Origin: Phorcus lineatus
Taxonomy: Eukaryota; Mollusca; Gastropoda; Trochida; Trochidae
Reading direction: 5' to 3'
Assembly (NCBI GenBank): GCA_921293015.1
Contig: OV121087.1
Location: 40,162,630-40,226,629 of the forward strand
DNA length: 64,000 nucleotides
Part shown: piece after piece, positions 1 through 64,000 of the stretch
Layout: every line of letters begins with the position of its first letter
Position numbering within the stretch: position 1 is the first letter of the stretch
The notes under the pieces: model-generated
What the model was told of the DNA's origin: nothing
Databases searched by the model: none
Seen by the model: the letters and a program-made list of their open reading frames with translations, nothing else
Translations under genes and position numbers: made by a program

Positions 1-2648
1 TCCATCTCTTCCTCCATTTCTTCTTCTGTCATGCCATCCTTAACATCGTCTTTGCTTTTGAAGGCAAGTACAACACCATGTCTGTAACCACTGTATCCAC
101 CTTGAAGCGAGAAGAAGTGATACCCCTTAGGACTTGCAGTGGTTGTTGTGGTTGTAGTCGTGGTGGTTGTGGTTGTTGCTGTGGTTGTAGTCACTTCCTC
201 CGGTTTTGGACGACAGATGGCTCTGAAGGTAACCGTCTTCAAGACTGGGATACATCTTCCAGCACCCCTGGTTTCACACCTCGAGCATTGCTTGGACATT
301 GAATGTTTTATAACAATTCAATCATTACAACTGCTCTCTGTCAACATTGAATATTGTAATTAACTCGGACGAAGTTGTTTACAGTTAACAAGGTCAAACT
401 CACTTACACTTTTTCATAGTAACGTGACGTCGACATCAATGTAACTTTTGAGACTTTGAAGGTCATATTATATAATGATTAATGTGGCCGTTTGATATAC
501 GCCTCGCTATCGTAAGGAAAATACCTATTTTTCCTATTATAAACAACATATCCAAGAGACGGTTATAGATTATCCCATTTGTTTTGTCAACGTTATTTTC
601 TATTTCTTACATAGGTGTACATGTCAGGTTCAAGCTTGTTCTTTGTTAGTTATCAATACATGATACTCACAAACACTTTTCATATCTGACGTCCTGGTCC
701 CTGTCCACCCAGCATTGTTCCCTTTGAGTTGTGCTGTTGTAGCCACTGCCCACTTCAACGGTCACTTCCAACTCAGCCAGCACCAGCGTCTGGGAAGGAC
801 ACACGGCTATGCCTTGACCTCCGTTCTGACCATAGTAACCACTAGACAGAAACATATATAGAAGCTAAAAGATGTATAAATACGTGGAGACAAAAATATG
901 TTTTTACTTCCTATTGCTGTTAGCAGTAATCTCTGTTATTGGCTTTCAAAAGGTTGATGTGTTAAAATTTGGATCATCGGTCATAAATTAAAAACGTTTA
1001 TGTACGTATCACGATATTTGAATGAAACGTCTATACCATAAATTAAAAACTGTTATATACAACTCGGGATTATCTAATGAAGTGGCTATATCATCAATAA
1101 AACACCGTTAGATACATCTCAGGATAATCTTCTTTCATATTACATTCACCATACTTACACTGGAAGAAATGTGTATGTACAAACTCTCTAAATTTCGTTT
1201 GTATATTTTATGAATTTACTTTAGTATTTTTGATCTCCGGCCTTTGGCTTGATTTGTCTTTACTTATGGATGATGGACATTTCTTGCCTGCTACCATTAA
1301 CTGTAGAAGTTAATTGGCTTTAATTGTGACTACTAAATTGTTTAACGCAAATAAGAATAACTGGAAACTGAGCCGACGTCCTAAGACATTTCAAGTACGA
1401 TACTGAAAGTAGTTTTTGACGAGTTAAGATTGTTCTTTTAGAATTGGATGTGAGCACATGATATATTTTCCACGGACTGTATAAAAACTGTCAATTAGCA
1501 TGGTCTTGATCATACCAGTTGACCAGTTAGTTGAAATTGTCAGTGTGAGGTTCTTTGACCATAGATACCTGTCAGGCCTTTGAGACACAGATTTTCCTTT
1601 AGCAATATCAATGGAAGCTCAAACGATCCTTTGAACAATAAAATAATTTTAGGATGCTTAACAATCATCCTCCATCAAACGCTGATGTCTGCATTCAGTG
1701 AGTGCCATCTGGCTGGATAAAAAGGGTTGAAGACGAGATTCATTTATGCTTTAATAACATAAGAAAAGGTTTATCTATGTTGGGATAATCGGGTTATTGC
1801 TAAAAGGGAACCTTGAAAAACGGCATCAAACTGCATTGGTAAAACCGGAACCAATTTGGCGAAAACGGTACTGATTTTTAGTTGTGAAAACGGAACCACT
1901 AATGGCGAAAACGGAACCAAGGACAGGATGAAACGGAACCAAATACAATCTTAATATCATTCATCATATTTCATAAATTATTTGTTATGATTTATGATAA
2001 CATTTCAATCAATTTACAGAAAATACCCGTGCATTTAACCAATCACAAAACTGTCAACAAACATTAGTGACACAGGGACACCAAATTTATAACAGGAATG
2101 ACATAAGCTGTTTGTGATAAATGTTCATAGACTTATATTCTATATAGTTATTGCGAGATAATTATCATAAATCAAGTACAAATCCCTTTTCTTTCATATC
2201 TTGCAAACTACAAATACTTTATATTCATTAAATCTCTTATCATTATTAAGAAAAGTGGATCTCGATAGATAATAATTATGAAACATATTGCTTACATTTA
2301 ACATAACTGGCTGCGTTGCACGTATGCAAAGTGTGATCAATGACATTTTATAAATCTATGAAGAAATTTCAATACCCCTATCAATATAGATATAACCATT
2401 ATTTAAGCCATTTGTTGATACACGATTTACGGTGAAGCTTCTCTACCGTTCATTAGTATGAGTTTTATCATAGCGCCGTTTTTCATAGTTCCGTTTTGAC
2501 TTGCATCCGGGATAATCAACACTCACCCTCTGTTGGTTACTGGCTCGCCAATCAAGTTGTTCTTCGTGATGCCATCATCAATTAACCTTGGACACGCTCT
2601 CGGAAAATAAGCCTGGGCATAACAGATTGCACCAACCAGAACGAAAAC
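1..2648 (-). CDS. Small secreted Cys-rich protein, IL-17-like/cystine-knot-like (minus-strand paralog, partial)
   Basis: Paralog of the plus-strand gene at 5830-7914. Three coding exons are visible on the minus strand: 2527-2648 (signal-peptide core VFVLVGAICYAQA and the start of the mature chain), 671-841 (ends RYEKCL, 171 nt as in the paralog, donor GTGAGT) and 1-297 (Cys-rich segment, then a Thr-rich run, then a Glu-rich stretch), which runs off the window. Exon sizes and phases match the paralog. The small first coding exon (about 7 codons in the paralog) should lie above 2648, but I could not find it. Odd: by alignment the acceptor of the last exon reads AT at 299-298 where the paralog has AG, and the nearest usable AGs shift the frame or give a stop. 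The reading frame is otherwise open, so this is either a fresh splice lesion or an unusual allele. Function as for the paralog; family assignment is inference. Confidence 0.6.
1783..2517. mobile_element. hAT-like non-autonomous DNA transposon with 8-bp target-site duplication
   Basis: The octamer GGATAATC occurs at 1783-1790 and again at 2510-2517, bracketing a 719-bp insert (1791-2509). Its ends are imperfect inverted repeats: the left end contains AAGGGAACC and AAAAACGGC, and the reverse complement of the right end contains AAACGGAAC and AAAAACGGC. Near the left end AAAACGGAACC-type motifs are repeated several times (1850-1945), like subterminal transposase-binding repeats. The matching intron of the plus-strand paralog (from about 6457) runs through the same flank without the insert, so it is a paralogous empty site. 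An 8-bp duplication with subterminal repeats is typical of hAT elements; no transposase is encoded. Confidence 0.7.
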
Positions 2649-3890
2649 CTAGAAATGAGAGGACAAGTGGATTATCCTACATTTGAATTTACTGACTTTT
2701 TAAAATTTGTAAATGTTCAGTTAAAGGTTTCGAAGGCTAGCAAAAACAGCTTGTTCTCAGATGCGCGAAAAAACTGACATAATGAAAAGTGGAATTGAAG
2801 GTCAGTTTGGGTGTACTAAAAGGGCAATTGTAGATGTCAAAGTTCAGTTACACAATGCATGAAACGTTTTGCTTTCAGGTAAAAGGTTTCTGAAGTAGCA
2901 ATATCTTTGAATATTTTGGTACTCGCGGAACCGTTTTGATAATCGTTGCAAATGTATGAAAGAAGTTGATCTGTTTCACCAAATGTAAATTACGATATTA
3001 GATGATACCACCACATTCATAAACACATTTGTCTGATAACTTGAATTAATTTGATTGGAGTTGAGAGGTATCAAACAAACCATGGTACGTGTATGTCATG
3101 ATTATTTTTTAAATGTGAAATAGTTTACGTAATAAAGGATAAATGCTTGGTTAAATTAAGGGAGAATGTAATTTTCACTTTGTTATTACATGACATTCAA
3201 ATTAAAATTTTAATCTTTCTGTCTATTGGTAATATTTTCGATTTGTGAGCAACACAATCTATTTTATACCAGGAAAATGAAATAACTTAACAACCAAAAC
3301 ATCATTTATAAGCTATACATACGCTGAATCTTTGACAGTAGCTAAAGTTTAAGACAAGAACAAGGCTGGACTGTATAATAATACAATGAAATCAAAGACA
3401 ACTCAACACGAACTGGATTGAACCAATCATGTTGACAATCAACTTTTCACAGAATCAACTGGTTGTGCTTCAGTTTACCAAGAATATATATACCCTTGAA
3501 TTTCATATGAAACAAGGAAAATAATTAAATATTAGGCAATTATGATTGGATATAAATCAAACTTCTTTAATCGAATTAAATCAATTAAAAACCTCGCAGG
3601 GGTCTACAGGGGTTACAGAGTACAATTAAAATTGTGAATAAAACATGTTTTTATGCAACTTCTCTGACAAGTCGCAAGTTGCACCAATACATACAATATT
3701 ATGATATTTTACCTACAAGACTTTTAACTAAAATTAACGCATTTTCTTTATTCTTAGATTTTGAAAAGTACTTTAAATGCATTTTGTTGACAATATTGTA
3801 ATGATTGTATTCATGTATTCTTTAAATTTTATACTTTATCTATCAGGAAGTTTGTGTAGTAAACTTGTCAGTCAACATTTATGATTTTAC
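2649..3890. other. Intergenic DNA between the two divergent secreted-protein genes
   Basis: AT-rich, with no open frame I can support. The missing first coding exon and promoter of the minus-strand paralog must lie here or further right. I found no recognisable counterpart of the paralog's first exon. Confidence 0.4.
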
Positions 3891-3893
3891 AAG

Positions 3894-3980
3894 TAACACA
3901 GAGTATGTTGTACTTTTTGATACGATAACACCATTTATGAATTTATACATAAATGATACCAAAAACATACTCTGTTGCTC
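3894..3980. repeat. Short foldback remnant of the ACAGAGTATGTT MITE family
   Basis: ACACAGAGTATGTT on the left and AACATACTCTGTT on the right are inverted copies bracketing about 60 bp that itself folds back (CCATTTATG / CATAAATG). The ends are the same terminal sequence as the longer MITEs at 42019 and 49879, so this looks like an internally deleted member. Confidence 0.5.
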
Positions 3981-4015
3981 ATTAAATTCAGAAGAGGTTT
4001 GATTGAATTAAGTTC

Positions 4016-4496
4016 TTAAAGAGCCACTCCGTGAGTTGTTGGAGTCATATATGACAAACTTAATCAATGGTGTCATTTGATCGCGAAGTATCGACTGTTA
4101 CCAAAAAGACACATTTTAAATCTTACTGGGTTTTTTTACAGTGACAAAAGGAAGGTAGAACGTCGCAATGTATGATCGAAAACCGGACAGTGGCGCGCGT
4201 CAAATAGTCAAACGTAATTTGTTAAACTTATCTAAAATAGCCAGGAGGGCAGTTAGGAGTTGATAGCGTTTGTTAGATAACATAAGTACTATCCATGTTT
4301 ATTGGACGTGATATCTACACCTCTGTGCATTTATAAGGCTGTTTTTAGATTTTCATGGAAAACCACTCTTTGTCCTATACATGTCTTTTGGACATGAAAA
4401 GTTAAGATGTTTTGATTTTGTATCACCACATATGACATTTCGGTTCGCATCAAAGGTAAATAATATGTCATGAAAAATCACGGATTGACTCTTTAA
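4016..4496. mobile_element. TTAA-flanked MITE, family 1 variant
   Basis: Starts TTAAAGAGCCACTCCGTG and ends in the inverted counterpart CACGGATTGACTCTTTAA, with TTAA at both edges (4016-4019 and 4493-4496). The interior contains GATCGAAAACCGGACAGTGG (about 4172-4191), also seen in the MITE at 22235 and nearly so in the ones at 42019 and 49879. It has no coding capacity; the minus-strand open frame inside it is chance. Confidence 0.65.
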
Positions 4497-5765
4497 CGCT
4501 CGGAGGACGCATGGAATAGTAGCAAGGAAGGGCATAGCAAGATGACAGTTGTGTAGAATGTGCAAATGAACTTGTAGCGTATTAGGATTTTATGTGTTGG
4601 TATAAAACATCGCCTTACGTGTATATTGAAGATAATGCTTTGTGTATTAAAGCAAATGTTTTAGGATTCACATGATATATAGGAAGTAGCGCTTTAAGGA
4701 TGATTCATATACGAGTAATCTAAAAATCATAAAATATACTTATTTACTCTACATATATAAAATGGTGAAAAATGTTATTAACATAAAGTTTTCAAAATGT
4801 AACTGTAGAAAGGCTGCACAGCACTTTTAAGAAAAATTTTACGACAAACTTCCCTTCCATGATTGTGAATTTGTTTTCTTATCTTAACGTTTTTATTTAG
4901 AGTAATAGTTGGTGCAAGCTATTTAAAAACTGTTAGTATATACAGTGATTTTGCTTTATGGATACATACGGATTTTGTGTGTTACAGTAGTGTATATGTC
5001 TTGTACAATAATCTCATTGAGATAAATAGGCATGATCTAATCTTACATTTAGACTGTAAGTAAAATCTTATATATACACTGTACTTCATTGTTAAGGTAT
5101 CTCAACGAAGCGACGGAACCTTTAATCGATTCTAAAATCTTTAGGGATTTAAGGAATTTAAATTTTGCAGATTGTGAGATCGCAAATGTAACATTGCTGT
5201 AGATTTCCTTACTTCTACATTGCATGTACTTGTCATCTAGTATAAAAAATTATTTCCTGTTTTTGAAGAACTTCCCTTCATCAATAAAATGTATTTCAAA
5301 TTAACGATCACTTGCTTCAAGTTTTTCTTAATATACAAAATATCTGCTTTCTAATTAAACCACAGCATGTTTTAGCTTCAGAACAATTCAAAATGCATGA
5401 GAATTGACATGCAGCAGTTATATGTACTTCATGACCCTTCGACAGAGGTATTTCCAACAGTGAAAATTTTATTATAAAAGACATAATATGGATTTAGTAG
5501 CGTTTTATTTCAGTTGTTCTCTTCGATAATTTCATTTATAGAATTTGAAAGTATTTGGCAAGGGTTTGATTTTGCTGATGTTATAAATTTGTCAATCAGT
5601 AGCATTTCGAGAACGGTTCATGTACCGATCTAATGTACTCATTGGCCATTTGATTTAGGTGCATACAACAGGGGAGGAACATTATATGATGATAACTTTG
5701 ATTTATTCATCATCAATCTGACAAAAATGAAATTTAAGACATTTTTTTTCTCTCAATGGTAAGGG

Positions 5766-5772
5766 TATATAA
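5766..5772 (+). promoter_or_regulatory. TATA box of the plus-strand secreted-protein gene
   Basis: TATATAA lies 58 nt before the start codon at 5830, leaving room for a transcription start near 5795 and a short 5' leader. Confidence 0.5.
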
Positions 5773-5829
5773 TCATGGTAAAATCGTAGAATTTTCAGTT
5801 GATCCTGAAATTGCCAGCTTGTCAACATT

Positions 5830-7914
5830 ATGTGTTCATTCCAGATCACGGTAAGTTATATATTGTTCTCCTTCACTAACTCACGAACATTACGACTTAT
5901 ACTAATGCTCTTACTTGCTTGTTGTACAATTATTAGTTACATGTAAGTCATACAGATGTAAACTTAGTTGTTTGCTTTATTATTTTCGCATATGACGAGT
6001 TATAATTACTCTATAGGTTTAGGTAATGTCTGCATTTAACGCCTGTCAGAAAACCAAACGATGAAATTTCAAGAACTATATTTTTAATCAACTGACAGAT
6101 ATAACGACAAGTAAGTTTCAAATGTTATTTTGACACTCTCTTTATGATCGTTTGATACGAATTTTCGCAATAACATTAGGTAAGACTTATACTATCCTGA
6201 TTAAACGTAGTCTTTTGTAGCCCATCTGTCTCTGTCATCATGGTAAAAATGGTTTCAATTGAGAATTCAAAAGTGAAAATTGGGTGCATATGCAAATATA
6301 GAACATAAAATTTTGATTAATCATTCGTTTCAAGGTCTTGGTTCTGCTAGGAGCAATCTGTTTTGCCAATGCTTACTATCCAAGGCCGTGTCCAGGGTTA
6401 ATTGATGATGGAATCGCCAAGAACAACTTGATTGGCGAGCCAGTTACCAATGGAGTGTAAGTGTTGATTTATCCCAACAATAATAAACCTTAACTTCAAT
6501 AATTGCAGCATAAATAAATCTCTACTTTAACCCGTTTTACCAACGAGTGATTGACTGCACTAACTGAATGCAGACATCTTTGTTATTTGAAGATGACAGT
6601 AATATGATAATTTCTAAATAAAATGTCTTCATATAAGTTCTTTGACTGCTTTTTTTCAACATAGAATGACGATTCGTACAATGTTATTTGTTGAAAGCAA
6701 GATGTAACCTTTTTTGTGTCTAATATTACTAAAAGTGTCTAAATTGTATATATTTCTCTGTCCAGTGGTTACTATGGTAAGAGAGGAGGTCAAGGCGCAG
6801 CCGTGTGTCCCTCCCAGACCCTGGTGCTGACTGAGCTGGAAGTGACCGTTGAAGTTGGCAGTGGCTACAACAGGACAATTCAGAGGGAACAATGCTGGGT
6901 GGACAGAGACCAGGACGTCAGATATGAAAAGTGTTTGTGAGTAAACTAAAATTCGTCAAGCTTGCACTTTGTATCTCTATGTTTGAAAATCACATTGACA
7001 AAAGAAAAGAGCAGATTCTCAATTCTGTCTTTTGGATACTTTGTTTATTATACCATGCTATTGGTATTTCCCTAACAAAAGCAAGGGGTATGTCAAACGG
7101 CCTCAGGAATCATAATATCGTATGACATGTACATTTTCAAAAGTCCTCTCGATCTTGTATTCACGTTACAAAGTGGTAGTTCTGTTTCGACAGTAGTCCT
7201 CTTATGATAAATTTGAACCGATATATATATGCCTTCATTGATAAAAGCATAGAAATGGATATTCAAAAAGGATTTACATGATAGATGTATTCCTTAGAAA
7301 GTAGTTCAATGGTGTGTTAACAGTTAAAAGTAACTTCATTAACCAGTGTCAAATTAATACTGTTTAGCTTTTATACAAATAGTCTCAAATAATGTAAATA
7401 CATTACCAGGAGTCGAATTTTAGACTTGGTTAGAAGTGAAACAGGAGAATGTTTTTCGAACTTTTACATTGTATTGTCTTCCAAACTAATCCATTGATGC
7501 TACATCTTTTGCAGGGCTAAACAATGCTCGAGGTGTGAAACAAGGGGTGCTGGAAGATGTGTCCCAGTACTGAAGACAGTCACCTTTAGAGCCATCTGTC
7601 GTCCAAAACAAGAGGAAATGACCACCACAACCACCACTACAACCACCACAACAACCACCACAACCACCACCACGAAGAGTCCTAAGGGATATCATTTCTT
7701 CTCCCTTGATGATGGGTTTGGTGGTTACAAAGATGGCGTTGTTCTTGCTTTCAAAGGCAAAAATGATGACAACAATGGCATGGAAGAAGAAGAAATGGAG
7801 GAAGAGGTGGAGGAAGAGATGGAAGAAGAAGAGGAGCAGAAACCAGTTGCAAAAATCCGAGATATTACCCTGCAGTTGCCCGTGTGCTGCCAGTGTCAAG
7901 TCCTATATTGCTAA
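5830..7914 (+). CDS. Small secreted Cys-rich, Thr/Glu-rich protein; IL-17-like or cystine-knot-like (complete)
   Basis: Four coding exons: 5830-5850, 6335-6456, 6766-6936 and 7515-7914, all with GT-AG junctions and consistent phases, give 237 aa. The start gives a clean signal peptide (MCSFQITVLVLLGAICFANA, the first intron falling inside it), and the mature chain begins YYPRPCPG. Twelve mature cysteines follow. The block REQCWVDRDQDVRYEKC, then KQCSRC, then GRCVPVLKTVTF, and finally LPVCCQCQ near the C-terminus, follows the order W, D..RY, AxC..C, VPV..., V.C.C of IL-17 cytokines. This is pattern similarity only; other cystine-knot or shell-matrix proteins are possible. Between the last two blocks is an insertion: about 18 consecutive Thr (likely O-glycosylated), a KGYHFFSLDDGFGGY segment and a Glu-rich stretch. 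A TATA box precedes the gene and a polyadenylation signal follows it. A head-to-head paralog lies at 1-2648. Confidence 0.8.
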
Positions 7915-7961
7915 GAAGGTTCACATGTTAATTGTCATGATCAGTAACGATCCTCCTTTGA

Positions 7962-7967
7962 AATAAA
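7962..7967 (+). terminator. Polyadenylation signal AATAAA
   Basis: AATAAA 48 nt after the TAA stop at 7912-7914. Confidence 0.6.
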
Positions 7968-7969
7968 TA

Positions 7970-10095
7970 GTGCACGCAACAAATTGTGTCGTTTTGTTCA
8001 TAGATACCCATCTAAATATTCAAAGTCCTCATCTTCGAAGGGCAAACATACCCTTGCCACGTGACTCTTTTAGAATCCGTAATGTTGAAAAGAGGGCGCT
8101 ATCAATATGATAAAAATCGAAATAGAAATAAGGTATTGACCACGTGCCAACTATGCACCTTTTTAAACTATTACTATCTACTGCACTTGGTTATAGTATA
8201 TATAATAATATATATACGACTTCTCCCTTTTGAAAAGTAACAGATTCAGGCCATGATGTTGTATTCTAAAGGATTATTGCATCGTGAATGCCGAGTCCGT
8301 AAAGACAAGGTCAGTGCATTCAAGAAATATTCTTTACGTCACAATTAGACATGAGTTAGAAACATATACCACAGTTTAGAGGGGAAATACATTGTTCATG
8401 TACTCTTTCATAGCTATTGAGCACTTTATAACATTAGTCGTGACTTAATTCGTAAGCATGATAATATTCAACGCGCCTTTTTGACATTAAATAAAAAAGG
8501 TGGTTACTTTACCAATTAGTTATTTTATGTTTGATATAAAGTTTTATAGGTTACCGCTTATAACAAGCCATAGCTTTCACAAAATCGTACTGTTCGATTG
8601 AAAGCAATTGAAGGTGTAAAATGTACACGTTTCAATTTAATGTTTTATCCTATTGACTACATTTAATGTAAATGATGTATAATTTGGTATATACATTGTC
8701 AAGGAGAAAATATTTGACTGTTAATGCAAATTCTAACTTTAGATGTGCTCGAATATGCAAATAATCGTGAACTTTATCGTGTCTATTTTTCTCGAGTGTC
8801 TTGAACTTTCATAACGCACTAAAACAGCGGACGCTGAAAGTGAAATTATGTACTTGTATTGCAACAATCTTAGTAAAGGTGTAAGATGTAAAGTAAGAGA
8901 AACTTGACACACAAAATAGAAATTATTTCATTCATGCAATCAAATTTAATGGGAGACAAAGAATTTGCCCTTTTGTGGATACTCATGTTGATTTAAGATT
9001 TTCATTGTTTTTTCATTGTGACCCCCACAGACAATCACAAGCAGTACTGATTTGACCTTTGTAAATTGTGTATGCACCAACATCGATTTAAGAGATTGGC
9101 ACACGTTTAACTTGCTGAGTTCGTTTTCGGCTTTGCGTATGTAACTTCTGGCCCTTTTCACATTATATGCAATCTAATATATTGCATAATGTCTACTAAT
9201 AAAATTACATTTTAGCAAAAGTTACTCACATATTCTTGAGTATAACATGTTTTTGTTTCCTGTTATAAAATATTTTATTTCTTACCTTGTATACATCGTT
9301 TCAATGTCAAGGAGAGCGATTTTCATATCATCGACATCATTTACACATATCAACAGCTGCTTTACAAAAATTGGTTTCATTTATTTTGAACTAAGTTCTT
9401 AATTCATTAATCATAATCCTAAATAAAACCTATTAATCCGACCGTCATTCTACCAACAATTTCGATTTTTTAAATGTATAAAGATAAAACATATCCTTGT
9501 CACAAACTTAAAAATGAAACTCTAAGTACTACATGGCAGTGTCTAACTAAATGTATACTTAATCAATTAACATTGCATTATTCAAAATGGTAGAAATAGC
9601 GGATAACCTAATGTTTTTTCTTTTATCAAGTTGTTATGTTTTTAGTTTTTCGCAGTAGACATATATGTAATAAAACAACGCAAATATTAACCTATTTTCC
9701 TATTAACAGTGGATATGAAACAAGAAATGGTTAATATAAGAATGATAATAATGATAGCAATGATGATGATCTTGAATGATCAGCATTATAATACGAAATA
9801 CGGGTTAGTAAAAGAGCTATTCATTACGATATTACAAATAGAAATATCCAACACCGAAACCCTGTTTCTGTATGATTTTACATTAACAACGGTTTGTGTC
9901 TTTCAAAATGAATTACTTGTTATGAAAATTCAACGGAACAAGTTTTTGAAAAACTTTATGTAAATATGTGTAATTCCTATGCCATATACAGGCATAAAAA
10001 TGCTTGAAAAGTAATAACAATTTGAGCATCGCTGTTTGCTGTAGAGTAACAGAGATTATATATAATGGAGGAATCTTGAACGAGTAAGGCATGAA
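7970..10095. other. Intergenic, no gene seen
   Basis: AT-rich DNA between the secreted-protein gene and the duplicated chitobiase fragment. The open frames present have no splice context, domain or composition that supports them. Confidence 0.5.
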
Positions 10096-10210
10096 AAATG
10101 TCTCAAACAAAACATACAAAATACATAAAAAGGTAGATTCTATTCATTTCAGCAATTAAATTATCGTGTTTTTCACTTTGTTATAATCAGTTTTCTAATC
10201 GTTCCTTCAG

Positions 10211-12500
10211 GTAATATTGTCTCATGCTACCCATTTATATTTTGACCACCCTTATGAACCCGACCCAGAAGAAAAGGGGTTTTACTGGGCAACAAGATTT
10301 GCAAGCAGATGGAAAACCTTCGGCTATATTTCTGACAGCGTATACGACAACGTCGATGTAAGGAGAAACGGCGACGTGATGACGAAAACGGAACTATGCG
10401 GCGGTGATGGCAGTTTGTACGTGCCACCGGAAAAGCCTGAAAACATAATTGGTGTGACATTTGCATACAATTGGTTATTTTTTTTTGGTCCTTGGTGTCA
10501 ATATCAGATAACATTATAAATATTAAACTAAAATTCGTAAAAATTATTTCCCTTTTAAATGGTTGTTGAAGAGTATGAATATAAGCTTAACGTTATTTCA
10601 CTTTTAAATCACTGTTCCACAGGTCATTTCATCAAACGCTCCATTTCACTGGCTAATAATAAAGATGGATATAAAAGTTCGTTGTGAATAAAGCGACATT
10701 GTTTCAAACTGAACATTTGAAAGTTAATAAGTCTAGAGTTACTTGAACTGTACGATGCGCACATATTTGTCCATGTAGAACTGAGTCGGAGTTGTAAGAT
10801 GTTTTTTTGGAAATACCCAATTGGCTAATATTCACCGACAGGAAAACCAGTTTGTAACAGAGTTTACGTGAACAGAAAAGGTTTGTGGTAAAAAAGGACT
10901 ATGTACGCTATCTTTCGTAGGTTTAGTCATGATTGTGTGCAGAACTTGTTTTTTACGCTGCATGCTAATATACTTTCATACGATATAAATCCATCATCAT
11001 ACTTCACATACATATATAATTGACTCTAATATCTACCTACCCCGGAGCATGCTTATTACATGATATTCCTTAGACTTTTGGCATTAGCTGAGAGGGAACA
11101 TATTTTGGACAATAAGGAGAAACGGGAGATGGCCAAAATAGAAGACTGGCAGAATTTTACCAATGTTCTTGAACTTCCGTTCCTAGATTCCATGAACATC
11201 ACATACAGGATTCCTCCCCCAGGTGCCAGGTGAGAATAGCTTTAATTACAGGTAACATCCTTTAAATATATAAACCAGTCAATGTAAGCGCCGCTTTTAC
11301 TCGTCCAAGAATGTTCTTAGAGAATGATAAGCATTTATACCATTGAAATACATTCTTAACGTTACTTCAGATTATCCTTTTAAGGCTACAGAGGCTTGAG
11401 ACAACAGTAAGATTGAAATAGATATCGAATAAGAACTTGTAAGGTCCATGTCCATGTGTTTTTCTCCAAAACGTCCCTTCACGCACTCAATAAGCAAACA
11501 AGGTGTGCAAATTGACCGTTGCAGTGTTCTGGAGATGCGTTCAGTCATAAAAGTACACTCCAAAATAGGAATAAACATTGAACAATTATTATTTCCGAAA
11601 AACGCTGATTAAATGAATTAATTCAAATATTGCCTCTTTGATGTTTATAGTGAATGTTGGATTGAGCCGCGACGTTTTATAGTGGTTGTGTTTGTCACGA
11701 GCTGTTCTGATGGCCATTTCAGGATAATAAAGCGGCGAGTACGAGTTATCTCCCCTCTACCAGGTCTGTCAATCGAGACGAGTACTGGCAGAGGCAACAC
11801 ATGGAAAGCTGGGGAAAATGATATGACATTCAACGCTGGGCAAACCATTTGGATCGCTTTAAAATAAGTTATGAATTTTTAGATATAGAAAAAGCTGACT
11901 TCATCACTCGCAACTCATTAAATCAAATCGCCATTTCTGTCATCAATGACTATTACCAGCGTTAATTGTTGTTTGAAATAAAGTTATTTGCTTAATTGAA
12001 AGATTTGATTTTTTGACTTTATCATCATTCCAATCAAAATCGTAGTCGGACTACTTAAAATTTATCGCCAACATCTAATTTATTCGAATATATATATATA
12101 TAAATATATATATTTATATATATATATATATATATAAAACATCGCATAATTACCAATCTGTCGGGATCATTACATCACCGTATCATCATCATCGTCATCA
12201 TCATCATCATCATCATCATTATTGACAATAGCTTATTTCAAATGCGCCCATCCCACCATGATTGCCATTGTCACTAATGAGGGTTTTAAAATATAATCAA
12301 TGCGTTTTCAAAGACATAATTCACACAATACATTTTGTTTTAACAGATCGGCAGACGGAAAGAGACGAGGACGACCGACATCTATCAAAATACCATCTAA
12401 CAACAGACCTAAACCAGGAACATCGGGATCTCAAGACAACCACTCACCTTCATATATACTCGCCACGTGCTTGATTATATACCGAAGTTTTAAAGCATAA
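10211..12500 (+). pseudogene. Broken 3' fragment of a chitobiase (GH20) gene
   Basis: Four exon-like blocks match the last four exons of the large gene: 10211-10451 (intact; starts VILSHATHLYFDHPYEP), about 11040-11231, 11723-11863 and 12347-12500 (ends with the same hydrophobic tail ILATCLIIY and a TAA). Damage: block 2 has lost its splice acceptor and first ~38 nt, including the active-site loop GMQGHLWSE, and carries in-frame deletions of 21 nt (AWHKADW region) and 9 nt. The block 3 donor has changed from GTAAGTT to ATAAGTT, so an in-frame TAA follows. No upstream catalytic exons exist here. It is far closer to the second module than to the first, so it is a recent partial duplication. It is almost certainly not a functional enzyme, although transcription cannot be excluded. 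Confidence 0.8.
12088..12225. repeat. (TA)n and (ATC)n microsatellites
   Basis: An alternating TA tract at about 12088-12137, then a TCA/ATC triplet run at about 12181-12221, both in the last intron of the pseudogene. A shorter TCA-type run sits at the corresponding place in the intact gene (about 36210-36265). Confidence 0.8.
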
Positions 12501-13149
12501 ACGGGTCAAGATCATATAAATATACCCGGAATGAATGGAGTAACACGTATGTAACGTATGCCTAACGCATGCGCACAAGTCGCCGATTAGAACAGAACTC
12601 AAGCATTAGCTTGGTTTTTTTCTGTTTTTGACTATCGGGAGTGGACATTAAAGCAAAAGTTTAGGGCAAAACTTAAGAAATTAAAACCTTTGCAATATTT
12701 TTTGTTTAAATTGCTCAATTATACAGCGTAAGATTTTCAACGGTGGCAAACGAGAAGAGAGCTGAAACACTGAGCTCCATCTCCAAAGCATTGCTAAAGA
12801 GTGTTAATACATAATACGAAATTGTTTTTGGATGACGAGCCAGTGATTCTTTGCTTTTTCATATCGAAATGCAAGATCTCATGTCGCCTGTTTTACAATT
12901 TGTTCTTTTGGTAAGACAACGGGCGCAATTTTTTCCTAAGCTTTTGGAAAACATTTATGTTTATGGGGATTAATATAGCATAGAAATATAGAATAGAAAC
13001 ATATTGTAATTATAGATTCGTATATTGTAAAGAGTCAAATATAAACAAAAGTCTAATTTTCTTAAATAAAGATTATATATTTTCTTTGTACAATTGATTT
13101 TTATCAAACACAAGCTGAACAGAATAATCTTGTACAAGCGATTGAGTGA

Positions 13150-14700
13150 AATGTTATGATAATACTTTTTATAGAGATATGATTATAAGATAAGCAAGAT
13201 GTTATAGATAACAACCTGATAAGAAGATACACGACTTTTCGGAGAATTTACTTACTATCTAATTCAGGTGATTGTTCAATATAATAATGATAACAACTAA
13301 CTCAACTGAATTTAATGTTTGCAAGGCATTCACTCAAGACGATTATTCTACGAATAGTCTTTGAGTAAGTATTTACTTAGTCACAGTTACCCAACATTGT
13401 TATTTTATTTATGTGTGTTCAAGTTTTATAAATTCAAACTTTGTATTAAGAAATGTCGACTTGACTTAAGATAACCGGAATACGTAAGAAATAGATTTCA
13501 TAATTTGTTCACTGGATCTTAAAAGGGTTAAAGGGCGCAATTCAAATTAGTATAAATACCAGAACGTGTCTACTTTCGAGTAAACAAACAATTTTTGAAA
13601 TTACTTTCTAATGAATTCAAACTTTGAAATTCAAGGAATTGCAAAAACAAATTAACAGACCCCAAGCACCGCCCACATAAGAGATTCCTAAGACAAATGA
13701 AAAAACTAAATAATAGCAGTTCACTGATAAGGTAAGGAAATTTGGGGTCTCTTGGCTAATATTGCTCATACAGAAATTTCAGTAGATCTCATCGATTTCC
13801 ATCAGTTGATTTATAAACCTATAATCAAGCCAAAGTGATTTATACGTTTTATAGTTAAGGCTTTAAAATGCTGTCGTAAACCCATTAAATTTCTGGCTAA
13901 CATCTTTCATTTTAAAAAATAAAATTTTACAAACAGAACAGAATTGTATATGCCTCTTACAAAGTGCAAAATAATCGATTAAGTGCACCTATGCACAAGA
14001 CGATGGTGGTTGACATATTACTGTGCACAAAATATTTCTCCTAACATAACGCATAATCATGTTCAAGTGCTCATATTGTAACCTTCATGCTGAAGGACGT
14101 TGAGTAGTAAAATTATTCTTACAATATGATACATGATTATCTTACGAGTAACGTTTTTAGGAATAAATGTAAAATAATGGACAATCAACTGCTCTCAAAA
14201 TATGGCAAAATCATCTTCCAAGTGTCTTATTATAACAGTTATTTATGTTGGTGAACGTGATCAAACAATAGAAGTGGAATTCATTGACAATGTACAGTTC
14301 AAAGGCGACCCTCACTGTTTGCAATAGGTTTTATACAAACATCTATGTACACCGAATCCCTTTTCTCCCGTTTACAAACACCCATCCGTCTCATATTCCT
14401 CCTGACGGCGGGGTAGTCGCACCTGAACTTTCTACCTGTGGAAATGTTTGGATTACTTACCTTTGCATTCCTACCAGGTAAGATAAAATATCAAGTAATA
14501 CAACAAAAATAATAGAAGGAAGAATAGACTTCTGTGTTTAAATCATTTAAATTTAGATGTGTATATTAAGTTAAGCAAATCATAGTATGTTTTAGAAGGA
14601 ACGATATTCTTACTGAAATCTTTTCTCTCCAACTGAAGGCCAATTGAATAATGAAATGCAACTAGTGCATCCCAATATTTCGTATTTACAACGTATGCAT
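13150..14700. other. Non-coding, nothing recognised
   Basis: AT-rich. Open frames such as the one at 14284 have no supporting features. Confidence 0.4.
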
Positions 14701-14714
14701 TGATGATGCGAACT

Positions 14715-15120
14715 ATTCGATATTACTAACGATTTGCACTCAGGTCATCTACTTCGTTAGTTATTTAACAAATGTGTGAGTATTAAGGTCAAAAGGTTGA
14801 ATCTAAAACCCCGGAAGTATTACATGCATTGTTGCATTAAATCCGCATGAACTACGATATCGGAAATATTAAAATTTTCTCTAGAGCCAGAAGGGCGAAA
14901 ACATTTTTAAAAATCGGTTTAGCTACAAAAATTCTTTAATAAACAATATTTCATCCTATGTTCTCAGTTCAGAGCATAGGTAAATTCAAAAGCTGCAAAT
15001 TTTGCCAATTCATCCGTTTTCAACTGTCCGTATTTATTTCCATTTTGTGCACAGCTGACCATAGATGTTTTTTATATATGTCGAAGCCGACTTCGGCCAT
15101 CTTAACCCTTTCATTGTTGA
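14715..15120 (-). mobile_element. Decayed family-2 MITE, inverted relative to 24023-24651
   Basis: The reverse complement of about 24160-24560 aligns along this stretch. Shared blocks include CATTAAATCCGCATGAACTA followed by CGATATCGG, TTCTCAGTTCAGAG, and TTGTGCACAGCT followed by ATAGAT. The ends are too diverged to place exactly. Confidence 0.55.
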
Positions 15121-15397
15121 TAACAGGCCAATTGTAAAGAACAATCAGTGATTCATTGCATCCATTAAGTGAATGCCTATGTACTCATATAACTGAAAAA
15201 AGCCAATTTTAACCGAAAAAGCATAACATAATGCCTTTAATAGTGGACATGCCTGAAATCGGTTCATCGACTACGGAACTGCATGGTATGATATTCATTA
15301 AAAGGTATTGGAACCAAAACATATAGACATGCACAAGGAGAACTAACGTTTTTTGAAATGACTTTGAAATTCTTGTAAACATATTGTTATCTCTTTG

Positions 15398-15571
15398 ATA
15401 TCCTTCGGCCTAAAACGCTCGTATCGCTTACGGCTGGTTACTCATGGCTAATTATAGCCTACATTGACATTTGTTTGAATTCTCATCCGGGTGGTGCCGC
15501 TATTGCTAAATGCGAGTCATTTTATTGGCTTGCTAAATTTAGCGATACGAGCGTTTTAGGCCGAAGGATAT
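15398..15571. mobile_element. 174-bp MITE with perfect 31-bp terminal inverted repeats
   Basis: 15398-15428 (starts ATATCCTTCGGCC) is the exact reverse complement of 15541-15571 over 31 bases, enclosing about 112 bp of unique sequence. Perfect ends suggest recent mobility. It encodes no protein. Confidence 0.8.
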
Positions 15572-15689
15572 TAGGGTTTATGATGGAGCTAGGCGGAGAC
15601 AAATACGCTGATGTAGCAGGATGTTAACCGAGAGGTGATTTGGGTATGTCATACATACAGTGTCACCTGCTTCATTGTATTCTAGTCTA

Positions 15690-16300
15690 TGTTTGACATA
15701 TCCATTATACTGACACTGATGCTGCCAGTAAAGTCAGTAGCCGCTATGCTGTCATAGAAGTTCTCAACAAACTACAAGGAAATTATTGCGTCATTGACGT
15801 TGATGTTGTCAGTGAGTGATAACAGTCCCTGTTGTATTATGTATGTGATCAAAGAACGACAAAGCCATTAGATTGTTAGTGACTTTCCCAATGGAAACAA
15901 AATCACAATGTCATGGGCGTTCTTAATGAGTGGCAAAGTCATCTCAGTGACTGTCATTGACGTTTTAATAAATACCATGGGCAATCTTAATGAATGTAAT
16001 AATCATTATGGCGTAATTGATTGATTAAAGAATGCCATAGTCCATTTGGTATCATTGACGTTCTTTAGGGAACACGTTCAATGGGCAATCTAATGAATGA
16101 TAATTCATTATGGTATCACTGACGTTCTTGATGAAAACATACTACGAACTTTCTTAATGAATGACAAAGTGTTAGTGTTTCGCGGGTTCGAAGTGAGTGA
16201 CAAAACCATCATAATATATTTAACTTTTTCAAAGAATAACATAGCCACTGTTGTGTCATTTACGTCTAATGTGAGTGACAACAGCAGCCACTGACTATGA
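15690..16300. repeat. Degenerate satellite-like tandem repeat
   Basis: Imperfect units of roughly 65-80 bp recur, built from phrases such as CATTGACGTTCTT, CTTAATGAATG and AGTGACAAC (for example near 15795, 15920, 15955, 16060, 16115 and 16150). The short open frames over it on both strands are unsupported. Confidence 0.5.
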
Positions 16301-16834
16301 AATGTATTTCTCAAGGTAGCGTCGTCAAACCAAACCAAACCAAATCGCTTTAAAAAGACATTTCGTTGGAGTGTCCTTTTAAGTAAATAAAAACTTGTAA
16401 CAACAAATGATGATCAGATTCTGATATTCAAAAGGCCTTAAGTTCTATTCAAACACACGGTCCTTTGTGCTAAATGTTTAGCCTGTAAGGTATAGAGATG
16501 GCACGAATGGGTACACCATGCGAAAATAGCTTATTTACGACCTTAAGGTTATAATAAACCCAAATATAATCTTAATGCGTAAGGATAAAAAAAGATTCAA
16601 AAATCTAAAAATGAAAGTAAAACCCATGTTATATTGTAGTGTACCTTTACGAAAAGACATCGTCGATTTCTTTTCATTAACTTGAATTTTGTGTTTCAAC
16701 AGTTGTGTGTTTGCTTAATTCTGTTAGGAGATCTGAGTTCCTTTTTTTCGTTTATGATTATGCTTTACGGAGTATATTATTTTTCATTCCACTGAAATAC
16801 ACATTAGTTTGAGAAAGGGTTGTTACTACAGCTA

Positions 16835-17400
16835 CGTGCCAAAAGTTTGTTCACATATCTGAATATACTAGTGCAAATATCATGTAATTTGAGATGCCTT
16901 TGAGGTATCGTAGCGTTGCGAAAAACAAACGTATGATATTGAATGTTCAATGCACATATGCAGATCCATTCTTCTTTAAGGCAAAGGTTTAGCGTACCCT
17001 ACAATTACCCGTAACAGTTCTGGCAAGTCATTGAAGTGACCAGGGGTCAAAATTCCGAAAACACTAATTTTCATTTTTATCAAGTTATCAACTTCTTAAA
17101 AATTAGTCACGTTTGTTCCTTACCACAAAGTCAATGTGAGTATGTTGGTGTTAATCTCAGAGATTCGATATGGAACATTTTATTCGACATTTAACGAAAT
17201 CGATATTTCGAAAATGTGACCCCTTCTGTCAATATGCCACGAGTGACAAGACAATGCCAAAATGAGTTCAAGAATGGCTATTTCACACATGGACATTTGG
17301 TGATCCATTGTCAGTCTTTCTGCAGTTATTCTATTGACGTTGAAACGAAACCCAAATTACATGATATGAGATAAAAAGTCGAATAGTGCCATATGTTTTA
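16835..17400 (+). repeat. Interspersed repeat family 5, copy 1
   Basis: About 550 bp also present at about 54160-54680 (same orientation) and, reversed, at about 63510 to the window end. Shared phrases include ATATCATGTAATTT, GGCAAGTCA.TGAAGTGACC, GGGGTCAAAATTCCGAAAAC and TTCTATTGACGTTGAAACG. Both ends contain ATCATGTAATTT in inverted orientation, suggesting a DNA element with short inverted termini. No protein is recognisable. Confidence 0.6.
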
Positions 17401-17584
17401 GTGTTATATGTTGAATTTTGTTTTATAATGTTTCTTTATAAGCTAGATTAACTTTCCTTCATAAGAAACATAGGTAGTTTCTCATGGATTCTCTCAAAAA
17501 GCTCTACAATTGCATTGTAATAGTTATGGTTTTAATTTAAGATTATGTTACCATGTGTAATGTCATAGATGTATAGAAAACTTT

Positions 17585-17960
17585 TAAAGGGTCAGAACCA
17601 CGATTTTGAAAATTCTATTTTTTCAAATTGTCCCCCATCACAATTACTACATGTCTAATGTATTGTCTTCAGGGGGTCAAACATATCATTACTTAATTCG
17701 ATCATCTGAAGTCGTAGAAGAAATTATCGTATATCAAACATAACAATCTGGTGGCCATTACAGTGTGAACACCTTTTAATAATTTGCGTTAGGGAAATGG
17801 ATTCGGACAGCTTAAGTGAACATTGTAGTAAGTTTTGTCTACTGCTTTTGGTAATTTTAAAACATTGTCTTACATTTGGTTAAATAGGTAACCTTGATTT
17901 TCGTTTTCGTGAGATTACCACAATTAATTAATTAACAATTATAACAGATAATGACTGCAA
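17585..17960 (-). repeat. Interspersed repeat family 4, copy 1
   Basis: The reverse complement resembles about 53575-53900: TCTCACGAAA.CGAAAA, AAGACAATGTTTT, GTTCACAC and GA.AATACATT.GACAT occur in the same order. One end reads TTTTAAAGGGTCAG, like the TTAAAGGGGCAG start of the other copy. Confidence 0.45.
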
Positions 17961-18907
17961 TAAATACTAACCGTTATGTCCTAGTTAAAGTACATGATCA
18001 TTGCAAACATATACATAAACATTAGCAAATAGTAGTCGTTCTAAAACCTGTTTTATTACTCAACCGTGGTGAGATCACTCATTAGATAATAATGAGTTGG
18101 TAACGCACATGTGTGATACCATATCTCGTGCGAACAACCAGAACTACTTTCGAACGTCACATGACATCGTCCAATCACGTGACTTGTAAGTAAGAAAATG
18201 GCGACTTTCAAATGTTTTATTCTCAACGAGACGTGATCGAATATCCAGAAATAAAAAATATACAAGTGTCAATAATCACTCTCATATTTCTGAAAAACAG
18301 CACTATTCCCATAGTCTTATGATCACTCGCCCAACTGTACCGTCGCAAGTTGTGTTTACGTCCCCCCTCTGCCGGCCGTTCCACGCCATACAGCCTGGCC
18401 CTTCCATAATATGTTCCATCCAACCTGTCGCTTCCCGCTCAACAAGCACACAATCTGAACATGACATCTTGCAACTCCCGTTCCCTTAGTTCAATATTTG
18501 CGGGTCCTATCAACAATTCTGTTACTCATGTCAATGTTGTCAATCCTCATCAACTGCAGACACTGTACGTTACGCCAACTTTTAAAACTGACTGGCCTAG
18601 AAAGAGGTCAAATTCCGATGACGTCACGACTCACGTATCGGGTGCACAATGGCATGATATTTTTCGTTGCTTGTTAGCATTTGTTACATCAACGAATTTT
18701 TTAAAAATGCAATGCTTGTTCACCAAAATGATTTTTGTTTCATGTTTTTAGGCGAGTCACTTATGTAGACACCCAACAATTAGCGAATTATTCTGTTCTG
18801 TGTTTCGTTTGACTGATTGATATTCTTACGCGGTTCCGCGAACAGCTGACTGTTGTTTTGACTATTAATTTATAAAAAATATTGATAAGTGGGGATGAGT
18901 AATAAAT

Positions 18908-19055
18908 AAAATACTAAACTCATGGTAATGTGATAACATTTTCATGCAACTCGTGAATGGAATTTGGTAACAGACTCACTTTCGTTCGTCTGATACCAAA
19001 TTCCATTCACTCGTTGCATAAAAATGTTATCACATTACCATTCGTTTAGTATTTT
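18908..19055. mobile_element. Near-perfect foldback (hairpin) element
   Basis: Left arm AAATACTAAAC... to about 18980 and right arm about 18985-19055 are inverted copies about 70 bp long with few mismatches (shared GGTAATGTGATAACATTTT and GAATGGAATTTGGTA), with almost no spacer. It lies 210 bp upstream of the first chitobiase ORF. Confidence 0.8.
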
Positions 19056-19268
19056 CTATGTCTATCCCTTACTATGCCTTCTTTTCGTCCTTCCCTCATC
19101 CTTTCAACTCCTTTCTCCCTGATCTGTCTACTCTCTTTTGGATGCTTGTCATCCACATGTTTAATAATTGAAACTTGTTGAAAACACGTTAAGCCCAAAC
19201 TCGCATACTCACTAAGCATCAAATTTAATATCACAATTATCAATACAAAATCGCCAGAATTCCAGGTA

Positions 19269-22200
19269 ATGGCTACAATTTTCTTTTCAGTTCTGGCATC
19301 AGGTCAGCTATGGAGTCAGACACAGCTTGACAATTTTGCCCAGACTTTGAAAGTCAGATGGAAGGTCAAGGACAACTTAAAGCAAGATTACAAGGTCATG
19401 GTCGACGTGACCTTGACAAACGAAGGGATTTACACTCTTGGAAACACAGGAGGTTGGAGTATATACTTCACATGCATTATGCCAATTGAATTTGAACATC
19501 TTAAAATGCCAGGAAGCGAATATGTTCTTGAAGGTCAAGGAGTCAGGGTCACACATTTCCAGGGATCACTCTTTCGTTTTGAGCCAACATCAGATTTCAT
19601 GGACCTACCTCCAAATAGAAGCAGAAAAATAAAGCTCAAAGTTCAAAATTGGCAAGTGTCAAGGACAGATTCAATGCCAAATTGGTATTTCGTCGTTCAA
19701 GGTCGCGTTCCCAAGGTCATAGAAAACACCGTAGGAGAAAATCTTGCATTTGTGGATGATTTAGATATGCCTCAACACTTCAAAAGATACTCTTTCGACA
19801 AATACTCTCCTTACACCGCCCAGGACAGATTCAGAAGATACCACCATGGAAACATGGCAAGCAAAAGTGACATCAGAATCATCCCCACTCCTCTCAACAT
19901 GACCATGGACAACACTTCCAGCTTGACCATTGACCAGTCGTGGAGAATCTCGGCGGACAATGGACTAACCACTGAGGCAACGTATCTTAATCGTAAGAGA
20001 GCAGTTGGTCTTGATATATAGTCGGTAGAAAACTTAGAACTTACAGTTGAGAAAGAAATAAAGTATCAAGTTTCTTTGCAGTAATCAATTAAGAATGTGT
20101 TCGGAAATTGATACAAGCATAAACCTAATAAAAGTAATTTTTGCTTAATGATTCTCTTAGTCGGAATTTATAATTAATACTTATTGGTACAGTTTCGATA
20201 TGTTATTTTTATAACGTTTTTTCATTGGTTGATTTTCACTTTTTTATTTGTAAGTTTGGTCAAATGGAAGTTAAGGTTATTGTGAAATCTGTATATAACG
20301 GAAAGCTGTAGTAACATTTAAATGTTTTTCGAAACGATAACTTACTTTTTTGGACATCACCACATTGATATAGAGCAATAACCTACAGCCTTCCAAACCC
20401 TGCACCCAATGTCCATTCAAATGACATTTTGATCAAAATGGTACGAGATTACTCTTTGATATTACTTCACGTTTTTTCTACAGAACTATCAGACGTCTTG
20501 ATCGGTGGACAAAATGTCGCCTCAAAGGTTATACGCATGCGCATCGGAAATGTCGTCACCAATGGCGGACGTCCAAATAGTCCAGAAAACTACAAACTTA
20601 CTGTGGACCCGGGGAGTAATCTCGTAGAAATCATTGGCCAAGGGAACCCGGGAGTGTTTTATGGCGTCCAATCACTTCTTAGTCTGATGTCCCAAAATGA
20701 CAATATGCTGTACAAGATGGAAATCATGGATTCGCCTCGATATGAATACAGGTTATAAGTTATATTGATTGTATTAACGTATATGATCTCGGCTGAAAGT
20801 CGTTCTCATTATTACTCAGGACACTGATATTCCATAGCTTATCAGTAAACCTCATTACGTACTTTACATTAACGTACGCTTACGACTATATATCTTCTCA
20901 GATAGCTTTAAATAACCTTTGCTTAAATCTTTGAAAATGATGTGCTTTTTGGCTGCAAAATTTGCATTATCTGAAAGGAAGATCCATAGAAAGCATTTGA
21001 ACATATTAAACAGGTAATCATTGAAAACATGACCAAGAGGAAAGAGCTCTAGGTATAATGTTCTTTAAAGTTATACATGCCAAGATCATCATTTCTGATT
21101 TAATCTTAGAGTTTCTTTGATCAATGGTTTGCCTTAACATCTTTTTAAACTATTCATTTTCTCCATTTAACTTTATCACTGAATACATAAGGGAAGATTT
21201 CATTGAAGTACTTTCAACTGTTTCAGAGGTATGCACATTGATGTGGGAAGAAACTTCAAATCGAAGGATACAATAATGAGACTTTTGAACAACATCGCAA
21301 CTTACAAAATTAATCGACTCCATTTTCACCTCTCAGAGGATGAAGGTTGGAGGCTACAGATTCCTGGCCTTGAAGATCTTACAACGGTATGAAGTGTTTA
21401 TCCTAGCGAGATGATCCTCAATTATTGACAATATGGAAATTTTTTTTGGGCACCACTTAACTCATGACAGATCTTGCACCTTCCCCAATTCCAAACCTCC
21501 TGCTTCCAAGTGTTCCTACGCCTATGCCCTGAATGGAACTGTGTTCTTCATCGTGTGACCGTCTTCAATTTTTTTTGTATCTTCTATCTTCCTAGTGGTA
21601 CACTGCATAGTCGAGTTCTTGGAATATTGACTTTATACTTAGAATATCAGACTTTTAAAGGGCGCCAAAACTTTCGCTACTTTAAACGTAGTTCATGAAC
21701 TTATATATCATGTAATTTATTCTTGATACGCATTTATGTATTGACAGTTGACTTGGCTTGCTAGAGGATACACCTGACGTGTTTCTCGTACTAACTACAT
21801 ACGTTATGATGTTTTAGTAACTTAATGCATATTCTTTGACTAATCTGTGCTTGAAGGTAGGATCCAAACGATGTCACGACCCAACCGAAAATTCTTGTAT
21901 CCTGCCTCAAATCGGTTCTGGTCCAGATGAATCTACTTCCGGGTCAGGTTTCTACACCACGGATGACTATCGTGAGATTCTCCGAGAGGCAGCGAGACTT
22001 CATATCACGGTTGTCCCGGAATTTGACATGCCGGGTCACTCTCGTGCCGCGATAGTGTCTATGGAAGCCAGATACAGACGCCTGATGGCCTCCGGTCAAA
22101 CGGAAGAAGCCGAAAAGTACCGACTCAAAGAGGAAGGAGACACGTCGGAGTACTTCACAGCGCAGATGTTTTCTGACAGCAACCTCAACCCGTGTCTACC

Positions 22201-25200
22201 ATCGACGTACAGGTACGAATATGTTTTTTGTATATTAAAGGGGCACAGAGTATTGTGTTGGGGTCAAATATGTCAAAATTCATAAATAGCGTTATTTTAT
22301 CGAGAAGTAGTGGTTGTATCAGAAAATCAGAATCATAATGCTTATCTTTCAGTAAAGTGACGTTAAACGGGCTAGTGTCGTGATTTGTGATCGAAAACCG
22401 GACAGTGGCGCGCGCCAATGATTCAAACGATATTTCGGAAAATTATTTACAGCAGACACAAAGACAAACATTGGTTGATAGTGTTTAGTACTTCCTTTAA
22501 CTTATATACACATTAAATGAACACATTATTTCGCCATCTTAATATTTTATAGGGCCGTTTTCCGATCATCGGTAAAAACAAGAAATATCATAATTTCGGC
22601 ATTTTAGGGAAAAAGTTGCAAGTTTAGGGAGGCGATTTTAACCTGACTCTGATCTTAAGGTATTTTGGCCCTTACTAAAGCCACATGGAAAATTTAAAAA
22701 AAAATACTCTGTGTCACTCAGTTTCAGTTATTATCTACAATCAGATTCACGAAGCTAAATCTCAAGCCAGGCACAACAGTTTGACATTCTGCAGTTAGAT
22801 CTCAATTCTCAATTCATTTCTCTATTCATTTCATGACATTGATGAGGCAACGATTTAAATATAACCCTTTATAACCTGCACGTACTCACTCATACGTTAT
22901 GTATAATACTTTTAAAGCTGAATTTCGTTACAGATTTATTGAACACGTTATGAAAGAAGTCGTAAAGATGCATAACGACATTCAGCCATTGACCGTCTAC
23001 CATTACGGTGCTGACGAAATCGGAAACGGTGCATGGGTGAATTCAACCCAATGCAAGAACCTGTTTAGCCCTCAACAGATGACTTTAGCCCTTGGAAAGG
23101 AATATTTCTTCCAACGTCTGGCCAATTTGACGTCAGGGCTGAACCTGAACATGGCGATATGGGAAGATGGTCTGATTAAGGAAGGAAATGAAGTGTTTGA
23201 TAGAAACCAGGCTAAAAATTCTGACGTGTATGCCTATGCCTGGGATAATGTTTGGGAATGGGGAACTGCCAAGAGGCCTTACAGTATGGCGAATCAAGGT
23301 TACAAGGTTAGTTGATTTTGACATATAATTCTTTGAGTAATCAATTTCCTTAGTTCAAGTTATTTAAATGTGTTCAAACCAAAAAGCCGTATTATGCCTG
23401 ATAAGAGAATTTTTATTCCACAACTGGGGAAAATCTGGTTTAGAAATGTTTTTTAGATTATAACTGATGGTAGATCTTGAAGGAACACATGGGTCGACAT
23501 GTTTTAATTTGACTTATTCCAATATGATAACCAATATCATGTGTTGCTATTTCAGTCAGTGTAACAATTGCACATGCTTTGCACGCTTTTCTTGTTCCTG
23601 TACAGATCTGAAATACTGCTTCAATAGTACTTTGCACGCCTCACTGATGTTCAATTCTCAGTTTCCAGAGACAATATTAGAGTATTTAACTTAAAGGCAC
23701 AAGCGCTCACCAATATTTCGTTAATATAACGATAACACTGATTACGCACATTTCCTGGCCGACTGCAAACCTCTGAATTTTATCACTTGTTGTTTACGTG
23801 TAGATTGATAAATCAAAAATGCTAATATGATTGTTTTATCCTCGCATGCATTGAAACAGCCATTTGGAACCGAAATGCGTTCTTTAATGCTTTGAATAAA
23901 GTACTACACTTTATACTATAAAACATAATGGAGTTGGCAATGTGCGGCGGTTCCGTAACGTGTTTTCTCTACCAACCAATTTCTAAAAATTTGAATTTAT
24001 TCCAATGCTATTGTGTCTTAAATTAAAGGCACTAGTGCACGCTTTTACGGTTTAAATTGGCTATTTTAATGTTTACGAGGACTTGTGCATTCACTTAAAC
24101 TGTCTATCGATGCAATGAAATACTAAACATTCTTTACAATTTACCTGCAATCAAGAATGAAAACGTTAAGATAGCCGCTGTCGACTTGGACATATCAAAA
24201 TCTATGATTAGCTGTGCACAAAACGGATAAATTATTGACACTTGGAAACGGCTGAACTAGTATTGTGTGCAGCTATTGAATTTACCTAAACTCTGAACTG
24301 AGAACAAATCATGAAATATGTTTTATGAAAGCAATGTTGTAAATTAACCTATTTGATAACACAGTATTAGCATTGTTATTAGATTGACCATAGCGCCTGC
24401 CGTTTCCGCTTTTCTGGTTATGAGCAAAATTGTAATATATCCGATATCGTAGTTCATGCGGATTTAATGTAGCGTAACATAAAATACTTCCGGCCTTTTA
24501 AAATCCACTTTACTACCTGAATAAGTAAATATTTGTTAAATAACTTACGAGGTAGATTACTTGAGTGAGGATAGTGAGTGATATCTAGAGATATGCAGTA
24601 TCTGTGCATTCGTTGTGTTTACGAAATATTGGCGTGCACTAGTGCGTTTAAGGCACATATAATATAACTATAACACTGATCATGCACATCTCCTGGCCGA
24701 CTGCAAACCTCTGAATTTTATCACTTGTTGTTGTTTAAGTGTAGATTGATAAATCAAAACACTAATATGATTGTTTGATCCTCGCATGCATTGAAACAGC
24801 CATTTGGAACCGAAATGCGTTCTTTAATGTTATAAATAAAGTACTACACTACTATAAAACCTTATGGAGTTGGCAATGTGCGGACGTTCCGTAACGTGTT
24901 TACTTACCAACAACCCATTCTTTAATTATTTTTTACATTTTTCAAATTCTATATCGCCTTAAAGTAAGATTCTAACGGGTCGTTTTTAAAAAGAAGACTT
25001 TGAAACTGTTAAGGCATTTACATTTAAGGGCTGTATAGGTTGACGTGACCTGTTTGCGTGAGATTAGACACTACTAGTTCTATATTCATTTTCAAAGTCT
25101 TACTGTACTCATAAAGTAAATATTTGACATTTCGTTTGAAAGGTTCATCATATTTGCACTGGTCAATTGAATACAAACGCCTAATTTATTCAGAATAAGT

Positions 25201-28200
25201 GTTGTTAAAGTTTGCATAAGAGATAAGAACATTTATACGTTACCGTATATATCTAAATAATCTGTTACTCGTTTTCAACATTTGAAGCAATGTTGTCCTC
25301 TTGAGCAAGTCTCCTCAAAGAATAACACGCTGAGATTATGAAAAACACCTTCCTAAAATTCTGTGCAATTAATCACCACGATGGTATTTTTCTTTATAAT
25401 TTGGGCAATAAATAATATTTCAATATGACGTTTTATAGATTTATTCATTTTATACTTCGAATTGTTATATATTCTAGCTTTTTTCTGATTTTTATCTTTT
25501 TGACAGTTAGGCATACTTGATAGAAGGCCATAGAGTAATAAACTCTATGCCCGGCCATGTTATCAGTGGAGTTTGAATTACACTTCATACTGATGCTTCC
25601 AAAAACGGGTTTATAGTATTTAGTTGAGTGTAAACGGTAAATTCCTTCCTGACGACAAAATACTCTAGCAAGATATATATATATATAACATTGATATTAA
25701 CCATAAACCTCCAAGCAAACGTAGGACATCCTCGTACCTCGGACGTATTGGTATGATAATATTCGAGAAAAACATCATTTCTATGTTAAAAGCAAGCAAA
25801 ACACGAGTGTCCGGTTCCCAGAATAAACCCACATTAATTTTCCTGGTATGTTTACAGATGGGACGCAAAGTAAATATACCCTCCCTTGACAATGTCAGTC
25901 TACACTTTGATTAATGTTGGAATACACTAGCCTCGTCACTGCTTTCTTTTTATGATTAGAATTACTGTTGCTGCCTCACGTTAGCCTAAAGAACAGGTAA
26001 AATCCGTATGCGTTTGATCGTGTGTAGAACGACAAATACCATGTGTTCGTGACAGATAGAGAAATCCACGGGTTAAGCTTCAGGAGGAACGGGTACAATA
26101 GGAAATAGTTTCCCGTTGTTACTGTGGTCTAATTCGTACACTTGTATCTTTCTCTATCGTTACTTTACGATTGCAGGAAAGGCAAGTTAACAACATATAC
26201 TAGATTCGTCGTATCTTTTTAGATGAGTAATTGTATTAAAAAATATAGACATTTAAAAACAAAAATTAAAGCGAAAATTCTTCGGACACTGTCGTTGCTT
26301 GCGTCGTAAAATATTCTAGGTATAATTATTACACTTATTTGATGTTAATACTAACATTCCCGTACGCACTGGTCTAATTCATATAAACTAATGTAGTCTA
26401 TCGTTTTCTGACCAACTGCCTGTCTGTCTATCTCTCTCGCTCGCCCTCTCTCTTCATCTGTCTCTGACTCTCTTTCTCGGTGTATTTGTCTCTCCCTCTG
26501 TTCCTCCACCTCTCCCCCTGATAATTCGCTCTTACTCTCTCCTTCCTTCATATTCATTGGAGTCCATCTGTCTTTCTCTGTCTCCCTGTCTCTCTTTCCC
26601 TCTCTGTCTTTGTCTTTTCCTCTCTCTCTCTCCTGTCCCTCTCTCTCTCTCTACCTCTGTTTCTCTCTATGTCTTTTTCTTTCTCTGTCTATATCTCTGT
26701 GTCTTTTTTTTCGCTGCAAGCTGGAGATTTACATGTGTATATGATTTGTGTCATTTTAAAAATACGATACCTTGATCCCTGATAAAACGTTCTCTACAGG
26801 TTGTATTGACCCACGTAAGCCACCTCTTCTTTGATCACCCCTATGAGCCCGACCCTGAGGAACGAGGCTTCTACTGGGGGCCTCGATTCACGGATACCAT
26901 GAAGACGTTCGGATACACCCCCGAGAATATTTATGCCCTCATTGACGTCAGAAGGTCGGGCCAGCCAATCACAAGAGCGGAGGTTTGTGGAGCTGAAGAC
27001 GCTAACTGTCCGCCATTGGAAAAACCAGAAAATATTGCAGGCAAGACATGATCATGCAGCTATTGAAATAAGGATATTCTGTATGCCCAACTTTCCAAAT
27101 AAAAAAGTGTTTGTTTGCACTTACAAACCGAAAGTGATTTATGAGCATTAGTATGATATTTTGATGTATGCATTTATGCAGTGTAACTCGTATATTTGTA
27201 ACTAATTATTTAAAGTGAAATTATTTGCCGGTTTTTGTTTTACGCGTTAATTCACCATTTCAAAAATGATATGTCATGAAAACAATTTGTAAAATGATAA
27301 AAACATTTTAAATTCATTCTTCGTTACATATTTCGTTTACTGTAAAATCTCGAAAAGCGAATCGGATATTCGGAAAATGATGACTAACTGAAAAAGTGGC
27401 AAAACCCATTGGCCTGTCCGTCCTGAAACTTAGAAAATGTAATCTTTCATAATGTTTTGAAACAAATCCTAATTTCTCTCCCAACATACGTAATGACGTA
27501 TTTATTTCTTAGAAAATATGTTAGACAGGTGATTAATAACATTCATCCAATCAGGTATGCAAGGCCAGCTCTGGAGCGAGACGATGAGAAACCAAGACCA
27601 GGTAGATTATATGATGTTCCCGCGTCTTTTCGCTTTGGCGGAAAGAGCATGGCACAAGGCATCATGGGAAGAGAACATCCAAACTGAGGCTGGCATGGCG
27701 GCCATGAAAGAAGACTGGAAATCCTTTGCTGCTCAAGTTGGTCGCCATGAGTTCAGACGATTGGACGACAAGGCTGTGAAATATAGAATCCCCCCTCCTG
27801 GTGCTATGTAGGTTGTCGATTTTTATTATCTGTCTATGATATTTATCGTTTTTCGTTTTATTGTTTATTTCAGTGAACAATTTGATTATTTATTTCATCT
27901 GCGATGTAAAAGTTTTTGGATATGTCTATTCGTATTATCTTCAGTGCTGAGAGAGTGGCAAGACACACCGTTTTAGTTATACCGGTCTAGTTTTAGTTAT
28001 TCCTTATCTATTTTAACCTTTTAAATCATTCTAAAGGCCTATCTAGTTTGCATGAGAACATGTTAAATTTTCACCACATTGACATCGACGTATTTTCATA
28101 ACCTTTCAACGTCGAACCTGGAGAAACCTGATTTACCACACAGTTATAAGTTCATTACTTTTTATTCCTCTAAGGATCAGGTAGCGAACTTTAATAATAG

Positions 28201-31200
28201 GCTCATGTGAAGTCCAAGTGTAAAATATCACTCACAGAATGAGCGTCGTTCTTGCTCGGGGAACACCAACCTTGGCACTCGTGTAAACAAAGCATGTCAT
28301 AGGCAATATTACTATTCTCTATTAATATAGGGTAGAGAAGGGATTCTTAAAGTTGTCGACAACATTTCCCGGGCTGGTTGTAGAATACAGCAAGGACAAA
28401 GGGACAACATGGTACAGAGCCAACCACAATGTTGTCGTGAAGCCCATGGACCATATTCATCTCCGAACAAGGTACTTTCTCAGAATGTTATATATTCATG
28501 TAATAGGATCATTAAATTCCATTTTGTCAAAATAAATATGTTTTACGATATGTGATAACAATCCTATCAGTTAACCATGTCAATATAGACGTTTGTACAA
28601 TCGTGTCAAAGAGACATGTCAACAGGCAACTGCTTATTATTCATGTCTACTGAAGTGTTGAAAATATGTTACTTATCATTTTCGCTCTTAAAACCCTCCA
28701 AGAGATAAGCAAAATAATTGTCAAAAAAATATTTACTTTTTTACAAAAATTAGTATACAATAATTACAACCACAAACAATATTTTCAATACATATTCAAT
28801 TACAAGTACACCGTTACTACCATATAAGTAATGAACGTTCCTTTTTCTCAATATTTTGTATTCTTGCCTGATGAATAAGTCATCATTTCTGTACCCATGT
28901 GCTTTTAACAAATCCTTATAATATGCCTTAAAAGTCCATTGTAATTATTCTACCTTCAGATCCCCGGATGGAACTCGCTACAGTCGGATCGTATCCCTGC
29001 ATGGAGGTACAGTTGACAACATGCTTACAAGATAAAAAAATGTCAATGTTGCGATATTTAAAGATTTACTTTGAAATGTTGATACTTGGTAACCTTTTAA
29101 ACCGACCGGAATCTCTTTTCATTGTTAAACTGCACTAGAAGCATATCAAACAAACATTTGGAGAATCTAAAAATCTCAACCCTAAGGTAACCTTAATACG
29201 CTGTTAACGGATGGTACTAAGGTTTAACTTAGCGTTAAGGTTATTTTGTGCAAGTAAGTTTGAATATATGGACTTATTTTAACTCATTTTGAAAATATTT
29301 TGAAATATTTGAAAGTTTACTAAAGCAATGAAATCGAGAAAAACACTTCTGTAAAGCTCATGTTTCTTGTTATGAAAAACTAGATTTCTCATTGATTCAA
29401 ACCCTTACATCTTGAAGAAAATGTTATTATAATTACATTTCAGTCCGACCTCTTCCGTTTGTGGACCAGCCGACAGTTGATCATATTGCCCAGAGTCTTC
29501 ACATCAAGTTCAAGGTCGTTGATAACTTTCAAGATGGCGTGTCCACATATCTGGCTCAGATTACCATGAAGAACACAGGAACCAAGAACGTCGAGGCCGG
29601 AAACTGGGGAATCTATTTCAACATACTCTTTAAAGTCAGTGAGAAACAACCATATCTAGACATGGAACATATGACAATAAAGCACGTTCGAGGCGGACAA
29701 TTCAAGCTTGAACCGACTTCGTTGTTCAAGGCCTTGGAACCCGGGGAGGAAAGGAAGTTGAAATTCACGGTCCTTTTCTGGTCGGTGTCTAGATCTGATT
29801 GGATGCCGAACTGGTATGTCTGGGCCGAAGGTATGAAGGGGAAGACAATCCCAAATACTGCTGGACCGGAAGTGGATTTTGTTGAACCTTTCCTGGAGGT
29901 CAGACAGTACCAGCGTTACAACACGAGCGTGTTCAAGGATCGGTAGGTGACATGTACATCTTTTGCGTCTATACCTTTGCTTATCAGTCATTTGGAAATT
30001 TGGAAATATTTCAAAGCCTTAAGAGGCCAGAAAGAGAATGTAATTTGAGACACTAAGTGCCTTTAAGCGTTTAAAGGGGCACAGAGTTCGTTGTGAAGTG
30101 TCAAATATGTCAAACTTTAAAAATGGTATTATTTTATTGCGAAGAAGTTGTGGTAAATGAAAATCAGCATCCCGATGTTTTTCAGTTGAGTATAGCGACA
30201 ATAAACAGGTTTCAGTCATAAAATTGCGCTCGCCAATACCTCAAACGTAATTTTGGAACCTTATTGAGAGCGGACACAAATACCAATATGGGTTGGTAGT
30301 GTTAAGTAGGTTATTTAACTACCATGCATGTCAATGGGATCCAGAATTTTTACTTTAAACATTTATATGGCCGATTCAAAATTTTCATTGAAAACAGAAA
30401 TATATTATGATTTTGTCATTTGTGAGTTAAAGATGCAAGTTTTTTTTGGGGGGGGGGGGGGGCGATTGTACTTCATTAAGGTCCCGTGATCTTTTGGTTA
30501 TTTTTATAAGCAATATGAAAAGTCATAAAACATATTCTATGTCACCTTAATTTGGCCGCTTTTGAAATGACATGTTTTATTTACAACGGCAATGAGCTCT
30601 ATAAATAAACAATTCTTTGTTGAAGTTGATTTCTTCGCCATCATTTGCTTTGAACAACGTAAAATATAAGTAGCGTGCAATAACTGATTTTCAGATACTC
30701 GCCATATACAGCAAGCGATAGATACGACATGGATAAAGATATACCGGACATGAAAGGGGCGCACATTTCAATTATACCAACGCCTGTTACCACGGTGATG
30801 GATAAGTCTATGGAGATGATGCTATCAGACATAACAACAATCTACACTGACGTCATGTTCCAGGCGGAAGCTGAGTTTTTGAGGAGTATGTTTTGTTCAT
30901 TTGGATTTAAGTGCTGGTAAACAGTAATTAAAACATTAAATTGTACAAAGCAAACGGGATAAATGATGCTTTTTACATTGAAGTAGAGACAGTCTCACGG
31001 GGTTTTTTCAAATTCCAAGACAAGTTTTTTTAATCAAGTGAAGCAGTTTTAAAATGAAAGTGATATGATCGGTTACGCTATGCGAATCCATTTCCCTACT
31101 TTGGTGACTTGGGTCTCATCCTGGGCAAGACACTTCATCCACTTTGCACTCAGTTTACCCGGCTGTACAAATGGGTACCTGAACAAGGGGGAGGTACGGA

Positions 31201-34200
31201 CCTATACGGTCGCACGGAGCGCTTGTTAATCGGCGGCACCGAACATACTATCCCTCCAGGGTAATAATACTCATGGCGCTTTGAGTATGCTTTGTCATGG
31301 ATATATGCGCGGTATAAGAATGCTATTATTATCATACTTCAGCAACTTATAGGTTTTCAAACAATAAACAAATAATTGATTGTTTCCTCTACGAGTGCGG
31401 ATGAGCCGGTTGAGTAATGAGATTTTTTACTCTCTGAAGAAATTCATTTTGAATACAGAAATGTTTATTTGGTAAGATTTAGGAAATAAAAGTGTTACTG
31501 CCATTTTAATTGAAATAGCGTAAAATCAATTCAAATCTTGTTTCAATAATTTTCAGACAAATCCGGATTTCTAAACGAAATAGAAAGTGCCCTGTATCTT
31601 AAGATAATACTCTTGAGCACCTATTCATTATTAATTGGAAGTTTGTGATAATATTTTAAAGTACCAATAAACCAACTTGCAAATGTTTCAGATAAACTTT
31701 CTAGTTTTACGTCTATCACCGTGTCGACATCGCCTCCCCAAGGTGAAGGTTACATACGCTTCTTCAGCAGAGTTCCAAGGGTCATGGTCAAAGGTCAAAT
31801 GTCAACTTCCCCGGAAGCATACTCTCTTACCATCGACCCTGTCACCAAAACAATCAACATTTGGTCAACTTCGGCCCATGGTATTTTCAACGGTGTCCAG
31901 TCATTCTTATCCCTTGCACTAAAGGCCACCGAATCTCTCAAACTACATAAGGTGACAATCGAAGATGCACCAAGGTTTGAATTTCGAGGAATGCATTTAG
32001 ACACCGGGAGAAACTTCCACACCAAAGAGACGGTAATGAAGCTCCTTGATGCAATGGCGATGTATAAAATGAACAAATTCCACTTCCATCTCACGGAAGA
32101 CGAGGGCTGGAGGGTTGAAATTCCTGGAATGGAAGAATTAACTAAGGTAAGTCCAAGAATTTATTGTGTGTGGGAACCAATACGATTTGTGAGTATCAAG
32201 GTTTTCTGAATTTGAAAAAAATATTTTAAAAACAAAATCACAAGTTAGTTGCATAGTCTTTAGATTATAGACCATGGGCAAATATTTTGTAAACTGTAAG
32301 TAGTTCATACAATAATATGTAAATATGATAACAAAGTACATAATGTTGTTTATTTCCACATCAAATATTTTTAATTTTATTAATTTTGTAATGAAGATAT
32401 TGGTTATTCATTACATTTGATAGTACACTTGCAGTTCAATTTCTAACGAAATCGCATTTTAAATCAAATTACTTCAGGTATCAAGATTGCGTCCAAAATA
32501 TTCCATATCGTATTCCAGATCGGAGGAAGGAGATGTCACGACTTGTCAGAGGAGGAATGCATTATCGCGCAGTGGGGCTCAGGACCCGACACATCTACTT
32601 CCGGGACCGGATTCTATACAGTGGAGGACTATAAGGAGATCCTTAGATTCGCCAAGGACCGCCATATTGAGGTCATACCGGAAGTTGACTCTCCGGGCCA
32701 CGCCCACGCCGCCATAGTTGCAATGAAAGCTCGACGTCAACGTCACCTTGACCTTGGGGACGTCGCAAAGGCTGATTTGTACCGTCTGCACGACCCAAAT
32801 GACAAGTCGGTGTACCTTTCCGTTCAATTGTTCTCTGATAATGCCATCAATCCATGTGTTGACAGCACTTTTGCATTCTTTAGCTACATTGTAGAAGCTT
32901 TTGTTGAACTTCACAGAGACGTGAGTCCGTTGAAAACGTTCCACTTTGGCGGTGACGAGGTCAGCAAAACAGCGTGGTTGGACTCTGAGGCGTGCAAGCC
33001 ATTTCTTGAGGCAGGGGTTAATTTAAAGGAGTACTTTACTCAACATATTTCCAATATCACCTCAGCCTGGGGTTTGAACCTAGGAGGATGGGAGGATGGT
33101 TTGATGGTCTCAGTTCAGGAACCATTTAACCTTAGCAAGATGACGAACGCAAAGGTATTTGCAAACGCCTGGGACAATGTGTGGGAATGGGGAGTTTCCA
33201 CAAGAGCCTACAAACTCGCTAACGAAAATTATAAGGTAAATATGAACACGTAATATCAAATATCAACACTAAATATAAAAATATGTATCACTCCACCATT
33301 AAATGATAATTAGACGAGAGAAAAATGTAGTGTGCCATTAGTGTATTTCAACTGGCAAGAGACAATTACACAGGATTTCCGCTGTACTTCTCTGAGTATT
33401 ATCATTTAGCTGTTAATTGGTTAAATATGACGGATAATTTAGTAACTGGTAATAAGTCTTTTAAATGTTTTGCTGACCATTATCATGAAATCTAGAAGAA
33501 TTTAATCTGTGTTTGCGATCTTTATATATTTGGAAGAATAACCATTTTCGTTTTCGCAAAAAGAAACCCTACATCCTCTTGCTTGTTTTAGAAATACCAA
33601 AAATGTGTTGCAACATAGGCAAAAATGCAGCTACAACTTAATCTTCGCTATGAACCATTTTCTCGAATATGAAATTCTAACTATTATTGAAATTATGGCA
33701 TTAAGCGAAGCACTAGTAAAATCATGGTTTGCTGTCCTATCAGATTCTGATAAATATCTAGGATAAAGTTAATATCATATGTAACTTATGAACCGATCTC
33801 CGACACATTTTGTAATTTGTATACGTCATTGTCTTTGTCAGATTAGGGAATCACCTCTGAAATATTAATCATTTTCATAAGAGTCTGTTGAATTTGTAAA
33901 AAATATTTGACAAAAACGCTGATGGAGACTCATTTTCAGATTTGACTAATTTTAATTTCATCTTCGGAAAATATATATACGTAAAAGAGAATTTTTATTT
34001 CTAAAGAAAAGACTGCAACAAAACATACAGAATACATAAAATGGTCGATTCTATTTAATCTAAGCATTAAATGATTATTATTATACATAATTTAATTCGA
34101 AAATTCTTACTTTCCAGGTAATATTGTCTCATGCTACCCACTTATACTTTGACCACCCTTATGAACCCGACCCAGAAGAAAAGGGATTTTACTGGGCAAC

Positions 34201-36559
34201 AAGGTTTGCAAGCACATGGAAAACCTTCGGCTATATTCCTGACAGCGTATACGACAACGTCGATGTAAGGAGAACCGGCGACGTGATGACGAAAACGGAA
34301 CTATGCGGCAGTGATGGCAGTTTGTGCGTGCCATTGGAAAAGCCTGAAAACATAATTGGTGTGATATTTGTATACATTTGGTTATTTTGTTGGTCCTTGG
34401 TGTCAATATCAGATAACAGTATAAATATTAAACTGAAATTCGTAAATATTATTTCACTTTTAAATCGTCATCTATTACTGCGTCACATCAAGCCAATTAA
34501 TCAATTTAAATGCATGACAAGATTTGCGTTATATATAATCTGCATACTCATGGTCTATGGTGAAATCGTTGATATGAGTTATATCTATAGAGGCATCAAC
34601 TTTCTCAATATATAGATGTACATGTATCTTTTATCCCACTTGCAGGTATGCAAGGCCACCTATGGAGCGAGACGGTTCGAACCCCGGATCATGCTTATTA
34701 CATGATATTCCCTAGACTTCTGGCTTTAGCTGAGAGGGCGTGGCACAAGGCTGATTGGGAACATATCTTGGACGATAAGGAGAAACGGGAGATGGCCAAA
34801 AGAGAAGATTGGAAGAATTTTACCAATATTCTTGGATACCAGGAACTTCCGTACCTGGATTCCATGAACATCACATACAGGATCCCTCCCCCAGGTGCCA
34901 GGTGAGAATAGCGTTAATTACAGGTAAAATCCTTATAAATTTACCGATCTAGGTCAGTGCCTCTTGCACTCAGCCAGGAATGTTCGAGTGGGCGGTTACA
35001 AGAAGAATCAACGAGTTGCCAGGTAGTACGTTGTATCTGAAAGTCTTGAGTTTAACATTGTATTCAACTCCGAGCTTGAAAGAGATATTTAGTGATAAAG
35101 TGCCTTTAGTCATACAATTTAATTATCCATAATCAAAGATGATTACTTTAAGAATACATGACCTTGTAATATAGTGTTCGTTGATAACACTTACATAATT
35201 GTTTAAACTATAACCTTTCTAAAGATATTTATATTAATTATTTCCTTCATGCTATACAAATCGTCATAATAATTCAACCAAAGCTTAATATTCATCACTT
35301 TTAAATAATGAATTATTCAATAACTAATAAAAGGATAAAAAAATATTTCATTATTGAAAGACAGATTTTTTTCTTAATTTTGATGATGAGTGAGGTATGT
35401 CACGAGCTGTTCTTAACGTCATTGCAGGATAATAAAGGGGCGAGTACGAGTTATCTCCCCTCTACCAGGTCTGCCAATCGAGACGAGTACTGACAAGGGC
35501 AAGACATGGAAATCTGGGAAAGATGATATGAAATTCAACGCTGGACAAACCGTTTGGATTTCTCTTAAGTAAGTTAAAATTTTAAGACGAAGTAAAGAAA
35601 AAAGTTTTTCCAATCTTATTACCGAAACATCATCACTATACAAGATTGCATTTGCTTGCCTTTATTGTCAGATATTGTCAATATGTCGTTTTTTTAAATC
35701 AAATGTTTTCGACTTATGGCTCAATTTAATGGGGAAAGTGCTGAGATGGACATGATGTACTATTAGATAGAATCAGATGACGGTAAATTTTCGAAAATAT
35801 ATTCCTGCACCGTTGAACCAGTTACACCACTAGCTGTCATTTTTTAAATAATAAGATATCCATATTTATGCCATAGATCAACGTTATGTCATGGTCTTCA
35901 TTCGCGCGGTCAAATGTTCAATCATTTCATAAAGTAGTTATTGATCATGTATTCGAGCGTAATAGTGAAAGAAACCACAAATAAACTCTTTACTTTTCGT
36001 TTCATTCGTTACAAAATAAAAAAAGTTTCTTTTGAAATTGCGTTGACACGTTGAACGCTAGACTCACTGAATAAATGACTAAAAAGTAGTTCATCATATG
36101 CCGTTATCATACGTTTTAGTAAGGGTTATCCTCACATATTGATCATCGGTATCATCGTTATTTTTCCATAATCCATTTCACTAATGTGAAACTTCTGTGA
36201 CAAAGAAAGAGTTATCGTCATCGTCATCATCTTGACTATCTATCATCATCATAATCATCATCTTAAACAAAAGCTTTTCACAAAAGCGTACTTGCCATGA
36301 TGATCAATTTTTTCACCAATTGATTAAATATAGAATTTCATCAGATTAAAGTTGTATCATTTTTGAAAGGATATCTTCCAAACAATACTTTTTTTGTTTT
36401 AACAGATCGGCAGACAGAAAGAGACGAGGACGACCGACGTCTATCAAAATACCATCTAACTACAGACCTAAACCAGGAACATCAGGCGCTCAAGGCAACC
36501 ACTCAGCTTCATATATACTCGCCACTTGCTTGATTATATACCTTAGTTTGAAAGTGTAA
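19269..36559 (+). CDS. Tandem two-module chitobiase (GH20 beta-N-acetylhexosaminidase), 17 coding exons, predicted C-terminal membrane/GPI anchor
   Basis: Exons: 19269-19992, 20484-20751, 21227-21386, 21857-22212, 22934-23306, 26800-27040, 27555-27807, 28331-28471, 28960-29006, 29444-29942, 30695-30885, 31692-32146, 32519-33235, 34118-34358, 34646-34901, 35428-35568, 36406-36559. Phases agree throughout, giving about 1738 aa without a stop. Order: CHB_HEX, GH20b, GH20 barrel, CHB_HEX_C; then the same four again; then a basic/Pro-rich tail with hydrophobic ILATCLIIYLSL at the extreme C-terminus. GH20 chitobiases remove terminal beta-linked GlcNAc from chitin oligomers by substrate-assisted catalysis with an Asp-Glu pair; both modules keep it (about D530/E531 in HYGADE, D1382/E1383 in HFGGDE). 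The start is uncertain: TTTTCTTTTCAG ending at 19290 looks like an acceptor, so an upstream exon may supply the signal peptide. All introns are GT-AG except the one after 27040, which is GC-AG. A single transcript is inferred from phase and the absence of any stop between modules. Confidence 0.8.
22235..22717. mobile_element. TTAA MITE family 1, intronic copy
   Basis: Starts TTAAAGGGGCACAGAGTATT just after the splice donor at 22213 and ends TACTCTGTGTCACT. The interior carries GATCGAAAACCGGACAGTGG. The right-hand TTAA has been lost. It lies in the intron between the fourth and fifth coding exons of the chitobiase gene. Confidence 0.7.
23691..24962. mobile_element. Nested TTAA elements: two direct copies of a ~320-bp element flanking a family-2 MITE
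   Basis: 23691-24021 and 24648-24962 are near-identical direct copies (shared CTGGCCGACTGCAAACCTCT and GGAACCGAAATGCGTTCTTT), each edged by TTAA. Between them, 24023-24651 is a 629-bp element starting TTAAAGGCACTAGTGCACGC and ending with its inverse GCGTGCACTAGTGCGTTTAA. All three abut at TTAA sites in the 3.5-kb intron separating the fifth and sixth chitobiase exons. Relatives of the central element lie at 36900-37200 and 14715-15120. Confidence 0.7.
26400..26725. repeat. CT-rich simple-sequence tract
   Basis: Long pyrimidine run of CTCT/TCTG units in the same large intron. It creates Ser/Leu-rich and Arg/Glu-rich open frames on the two strands that are not genes. Confidence 0.8.
30071..30550. 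mobile_element. TTAA MITE family 1, intronic copy with poly-G tract
   Basis: TTAAAGGGGCACAGAGTT at the left and CATATTCTATGTCACCTTAA at the right, with TTAA at both edges (30071-30074 and 30547-30550). The interior CGCCAATACCTCAAACGTAA matches the other copies. A run of G at about 30447-30462 is internal. It lies in the intron after the exon ending at 29942. Confidence 0.7.
31080..31335 (+). mobile_element. SINE-like retroposon in a chitobiase intron
   Basis: Contains CCTGGGCAAGACACTTCATC, CCCGGCTGTACAAATGGGTA and ATGGATATATGCGCGGTATA, ending in an ATT/ATC-rich tail. This is the layout of SINEs common in marine invertebrate genomes, recognised from memory of such elements, not by a search. 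It lies between the exons ending at 30885 and starting at 31692. The minus-strand open frame over it is chance. Confidence 0.55.
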
Positions 36560-36690
36560 TAGGACCATGATCATAACTGCATCACCTTTATTGTGCGGAG
36601 TTTTGCATGTTCCACGCACAGATCCCTTGGTTTTCGCGGGTGTTGATATTTGGGCTTGAAAAGCGAAGCTTAGGCTAATGATACAACTTG

Positions 36691-36696
36691 AATAAA
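36691..36696 (+). terminator. Polyadenylation signal of the tandem chitobiase gene
   Basis: AATAAA 132 nt downstream of the TAA at 36557-36559. A second candidate is the AATAAA in CTTAAATAAAGATG near 37530, which is conserved in the duplicated copy. Confidence 0.4.
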
Positions 36697-36899
36697 AGCA
36701 TAATTAAAAGAAATTTCGCAGCAAGAAACGATGCGAGGTACGAGGGTCAAGTTTCGATATGATTTCAAAGAGAGTGAATGAAAAAAAGAGCATTATGTTA
36801 TGTTCAATGAATTGTTCAGTATAAATGTTTCTACGATGACGAATGATTAAAGTGATGAAACACCAGGCTCAATCTCCTCATGTTTTCTTTAAGAGTTGC

Positions 36900-37200
36900 T
36901 TAAAGGCACTAGAGCAAACAATTTCGCGCTCATACGGGCTAATTTAGGGCATATGAGGATACATATGCACTTGCCTGAGCTTTTTATTGATGAACTAAAA
37001 TACTTATCAATCTCTATAAATAACCTGAAATCACTTATAAATGTGTCCAATCTTTAAGAATAAACTTTATAGCCAGAAAAAAACATGTTTTCAAAATAAC
37101 TTGAATGGTAGATTACCTGAGAGCGGGTATATTTCGCGAGATTTGCACAACTGTGCATTATTTAGATTTCCGTAATGCTGGTGTGCGCTAGTGCCTTTAA
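36900..37200. mobile_element. TTAA MITE family 2, short copy
   Basis: Starts TTAAAGGCACTAGAGCA and ends TGCGCTAGTGCCTTTAA with TTAA at both edges (301 bp). The duplicated region near 12795-12815 reads through as AAGAGTGTTAATAC with a single TTAA and no insert, giving a paralogous empty site. Confidence 0.75.
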
Positions 37201-37639
37201 GTGTATCACCATAAAATAACTTTATGAAACCGGCCAGTGGTTCATTGCTTTTTGACGTCAAAATGCAAGATGTTTTATTGTCTTTTGAAAGACTGAATAG
37301 TAATTGGTTTTTGGTAAAACAACAGTCAAATGTGTTCAAGATATGGAAAAACATTTATACCTCATGGTTATGCGGACAAATATAGTATAAAAATGTATCA
37401 ATTGACATAAGCATAGGAAATGTACCAGTACATGTTCATTTACATTGAACTGTTTTTTAAGATCTAGTTCCTGTTTGTTATTTGGCACTCTTATTTTTTC
37501 AATGTCAAATATAAAAAATGTATTTTCTTAAATAAAGATGATATATTGTTTTAGTACATTTGTTATATAACGCAAACACTTAATTACAATCTCAAGTAAT
37601 CTCATAAAAGCACAAGGTTCTGTTTAAGTAAGATATTAT

Positions 37640-40600
37640 GAATGTTTTATGGATATTATGACGATGAGAAAATAGAATTTTCTGGATTAAAAAGATCACA
37701 TTATATATCATGTATTATAAATTAGCTTACTCCGTCATCAAGTGATTTTTCATCTTGATTGAGACAATTTACTTTACTGAATTAAAAGTTTGAAGTGTAA
37801 TAACTTTAGAATAGTTGTCTCGTATTATTTAATTCGAGATTAATTGAACTATTGAAATACGAATTGTTTCAGCATAAAAATGAGAGAAAGGGTCTTATAC
37901 TAAACAACACTTGTGAAGCGCCAATAAAATATACATGTACATCTCTTCTTAAACACTATATCGCAACATTGGTATTTTATCCGTTTGGTGGGTAAAAGTG
38001 AAATATACATTCTAAATGGACAGAAACTGAAAACCCTTCACTTTGCCTCCCGTTATCGATAAGTTCACTAGGAGATTCAAGATTTCACAAGCTTTCATGA
38101 ATGCACGAGGTTTGCGTTCATTTTGTCTCTTTGATTCGAACAAGATGCACGTGGAAATAGGTTTGCACGAACTGCACGTGCAATGCCGTCTGTTAACACA
38201 ACTCTACGACTAGTGACAAGTGGAGCCAGATGTGGGTTTTTAACATTTGAACTCAAGACCAATTTGAAAAGTAAGAATTATTAGATAGTGAAATGCATAA
38301 AATTTTCGTACAGGTTTGTGCATACTCTTTAATTCAGACCCTCTAGACCTTCCTCGTCAAATAGTATATCTCTTTTACAAGTTTACTTAGACTTGAATTA
38401 AACACTACATGCTTGCCAAAACCTTTAACTTTGATGATGATTAGAATATGAGAAATAATTTGCTAATTTATAAACCTGGAAATTGTTTAGGCTCTTGCTC
38501 ATTTATAATTAAACCTTATCATATATACTATGGAGGTCAAAGGATTTCAAGAAAAATTGTTTAAGAGTTTTACGTACTTTTTGGTTCAATACCAATCATG
38601 AAAAAAGAGCATTAAAGACATACTTTTTATGTATTCATGCGTTAATTTACGGATTTAAGATGGCACACCGAGGTTTTCTTTCCAGTTATTATACATTCGT
38701 TGGTTAAGGGATGGGCTCTTACTTACAAACATTCTGAAACCAATATCTACTTCTTATAACTATACATAGATAAAAAATAAGGATACATTTCTCTAGTCTT
38801 TTAATCATAAAATACCATTGGAATAGTCCATATAAATGATTATTATCTTATAAAAAGTTTGTAATTTATAAGTACATTGCCTTTATTCGGCGTTCATCGT
38901 TATCAATTTTTTTTTTCTATAAACGATTTAAATTTGTTATTGGTTTGGAAATGACGAAAGTAATCATATTGTCCGATGGGTTTTATCTATCGAAGCGCAC
39001 ATATAATGCGAGAACTCTCCTTTGTTATCAAGCCTATTGTCTTATTTATATTACTGAGTAACGTAAAGGCAAATGATTAGTGATAATTCGGTGTTTGTCA
39101 CCGAGAATCACGAGGGTGACATCCAGCTACAATCCATGATATGTATTGGCAAAAACAACAATCTAAATGATAGCGAATCAACGACCAAGTACCCATGACT
39201 ACAAAAGAATAAAGGCATGCAATGGGGTCAACATCCCTGTTATCTTTGAAAATGGTGTTTCTATGATGTTTTCAGCACTGTTCTCTTCATATTGAGCCAT
39301 TAGTCGAAACAATCGGAAGAGTTCATTTGTGCGGCCATGACATTTTCAAAGTTGGAATATTGCGCAAATCAGGCAGCTGCATGCTCATTGCACAAAATCG
39401 ATTCGTGAAATATCAACTTAAAAATCGTTATTAATCGTTAAAAAATGTTTTCTCCTGATAACCAGCATAGGTATAAGTTGTAGATCGAGCACGCTTACAA
39501 GCAATATAGCGATGCTCGTAGGTTTCACCCCAATGCATAGCCACGATGTTGCGGGCTTTCTCCCTTCAATAATACTAGCAGCCGCGATAAAATTGAAATA
39601 CTCTTGAAAACGGCGACAAATCCCAACTCACCTCACCATCAAGCACGATAGGCATTATAGAAGGTGCCTATAACCCGGTCCGGCTGTTTTCTTGATTGTT
39701 GTTTCGACAAAACACTTCCTTGTGAATACATCTTACCAACCTCATTCAACCAACTGCAGGATATACAGTTAAATATATGGAGTCGGAAAGAAATTTGTGA
39801 CGAAGCAAGTTTCATAAATTATGTTTAAATTTTAGTCTATGATTAGCCAGAATATCAAACGGGTTACCAATCCGATTGTATCACATGTATTGATGCTGTA
39901 CTTAATTGTTTAGAATACAGACCCACGTGTTTGAATTTCATATTTGATGTCGTCATTAGTCAAAGTCAAAGAGTTTAGTCATGCGGCCCACTCATCATAC
40001 TCTTTAAAACAACTGATGATATGGTTGACTACACCATTAAAGAGGTTATTTTACCCACCAACAAAATGGAAAGGGCCAATATAGTCAAAAATTTATCCAC
40101 TAAAGATTTCAACATTCAGCCGCTTATTTTTCAAATGACTCTAAGTAGGAGTACTAACTATTTTGATATATTGACACATAACGTAAATCTGCTTTCAAAT
40201 AACTACAATTACAAAATTATTTTTTTAAGAATGGAAGGAACTAATGGACATTACATTCAATCCGACATCTTCCCCCGCATGGCTTTGAATTGCACCAGTC
40301 TCAATCACAGTCTCTAATTCAAACCTTGTTTCCAACCCGTCAAATTCTTGTTTCTAGTGCAGCGCCCTCTTCGGCGAAAAGTAATAATTCTCAAATGATT
40401 TGTCATTGGACTATCAAGATCCGTCGCAGCAGCCTGGACGAGAAGCACAGAAAAGCATGGGAAAAGGCAAGTCATTGAGGCTGGCGAACATATAGATCAT
40501 GCGTGGGAAGATGCTAATCCGCATGAACTACAAGTGCGATATCGGCAATATTCACATGTGAAGGTAGCAAATAAGATGAATTCGTTCTTCCACACATTCA

Positions 40601-42018
40601 GCTGAGTCAGTTCCATATGCTAGTACATAAAGTCACGTTCACAAGACTCAACTTGTTTAAAGCGAGTTTGACAAATATTGCAGGAATTAATACATACAGA
40701 ACATTAATCAAACTCAAACGATGTTTCGCTATTCATATATTTCAAATATTTGAAAACTCCATTTATGAAGGGTTTTTTTCATACAAGGGTCATAATTCAG
40801 ATTAGATAACTTATTCCAAGATATCACTGACAATTTTCAAAATAGTCGCAAGATTAAAAATAACAAATTGGCAAAAGGATTTCAATGTTTGAAACACAAA
40901 ATATATTTCAATGTTAACACGTAAAATAATATAAATGAAAGTCACTTAACCCCATTACCATCAAATTTCAATACTTATCAGAATTCTATTATCCACCCGT
41001 GTCAAAAACCTATAATTATTCAAAAAAGTATATCAATCTAAACATTATCAAATGCAAAACGCTTCCATCGATAAAGCATATCGCTTTTAAGTATATCTAA
41101 ACTCTGTATACACTTATAAGAAACAGCTTTGTGAAAGTATATTTCGCACCTATGAAAATCACTTACCGGAAGAAAATGAACAAGATTTAATCATAGGTAA
41201 GGGACAGGTAATCAATTTCAAGGCGACAAGCTAAACACAGAGCGCGTGATATCTACAAGATGTCTTGTCAATAGCAGAATGATTGACAGCCCATGGACTA
41301 GACAATCTTCGTTTGAAATATGATACGCGTATGTATTACACGTTGCTTATATTTTGTCCCATACGTATGGGAAAGCCGCCCACAAAGAGCCCACACTGTG
41401 TAATTGACACCTTTATGGGTTGTCTATTTCGTTTAGAAGTGAAATAGACACACTTACATTTAGAAATATACATCAACGTCAGTATATTAGATTGCGAAGG
41501 CGATACGTAGCAATTTATCATTCACGTAGGTAGGTGAAATGTATGGTGTGAATTTGGCGACTAGAAGTCGATTAACTAGAAATACCAATCTACTCCTTGT
41601 ATGGCATTTCCTATAACAGTGTCGGCATTCATAATGTTTGTTTTTATTTGGAATGTATTAACGCAATGAATACGTGATCGAAGGTAAACATAACATACTA
41701 TAGAAGCAAGAATCCTACATTTGCATAATTATTTTCAGTTCATGTATCCAAGTATAAATATGTTTTTAACCCAGGATAAAAGTTCACGTTATAACAAATA
41801 CGATGTCACAAAGCATATGGTGAGGCTATAAAACATTTCATTGTTATTTAATGGACGAAGGTTCATGATAAAATTTGGTAGAAGCAACCATCTATACAAT
41901 GTAGCAACGAGCAATTGATGCCACCAAAACATTTGCATTTCTCTTTCAAAACCCACAGTTTTACTAAAAGTATGAATCCACGCCAGTAACAATTATATGA
42001 TTTATTCATTTTAACATT
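37640..42018. other. Gene-poor region, no gene seen
   Basis: No exon with splice context or recognisable domain. The open frames at 40021 and 40290 have no family resemblance. The stretch 39060-39720 is less AT-rich than its surroundings, and near 40500 a piece resembles family-2 MITE interior (ATCCGCATGAACTAC, GCGATATCGG). Confidence 0.4.
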
Positions 42019-42503
42019 TTAAAGAGGCACAGAGTATGTTGTTTGAGTCAAATATGTCAAACATCATAAATGGTGTTAATCTATCGAGAAGTAGTCGTTG
42101 TTTCCGAAAATCAGAATCCTAATGCTTATCAGTTCAGAAAAGTGACAATAATTGAGTCAATGTCGTATTTTTGTGATCGAAAACCGAACAGTGGCGCGCA
42201 CCAATGATTCAAACCTAATTCCGGAAACGTATTTATTGCAGACACAAACACAAATATTAGTTGATAGTGTTCAGTAGGTCATTAAGTAATAAACACGTTA
42301 ATTGGACTCATTATTACAATTTTTTTAAAACATTTATAGGGTCGTTTTTCGATTATCAGTGAAAACAAGAAAATAATGATTTTGGCAATTTCGAGATAAA
42401 GATGCAAGTTTAGGGAGGCGATTCTTACTTAACGTAATAACGTATTTGGGCTCTTGTTAAAGCCAAATTAAAATTAAGGAAACATACTCTATGTCAATGT
42501 TAA
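42019..42503. mobile_element. TTAA MITE family 1 copy
   Basis: TTAAAGAGGCACAGAGTATG at the left, AACATACTCTATGTCAATG then TTAA at the right. TTAA at both edges; the interior GGCGCGCACCAATGATTCAA matches the other copies. Confidence 0.75.
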
Positions 42504-45500
42504 CTGAAGAATTCTGGCTGCAACTTACAAACCTGTCCCATAACAATCTCTTCATGCCACAGTAAATGTCATAACTTTCTGACATGCGTGGCTTCATTAG
42601 TAAACGCTTTCCATGAAGATAAAAGATAAAGACTCACATCATAAAGACTTCATAAGTAGGACCAAACCCTAAATTCCACTACCAGTATTTCAATGGAGTA
42701 GGCCTACTGTGATTGTACTAGGATTGGATCCTGAGAATGTCCAAGATTGTCAAATAGTGAATTTCATACATAAACTAGGGTTTGCGAATCTATGTATGGG
42801 GAACATGAAAGATTTTATCATAAAAGATCACATAACACATCCCCATTTCTTAAATTTCAACAAGTTTTACCGTCCTTTTCCTAAATCTTTTTTTATTTCG
42901 GATTACCAAATTCCTATACAGAGTAATTCAACCTAGCATACTCGAGTAATGCGTATTCTTCAATCCCCATCCTTGATGGAAATAACTTGTCATATTACCA
43001 CGAAGACAAGTTCAAGTTACCAAGCAGGAATTTCGAATAACCAGACACTGCTATTGTCTCAGTGTGCGATCTACTGATGACAATTCCAAGCATTACACGA
43101 ACTGCATGAAATGTGATTACTCCCAGAAAAAGGGGGGTAATTGGTTGTTGTTCCTTCAGATGTGATACTGTATAAGATTCCTATCTGTGACAATACAACG
43201 ATGATTGATACGTGTTACGAAGAGTGTCATAAATCATAACTTGACAGCGATGCTTATCAGCGGTCAGATTACTTTATTAAAAAATGAGGCATGTCTATTT
43301 CAATTTAAAATGAATTAAATGTCTAAACATTGTTATTGTAACAGTTACATATTCATTATGTATTCCTTCAACATGTTATTAAATTATTAAAATTCATTAT
43401 TAGCTTTATAGAATTCCAAAAAGAGTGTTTATCCAAGATCGCATGACAAGATATTGTTATACATGAAGATATGCAAAAGTTTGTACCTTAAATGAACCTA
43501 CATGTATTATGAGACACTAATGATTCTCTTCATATTTTCAGTTCATATTTTCAAGTTCATTATGTCCCCCACATTGTAACGATTAAATATAGGTTTTTTT
43601 ATAACATATTTTGTTACATGTCATGAGCATTCATAAATTGTCAGTGTAATTTTAATATCTCTCTAAACCGTGATATGAATAGTAAGTTGACTAAAACATG
43701 GCGCAGATCTAGTACCATAGTTTTGAGTGGGGTTGGTCAGAACAATTGGCAAAAATATATATGTTTGCGAATCGAGGAATTTACTTTGTTATACCAAAAC
43801 TGAAAAAGAGCATTTTAAAATGAACTGTAACGATACGAAGTTATAAAAAACATAGTTACGTTCTTTACGGCATTGTTATATTGGTATTTCAATAGATTTT
43901 AAGTACAAAGTAGCATAGGTTTTATAGTTTACTGATACATTTATCTGTCACTTTCCCCTCCTTTATTTAATATCAGTTCTTTCCGAACTGTACCTGCCTG
44001 GTACGACTGCAGTCAATTCTAACAGTAATCGCGAAGGCCTTCTCTACATTTGACAGTCTACAAGCTTATTAGACAATTTGTTAGAAAATTACTAAAAGCT
44101 TTTAGTCATATTTCTTAAATCGAAATATCCAGGTGTTTCGAATCTTTCACATCCTTCATTTAATGAAAATGATAATAAAATAATTACGATTAAATCTTTT
44201 TTCAACAACGATGAACTCTAACTGACTGCAAATGCATAGCCCAAAGCAGGATTCGAACCCGCACTTCAGACTACCCTCATATCATTCGACATGGTACCAC
44301 CCTTCCCAAACTAACACGTCAATATAACCATTACCTGCCAAAGGAGAAGGCGGACAGGTCTAATCTTATCATTTAAGTTTTAGATCTGAGAGCATGTCTT
44401 TAAGTCATTTGAGGATGTCATTAACCTTTTCCTCGTTCTTTCTTCCTCTTTCTTTCTTCCTCTCCCTCATCCAACCACTAACCTACGAGAAAGGGTTTAT
44501 GCATTAAAATGTTTGTGTGAAATCCCCACGCATGTCGTTAAGTATCAAGTCTATTACGTCGAAGACCCGCACCCCTTCGATTTAACACTACAGGGCTTCA
44601 ACGGTCCTTGGAAGGTTTAAGGGTCTTTTAGGGCCCTACATTGAACATTTTCAAATCCCTTTTAAGTCGTTGCATCATTTGAATTGCAGTATTCCTACCG
44701 CTATTTCTTTCTCATAATGTTTTGCTCTGTCTATCTCTCGTTTTATCTCTGCCTCTCTCACTATCTGGCACGGTGTCTGTCCTTATCTATGGTCTGTCTG
44801 TCTGTCCGATTGTCTCTCTATTTTTCCGCTCATGGTGGAAACTTTGGTTCTTTTCCTCATTTAAAAATATATACCAAATACCATTACAAATTTATATCTA
44901 TCATGGTTTATTTTATGATCTGAATTCAATGTAAGTATTGCCTTCTTTTATAAAATGTGATTTTCATTGCCATATAGATACATGTAGCTGTGGATCGGTT
45001 TACAACAGTTATAGGGACATGTTTTGCCAATCTATTCCTTTTGTTGAAAACAGGAAATGCCTAATTCTGGCAGCATTTACAAGATTGAAATACCCGTTAA
45101 TTTATTCAAGACCATTATCAATACCTTTCTTATACACCCCTCCCAAGATAGAAAAGGCCGAAAGGTCTTATTTGGACAATTCACTTCATTTACAAGTTTG
45201 AAATACCCGCGCCTCCCTTGACCCCTATTGTCCACTCAATGTCCAGTCATTGTCCACTCCACTCCCGCTGTTCGTCAGCAGTGACGAAGACATCAGATGG
45301 ACGTAAAACCATGGTCAGTCTGTCAGTGAAGTGTGAAATGACCACTATTACGTCACAGAATCCTGTCGTGTGGCCATTTGATTGACCACGGTCAGCATGC
45401 CTCTCCCTGACCCCCGGGCAGGAGTGTTGAGAGGGACCCGTGATAACATCCTAGCCACGGGCTATCACCTCCACACCTTCTGAGGAATGGACATGGGGTC

Positions 45501-48500
45501 AACATCTTGCTCGACGGTCAAGGGCTGTTGTATGATATATGTTGAGATAAATTGTGTAGCGTTCAAAGACTAGTATACATATATTTAGTTTTAAAATTCG
45601 GGTAATGGGAGAAGTTTGTTTTCATCTATTGAACTTGTAATATATTGTGAAAATACATGTCATTTTGTTTGACATTCCTTTGAAAAATTTAATGAAATAA
45701 TGCTGTTGCTTTATTGAAAATGGCCAAATCCGTTTCTTAATACCATTCCAATGTTGGTAATGTTGAAGAATACGAAAGTTCGGAAATAAAAATGGATTGT
45801 TCTATGGTTGATAAGTGATGACAAGTGCTCATTTTAAGTTTTTTGTAAAAGTAACGATCCACAAGTACGGGACATTTTTCATATAATTTGGTGATATAAA
45901 GATATGTGTAAAACTCTGTATTATGAAACGACCCAAGAGTGAGCAGGTTTCATTTTAAAGATGGGAATACTGAAATGTTATTGATTACCTATCATTTTTA
46001 AAATTTGGAAACTTTTGTAAAATGCAGTAGCAAAATAAAAGCAAGATTCCTAGAAGGAGTAAAGATGTTGAAAGGATCCACTGATAGCATCAAACCCTCG
46101 GTCTATCTCCCGCTACTCTTGTGGGATGTACAGATAAAAGGTTACTATCGTCTTGATCCCTTTTGGGAGGGACAGAGATCAGGGGATTTTTTTGTTTATG
46201 ATTGGGAACTTTTGTGAGAAGAAATAACATCAGGATTTAATTCTGAGAAACTACAATGTGCCAGTGTCTTATACGTTCACAAAGAAGATTTAATCAGGAA
46301 ATCGTGCTTTCGTTTGAATTTTACTTTTTCCTTCCAAAGACTGTATCAGGAATTATTGTTTAATGATATTTGTAAAATAATGGTGTTCAAATTGTAAGAT
46401 TGTGATGCTATTAACTTGTACTTTTATACCACGCTAGTGGTTGTTATTTTTCGATTTTATTCAATTCTTCACCTCGACTCCAAATACAAACAGAATCGTA
46501 GTCCTGCTTCATGACTGTGTATATAAAGGGGCCTTTAATACAGTCTAGGTCCACATTAAGCAAGTCTAGATGATTGACTGAATACACATGAAATAAGGAG
46601 CCCAAATTTTTTTCAAAATATGGATGAAGGAACATTTGAATTATTATTAAAAATTTTCATAGACTAAATTTTGGTCTAACAGAATCGCAGGGATTGAGAA
46701 AATGCGATGTATGTTGAAATTTTAAAAGTGGTATAACGGTCGACTAAAGAAGGTTTGCTTTGTTTTTATGTTAGGAGGTTTTCGTACGAAAAAGTTATAA
46801 TTCATCACACTAGTGTCTAAGAGTAATGGAAAACTTTCGTGACACTCGTGAAAACTTTCTTTAAGATTGCTGGAAATTCGAAATATCATCTTAAGAAAGT
46901 TTCTTATTACCGTGGCTACATTCGATGTACTTGCTATACGTTAACATAGAAGATTAAATTTATTCAATGGCAAAAACAGCAATTTATGGGAAGAACAGCT
47001 GCATTCAGAAGAATATCAGTGTTTCTTTTTTGAAAACTTTGGCAAAATGATCGGTTTCTATGAGGAAAAAGTTTCAACACATGTTCAATGAGTATAAGAG
47101 GAAAGTAGTTTCATTTTTTATCGAAATTATCACCCTGGTCATTTAAACGATCAGCTAAAACTGTACGGCTAACTATGAGATATAAGATAGACCTAGATTC
47201 AGTTCATCCAATCATCTCTTCAGAACTGAAAATGGTAACTAAGCAAAATTATACCTTGCCAAAACCTCATCATGGCAATACCAAACATTTATTTGGTATG
47301 CAGAAAATCTCACCTACAGCTGAGTAGACAATGTCTTGTGTGAAGATGAGTTTGGTAAGTTGAGTTTTGTGTGTAGCTCAAAGAGGAAGTCCTAGTTCCT
47401 GAATTCCTGACACACATCAGAGCATGCCAGGATGACAACAGTCTTGTAGTTACATCCAGAGCGTGTATCAGTGATCCATTTAGATGTGGTGATAGTTTTT
47501 ATTATAGAAACAATATTTCAAAGTATTTTTTTTAAATTTAGAAATCGAAAAATCTCCAATATTATTAAAAAACGTTGTTAGTGCTTTATACTCACATATT
47601 TCTAAAATATATTCTTATGATATTACAATATATTTTTATCGAATAAAATACTTGAGTGCCGTTTTGTCCTGTTATAAAAGGTTATGTTTTTGGTTTTGTC
47701 GGCGTTGGGTTTTATCCGATTGGTTCTTGAGATTTTGTCCTAGAGTGTAAGCCTACACTCCAAAATGTCATTAATAACGCGGGAAAGAGCTCGTTATCAT
47801 GGCTACATTACTGATTACTTATTTTCCATTTAATGATACATGATCATCACAAACATAAGAAATCAGACGAAATTTGCATCAACAGACGAGGAGGATAACA
47901 AAATTTTGGGTCCTTGTTGAGATATTCGTAAAGTTAAATAATCGAGGAGGTTATATAATGAATAAACATGACTATGATCAAACAGGTCATGAGTAATCAT
48001 TGGAGAAACTATATTTAAAAAATGAAATAAAACAATGCAAGACGAAGTGTAAAAAAAATATTTCGTCGTGCCTGTTTGTCTTTCCTAATTGCTATATCTT
48101 CATGTTGTTAACTAGTTTAAATATTTTTAGGTTTTTATGTCATGTAATGTGATATGGTCTATCTTGGAAAAGAAACCCGTTTTTTTAATATTTCACAATG
48201 CACTGACGATTTTAAAAACTTATATGTAGGCTATCGTGCCATGATCTCCATTTATTCAGGTTGATGCGATATACTTCATTATTTATTTGGTATTGTATTG
48301 TTTGTAAATCAGTGAAATATTGAATATTCTTTTCGCGTTTTCATGTGTGTTTTTGGATTCCTTTGATTTTTAGAAGCTAAGAAGCCTCTAAGATGTGACG
48401 AAGATTTAACATCCATCAGAACATGCATGTAAATGTAAGATAAAGTTATTGCTAACCCTGCACATGCTAAAAAAAAATCTGAAAAAGCTGTTGAATTCAA

Positions 48501-49878
48501 AGGAATTCAGAAATTGGGATATGAACGCTAAAATACATCCAAAGTTTCTTAAATACAGGAATTTGTATTTCATCTAATTACTTTTCATATATTCCTTAAA
48601 TCGTGTCAATCAAGGTACGATCTTCAGTTATCACATGACGGCGAACATTAATATCCATAAGTTAAAAGCACAGTGATGGAATTTTCTTCGATAAAGTCTT
48701 TTTTATTTTCTCATGAAGTTTAATTATGATAAAATATTCATTAAAGAATGCCGCTCTTTTAAAATGCCGCCTCACAATTCTACTGTCGTGTAAAACTTCG
48801 CTAATTGGTCAGAGAAAATAATGAAGTCGGGGATGAAATGATGAAGTCAGAGATAAAGAGATGAAGTCTATTTTCCTCCCTCCAAAATCATCTGAAGGGG
48901 ATGTTAAGATGAAAGTCAATCTGGCTACCGTGTGAATTTAACGCTAGGGTACCCCGAAACCCTTCCCCCATAAATGTTGACCATCTTTAAAGTCAATCTT
49001 ACACTAGCCAGCGATTAGTTCAACCGCCCCACTGGTATAATGACCTCTTTTCAAGTCGCCGCTAAAGTTTTCAAAAACAATATAGATAATTCTCTTTTCC
49101 GTTAGATGCCGATTTCACCCGAGGTGATGTCCGATATCATCAACACCGTTGTTAATTTCATGACCCCGGAGATCAAAGGTCAAAGGTTTTAGCGAAGAGA
49201 CGAGTCGAGTCTCGTCTAATGCATGGTACTTACATTTCCCTTACGTTATCACTGCATGGCATCAAGCGTAATGGATTTTATTGCTCATCTATTGTCTTCG
49301 TCATGCCGCCCCCAGTTAACAATTATCAATTTTCGAACGGAGATGATTTGCTCTTAGATAATAACATATCTACCTGAGCGTTAATTTACACCTGTAAAAG
49401 GCGGTCGCTTTGATGAATAGTGAATGCATATTGCGTAGCGTGAAAAAGTCGTTTAACGCTGCGGATGTCCTGTTTTCGATCACCATTACGGCAATTTACA
49501 CAAGAGGTGGTCGCTAATTTAGGTTAATCGGCTATGGATGCAAATTTGAACAAAAGATATCGATTTTAAGTATGTGCTTTTCACGCCTAGTTGCTAATAG
49601 TGGCGTTGTACATTTCGTCTGTTAATGGAGCTTGGAAATGGATAGGGAGCAATTGTTGATGAAAGTTTAACTGTAAATAATCCGAAAAGTGTCCAAATAT
49701 GAAAGGAAACATATTCCATCTACATTGTTGAAATCAATGTTTTTATTTGATATTCTTTCCATAAAAAAAAATTTCTGAATTGAAAATATATTTAACAAAA
49801 AATGAATGGGTCATGAATATATGATGAAATACACGGTGACTGAAATATAATTTTAGATATGATTTCCTTCGGATGTCA
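42504..49878. other. Gene-poor region with simple repeats, no gene seen
   Basis: CT-rich tracts at about 44420-44480 and 44720-44830. A tRNA-like B-box on the minus strand (GGTTCGAATCC, 44250-44260) may be an old SINE head. Stretches at 45180-45540 and 48830-49520 are GC-richer than their surroundings. No coding exon can be supported. Confidence 0.4.
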
Positions 49879-50325
49879 TTAAAGGGGCACAGAGTATGTT
49901 GTTTGGGTAAACATGCCAAAATTTAAAAATGGTTTCCTTATGCCGAGAACTACAGGTTGTATCTGAAAATCACCATATTAATGCTTCTCGGTTCAGTATA
50001 GTGAGAACAAACAGCTTAGAATTGTGTTTTTGTAAACTGGACACTGGCGCGCGCCAATGACTCAAACGTAATTTCGGACGCTTATTGACAGCAGACACAA
50101 CGGCCAATATGGTATGGTAGTGTTAAGCACATCACATATGTGTTATACAAGCAAATGGGACGTAGAACGTCAACCTCGTAACATTTATATAGCCGATTGT
50201 CGATTACTATTGAAAACAAATAAATATCATTTTGGTGATTTGAACTTTACGAAGGTTACATGGTACATTGGTTATCATATTTAAGCAACATACAACATTT
50301 CGAAACATACTCTGTGTCACTTTAA
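49879..50325. mobile_element. TTAA MITE family 1, best-preserved copy
   Basis: TTAAAGGGGCACAGAGTATG at the left and CATACTCTGTGTCACTTTAA at the right are inverted repeats over about 23 bp differing at one position, with TTAA at both edges (49879-49882 and 50322-50325). 447 bp, no coding capacity. Confidence 0.85.
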
Positions 50326-51759
50326 TAGTTACTAAAATGCAACAGTAAGTACCTATTGAGATCAAAAACATAAAAGTTACCCGCGATACCAGTGAATGTG
50401 AATGTGATAAACCGTTTAATTATTTCGGTAAGTAATTTTGATTTGATCTAAATACTGCCTTTAGAAGCATTTTGAAAGTTGTGAACCAAATGCTGATATG
50501 AAAAGTGGAACCTTTAAACATAAGAAATATGATACAATGATCTCATCGTTCAATCCTACAGTATTCAGAACAGTATACAGTATGAATTTTTACATGTGTC
50601 TGACTATCTCTGCATATAACAAAATCTTATTACATTCTCTTACTCAGAATCCACTTAAGAATCCACTGAAATATATCACGTTAATCAATCACACACTGTC
50701 GCCGGTTTGACATATACACTTGTTCATAACATGTATAGACACGGTGAAATAGACAATTATAAACATATATATCATGATATGTCACTGCCACACGCATCTA
50801 CAGACTGGATGACCCCAGGGCTCACAATCTCTACCCCCAGGATATGGACATCCCTACTTGATGTTCATAGACGCCACTGTCATTATGTGACAAGCACTCA
50901 GGCAAATACATTCTTGTTTAATTGAAATATACACGTGTCAATTGCAGCCCAGAACCATCTGTTACGAAATAGATGTATGTTGATGTCGAAATCAGCACTT
51001 GAGTTGACACTGTGCATGAAATTGACATGGTAATCGATTAGCATGTGCATTTCATTGCAATTTGTTAACCTCACTCACCTGGTTTTCTCAAGTATATTTT
51101 GTTTCTACAACTTTGTACAGCCTAAAAATACCTACTCATTTCAACGTTTGGTATGTTTTAAGTTTATGGGTACAGTTCAATATAACGTGTACCCCTTTGA
51201 ATAAAGACTGGCCCATTTTTATACTAATTTTGCATTTCAGAACACTGCATTTTGCATATTATAATACATGCTTTTCAGTAAAATAATTTAACAATTGTAC
51301 AATGTTTTCTTTTCATGTAATAGTGCTTAAATGAATACATTGCTGAATCACTCCACAATTTGTCCAAGTCGTAATGTTTCTTGCATTATTGCACAAACTG
51401 TACATGAAAAATTCTAGTTAGACAATTAAACACCCGATTTCCATTTCAGTACATGTTTTCTATTTCAGTCCAAGTTTTATTTTTTGAATCATAACATTTA
51501 TGATAAAAATAAAAACAATGATATAACAAAATAACTATAATTTTGTAATCCAATCCGTAATCGCACACTTACACAACGTTTCATTACATTAAATACATCA
51601 CTTGCTTGATAAGTTATACATCTGCAAAAACGTAAAGAAATTGTCTATCCATAATATTACCTTCATCATCCTTTCTCACAAGCAGATTTCGATTAATTGT
51701 TTTTCATAAATTTATTCATCATGATGAAAATGTTTAAAAAAAATGAAGAAATCTATTTA

Positions 51760-52690
51760 TCATCAATATGTCGCACTTTCAATTGGTACATGGTCATCTT
51801 GTTGCTTTAACATATCATAGGTTGCTTTGGGATGACGGTGATCGTCCATATGTATAATTCTGCACCAATATTTTATACATCTACTGAAACATATAACATA
51901 TAAGGGAGTTCTACCAATTTCTCCAAGTATAGCTTTGGAAGAAATCGTTTTATTAACACACAAAAACCGTTTAAAAAAGAAGCATGGGATTTTCTCAATG
52001 TGGGCACGGTACCGTACGGGGTACCGTACAATAACTACTTTACTATCAAATATCGCTGATGCAACTTCCAAAGATATATTTGGAAAATCCGTAAACACTT
52101 TAAAAATAAGGTAAGCTTTTTTAGCTTGTAAACTCAGTGTTTCACATGTTTTTGTCCATATCAATTTCGTAGTAAAAACAACACCCAAATACTTATAATG
52201 CGATTCAACTTTCATTTGCGTTCCATTATAGAACCATTTTTCTGATTTCTTTAAATAACCACCATTTCTGAATACAACTATACAAAATTTTTCAAGATTG
52301 ACATCAAAACCCCGTTTTGAGCAAAACCGTTACAGTGTATCTAGTTTTTTCTGTAAGCCAATTACAGTGGCATTGAGTAAAGTAACATCATCTGCAAAAA
52401 GCAGTAATAAAATATCATTTAAACCATCTTTGACAAATATTTCTCTTAATCCACATTTCTTTATCTCATCCACAAGCTCATTGATAAAGAATATAAATAG
52501 AGCTGGACTTAACATACAACCTTGCTTTACTCCAGAAGACGTGTCGAATATTTCTTACCTCATATTTCCGACTTTCACACATGCAGATACCTTATCATAC
52601 ATATCTTTCAACAAATTGAACATTTTACCATGGACAATTGGTACATTTGGATAACGCCATATCTCAATTTCGCGATTACTTTGTAATGCA
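51760..52690 (-). pseudogene. Dead fragment of a non-LTR retrotransposon reverse transcriptase
   Basis: Read on the minus strand: MYDKVSACVKVGNM, then SGVKQGCMLSPALFIFFINE, then LLLFADDVTLLNA, with FADD the catalytic Asp motif of reverse transcriptases. RGFDVNLEKF, NGGYLKKSEKWFYNG and YKYLGVVF follow. All blocks are in one frame but are interrupted by stops (one before the GVKQG block, one before the RGFDVN block). The order GVKQG.LSP, FADD, VN..K, YLG is that of LINE-type RTs. The endonuclease domain and the 5' part are missing. Decayed, not active. Confidence 0.8.
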
Positions 52691-52699
52691 ATTAGTAAA

Positions 52700-53570
52700 A
52701 ATGACCATTTCATTTATATCTATCTCGTCAAAACTACTTGTGTGTTCGAATTCAGTTTGAAACTTTGATTGCTATTTTTTATGAACAATAAAAGTTATTT
52801 TTGAGAAGTCATGTAAGTTTCTACTTTACCGCTTGGTTGATTTCATTTGATGATAAAACATTAAGGATTACATTATTTCCATGCTTTTAGATAGTCGAAA
52901 TGCATTAGCAAATCGGAGAAAAGCGTGCCAATCAACAATGTCTCTCCTTCTAACGGGGATTATCACGGACTAAAAACTATGATTTGACATAATTTTTATA
53001 TAAAGCAAAAAGACATTTCCGAGACACTTTCTTTTATAACTCAGGCAGAAAATTTATGTTTATTAGATCCACCTTATGGTGGCACAGAAAGTCATCGATG
53101 TTATCTTTTTATAGAATTATATAAAAAGAATTTTCTTTGAACGCCCTCTTGTATTTCCATTAATTTATTTTTAATTACATATTTTGCTCTTTTGGGCAAA
53201 ATATTAGAATTATTTAGTTAAAAGGTATTTATCAATTTCTGAAATAGTTGTCATATTCAATGATTATTCATGTTGCAATAAAACCTAAGAGAAAATTGCA
53301 ATAGTTATGTTTTGGTGTCAAGGATATACTTACAACAACTATGGATTTGATTAGAAATTCAGATTTAATTCATTATTTTTTCCATCATGTCAAACGTTTG
53401 CTTTCATTTTAAATACACCTTTATTAAGAACGTGTGATCATCTATTCAATAGAACGCATCACATTGCCTTATACCAACACTAATAGCCTGTTTCAGTCTC
53501 TCTGCATAGTAAAATACATCACTGATAACTTCCCTAATTGATAGAACAGAGATTGAAGGCTAAAAGTACT
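52700..53570. other. Non-coding, nothing recognised
   Basis: AT-rich sequence without supported exons. Confidence 0.4.
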
Positions 53571-53574
53571 AATT

Positions 53575-53910
53575 AAAGGGGCAGTTGCGCGTTTTTAGAT
53601 GAGTAAAGTGATCTCACGAAAGCGAAAACAAATTCTCTTATTCCAAGACAATGTTTTTAATGGAAAGAGGCATTTTTAAAACGAACGTACCATGATTGGT
53701 CAGCTTTGCAATCAGTTTTCCGTACCTCAAATGAATAAAGGCGTTCACACAAAAATGACCGCTAGTGGCATTTGCTTGATACTTGATTATTGCCTTTATG
53801 TCTACGGAGTAATCAGATGTTTTGATCCTCTTAAGATAATACATTTGACATAAATTACTGCTTACTGGGGGGAAAATGTGAAGAAATATTTTTTTCAAAA
53901 AACGTTTCAC
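53575..53910 (+). repeat. Interspersed repeat family 4, copy 2
   Basis: Begins TTAAAGGGGCAGTTGCGCG and aligns with the reverse complement of 17585-17960 (see that entry). The right end is not clear. The 90-aa minus-strand open frame inside is not supported. Confidence 0.45.
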
Positions 53911-54159
53911 TTATATTTTTCTTCGTTGCTTAGTGGGAAAAACATTGAAGAAATATGTTTTCAAAAAACGTCCTAAAGCCCATTCATATTTTCTATGTTG
54001 CCAGTTTGTTTAACCTGATGACTACCGGATTGCACAATTCTGATTAAGAGTTTGACACTTAAAAAGGCATTGCTCGAGGAAAAAATGCTATTTTAACCAG
54101 AAAAGATGGATAATGGCGTAACGCAATGATAGTGTGTATGCCCTGATGTTTTGCTATAC

Positions 54160-54680
54160 AGCTTCATACCGACAGTTTGTTTACATAAATGTCATGTAAT
54201 TTGTGATGTCTTTGAGGCTTCGTAGAGGTACGAAAAAGAAACGAATAATACTGAATTTTCAAGACAAATATGAACATCCATTGTCCTTTAACGCAATCGT
54301 ATATCAAAACCCAAAGTAAATCTTAACAGTTTTGGCAGGTCACTGAAGTTACCAAAGGGTCAAAGTTTCGAAAACATTCATTTTCATTTTTCTCTACAAA
54401 ATCCTTTAATGCGATGATTGGTTTTAAAAACAAGTCATGTTTGTTCCTTTGCACTAAGTCAATGTATTTGAGTGGATTTTTTCTCAGAGTAATCGAAAGT
54501 TTAGGAAATTGGGACTTTTGCAAGAGAGACAAGACGAGCCCACACAAAATGGAAAATTGATGACACTTTGTCAGTTTTGTTGAAGTTATTTTATTGACGT
54601 CTAAATTAAACACAATTAAGTGATAAGTGAAAAAAATTTCGGTATGTATTGTATACAGTATCAAATTTTGAAAGAATACA
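54160..54680 (+). repeat. Interspersed repeat family 5, copy 2
   Basis: Aligns with 16835-17400: TGTCATGTAATTTGTGATG, CTTTGAGG.TTCGTAG, TTGGCAGGTCACTGAAGT, GTTTCGAAAACA.TCATTTTCATTTT and TTATTGACGT. The 113-aa minus-strand frame is not conserved in the other copies as far as I can see. Confidence 0.6.
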
Positions 54681-55799
54681 TATACTTATCCTTTTTATAT
54701 ATCCACAGGTTTCCAATGTTTAATTTTGTCCATCGGAATACACGTATGTAAAGAGGAGACAAATTGCGCTGTAAACTAAACTACCGTTACATCCGTTAAG
54801 ATTTGGGGGAGGGGGGATGTTCAGAGAAAGATCTTAGCTTGAAACAAGAGTCAAATCTATAACACGAATAGTAATTACTTAATTGCTTTGTCAAAATTAT
54901 AATACATCTTACACAAATGGCAAATAGTTCTCTGCATTTAGAATAGGATCCGCAGATGTTTCACTATATGCATGGGTCCGTCCACCCAAAGGAGTGTCAA
55001 CAGAAAGACGATGATGACCTGAGACAACTAAGATTAAACCTTCAGTCATGTTCTTTTCACTAGGCACAGCGAAACTGTTTATTTTTCGTTTATTTTTTGT
55101 TTACAACAAACATGAAAAGGCGGACACATTCTAAGGAAAGACAGCCAACTTGAGTAGTATCTAAACGTCACTAGTGGCGGACGTGGTTTAAATGTTAAAC
55201 GTCTCTGCAAAAGGACTTAAAACAGACTCAACGATTTAACGTTGGCTAAAGGTTAAACTGTTAAGTAAACGCTAGCACGACAGTGACTGATAACGTTACC
55301 AGAAGTTAAATAACGTGAGCTGATTGTAAGGTACACTTTCGACCATCTGTGTTGTCTTCTCCATAGTTGAGTCTAATTATTCAAAATGTGGTTATTTTGA
55401 AATAATTTTAAAGAAATAATTTCAAAAGCAACACCTTCTTAACTTGTTTACAAAACAGAATTATCATCTTTGTTACTTATGGAGTTATACACCGTATGAT
55501 TATTTTACCATTTGGTTAATTTAACAAAGTGTCGGAATATTAACGCCTCGGAATGCAATAATTACTTTCCGACTTTCATACAAAATTGAACTCTTGGTAA
55601 AAGATATTATGTCAACATGTTACCAAACGTATTGGCAATAATCTTATTCCATAAGAAGGGTCGATATGTTAATGTTTGATCATTTATCAATTTAGATTTA
55701 CATAGCTCGAAACAAAATTACATTTTAAAGGATATTTTGTAATCAATTTAAAACGGATAGTATTACTAAATGGTATTAAGAGATGTATATAATCGCTGA

Positions 55800-55840
55800 A
55801 GTATCATCATCATCATTATCACCATCATCATCATCATAAC
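55800..55840. repeat. (ATC)n microsatellite
   Basis: Run of ATC triplets with minor interruptions. Confidence 0.8.
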
Positions 55841-55862
55841 AAATATGCTGTTTCCTATGTAG

Positions 55863-56123
55863 GCCATACTCAAATCGTACAATGAAATGCAGAAAGTGTC
55901 CACACTACGCAAAGATTTGAAGGTGGAGAAGTCACTATACTTCAAAGCCCCTGATGCTGCATATAAGGATCTCTTTCAGCGCTGTACAGTTCTGGATCTT
56001 TCGACTTCAAGAAGATTTTTGTCTTTTCCAGACAGACAGCGAAGACATAGCATAGCATTGGGGAGTTCATTCGACAGATATTGTTTCATATCAGAAGTAG
56101 TGGAACAGTTGGGAAAATATTAA
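55863..56123 (+). CDS. Possible terminal coding exon of an unknown gene
   Basis: A good acceptor (TTTCCTATGTAG) precedes an open frame of about 86 codons ending in TAA at 56121-56123. It reads AILKSYNEMQKVSTLRKDLK at the start and VVEQLGKY at the end. The composition is that of real soluble protein: mixed charged and hydrophobic residues, varied codons, and motifs such as LFQRC and FLSFPDRQRRHS. I do not recognise the family. No partner exon upstream was found, so it may be the last exon of a gene with a very long intron, a retrocopy fragment, or chance. A possible polyadenylation signal lies near 56598. Confidence 0.35.
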   Translation, partial: AILKSYNEMQKVSTLRKDLKVEKSLYFKAPDAAYKDLFQRCTVLDLSTSRRFLSFPDRQRRHSIALGSSFDRYCFISEVVEQLGKY

Positions 56124-56540
56124 TGATACTCCGAAATCATTTGTAACAACTTCCCACCGCGATACATCACGAAAACAATTACTGAATTGTTAATAATCGT
56201 GAGCCACCTGTTTGGATAGGGAAAGAATTTCATGCGCGTTTTGTGCGAATCAATTCCTAAGGAACCTAAAGATATGCTCTCAAGGCTAAAGAGTTCCGAT
56301 TGACCATGATATCCCTGACTGTCTCATGCTTAGATAATGTTTTTAGAAACACTTTTAAAGTAGTACAAATATAACTAATAATTATCAAATGTAAAACTAA
56401 GTGTAGGTTTGAACTAAAATTGAAATATAGTATTTCATTAAATCACCATAAAAATGATTAGGAACTGTTCTAAAGCATCGCCTTTAATGATTAGGGACGA
56501 GAGGAATCAATTAATTTATATTTGTATTTAATTTCATGAA

Positions 56541-56595
56541 AATAAATGTGTTCGTTTCTTATATGAAAAAATAAATGTGTTCGTTTCTTATATGA
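56541..56595. repeat. Tandem duplication of 26 bp
   Basis: AATAAATGTGTTCGTTTCTT plus ATATGA occurs at 56541-56566 and exactly again at 56570-56595. Confidence 0.85.
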
Positions 56596-56599
56596 ATCA

Positions 56600-57980
56600 A
56601 TAAAACTTTCCGTTATATGGCGTCGAATGTAATTATATTTTAGATGCTGAAAATTCTCTTAAATCATAAAACTAAAACATGTCATACCTGTGTTTCCAAC
56701 TTCAAGATATGAAACGCCACATGACTAGACAAGACCCCGAGAAATCGCCTCTACCTCAGATATGTGAAAATTACATTTAATAAGCTCCTCCCAAATCAAA
56801 CAAATAGTTATAGATTTAGTTTCACACGGTGGTTTGAATACCTTAAGAGACTAGATACTAATTAATTTCTCACCTTGGCAGGTGCGAATAAGCTAGAAAC
56901 ACCTGATAAATCACGGTCATCGATTTCGACTTATTAGAAATGACGTCAGATTAGTGAAATAAGAAACACGCATACACATTAACCCACACTGTCAATTTTA
57001 CTGATCCCCTCTGTCTCGTAAGTGCCAAACAAGTTTACAATATGTCCTAGAAATGTTTGCGGAGATAAAACGTCTCCCTGCCTTATCGCTGGTTAAGAAT
57101 TTAACCTATCTCCTAAGACAATTGTATTATCTGTAAACCACGTGCATGATGGCTCAAGTACAGTCAAGTGAGTTTGCTTTGGGATTAAGAGGACCTGTTA
57201 AAGGGATTAACCCCCCTTTCCTCCCCGGCCTTATCGACTTTATATGCTGACTTTACTCTCATAAAGGAAGGTATAGCATATTCATGTGTTTGGGGATGAT
57301 ATCATGACATGATGGTGAGTGTAAGTTGAAAAGTTTTACCGTAATTTTACCCGTGTGATTTCAAAATGGTTTGGTGATCGCATTATCACAAGGGATATGT
57401 TGTTCTGAGTGACAGACACTCAGGATTTGTTGTGATAGGGATCTAGATATATCGCCTTATGAAAAATGATATGCTGTTGGTTGCGTTAATCGTGTTTGTT
57501 TACTTTCATATTTATGAAAGTTTGTTAAGATCTTAAACCAAACAAATGTTTACGTACTTGTTGGCATTAATGCAGTGATATTATCCATTGGTACATAGAA
57601 ATAATCATTTGATTTTGATTTACTGAATCTTCAACATCTTCCATGGTCTAAACAGAGTCGTTAAAATTGTTAGTGTGAATAAAGAATTCACATTTCATAA
57701 ACCAATTGATAAAACAAATGTCATTGTCAAATACTGGGGCTAAAGTAGAAACATTATTCAAATATGTCATCAAACACTTCATTCGTTTTATGTGAAATGT
57801 TGTGAAAGAAGTAGATTTTTGTTTGGCAAATAACCCTTTGAGTTATCGGCAAAGAATTACAAGTGTATATTGATAATTATATTTGTCGTTCAATTTTTGA
57901 TCTGTCGACTTCTCTGTCTACGAGGGTAAATGAAAAAGGTCGTAGAATGACATAAACTACAACATAAAAGTATCACTTTT
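56600..57980. other. Intergenic, with a GC-richer island
   Basis: No exon supported. About 56990-57290 is less AT-rich and contains GATA-like (CTTATCGC, AGATAA) and forkhead-like (GTAAACC, CAAGTTTAC) sites, so it may be regulatory. Confidence 0.35.
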
Positions 57981-57984
57981 TGCA

Positions 57985-58520
57985 TTTCTTTTTCAAACGT
58001 AGACTCCACTGATAGCAATACATCTGTACCAGCGATGTTCCAGCTTCATTATGTCATTCTTATAGAACTCCGCATCCTGGGTCAAAAGAAATCTCTCCAC
58101 GACAGCAATTAGGCTGTTATTATCAACAAAACACATCCACGTAATTGGTTCTTTAGGTAGGGGAAGGGGGGGGGGGGGGGTAGAGAGAAAGAAGAAATGG
58201 TCACACGTCTAACTGTAAGCACCTATCATGAACATCAACAATTTGAAAATAAAAATCTTGGCATCATCTTCAACACTCTGCCGGCCACATTTGAATTCAG
58301 CAACCCATTTGGAAACTGTGGATGCAAAGGAGTCATCACTCAATGTATCGATCATGTCTTTATGGGTTTCCTGTGCAGACATTCCTTTCCTGAACAAATA
58401 CTTGATCTCTGAACGCTTTTCGACATCATTCTTTTTTCCAATTTCTTCGCCATGTGCACTTTGGGATGTTACATCTCGAAAACTACTCTACCGATGGTTG
58501 CAATATTCTGTCACTAGCTT
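57985..58520 (-). pseudogene. Internally deleted mariner transposase
   Basis: Minus-strand reading near 58250-58430 gives EKRSEIKYLFRKGMSAQETH, then STVSKWVAEFKCGR and SVEDDA: the N-terminal helix-turn-helix of mariner transposases. At 58010-58140 the same strand gives DNNSLIAVVERFLLTQDAEF, then KLEHRWYRCIAISGVYV and a stop: the mariner C-terminus. The catalytic D,D34D core between them is gone, replaced by about 100 bp that includes a poly-G tract at 58167-58180. The N-terminal start is also frame-damaged. Dead copy. Confidence 0.8.
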
Positions 58521-59130
58521 AAAAAAAGATCGCTTGTCAGGTTTTATAGATAATTTGTAAGTAGTGGATTGTTACATCATGCTCCTTCACGAACGTTTGT
58601 TATACTCTCGTATCGTACATCCTATTCTCTCATCTTAACTACAAGAGAATTACAACCAAACACTATCGCTGCAACGACTAGGCGCACCAAGTCAATGAGA
58701 GTTCCCAGTCGTACCAATGTTCCGCTGGATGGACCAGGTATGAGAGTCAAAACACTTTTTTCGTCTTTATATTGTACTTGAAGCCCTTGCAAATAAGGAT
58801 CTTATCTTGAACACGATCTGGTCAAAGCAAGCCATATGTATTGTACGCATTTTAAAAATAGACCGGTCATACTCATCAACCAATTAAATGAGCACGATTT
58901 TAAGAATAATTATAAGGTTTCGTTATATTATAATTGACCACTAATTTTTTTTACAATGACAATAATCAAGGTTTAAACTGGTTTGATGCTTCAACAAGAA
59001 AAGAGATTAAATTATCTAATAATGCCGTACATTCCTACTTAAGCAAGTTATCAACAACATTTACATTAAAAACATTTCGCAAAAAATTCATGTTACGACA
59101 GTTTTGTCAACGAGTATCATAATCTCAGAG

Positions 59131-59343
59131 ATTTTGACAACAAATGTTATATTACCACAGTTTTAGAATATAAATAATTTAGGACAAAAGATGTTGACAA
59201 CAAATGTTATATTACCACAGTTTTAGAATATAAATAATTTAGGACCAAAGATGTTGACAACAAATGTTATATTACCACAGTTTTAGAATATAAATATTTT
59301 ATGACCAAAGATGTTGACAACAAATGTTTCAGTACCACAGTTT
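59131..59343. repeat. 60-bp minisatellite, about 3.5 copies
   Basis: The unit TTGACAACAAATGTTATATT...ACCACAG repeats with an exact 60-base period. The two central units differ at very few positions and the outer ones are partly diverged. Confidence 0.9.
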
Positions 59344-59819
59344 CACATCGAAGTTATTTCCGTTACAACTTCTTACCACTCTAGAACCATTATTGCTTTG
59401 CGTAATATCCATCATCATAATTGGCTTAGACCTTGACACGCTGAGTAAGGTCCATTATTGTATTGATAAAATGATACGAATTATGATATGTTACAAAGCC
59501 AGTAAGGTTACCAATGCAGATATGTCACGATAACTAATCTCCCATCTTGTCCAGCGTTCGTCAGTTGCGGCTCCCAGTTCGTTCATCCGATTTATCATCA
59601 ACTTTAATATACAAGCCAATTTAATTTTCCAGCATGCACGTGGCAGTAATTACTCTAAAGTTCATTTGTAAGGGAATATCATCTGATATAGATTTCAGAA
59701 CTAGATTATAACGCATGTGGTCTCTTTTACGAACGTTCATTTAAACGGGCAAATAGTAAAATGCATCATGAATAATTGCTTGAGGCTCACCTAAACATGC
59801 AGCCTTGTTTTATTTCATC

Positions 59820-60065
59820 TGAAATATCATTAAATGGAATCAAATTCAAATAAATGTTTACTTATCCCAAATTATCTTATCGAAGCCATCTTGTCCTTAC
59901 GTGCGTTACGGTGAGGACTTGAAAATTAAAGTTATTACTAGTGCTCGAAAACTGGACAATGGATAGTAATCATATTGAGTCACACGTAATTTTGGAAACT
60001 TTTTTGTAGAAGACTTATAGGGAGAGTTATGACGGAGTATGTTGTTTTAAACTTAATACGAGGGC
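59820..60065. repeat. Decayed family-1 MITE fragment
   Basis: CTCGAAAACTGGACAATGG, then GAGTCACACGTAATTTTGGA and ACGGAGTATGTTGTTTTAAA resemble interior and terminal parts of the copies at 49879 and 42019. No clean termini. Confidence 0.4.
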
Positions 60066-61205
60066 GCATTTCCTGATTTTACACTTATGACATAATACAT
60101 GATTATCTCATGTAATTCATTGAAAGCATGCTACTGATTATCATATTGCTTTTTTTCAAATTTGACAACGAATTCGGAATAAAACATTAAGAAATGAAGA
60201 CATTAATCGGCGCTACGATATAAAAGGCTTGGTAGGACATGACAAGATATTCTCCATTAATCTCATCGTAGATTATTCTTTTATTTGTGGATAATTTTTC
60301 AACGCATGTATTTTGTTACGTTGTTGTAAAATTCATAGAAGAACAGTTAATTTGTGTTCACGTCATAGTGAAAAAAATCAAAATGACAGACTGAAAGCCA
60401 GCATATGTGGGTTCGTAGTTATAAATTGGTCTATCACAAATTGTTTCGGAACATGTAGAAAGTCATTGTGTGATTATCATTGAAGTAAGTGGCGTATGTT
60501 GGCATTACGTTTATTTGTTTGGCTCGTATCAAAGTCAAGAACCGCTTAAGAAACACGATCTTCTTTAATGATCTGATCCAGTTTAGCCGCAAAAAAAACG
60601 CCTCAACAAGTGACAGTGTCACATCATGATAATTTAGAAATTGTTTCATGACGTCATTTTAATAAGTATTGATAAGAACACCCTTTATATCACTCTACCC
60701 AGTTAAAACATAAATTAACAGTTGACTGATAGCGAAGTATCACACAAAAAATGATGGAGAAAAATTTATTTCTTTTGTCGAAAGTTAAATGCGAGTAGAA
60801 GTTATAATTATCCGTGAGGCTCAACAACGAGTGTAACTACATTGTATCCATCTATTCAAAAAAAGATCTATCTTTAGAAAATGTAGAAAGTATTAAAGAG
60901 ACGTTCAAATCATAAATGATGACATCTCATGACATCATCATATTGTGAAATGATGTCATCAATATCAATATGAATTAAAGAATCATTTGACAAACATTAA
61001 AATCCATGATACCAACGTGGTTATGCATTACAGTTAACCTGGCAAGCATTATTTGCATATTACGAACTTCAGTCGAGAAGAGAATACAACATGTACAGTT
61101 TTCTTGTTCTGCAGAAACAAATAAACTTTAAGAAATCATGCTTTTCCTTGAGATCGCTTTTTTGCATTAAGACCTGTTGATATCTATTCTCTTCGAATCT
61201 ATAGT

Positions 61206-61920
61206 TTAAGGATGTTCGCTCCTCAGTCACAGTTACAAAATTCAAATAACCTTAAATCATAATGTTCTTATATAATAAACCAAAATGAAGTGGTAATTTC
61301 TCAAATTTGATGATTTCAGACTAAATATTCATCAAAATAAGGAAACGTAGTATTTTCATTTTGAATTAATTCACAATTTTGCTGACTCAGCAATTTTAAT
61401 TGTAACTATTATTTTAGCAAGTTCTATGATCTGTTTTTCTGAGAAAGTAGATGTTGTTGAATGAATATGATTTGTATGAATGTGTTAAGGTATATTTTAA
61501 GATAATGAGTGGGAGAAAGCATGTTTTTAGTCCAAAAATAGCTTGAATGTTGATAATTTAATTGAAATGTTTGAATACATGATGTGCCGTAGCGGCTAAA
61601 AACCCACAGTACCATATATATTTTTTACTTTTTTCTGGAAGAATATTATGTTAACTCTAACATGTTTTCATATTAAAAAAAGTTTAATACAGGAACCAAT
61701 TAAAATTTAAGATTTCTCCGAAAAGGTCATCATTTCCCCATAGACTCCCATGTTAAAACCCTGACTGACAGAGGGATCTTTGTCTTAGAATATCTCAAAA
61801 AAACCCACACTAACCCCTATTTTTGGGGGTGGATATTTCAAACATATACACTAAACCTTTGAAAAAAACAAGTTAGAAAAAAAGTTTAATACTTTAAATT
61901 TGAGGAGCGAACATCCTTAA
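61206..61920. mobile_element. 715-bp TTAA-flanked MITE, separate family
   Basis: Starts TTAAGGATGTTCGCTCCTCA and ends TGAGGAGCGAACATCCTTAA, perfect 20-bp inverted repeats including the TTAA edges. The interior is AT-rich; the 63-aa minus-strand frame inside is not supported. Confidence 0.85.
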
Positions 61921-62779
61921 AGTTTGTAAAGAAACTACCTTCATGTTGTCTTCATTAAGATAAGAAGCTTTGTGTTTGTTTCTTCTTGGTCAAAGATCGT
62001 AGAAATTTGGTTTAAAAATTATAAATGAAGTTCAGACAGCAGGTTACCTATTTCATCAAAATGTTAATAAAGACTTACTATTCTCAGGCTAAAAGTCAAA
62101 ACTCAAGATATCCTTAACTCTGACAACCAAGCAATTGCTTCAATTACACAGAGGGAAGCTTTTACAAAAAGGAATTTGATCAATGCATACATTTTATAAA
62201 ACACTTCAACCAAATGAATCGAATATTGTTCGGTTTTATTAATATATTCCCGATTATCTCCATTTGGCTTATCTAGGCATGTTTCTCCATGCCACATGTC
62301 ATTTTTCATTCTATCAGTCTCTCTGAGATATTTATCTGTTTGTTAGATTGCTATCTTGAAATATGAATTGACGATTCATAATACATATGGAAAGGACACA
62401 TGGCCAAATTGACACAAAATAACCATCCTGTCGCTTCATATATATTTTACAAGGAAGGTTCGGTTCAAAACCTTTGAGACGGGGCATCAAACGCTTTACC
62501 CATATTCTAAACATTGCTGGACAATATTCCAAACAATTGCACACAATACCCAAACAAATCTCCACAATGACTTTTGAATTGAGAAGTCAAAGATAGTCAT
62601 CTTAATACCAGCTTATCCGATCCGACTATAATTTGACCAAATTTTTAATAATTTCCTCAAAGATGACGATAATTGCTTGTATTTATCACATCATGTGGGG
62701 AAGGGACAATCCTAGGGGTCATTGGGGATTCACAAAAGAGTACAATTAGGATATGTTTTAGCATTTATTGACCAAAAAG

Positions 62780-63150
62780 TGACCAAACATTTATCGGCTT
62801 TGTTCACAACCCAAGCAAACAATCTCCACCTGCCCCCTGCTGGCCTTTTCCATCCTCTCTCTCAGAAACTCCCCCTCCCAACAACCTCCTCCCCTGCCTT
62901 TTTCCTCCCAAGGGGATCCATGTACAAACATTCGCCCTCAAAGTAAGGGTCACTTACTGTATTGTATGCCTACTATGCTTATCGTAAACCAGATGGATTT
63001 TCAATGTCCACCCGAGACCCAAGACTTGGTCCCCAGTGATGCGTGATGTTTTGTTTGCTCTGATTTCGTTTCTTTTTTTGTTTGGGTTTGGACACCTGAA
63101 GATTTTTTGAAAGATAGTCAATAGGCGCATGCTCACATTGGATCAAATGT
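62780..63150. other. Pyrimidine-rich stretch and unassigned sequence
   Basis: 62825-62940 is C/T-rich on the plus strand. No gene is supported here. Confidence 0.4.
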
Positions 63151-63300
63151 CTTTGCTACTCTTGTTTCTGCGTTTGACAATTTCCATGAGCAGAGCTAGT
63201 TTTTCCGTGCAACGTATAGATAAGATAGGACAGAGGAGCGAACCCTGTTGTACTCCAAAACTGAAAATGTTTTTCGGTTGGTTGATTATTTGACTTGGCG
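63150..63300 (-). pseudogene. Possible short reverse-transcriptase relic
   Basis: One minus-strand frame reads FSFGVQQGSLLCPILSI, resembling the GV.QGS.L.P.LF block of reverse transcriptases, and continues KLALLMEIVKRRNK. Only this one block is visible, with stops upstream; no FADD/YADD motif was found. Tentative. Confidence 0.25.
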
Positions 63301-63509
63301 TTGGGAAGAATGGGGTGTGAGAATGTCCATTGTGTTAGTGTCATATATGAGTCAAAGTCAGGCTTTTAATTTTCAAGGAAACATTGTGACACCTGTATAC
63401 TCTCCATTCAAAGTTAAGCACCAGTTGTACGAGGGATTTTGGAACAAGATGTAATTCTGTTGGAACACGAAAAAACAATGATTATAATCTGTATTGAAAG
63501 TGTCATATG

Positions 63510-64000
63510 TAATCCATATACAGCTGCATACCGAAAGTTTGTTCACTTACCACTGTATCGTAGTGCAAATATCATGTAATTTAGGTTTCGTTTCAACGTC
63601 AATAAAATAACTGCAGCAAAACAGACAATGGATCACCCACTGTTCATGTGTGGAATAGCCATTCTTGAACTCATTTTGGGATCGTCTGGTCTCTCGTGCA
63701 AAAATTCGAATTTTGGCATATTGATATAGACAGAAGGGGTCATATTTTCGAAATTTCGATTTCGTTAAATTTCAAATGAAATGTTCCATATCGACTCTCT
63801 GAGATTAAATACGACCTAATCAGATTGACTTTGTGCTACGGAACAAATGTGACTAATTTTTAAAGAAGTTGATAGCTTATAAAGGATTTTATGGAGAAAT
63901 ATAAGAATTAGTGTTTTCGGAATTTTGACCCCTGGTCACTTCAATGGCCTGCCAAAACTGTTACGGATAATTGTGGGGGTACGATGAACATTTGCCTTAA
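63510..64000 (-). repeat. Interspersed repeat family 5, copy 3, cut by window end
   Basis: Reverse complement of about 16980-17390: TTTCGTTTCAACGTCAATA, GTGTTTTCGGAATTTTGACC and AAACTGTTACGG occur in mirrored order. The inverted terminal phrase ATATCATGTAATTT lies at about 63569-63582. Confidence 0.65.

Follow-up and report, generated by a model that had tools for sequence, protein, structure and literature searches.

The window analysed here comprises 64 kb of DNA (G000:C12:40162630-40226629), and the genome searched together with it amounts to 957.8 Mb on 74 contigs. In our corrected model the plus strand of the window carries one gene of 18 exons (14444-36559) with 5229 coding bases and a product of 1742 residues, in which two complete chitobiase modules follow each other in one reading frame (Table 1). 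The gene was built by hand from the sequence and then a second time with a spliced-alignment script, and both routes led to the same 17 exons up to 36559. Because the hand-made protein served as query, this agreement is partly circular for the window; the value of the script lies in the paralogues. Across the 17 exons all joins are in phase and no stop is encountered, and the introns are of the GT-AG type with the exception of one GC-AG intron. Every exon join given in the first-pass annotation was recovered as present, in phase and open, and from this gene structure we infer a fused mRNA.

Table 1. Exons of the two-module gene (window coordinates) and the evidence used to place them.
Feature	Position	Strand	Evidence
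Exon 1, signal-peptide exon MFGLLTFAFLP, phase-1 donor GTAAGA	14444..14477	+	Scan for ATG exons with phase-1 donor and hydrophobic core
Exon 2, rest of signal peptide (VLASG), CHB_HEX of module 1, start of GH20b	19291..19992	+	Acceptor TTTTCAG ending at 19290
Exon 3, GH20b of module 1	20484..20751	+	Hand model, spliced alignment
Exon 4, start of GH20 catalytic domain of module 1, R343	21227..21386	+	Hand model, spliced alignment, residue mapping
Exon 5, GH20 of module 1, D445, H449	21857..22212	+	Hand model, spliced alignment, residue mapping
Exon 6, GH20 of module 1, catalytic D534-E535	22934..23306	+	Hand model, spliced alignment, residue mapping
Exon 7, GH20 of module 1, F641, GC donor at 27041	26800..27040	+	Hand model, spliced alignment, residue mapping
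Exon 8, end of GH20 of module 1	27555..27807	+	Hand model, spliced alignment
Exon 9, CHB_HEX_C of module 1	28331..28471	+	Pfam CHB_HEX_C, 8.8e-9 on 28329-28469 alone
Exon 10, 47-nt junction exon (SPDGTRYSRIVSLHG), phase-1 donor	28960..29006	+	Length of 47 nt and phase 1 shared by the five genes with an intron here
Exon 11, CHB_HEX of module 2	29444..29942	+	Hand model, Pfam, spliced alignment
Exon 12, GH20b of module 2	30695..30885	+	Hand model, spliced alignment
Exon 13, GH20b and start of GH20 of module 2, R1195	31692..32146	+	Hand model, spliced alignment, residue mapping
Exon 14, GH20 of module 2, D1297, H1301, catalytic D1386-E1387	32519..33235	+	GH20 genome search, hand model, spliced alignment, residue mapping
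Exon 15, GH20 of module 2, Y1489	34118..34358	+	Hand model, spliced alignment, residue mapping
Exon 16, end of GH20 of module 2	34646..34901	+	Hand model, spliced alignment
Exon 17, CHB_HEX_C of module 2	35428..35568	+	Hand model, Pfam
Exon 18, end of CHB_HEX_C, polar spacer, hydrophobic C-terminus (YILATCLIIYLSLKV), stop TAA	36406..36559	+	Mean hydropathy of last 15 residues 1.95

Domains, relatives in the genome and the gene start

An eight-domain product had been predicted for the locus, and this is what Pfam returned: CHB_HEX, Glyco_hydro_20b, Glyco_hydro_20 and CHB_HEX_C each match in two stretches, with whole-protein E-values from 1.4e-26 to 1.5e-170 that exclude chance. The scan was run on a model starting at 19269, which differs from the corrected one in its first residues only. 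The gene thus encodes the four-domain arrangement of chitobiase-type GH20 enzymes (CHB_HEX-GH20b-GH20-CHB_HEX_C).

A genome-wide search for GH20 domains, in which all 68 of 68 candidates were scored, gave 63 matches, and those located elsewhere in the genome suggested the same order of a module A followed by a module B. Seven further regions were modelled; GH20 matches on C1:33.67, C13, C16, C17 and C39 were left out. Two modules are present on C47 (copy a being complete and copy b cut by the contig end) and at four places on C25 (14.03, 21.18, 14.10 and 22.35 Mb), while the regions on C11 and C1 contain one module each. C47 aligns collinearly with the DNA upstream of the window gene, the longer pieces sharing approximately 82-91% DNA identity. 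This contig may be an allele, in which case the independent two-module genes may number five.

The decayed 3' end of a second copy, consisting of the equivalents of the last four exons, is found upstream of the gene (window 10211..12497, plus strand). Its four pieces show tblastn identities of 92.5, 76.7, 76.1 and 84.0%, the second of them starting 11 residues late, and no earlier exons of this copy were found upstream within the window. Contig C47 has a complete copy at the collinear place. The single GC-AG intron of the window gene (27040 to 27555) is shared with C47 copy a, and the matching introns of C25:14.03, C25:21.18, C25:14.10 and C25:22.35 have a GT donor.

The first-pass annotation had the gene begin at 19269. 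This start is very probably wrong, as the ATG precedes a 3' splice site and a signal-peptide exon is located 4.8 kb upstream. The ATG lies within the pyrimidine-rich stretch (TTTTCTTTTCAG) of the acceptor that ends at 19290. At this position the window and C47 copy b have an in-frame ATG; in C47 copy a it is displaced by one base, and C25:14.03, C25:21.18 and C25:14.10 have none there; exon 2 of the last of these has an in-frame ATG directly after the acceptor. Scanning upstream revealed the 34-base exon listed as exon 1, and an equivalent exon is present upstream of C47 copy b (MFGFLTFAFLP) and also, read by eye, of copy a. It is most likely the first exon. When joined, exons 1 and 2 encode MFGLLTFAFLPVLASGQ, a good signal peptide by eye, and the N-terminal signal peptide characteristic of GPI-anchored proteins is likewise present as judged by eye (MFGLLTFAFLPVLASG). 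A search for a signal-peptide exon of C25:14.03 and C25:14.10 found none, and that for C25:21.18 produced one candidate only.

Active sites and C-terminal tail

Among solved structures, 9joq_A and the chitobiase 1qba, the latter a bacterial enzyme of the Serratia type, are closest to both modules. Each window module matches both structures over most of its length with the catalytic D-E pair aligned; however, the two structures have one module per chain, whereas the window gene has two. Residues were mapped on an alignment and are given with 1qba numbers and roles.

The initial claim that both active sites are intact holds in part. The D-E pairs and the arginines are where they had been reported, their corrected numbers (D534/E535, R343, D1386/E1387 and R1195) being those of the first-pass annotation plus 4, and both modules also retain the equivalents of Asp448, His452, four tryptophans and Glu739. 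On the other hand, the position of Asp378 is occupied by Glu in both modules and that of Tyr669 by Phe in module 1. As 9joq_A and the bacterial locus L029 have Glu at the former position, this residue is a tolerated variant and not a defining difference. The Tyr669 equivalent is Tyr in module 2 (Y1489) and Phe641 in module 1. The same replacement occurs in three of 13 other animal modules, namely module 1 of C47 copy a, module 1 of C25:21.18 and module 2 of C25:22.35 (module 1 of C47 copy b is cut before this position). Given that Phe stands in place of one Tyr, module 1 is probably weaker or different in preference, and module 2 probably the better equipped site.

More severe changes were seen among the paralogues. 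In module 1 of C47 copy a (L018-L020) the D-E pair is replaced by N and G, and Y and N occupy the Asp448 and His452 equivalents; module 2 of this copy is identical to module 2 of the window at every position checked. The reverse applies to C25:22.35, whose module 2 (L015-L017) has G for the Asp of the D-E pair and Phe for Trp737. Judged by these replacements of catalytic residues, one module is probably dead in two of the six two-module genes. In addition, module 2 of C25:21.18 has Glu at the Asp448 equivalent.

A membrane-anchor-like tail, proposed for the window gene at the outset, is supported: the last exon ends in a hydrophobic, GPI-signal-like segment, and four paralogues have the same kind of tail. 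In the window gene a polar spacer is followed by 15 mostly hydrophobic residues, whose mean hydropathy compares with values of 1.54 in C47 copy a, 2.41 in C25:14.03 and 1.31 in C25:21.18. The first model of C25:14.10 ended elsewhere, and a separate scan placed its last exon at 26655, where it continues the domain and ends hydrophobically (3.1 for the best 13 residues). The C-terminal spacer and hydrophobic end typical of GPI-anchored proteins are thus found in five of the six two-module genes; a C-terminal exon was sought for C25:22.35, C11 and C1, and none was found. Based on hydropathy and inspection by eye, the protein is predicted to carry, probably, a GPI anchor. A somewhat doubtful alternative is that the two-module protein is secreted into the shell or another extracellular matrix, its tail being cleaved or not constituting a GPI signal. 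Chitobiases have been reported from mollusc shell proteomes (accessible parts of PMC7747718 and PMC5105077), and the tail exon evolves faster than the rest of the gene (dN/dS 0.465 between the window and C47 copy a). Against this alternative and in favour of a GPI-anchored protein, a spacer and a hydrophobic end occur in five of the six genes, even though the more distant of these genes share little sequence identity.

The join between the modules and its origin

As the first-pass annotation had stated, the frame runs from module 1 into module 2: the intron between 28960-29006 and 29444 is a phase-1 intron, the join is in phase and open, and the paralogues agree. The 47-base junction exon with its phase-1 donor is common to the window gene, C47 copy a, C25:14.03, C25:21.18 and C25:14.10, i.e. 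to five of the six two-module genes modelled. The sixth, C25:22.35, lacks an intron at the join, and a single exon (L016:2582-2909) leads from SHDGRRFSRPITF at the end of CHB_HEX_C into the CHB_HEX domain of module 2. Together with its neighbours this exon matches both domains in Pfam (2.8e-14 and 1.6e-9); on its own, CHB_HEX stays under the cut-off (17.4 of 25 bits). The spliced linkers are alike in all six genes (HGVRPLPFV, HGVQPLPFV, TGTEPLPLM, HGTEPLPMV, YPTPPVPIL and the intron-free FNTTPVTSL). Comparison of the window gene with C47 copy a over 54 codons across the join yielded 4.5 non-synonymous and 10.5 synonymous differences, corresponding to a dN/dS of 0.104, next to 0.196 for module 1 and 0.121 for module 2. 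By this measure the 54 codons are under purifying selection. Since the genome holds several more genes of the same build, the fusion is very likely real, and one fused two-module protein is the very likely product.

Two other ways of reading the junction were weighed against continuous splicing. In the first, intron retention in place of splicing would generate, next to the fused anchored form, a short secreted form that consists of module 1 and ends after 29006. A stop lies 2, 2, 9 and 10 residues past the donor in four of the five genes (46 in C47 copy a), and A(A/T)TAAA motifs are present in the junction introns of C47 copy a (2), C25:14.03 (8), C25:21.18 (1) and C25:14.10 (2). However, early stops in a retained intron would be expected by chance, the phase-1 donor GTGAGTA(A/G) itself making one, and A(A/T)TAAA would occur in AT-rich introns anyway. 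The 437-base junction intron of the window contains neither AATAAA nor ATTAAA, and the tails obtained by reading through the donors (9, 46, 10, 2 and 2 residues) are unrelated to one another. We therefore regard such a short form as quite unlikely. The stop nine residues past 29006 is not conserved and was rejected as the gene end.

In the second, the locus would consist of two neighbouring one-module genes: module 1 would continue past 29006 and end at the stop at 29033-29035, and module 2 would possess a promoter and a leader exon of its own. The first-pass annotation had named a leader exon before 29444 as the finding that would speak against fusion, and the search for it had a mixed outcome. 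ATG exons with a phase-1 donor were detected in the junction intron of the window (29040-29088 with the donor GTAACC, and 29211-29253 with the good donor GTAAGT), and two candidates exist in C25:14.03; at the same threshold there were none in the junction introns of C47 copy a, C25:21.18 and C25:14.10. With candidates in two of five genes that are not shared between them, leader exons in the junction intron are unlikely. Two separate genes would account for the in-frame stop past the window donor, for A(A/T)TAAA in four of five junction introns and, as adjacent genes would co-duplicate, for matching trees as well, and oyster chitobiases are in print as separate models (PMC7747718, part of the text); yet the conserved spliced linker next to unrelated read-through tails, the intron-free join of C25:22.35, the three junction introns devoid of leader candidates, the lack of AATAAA/ATTAAA in the window intron and the absence from the model of a GPI-like tail belonging to module 1 make this arrangement very improbable.

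The fused gene bears traces of its origin. For six of the seven introns inside module 2, module 1 has an intron of the same phase in the same alignment column. A phase-1 intron borders module 1 at either end, which means that a copy of this module stays in frame, and we propose that an in-frame duplication of a module flanked in this way would have created the two-module gene. A tree was calculated from the animal module rows and ten bacterial rows, selected among the 80 loci fetched. In it, all seven rows of module 1 group together (92/91), and five of the six rows of module 2 make up a second group (98/97); the order within both groups agrees: the window gene with C47, C25:14.03 with C25:21.18, then C25:14.10. 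All six module-2 rows come together at 77/95, and gene order agrees apart from module 2 of C25:22.35; the tree program marked the C25:22.35 rows as unusual in composition.

Proposed function, known systems and minor features

Taking the observed gene structure, domain content, kept residues, conserved join and duplication history together, we consider it likely that the product of the locus is a single secreted and probably GPI-anchored protein in which two chitobiase modules, arisen by in-frame module duplication, follow one another. The fused mRNA, the GPI anchor, the substrate and the activity are predicted features of this protein. GH20 chitobiases act as exo-enzymes and accommodate the non-reducing end in a pocket. 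By the substrate-assisted catalysis of GH20 enzymes each module would remove single GlcNAc residues from the non-reducing end of chitin oligosaccharides or of other GlcNAc-ended glycans. With the tandem arrangement, one tethered molecule would most likely carry two exo-sites that are not identical, together with two carbohydrate-binding domains, the benefit being avidity and division of labour, not processivity. Processive action on chitin, suggested in the first-pass annotation, is not supported because placing two exo-type pocket sites one after the other does not render an enzyme processive. As far as can be judged from the residues, the protein would most likely function as an exo-enzyme that is tethered and has two sites, the stronger one in module 2 and a modified one in module 1.

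Tandem GH20 domains are known from pneumococcal StrH, which according to the available part of PMC4449183 combines two GH20 domains with two G5 domains. StrH and the window protein, whose single chain follows from the gene structure, have two GH20 domains in one protein in common. By contrast, Pfam detects no G5 domain in the window protein, in which each GH20 domain is instead accompanied by CHB_HEX, GH20b and CHB_HEX_C. Bacterial and archaeal genomes were scanned with two peptide patterns. Among the best 80 of 141 relatives the longest matching frame comprised 975 residues, none of the loci had two G-x-D-E motifs, and the fetched DNA contained no further GH20 match at any of them.

Oyster and pearl oyster have larval and adult shell chitobiases with neighbouring gene numbers (CGI_10007856/CGI_10007857 and Pfu_20027/Pfu_20028), which the accessible part of PMC7747718 presents as separate four-domain proteins. 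Compared by description only, they share the four domains with each window module and are numbered adjacently in both species; they are, however, described as separate proteins, whereas the window gene fuses two. Chitobiase or hexosaminidase is also mentioned in other mollusc shell or genome work (PMC5379566, PMC5105077, PMC8059625, PMC8382897, PMC8063583, PMC8933548), and the portions available of these six articles say nothing of two modules. Among the papers listed by the literature searches, no account of two chitobiase modules in one animal protein was recognised; animal protein databases may already contain such predicted models. The two-module form is built from known parts.

It is tempting to speculate, tentatively and at rather low odds, that the two-module unit is old in molluscs, that in oysters the neighbouring 'larval' and 'adult' shell chitobiases represent its two halves, split secondarily or by annotation only, and that the unit multiplied in the present genome with one module repeatedly becoming non-catalytic. 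If this were true, the genes with a changed module 1 (C47 copy a) or module 2 (C25:22.35) would encode tethered enzymes that cut at one site and bind at the other. The preferred reading, a tethered two-module enzyme, would mean that an animal lineage has built by module duplication a family of eight-domain, apparently membrane-tethered enzymes for chitin oligomers. It also prompts one to ask whether the gene models of mollusc shell chitobiases are split correctly, and the paralogues with one probably dead module may offer a natural test of the role of the second site in chitin remodelling.

Outside the GH20 genes, the mitochondrial contig C74 (19,115 bp) was inspected. Its first 3 kb (C74:1-3000, L128) display, by eye, ATP6, ATP8, COX2 and COX1 frames on one strand, and a tRNA-like start with a GAA anticodon adjoins them by eye, without a call by ARAGORN; tRNA (ARAGORN) and Rfam searches of this piece found nothing. 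The gene order fits the ancestral mollusc arrangement, a fit that is no proof; the animal is probably a mollusc. No tRNA was found in the 64-kb window, and a plasmid search with one exon gave no match. When eight other open reading frames of the window were compared with Pfam, only one passed the cut-off, and only just: an HTH_48 fragment as in Mos1-type transposases (58212-58487, minus strand; 24.4 of 24.1 bits). Two similar Thr-rich and Glu-rich frames (7498-7911, plus strand; 3-317, minus strand) share the stretch CSRCETRGAGRC(V/I)PVLKTVTFRAICRPK and have weak Pfam matches, all of them below the cut-off. Finally, a 60-base tandem repeat occupies 59129-59343 with 3.6 copies and 95% matches.
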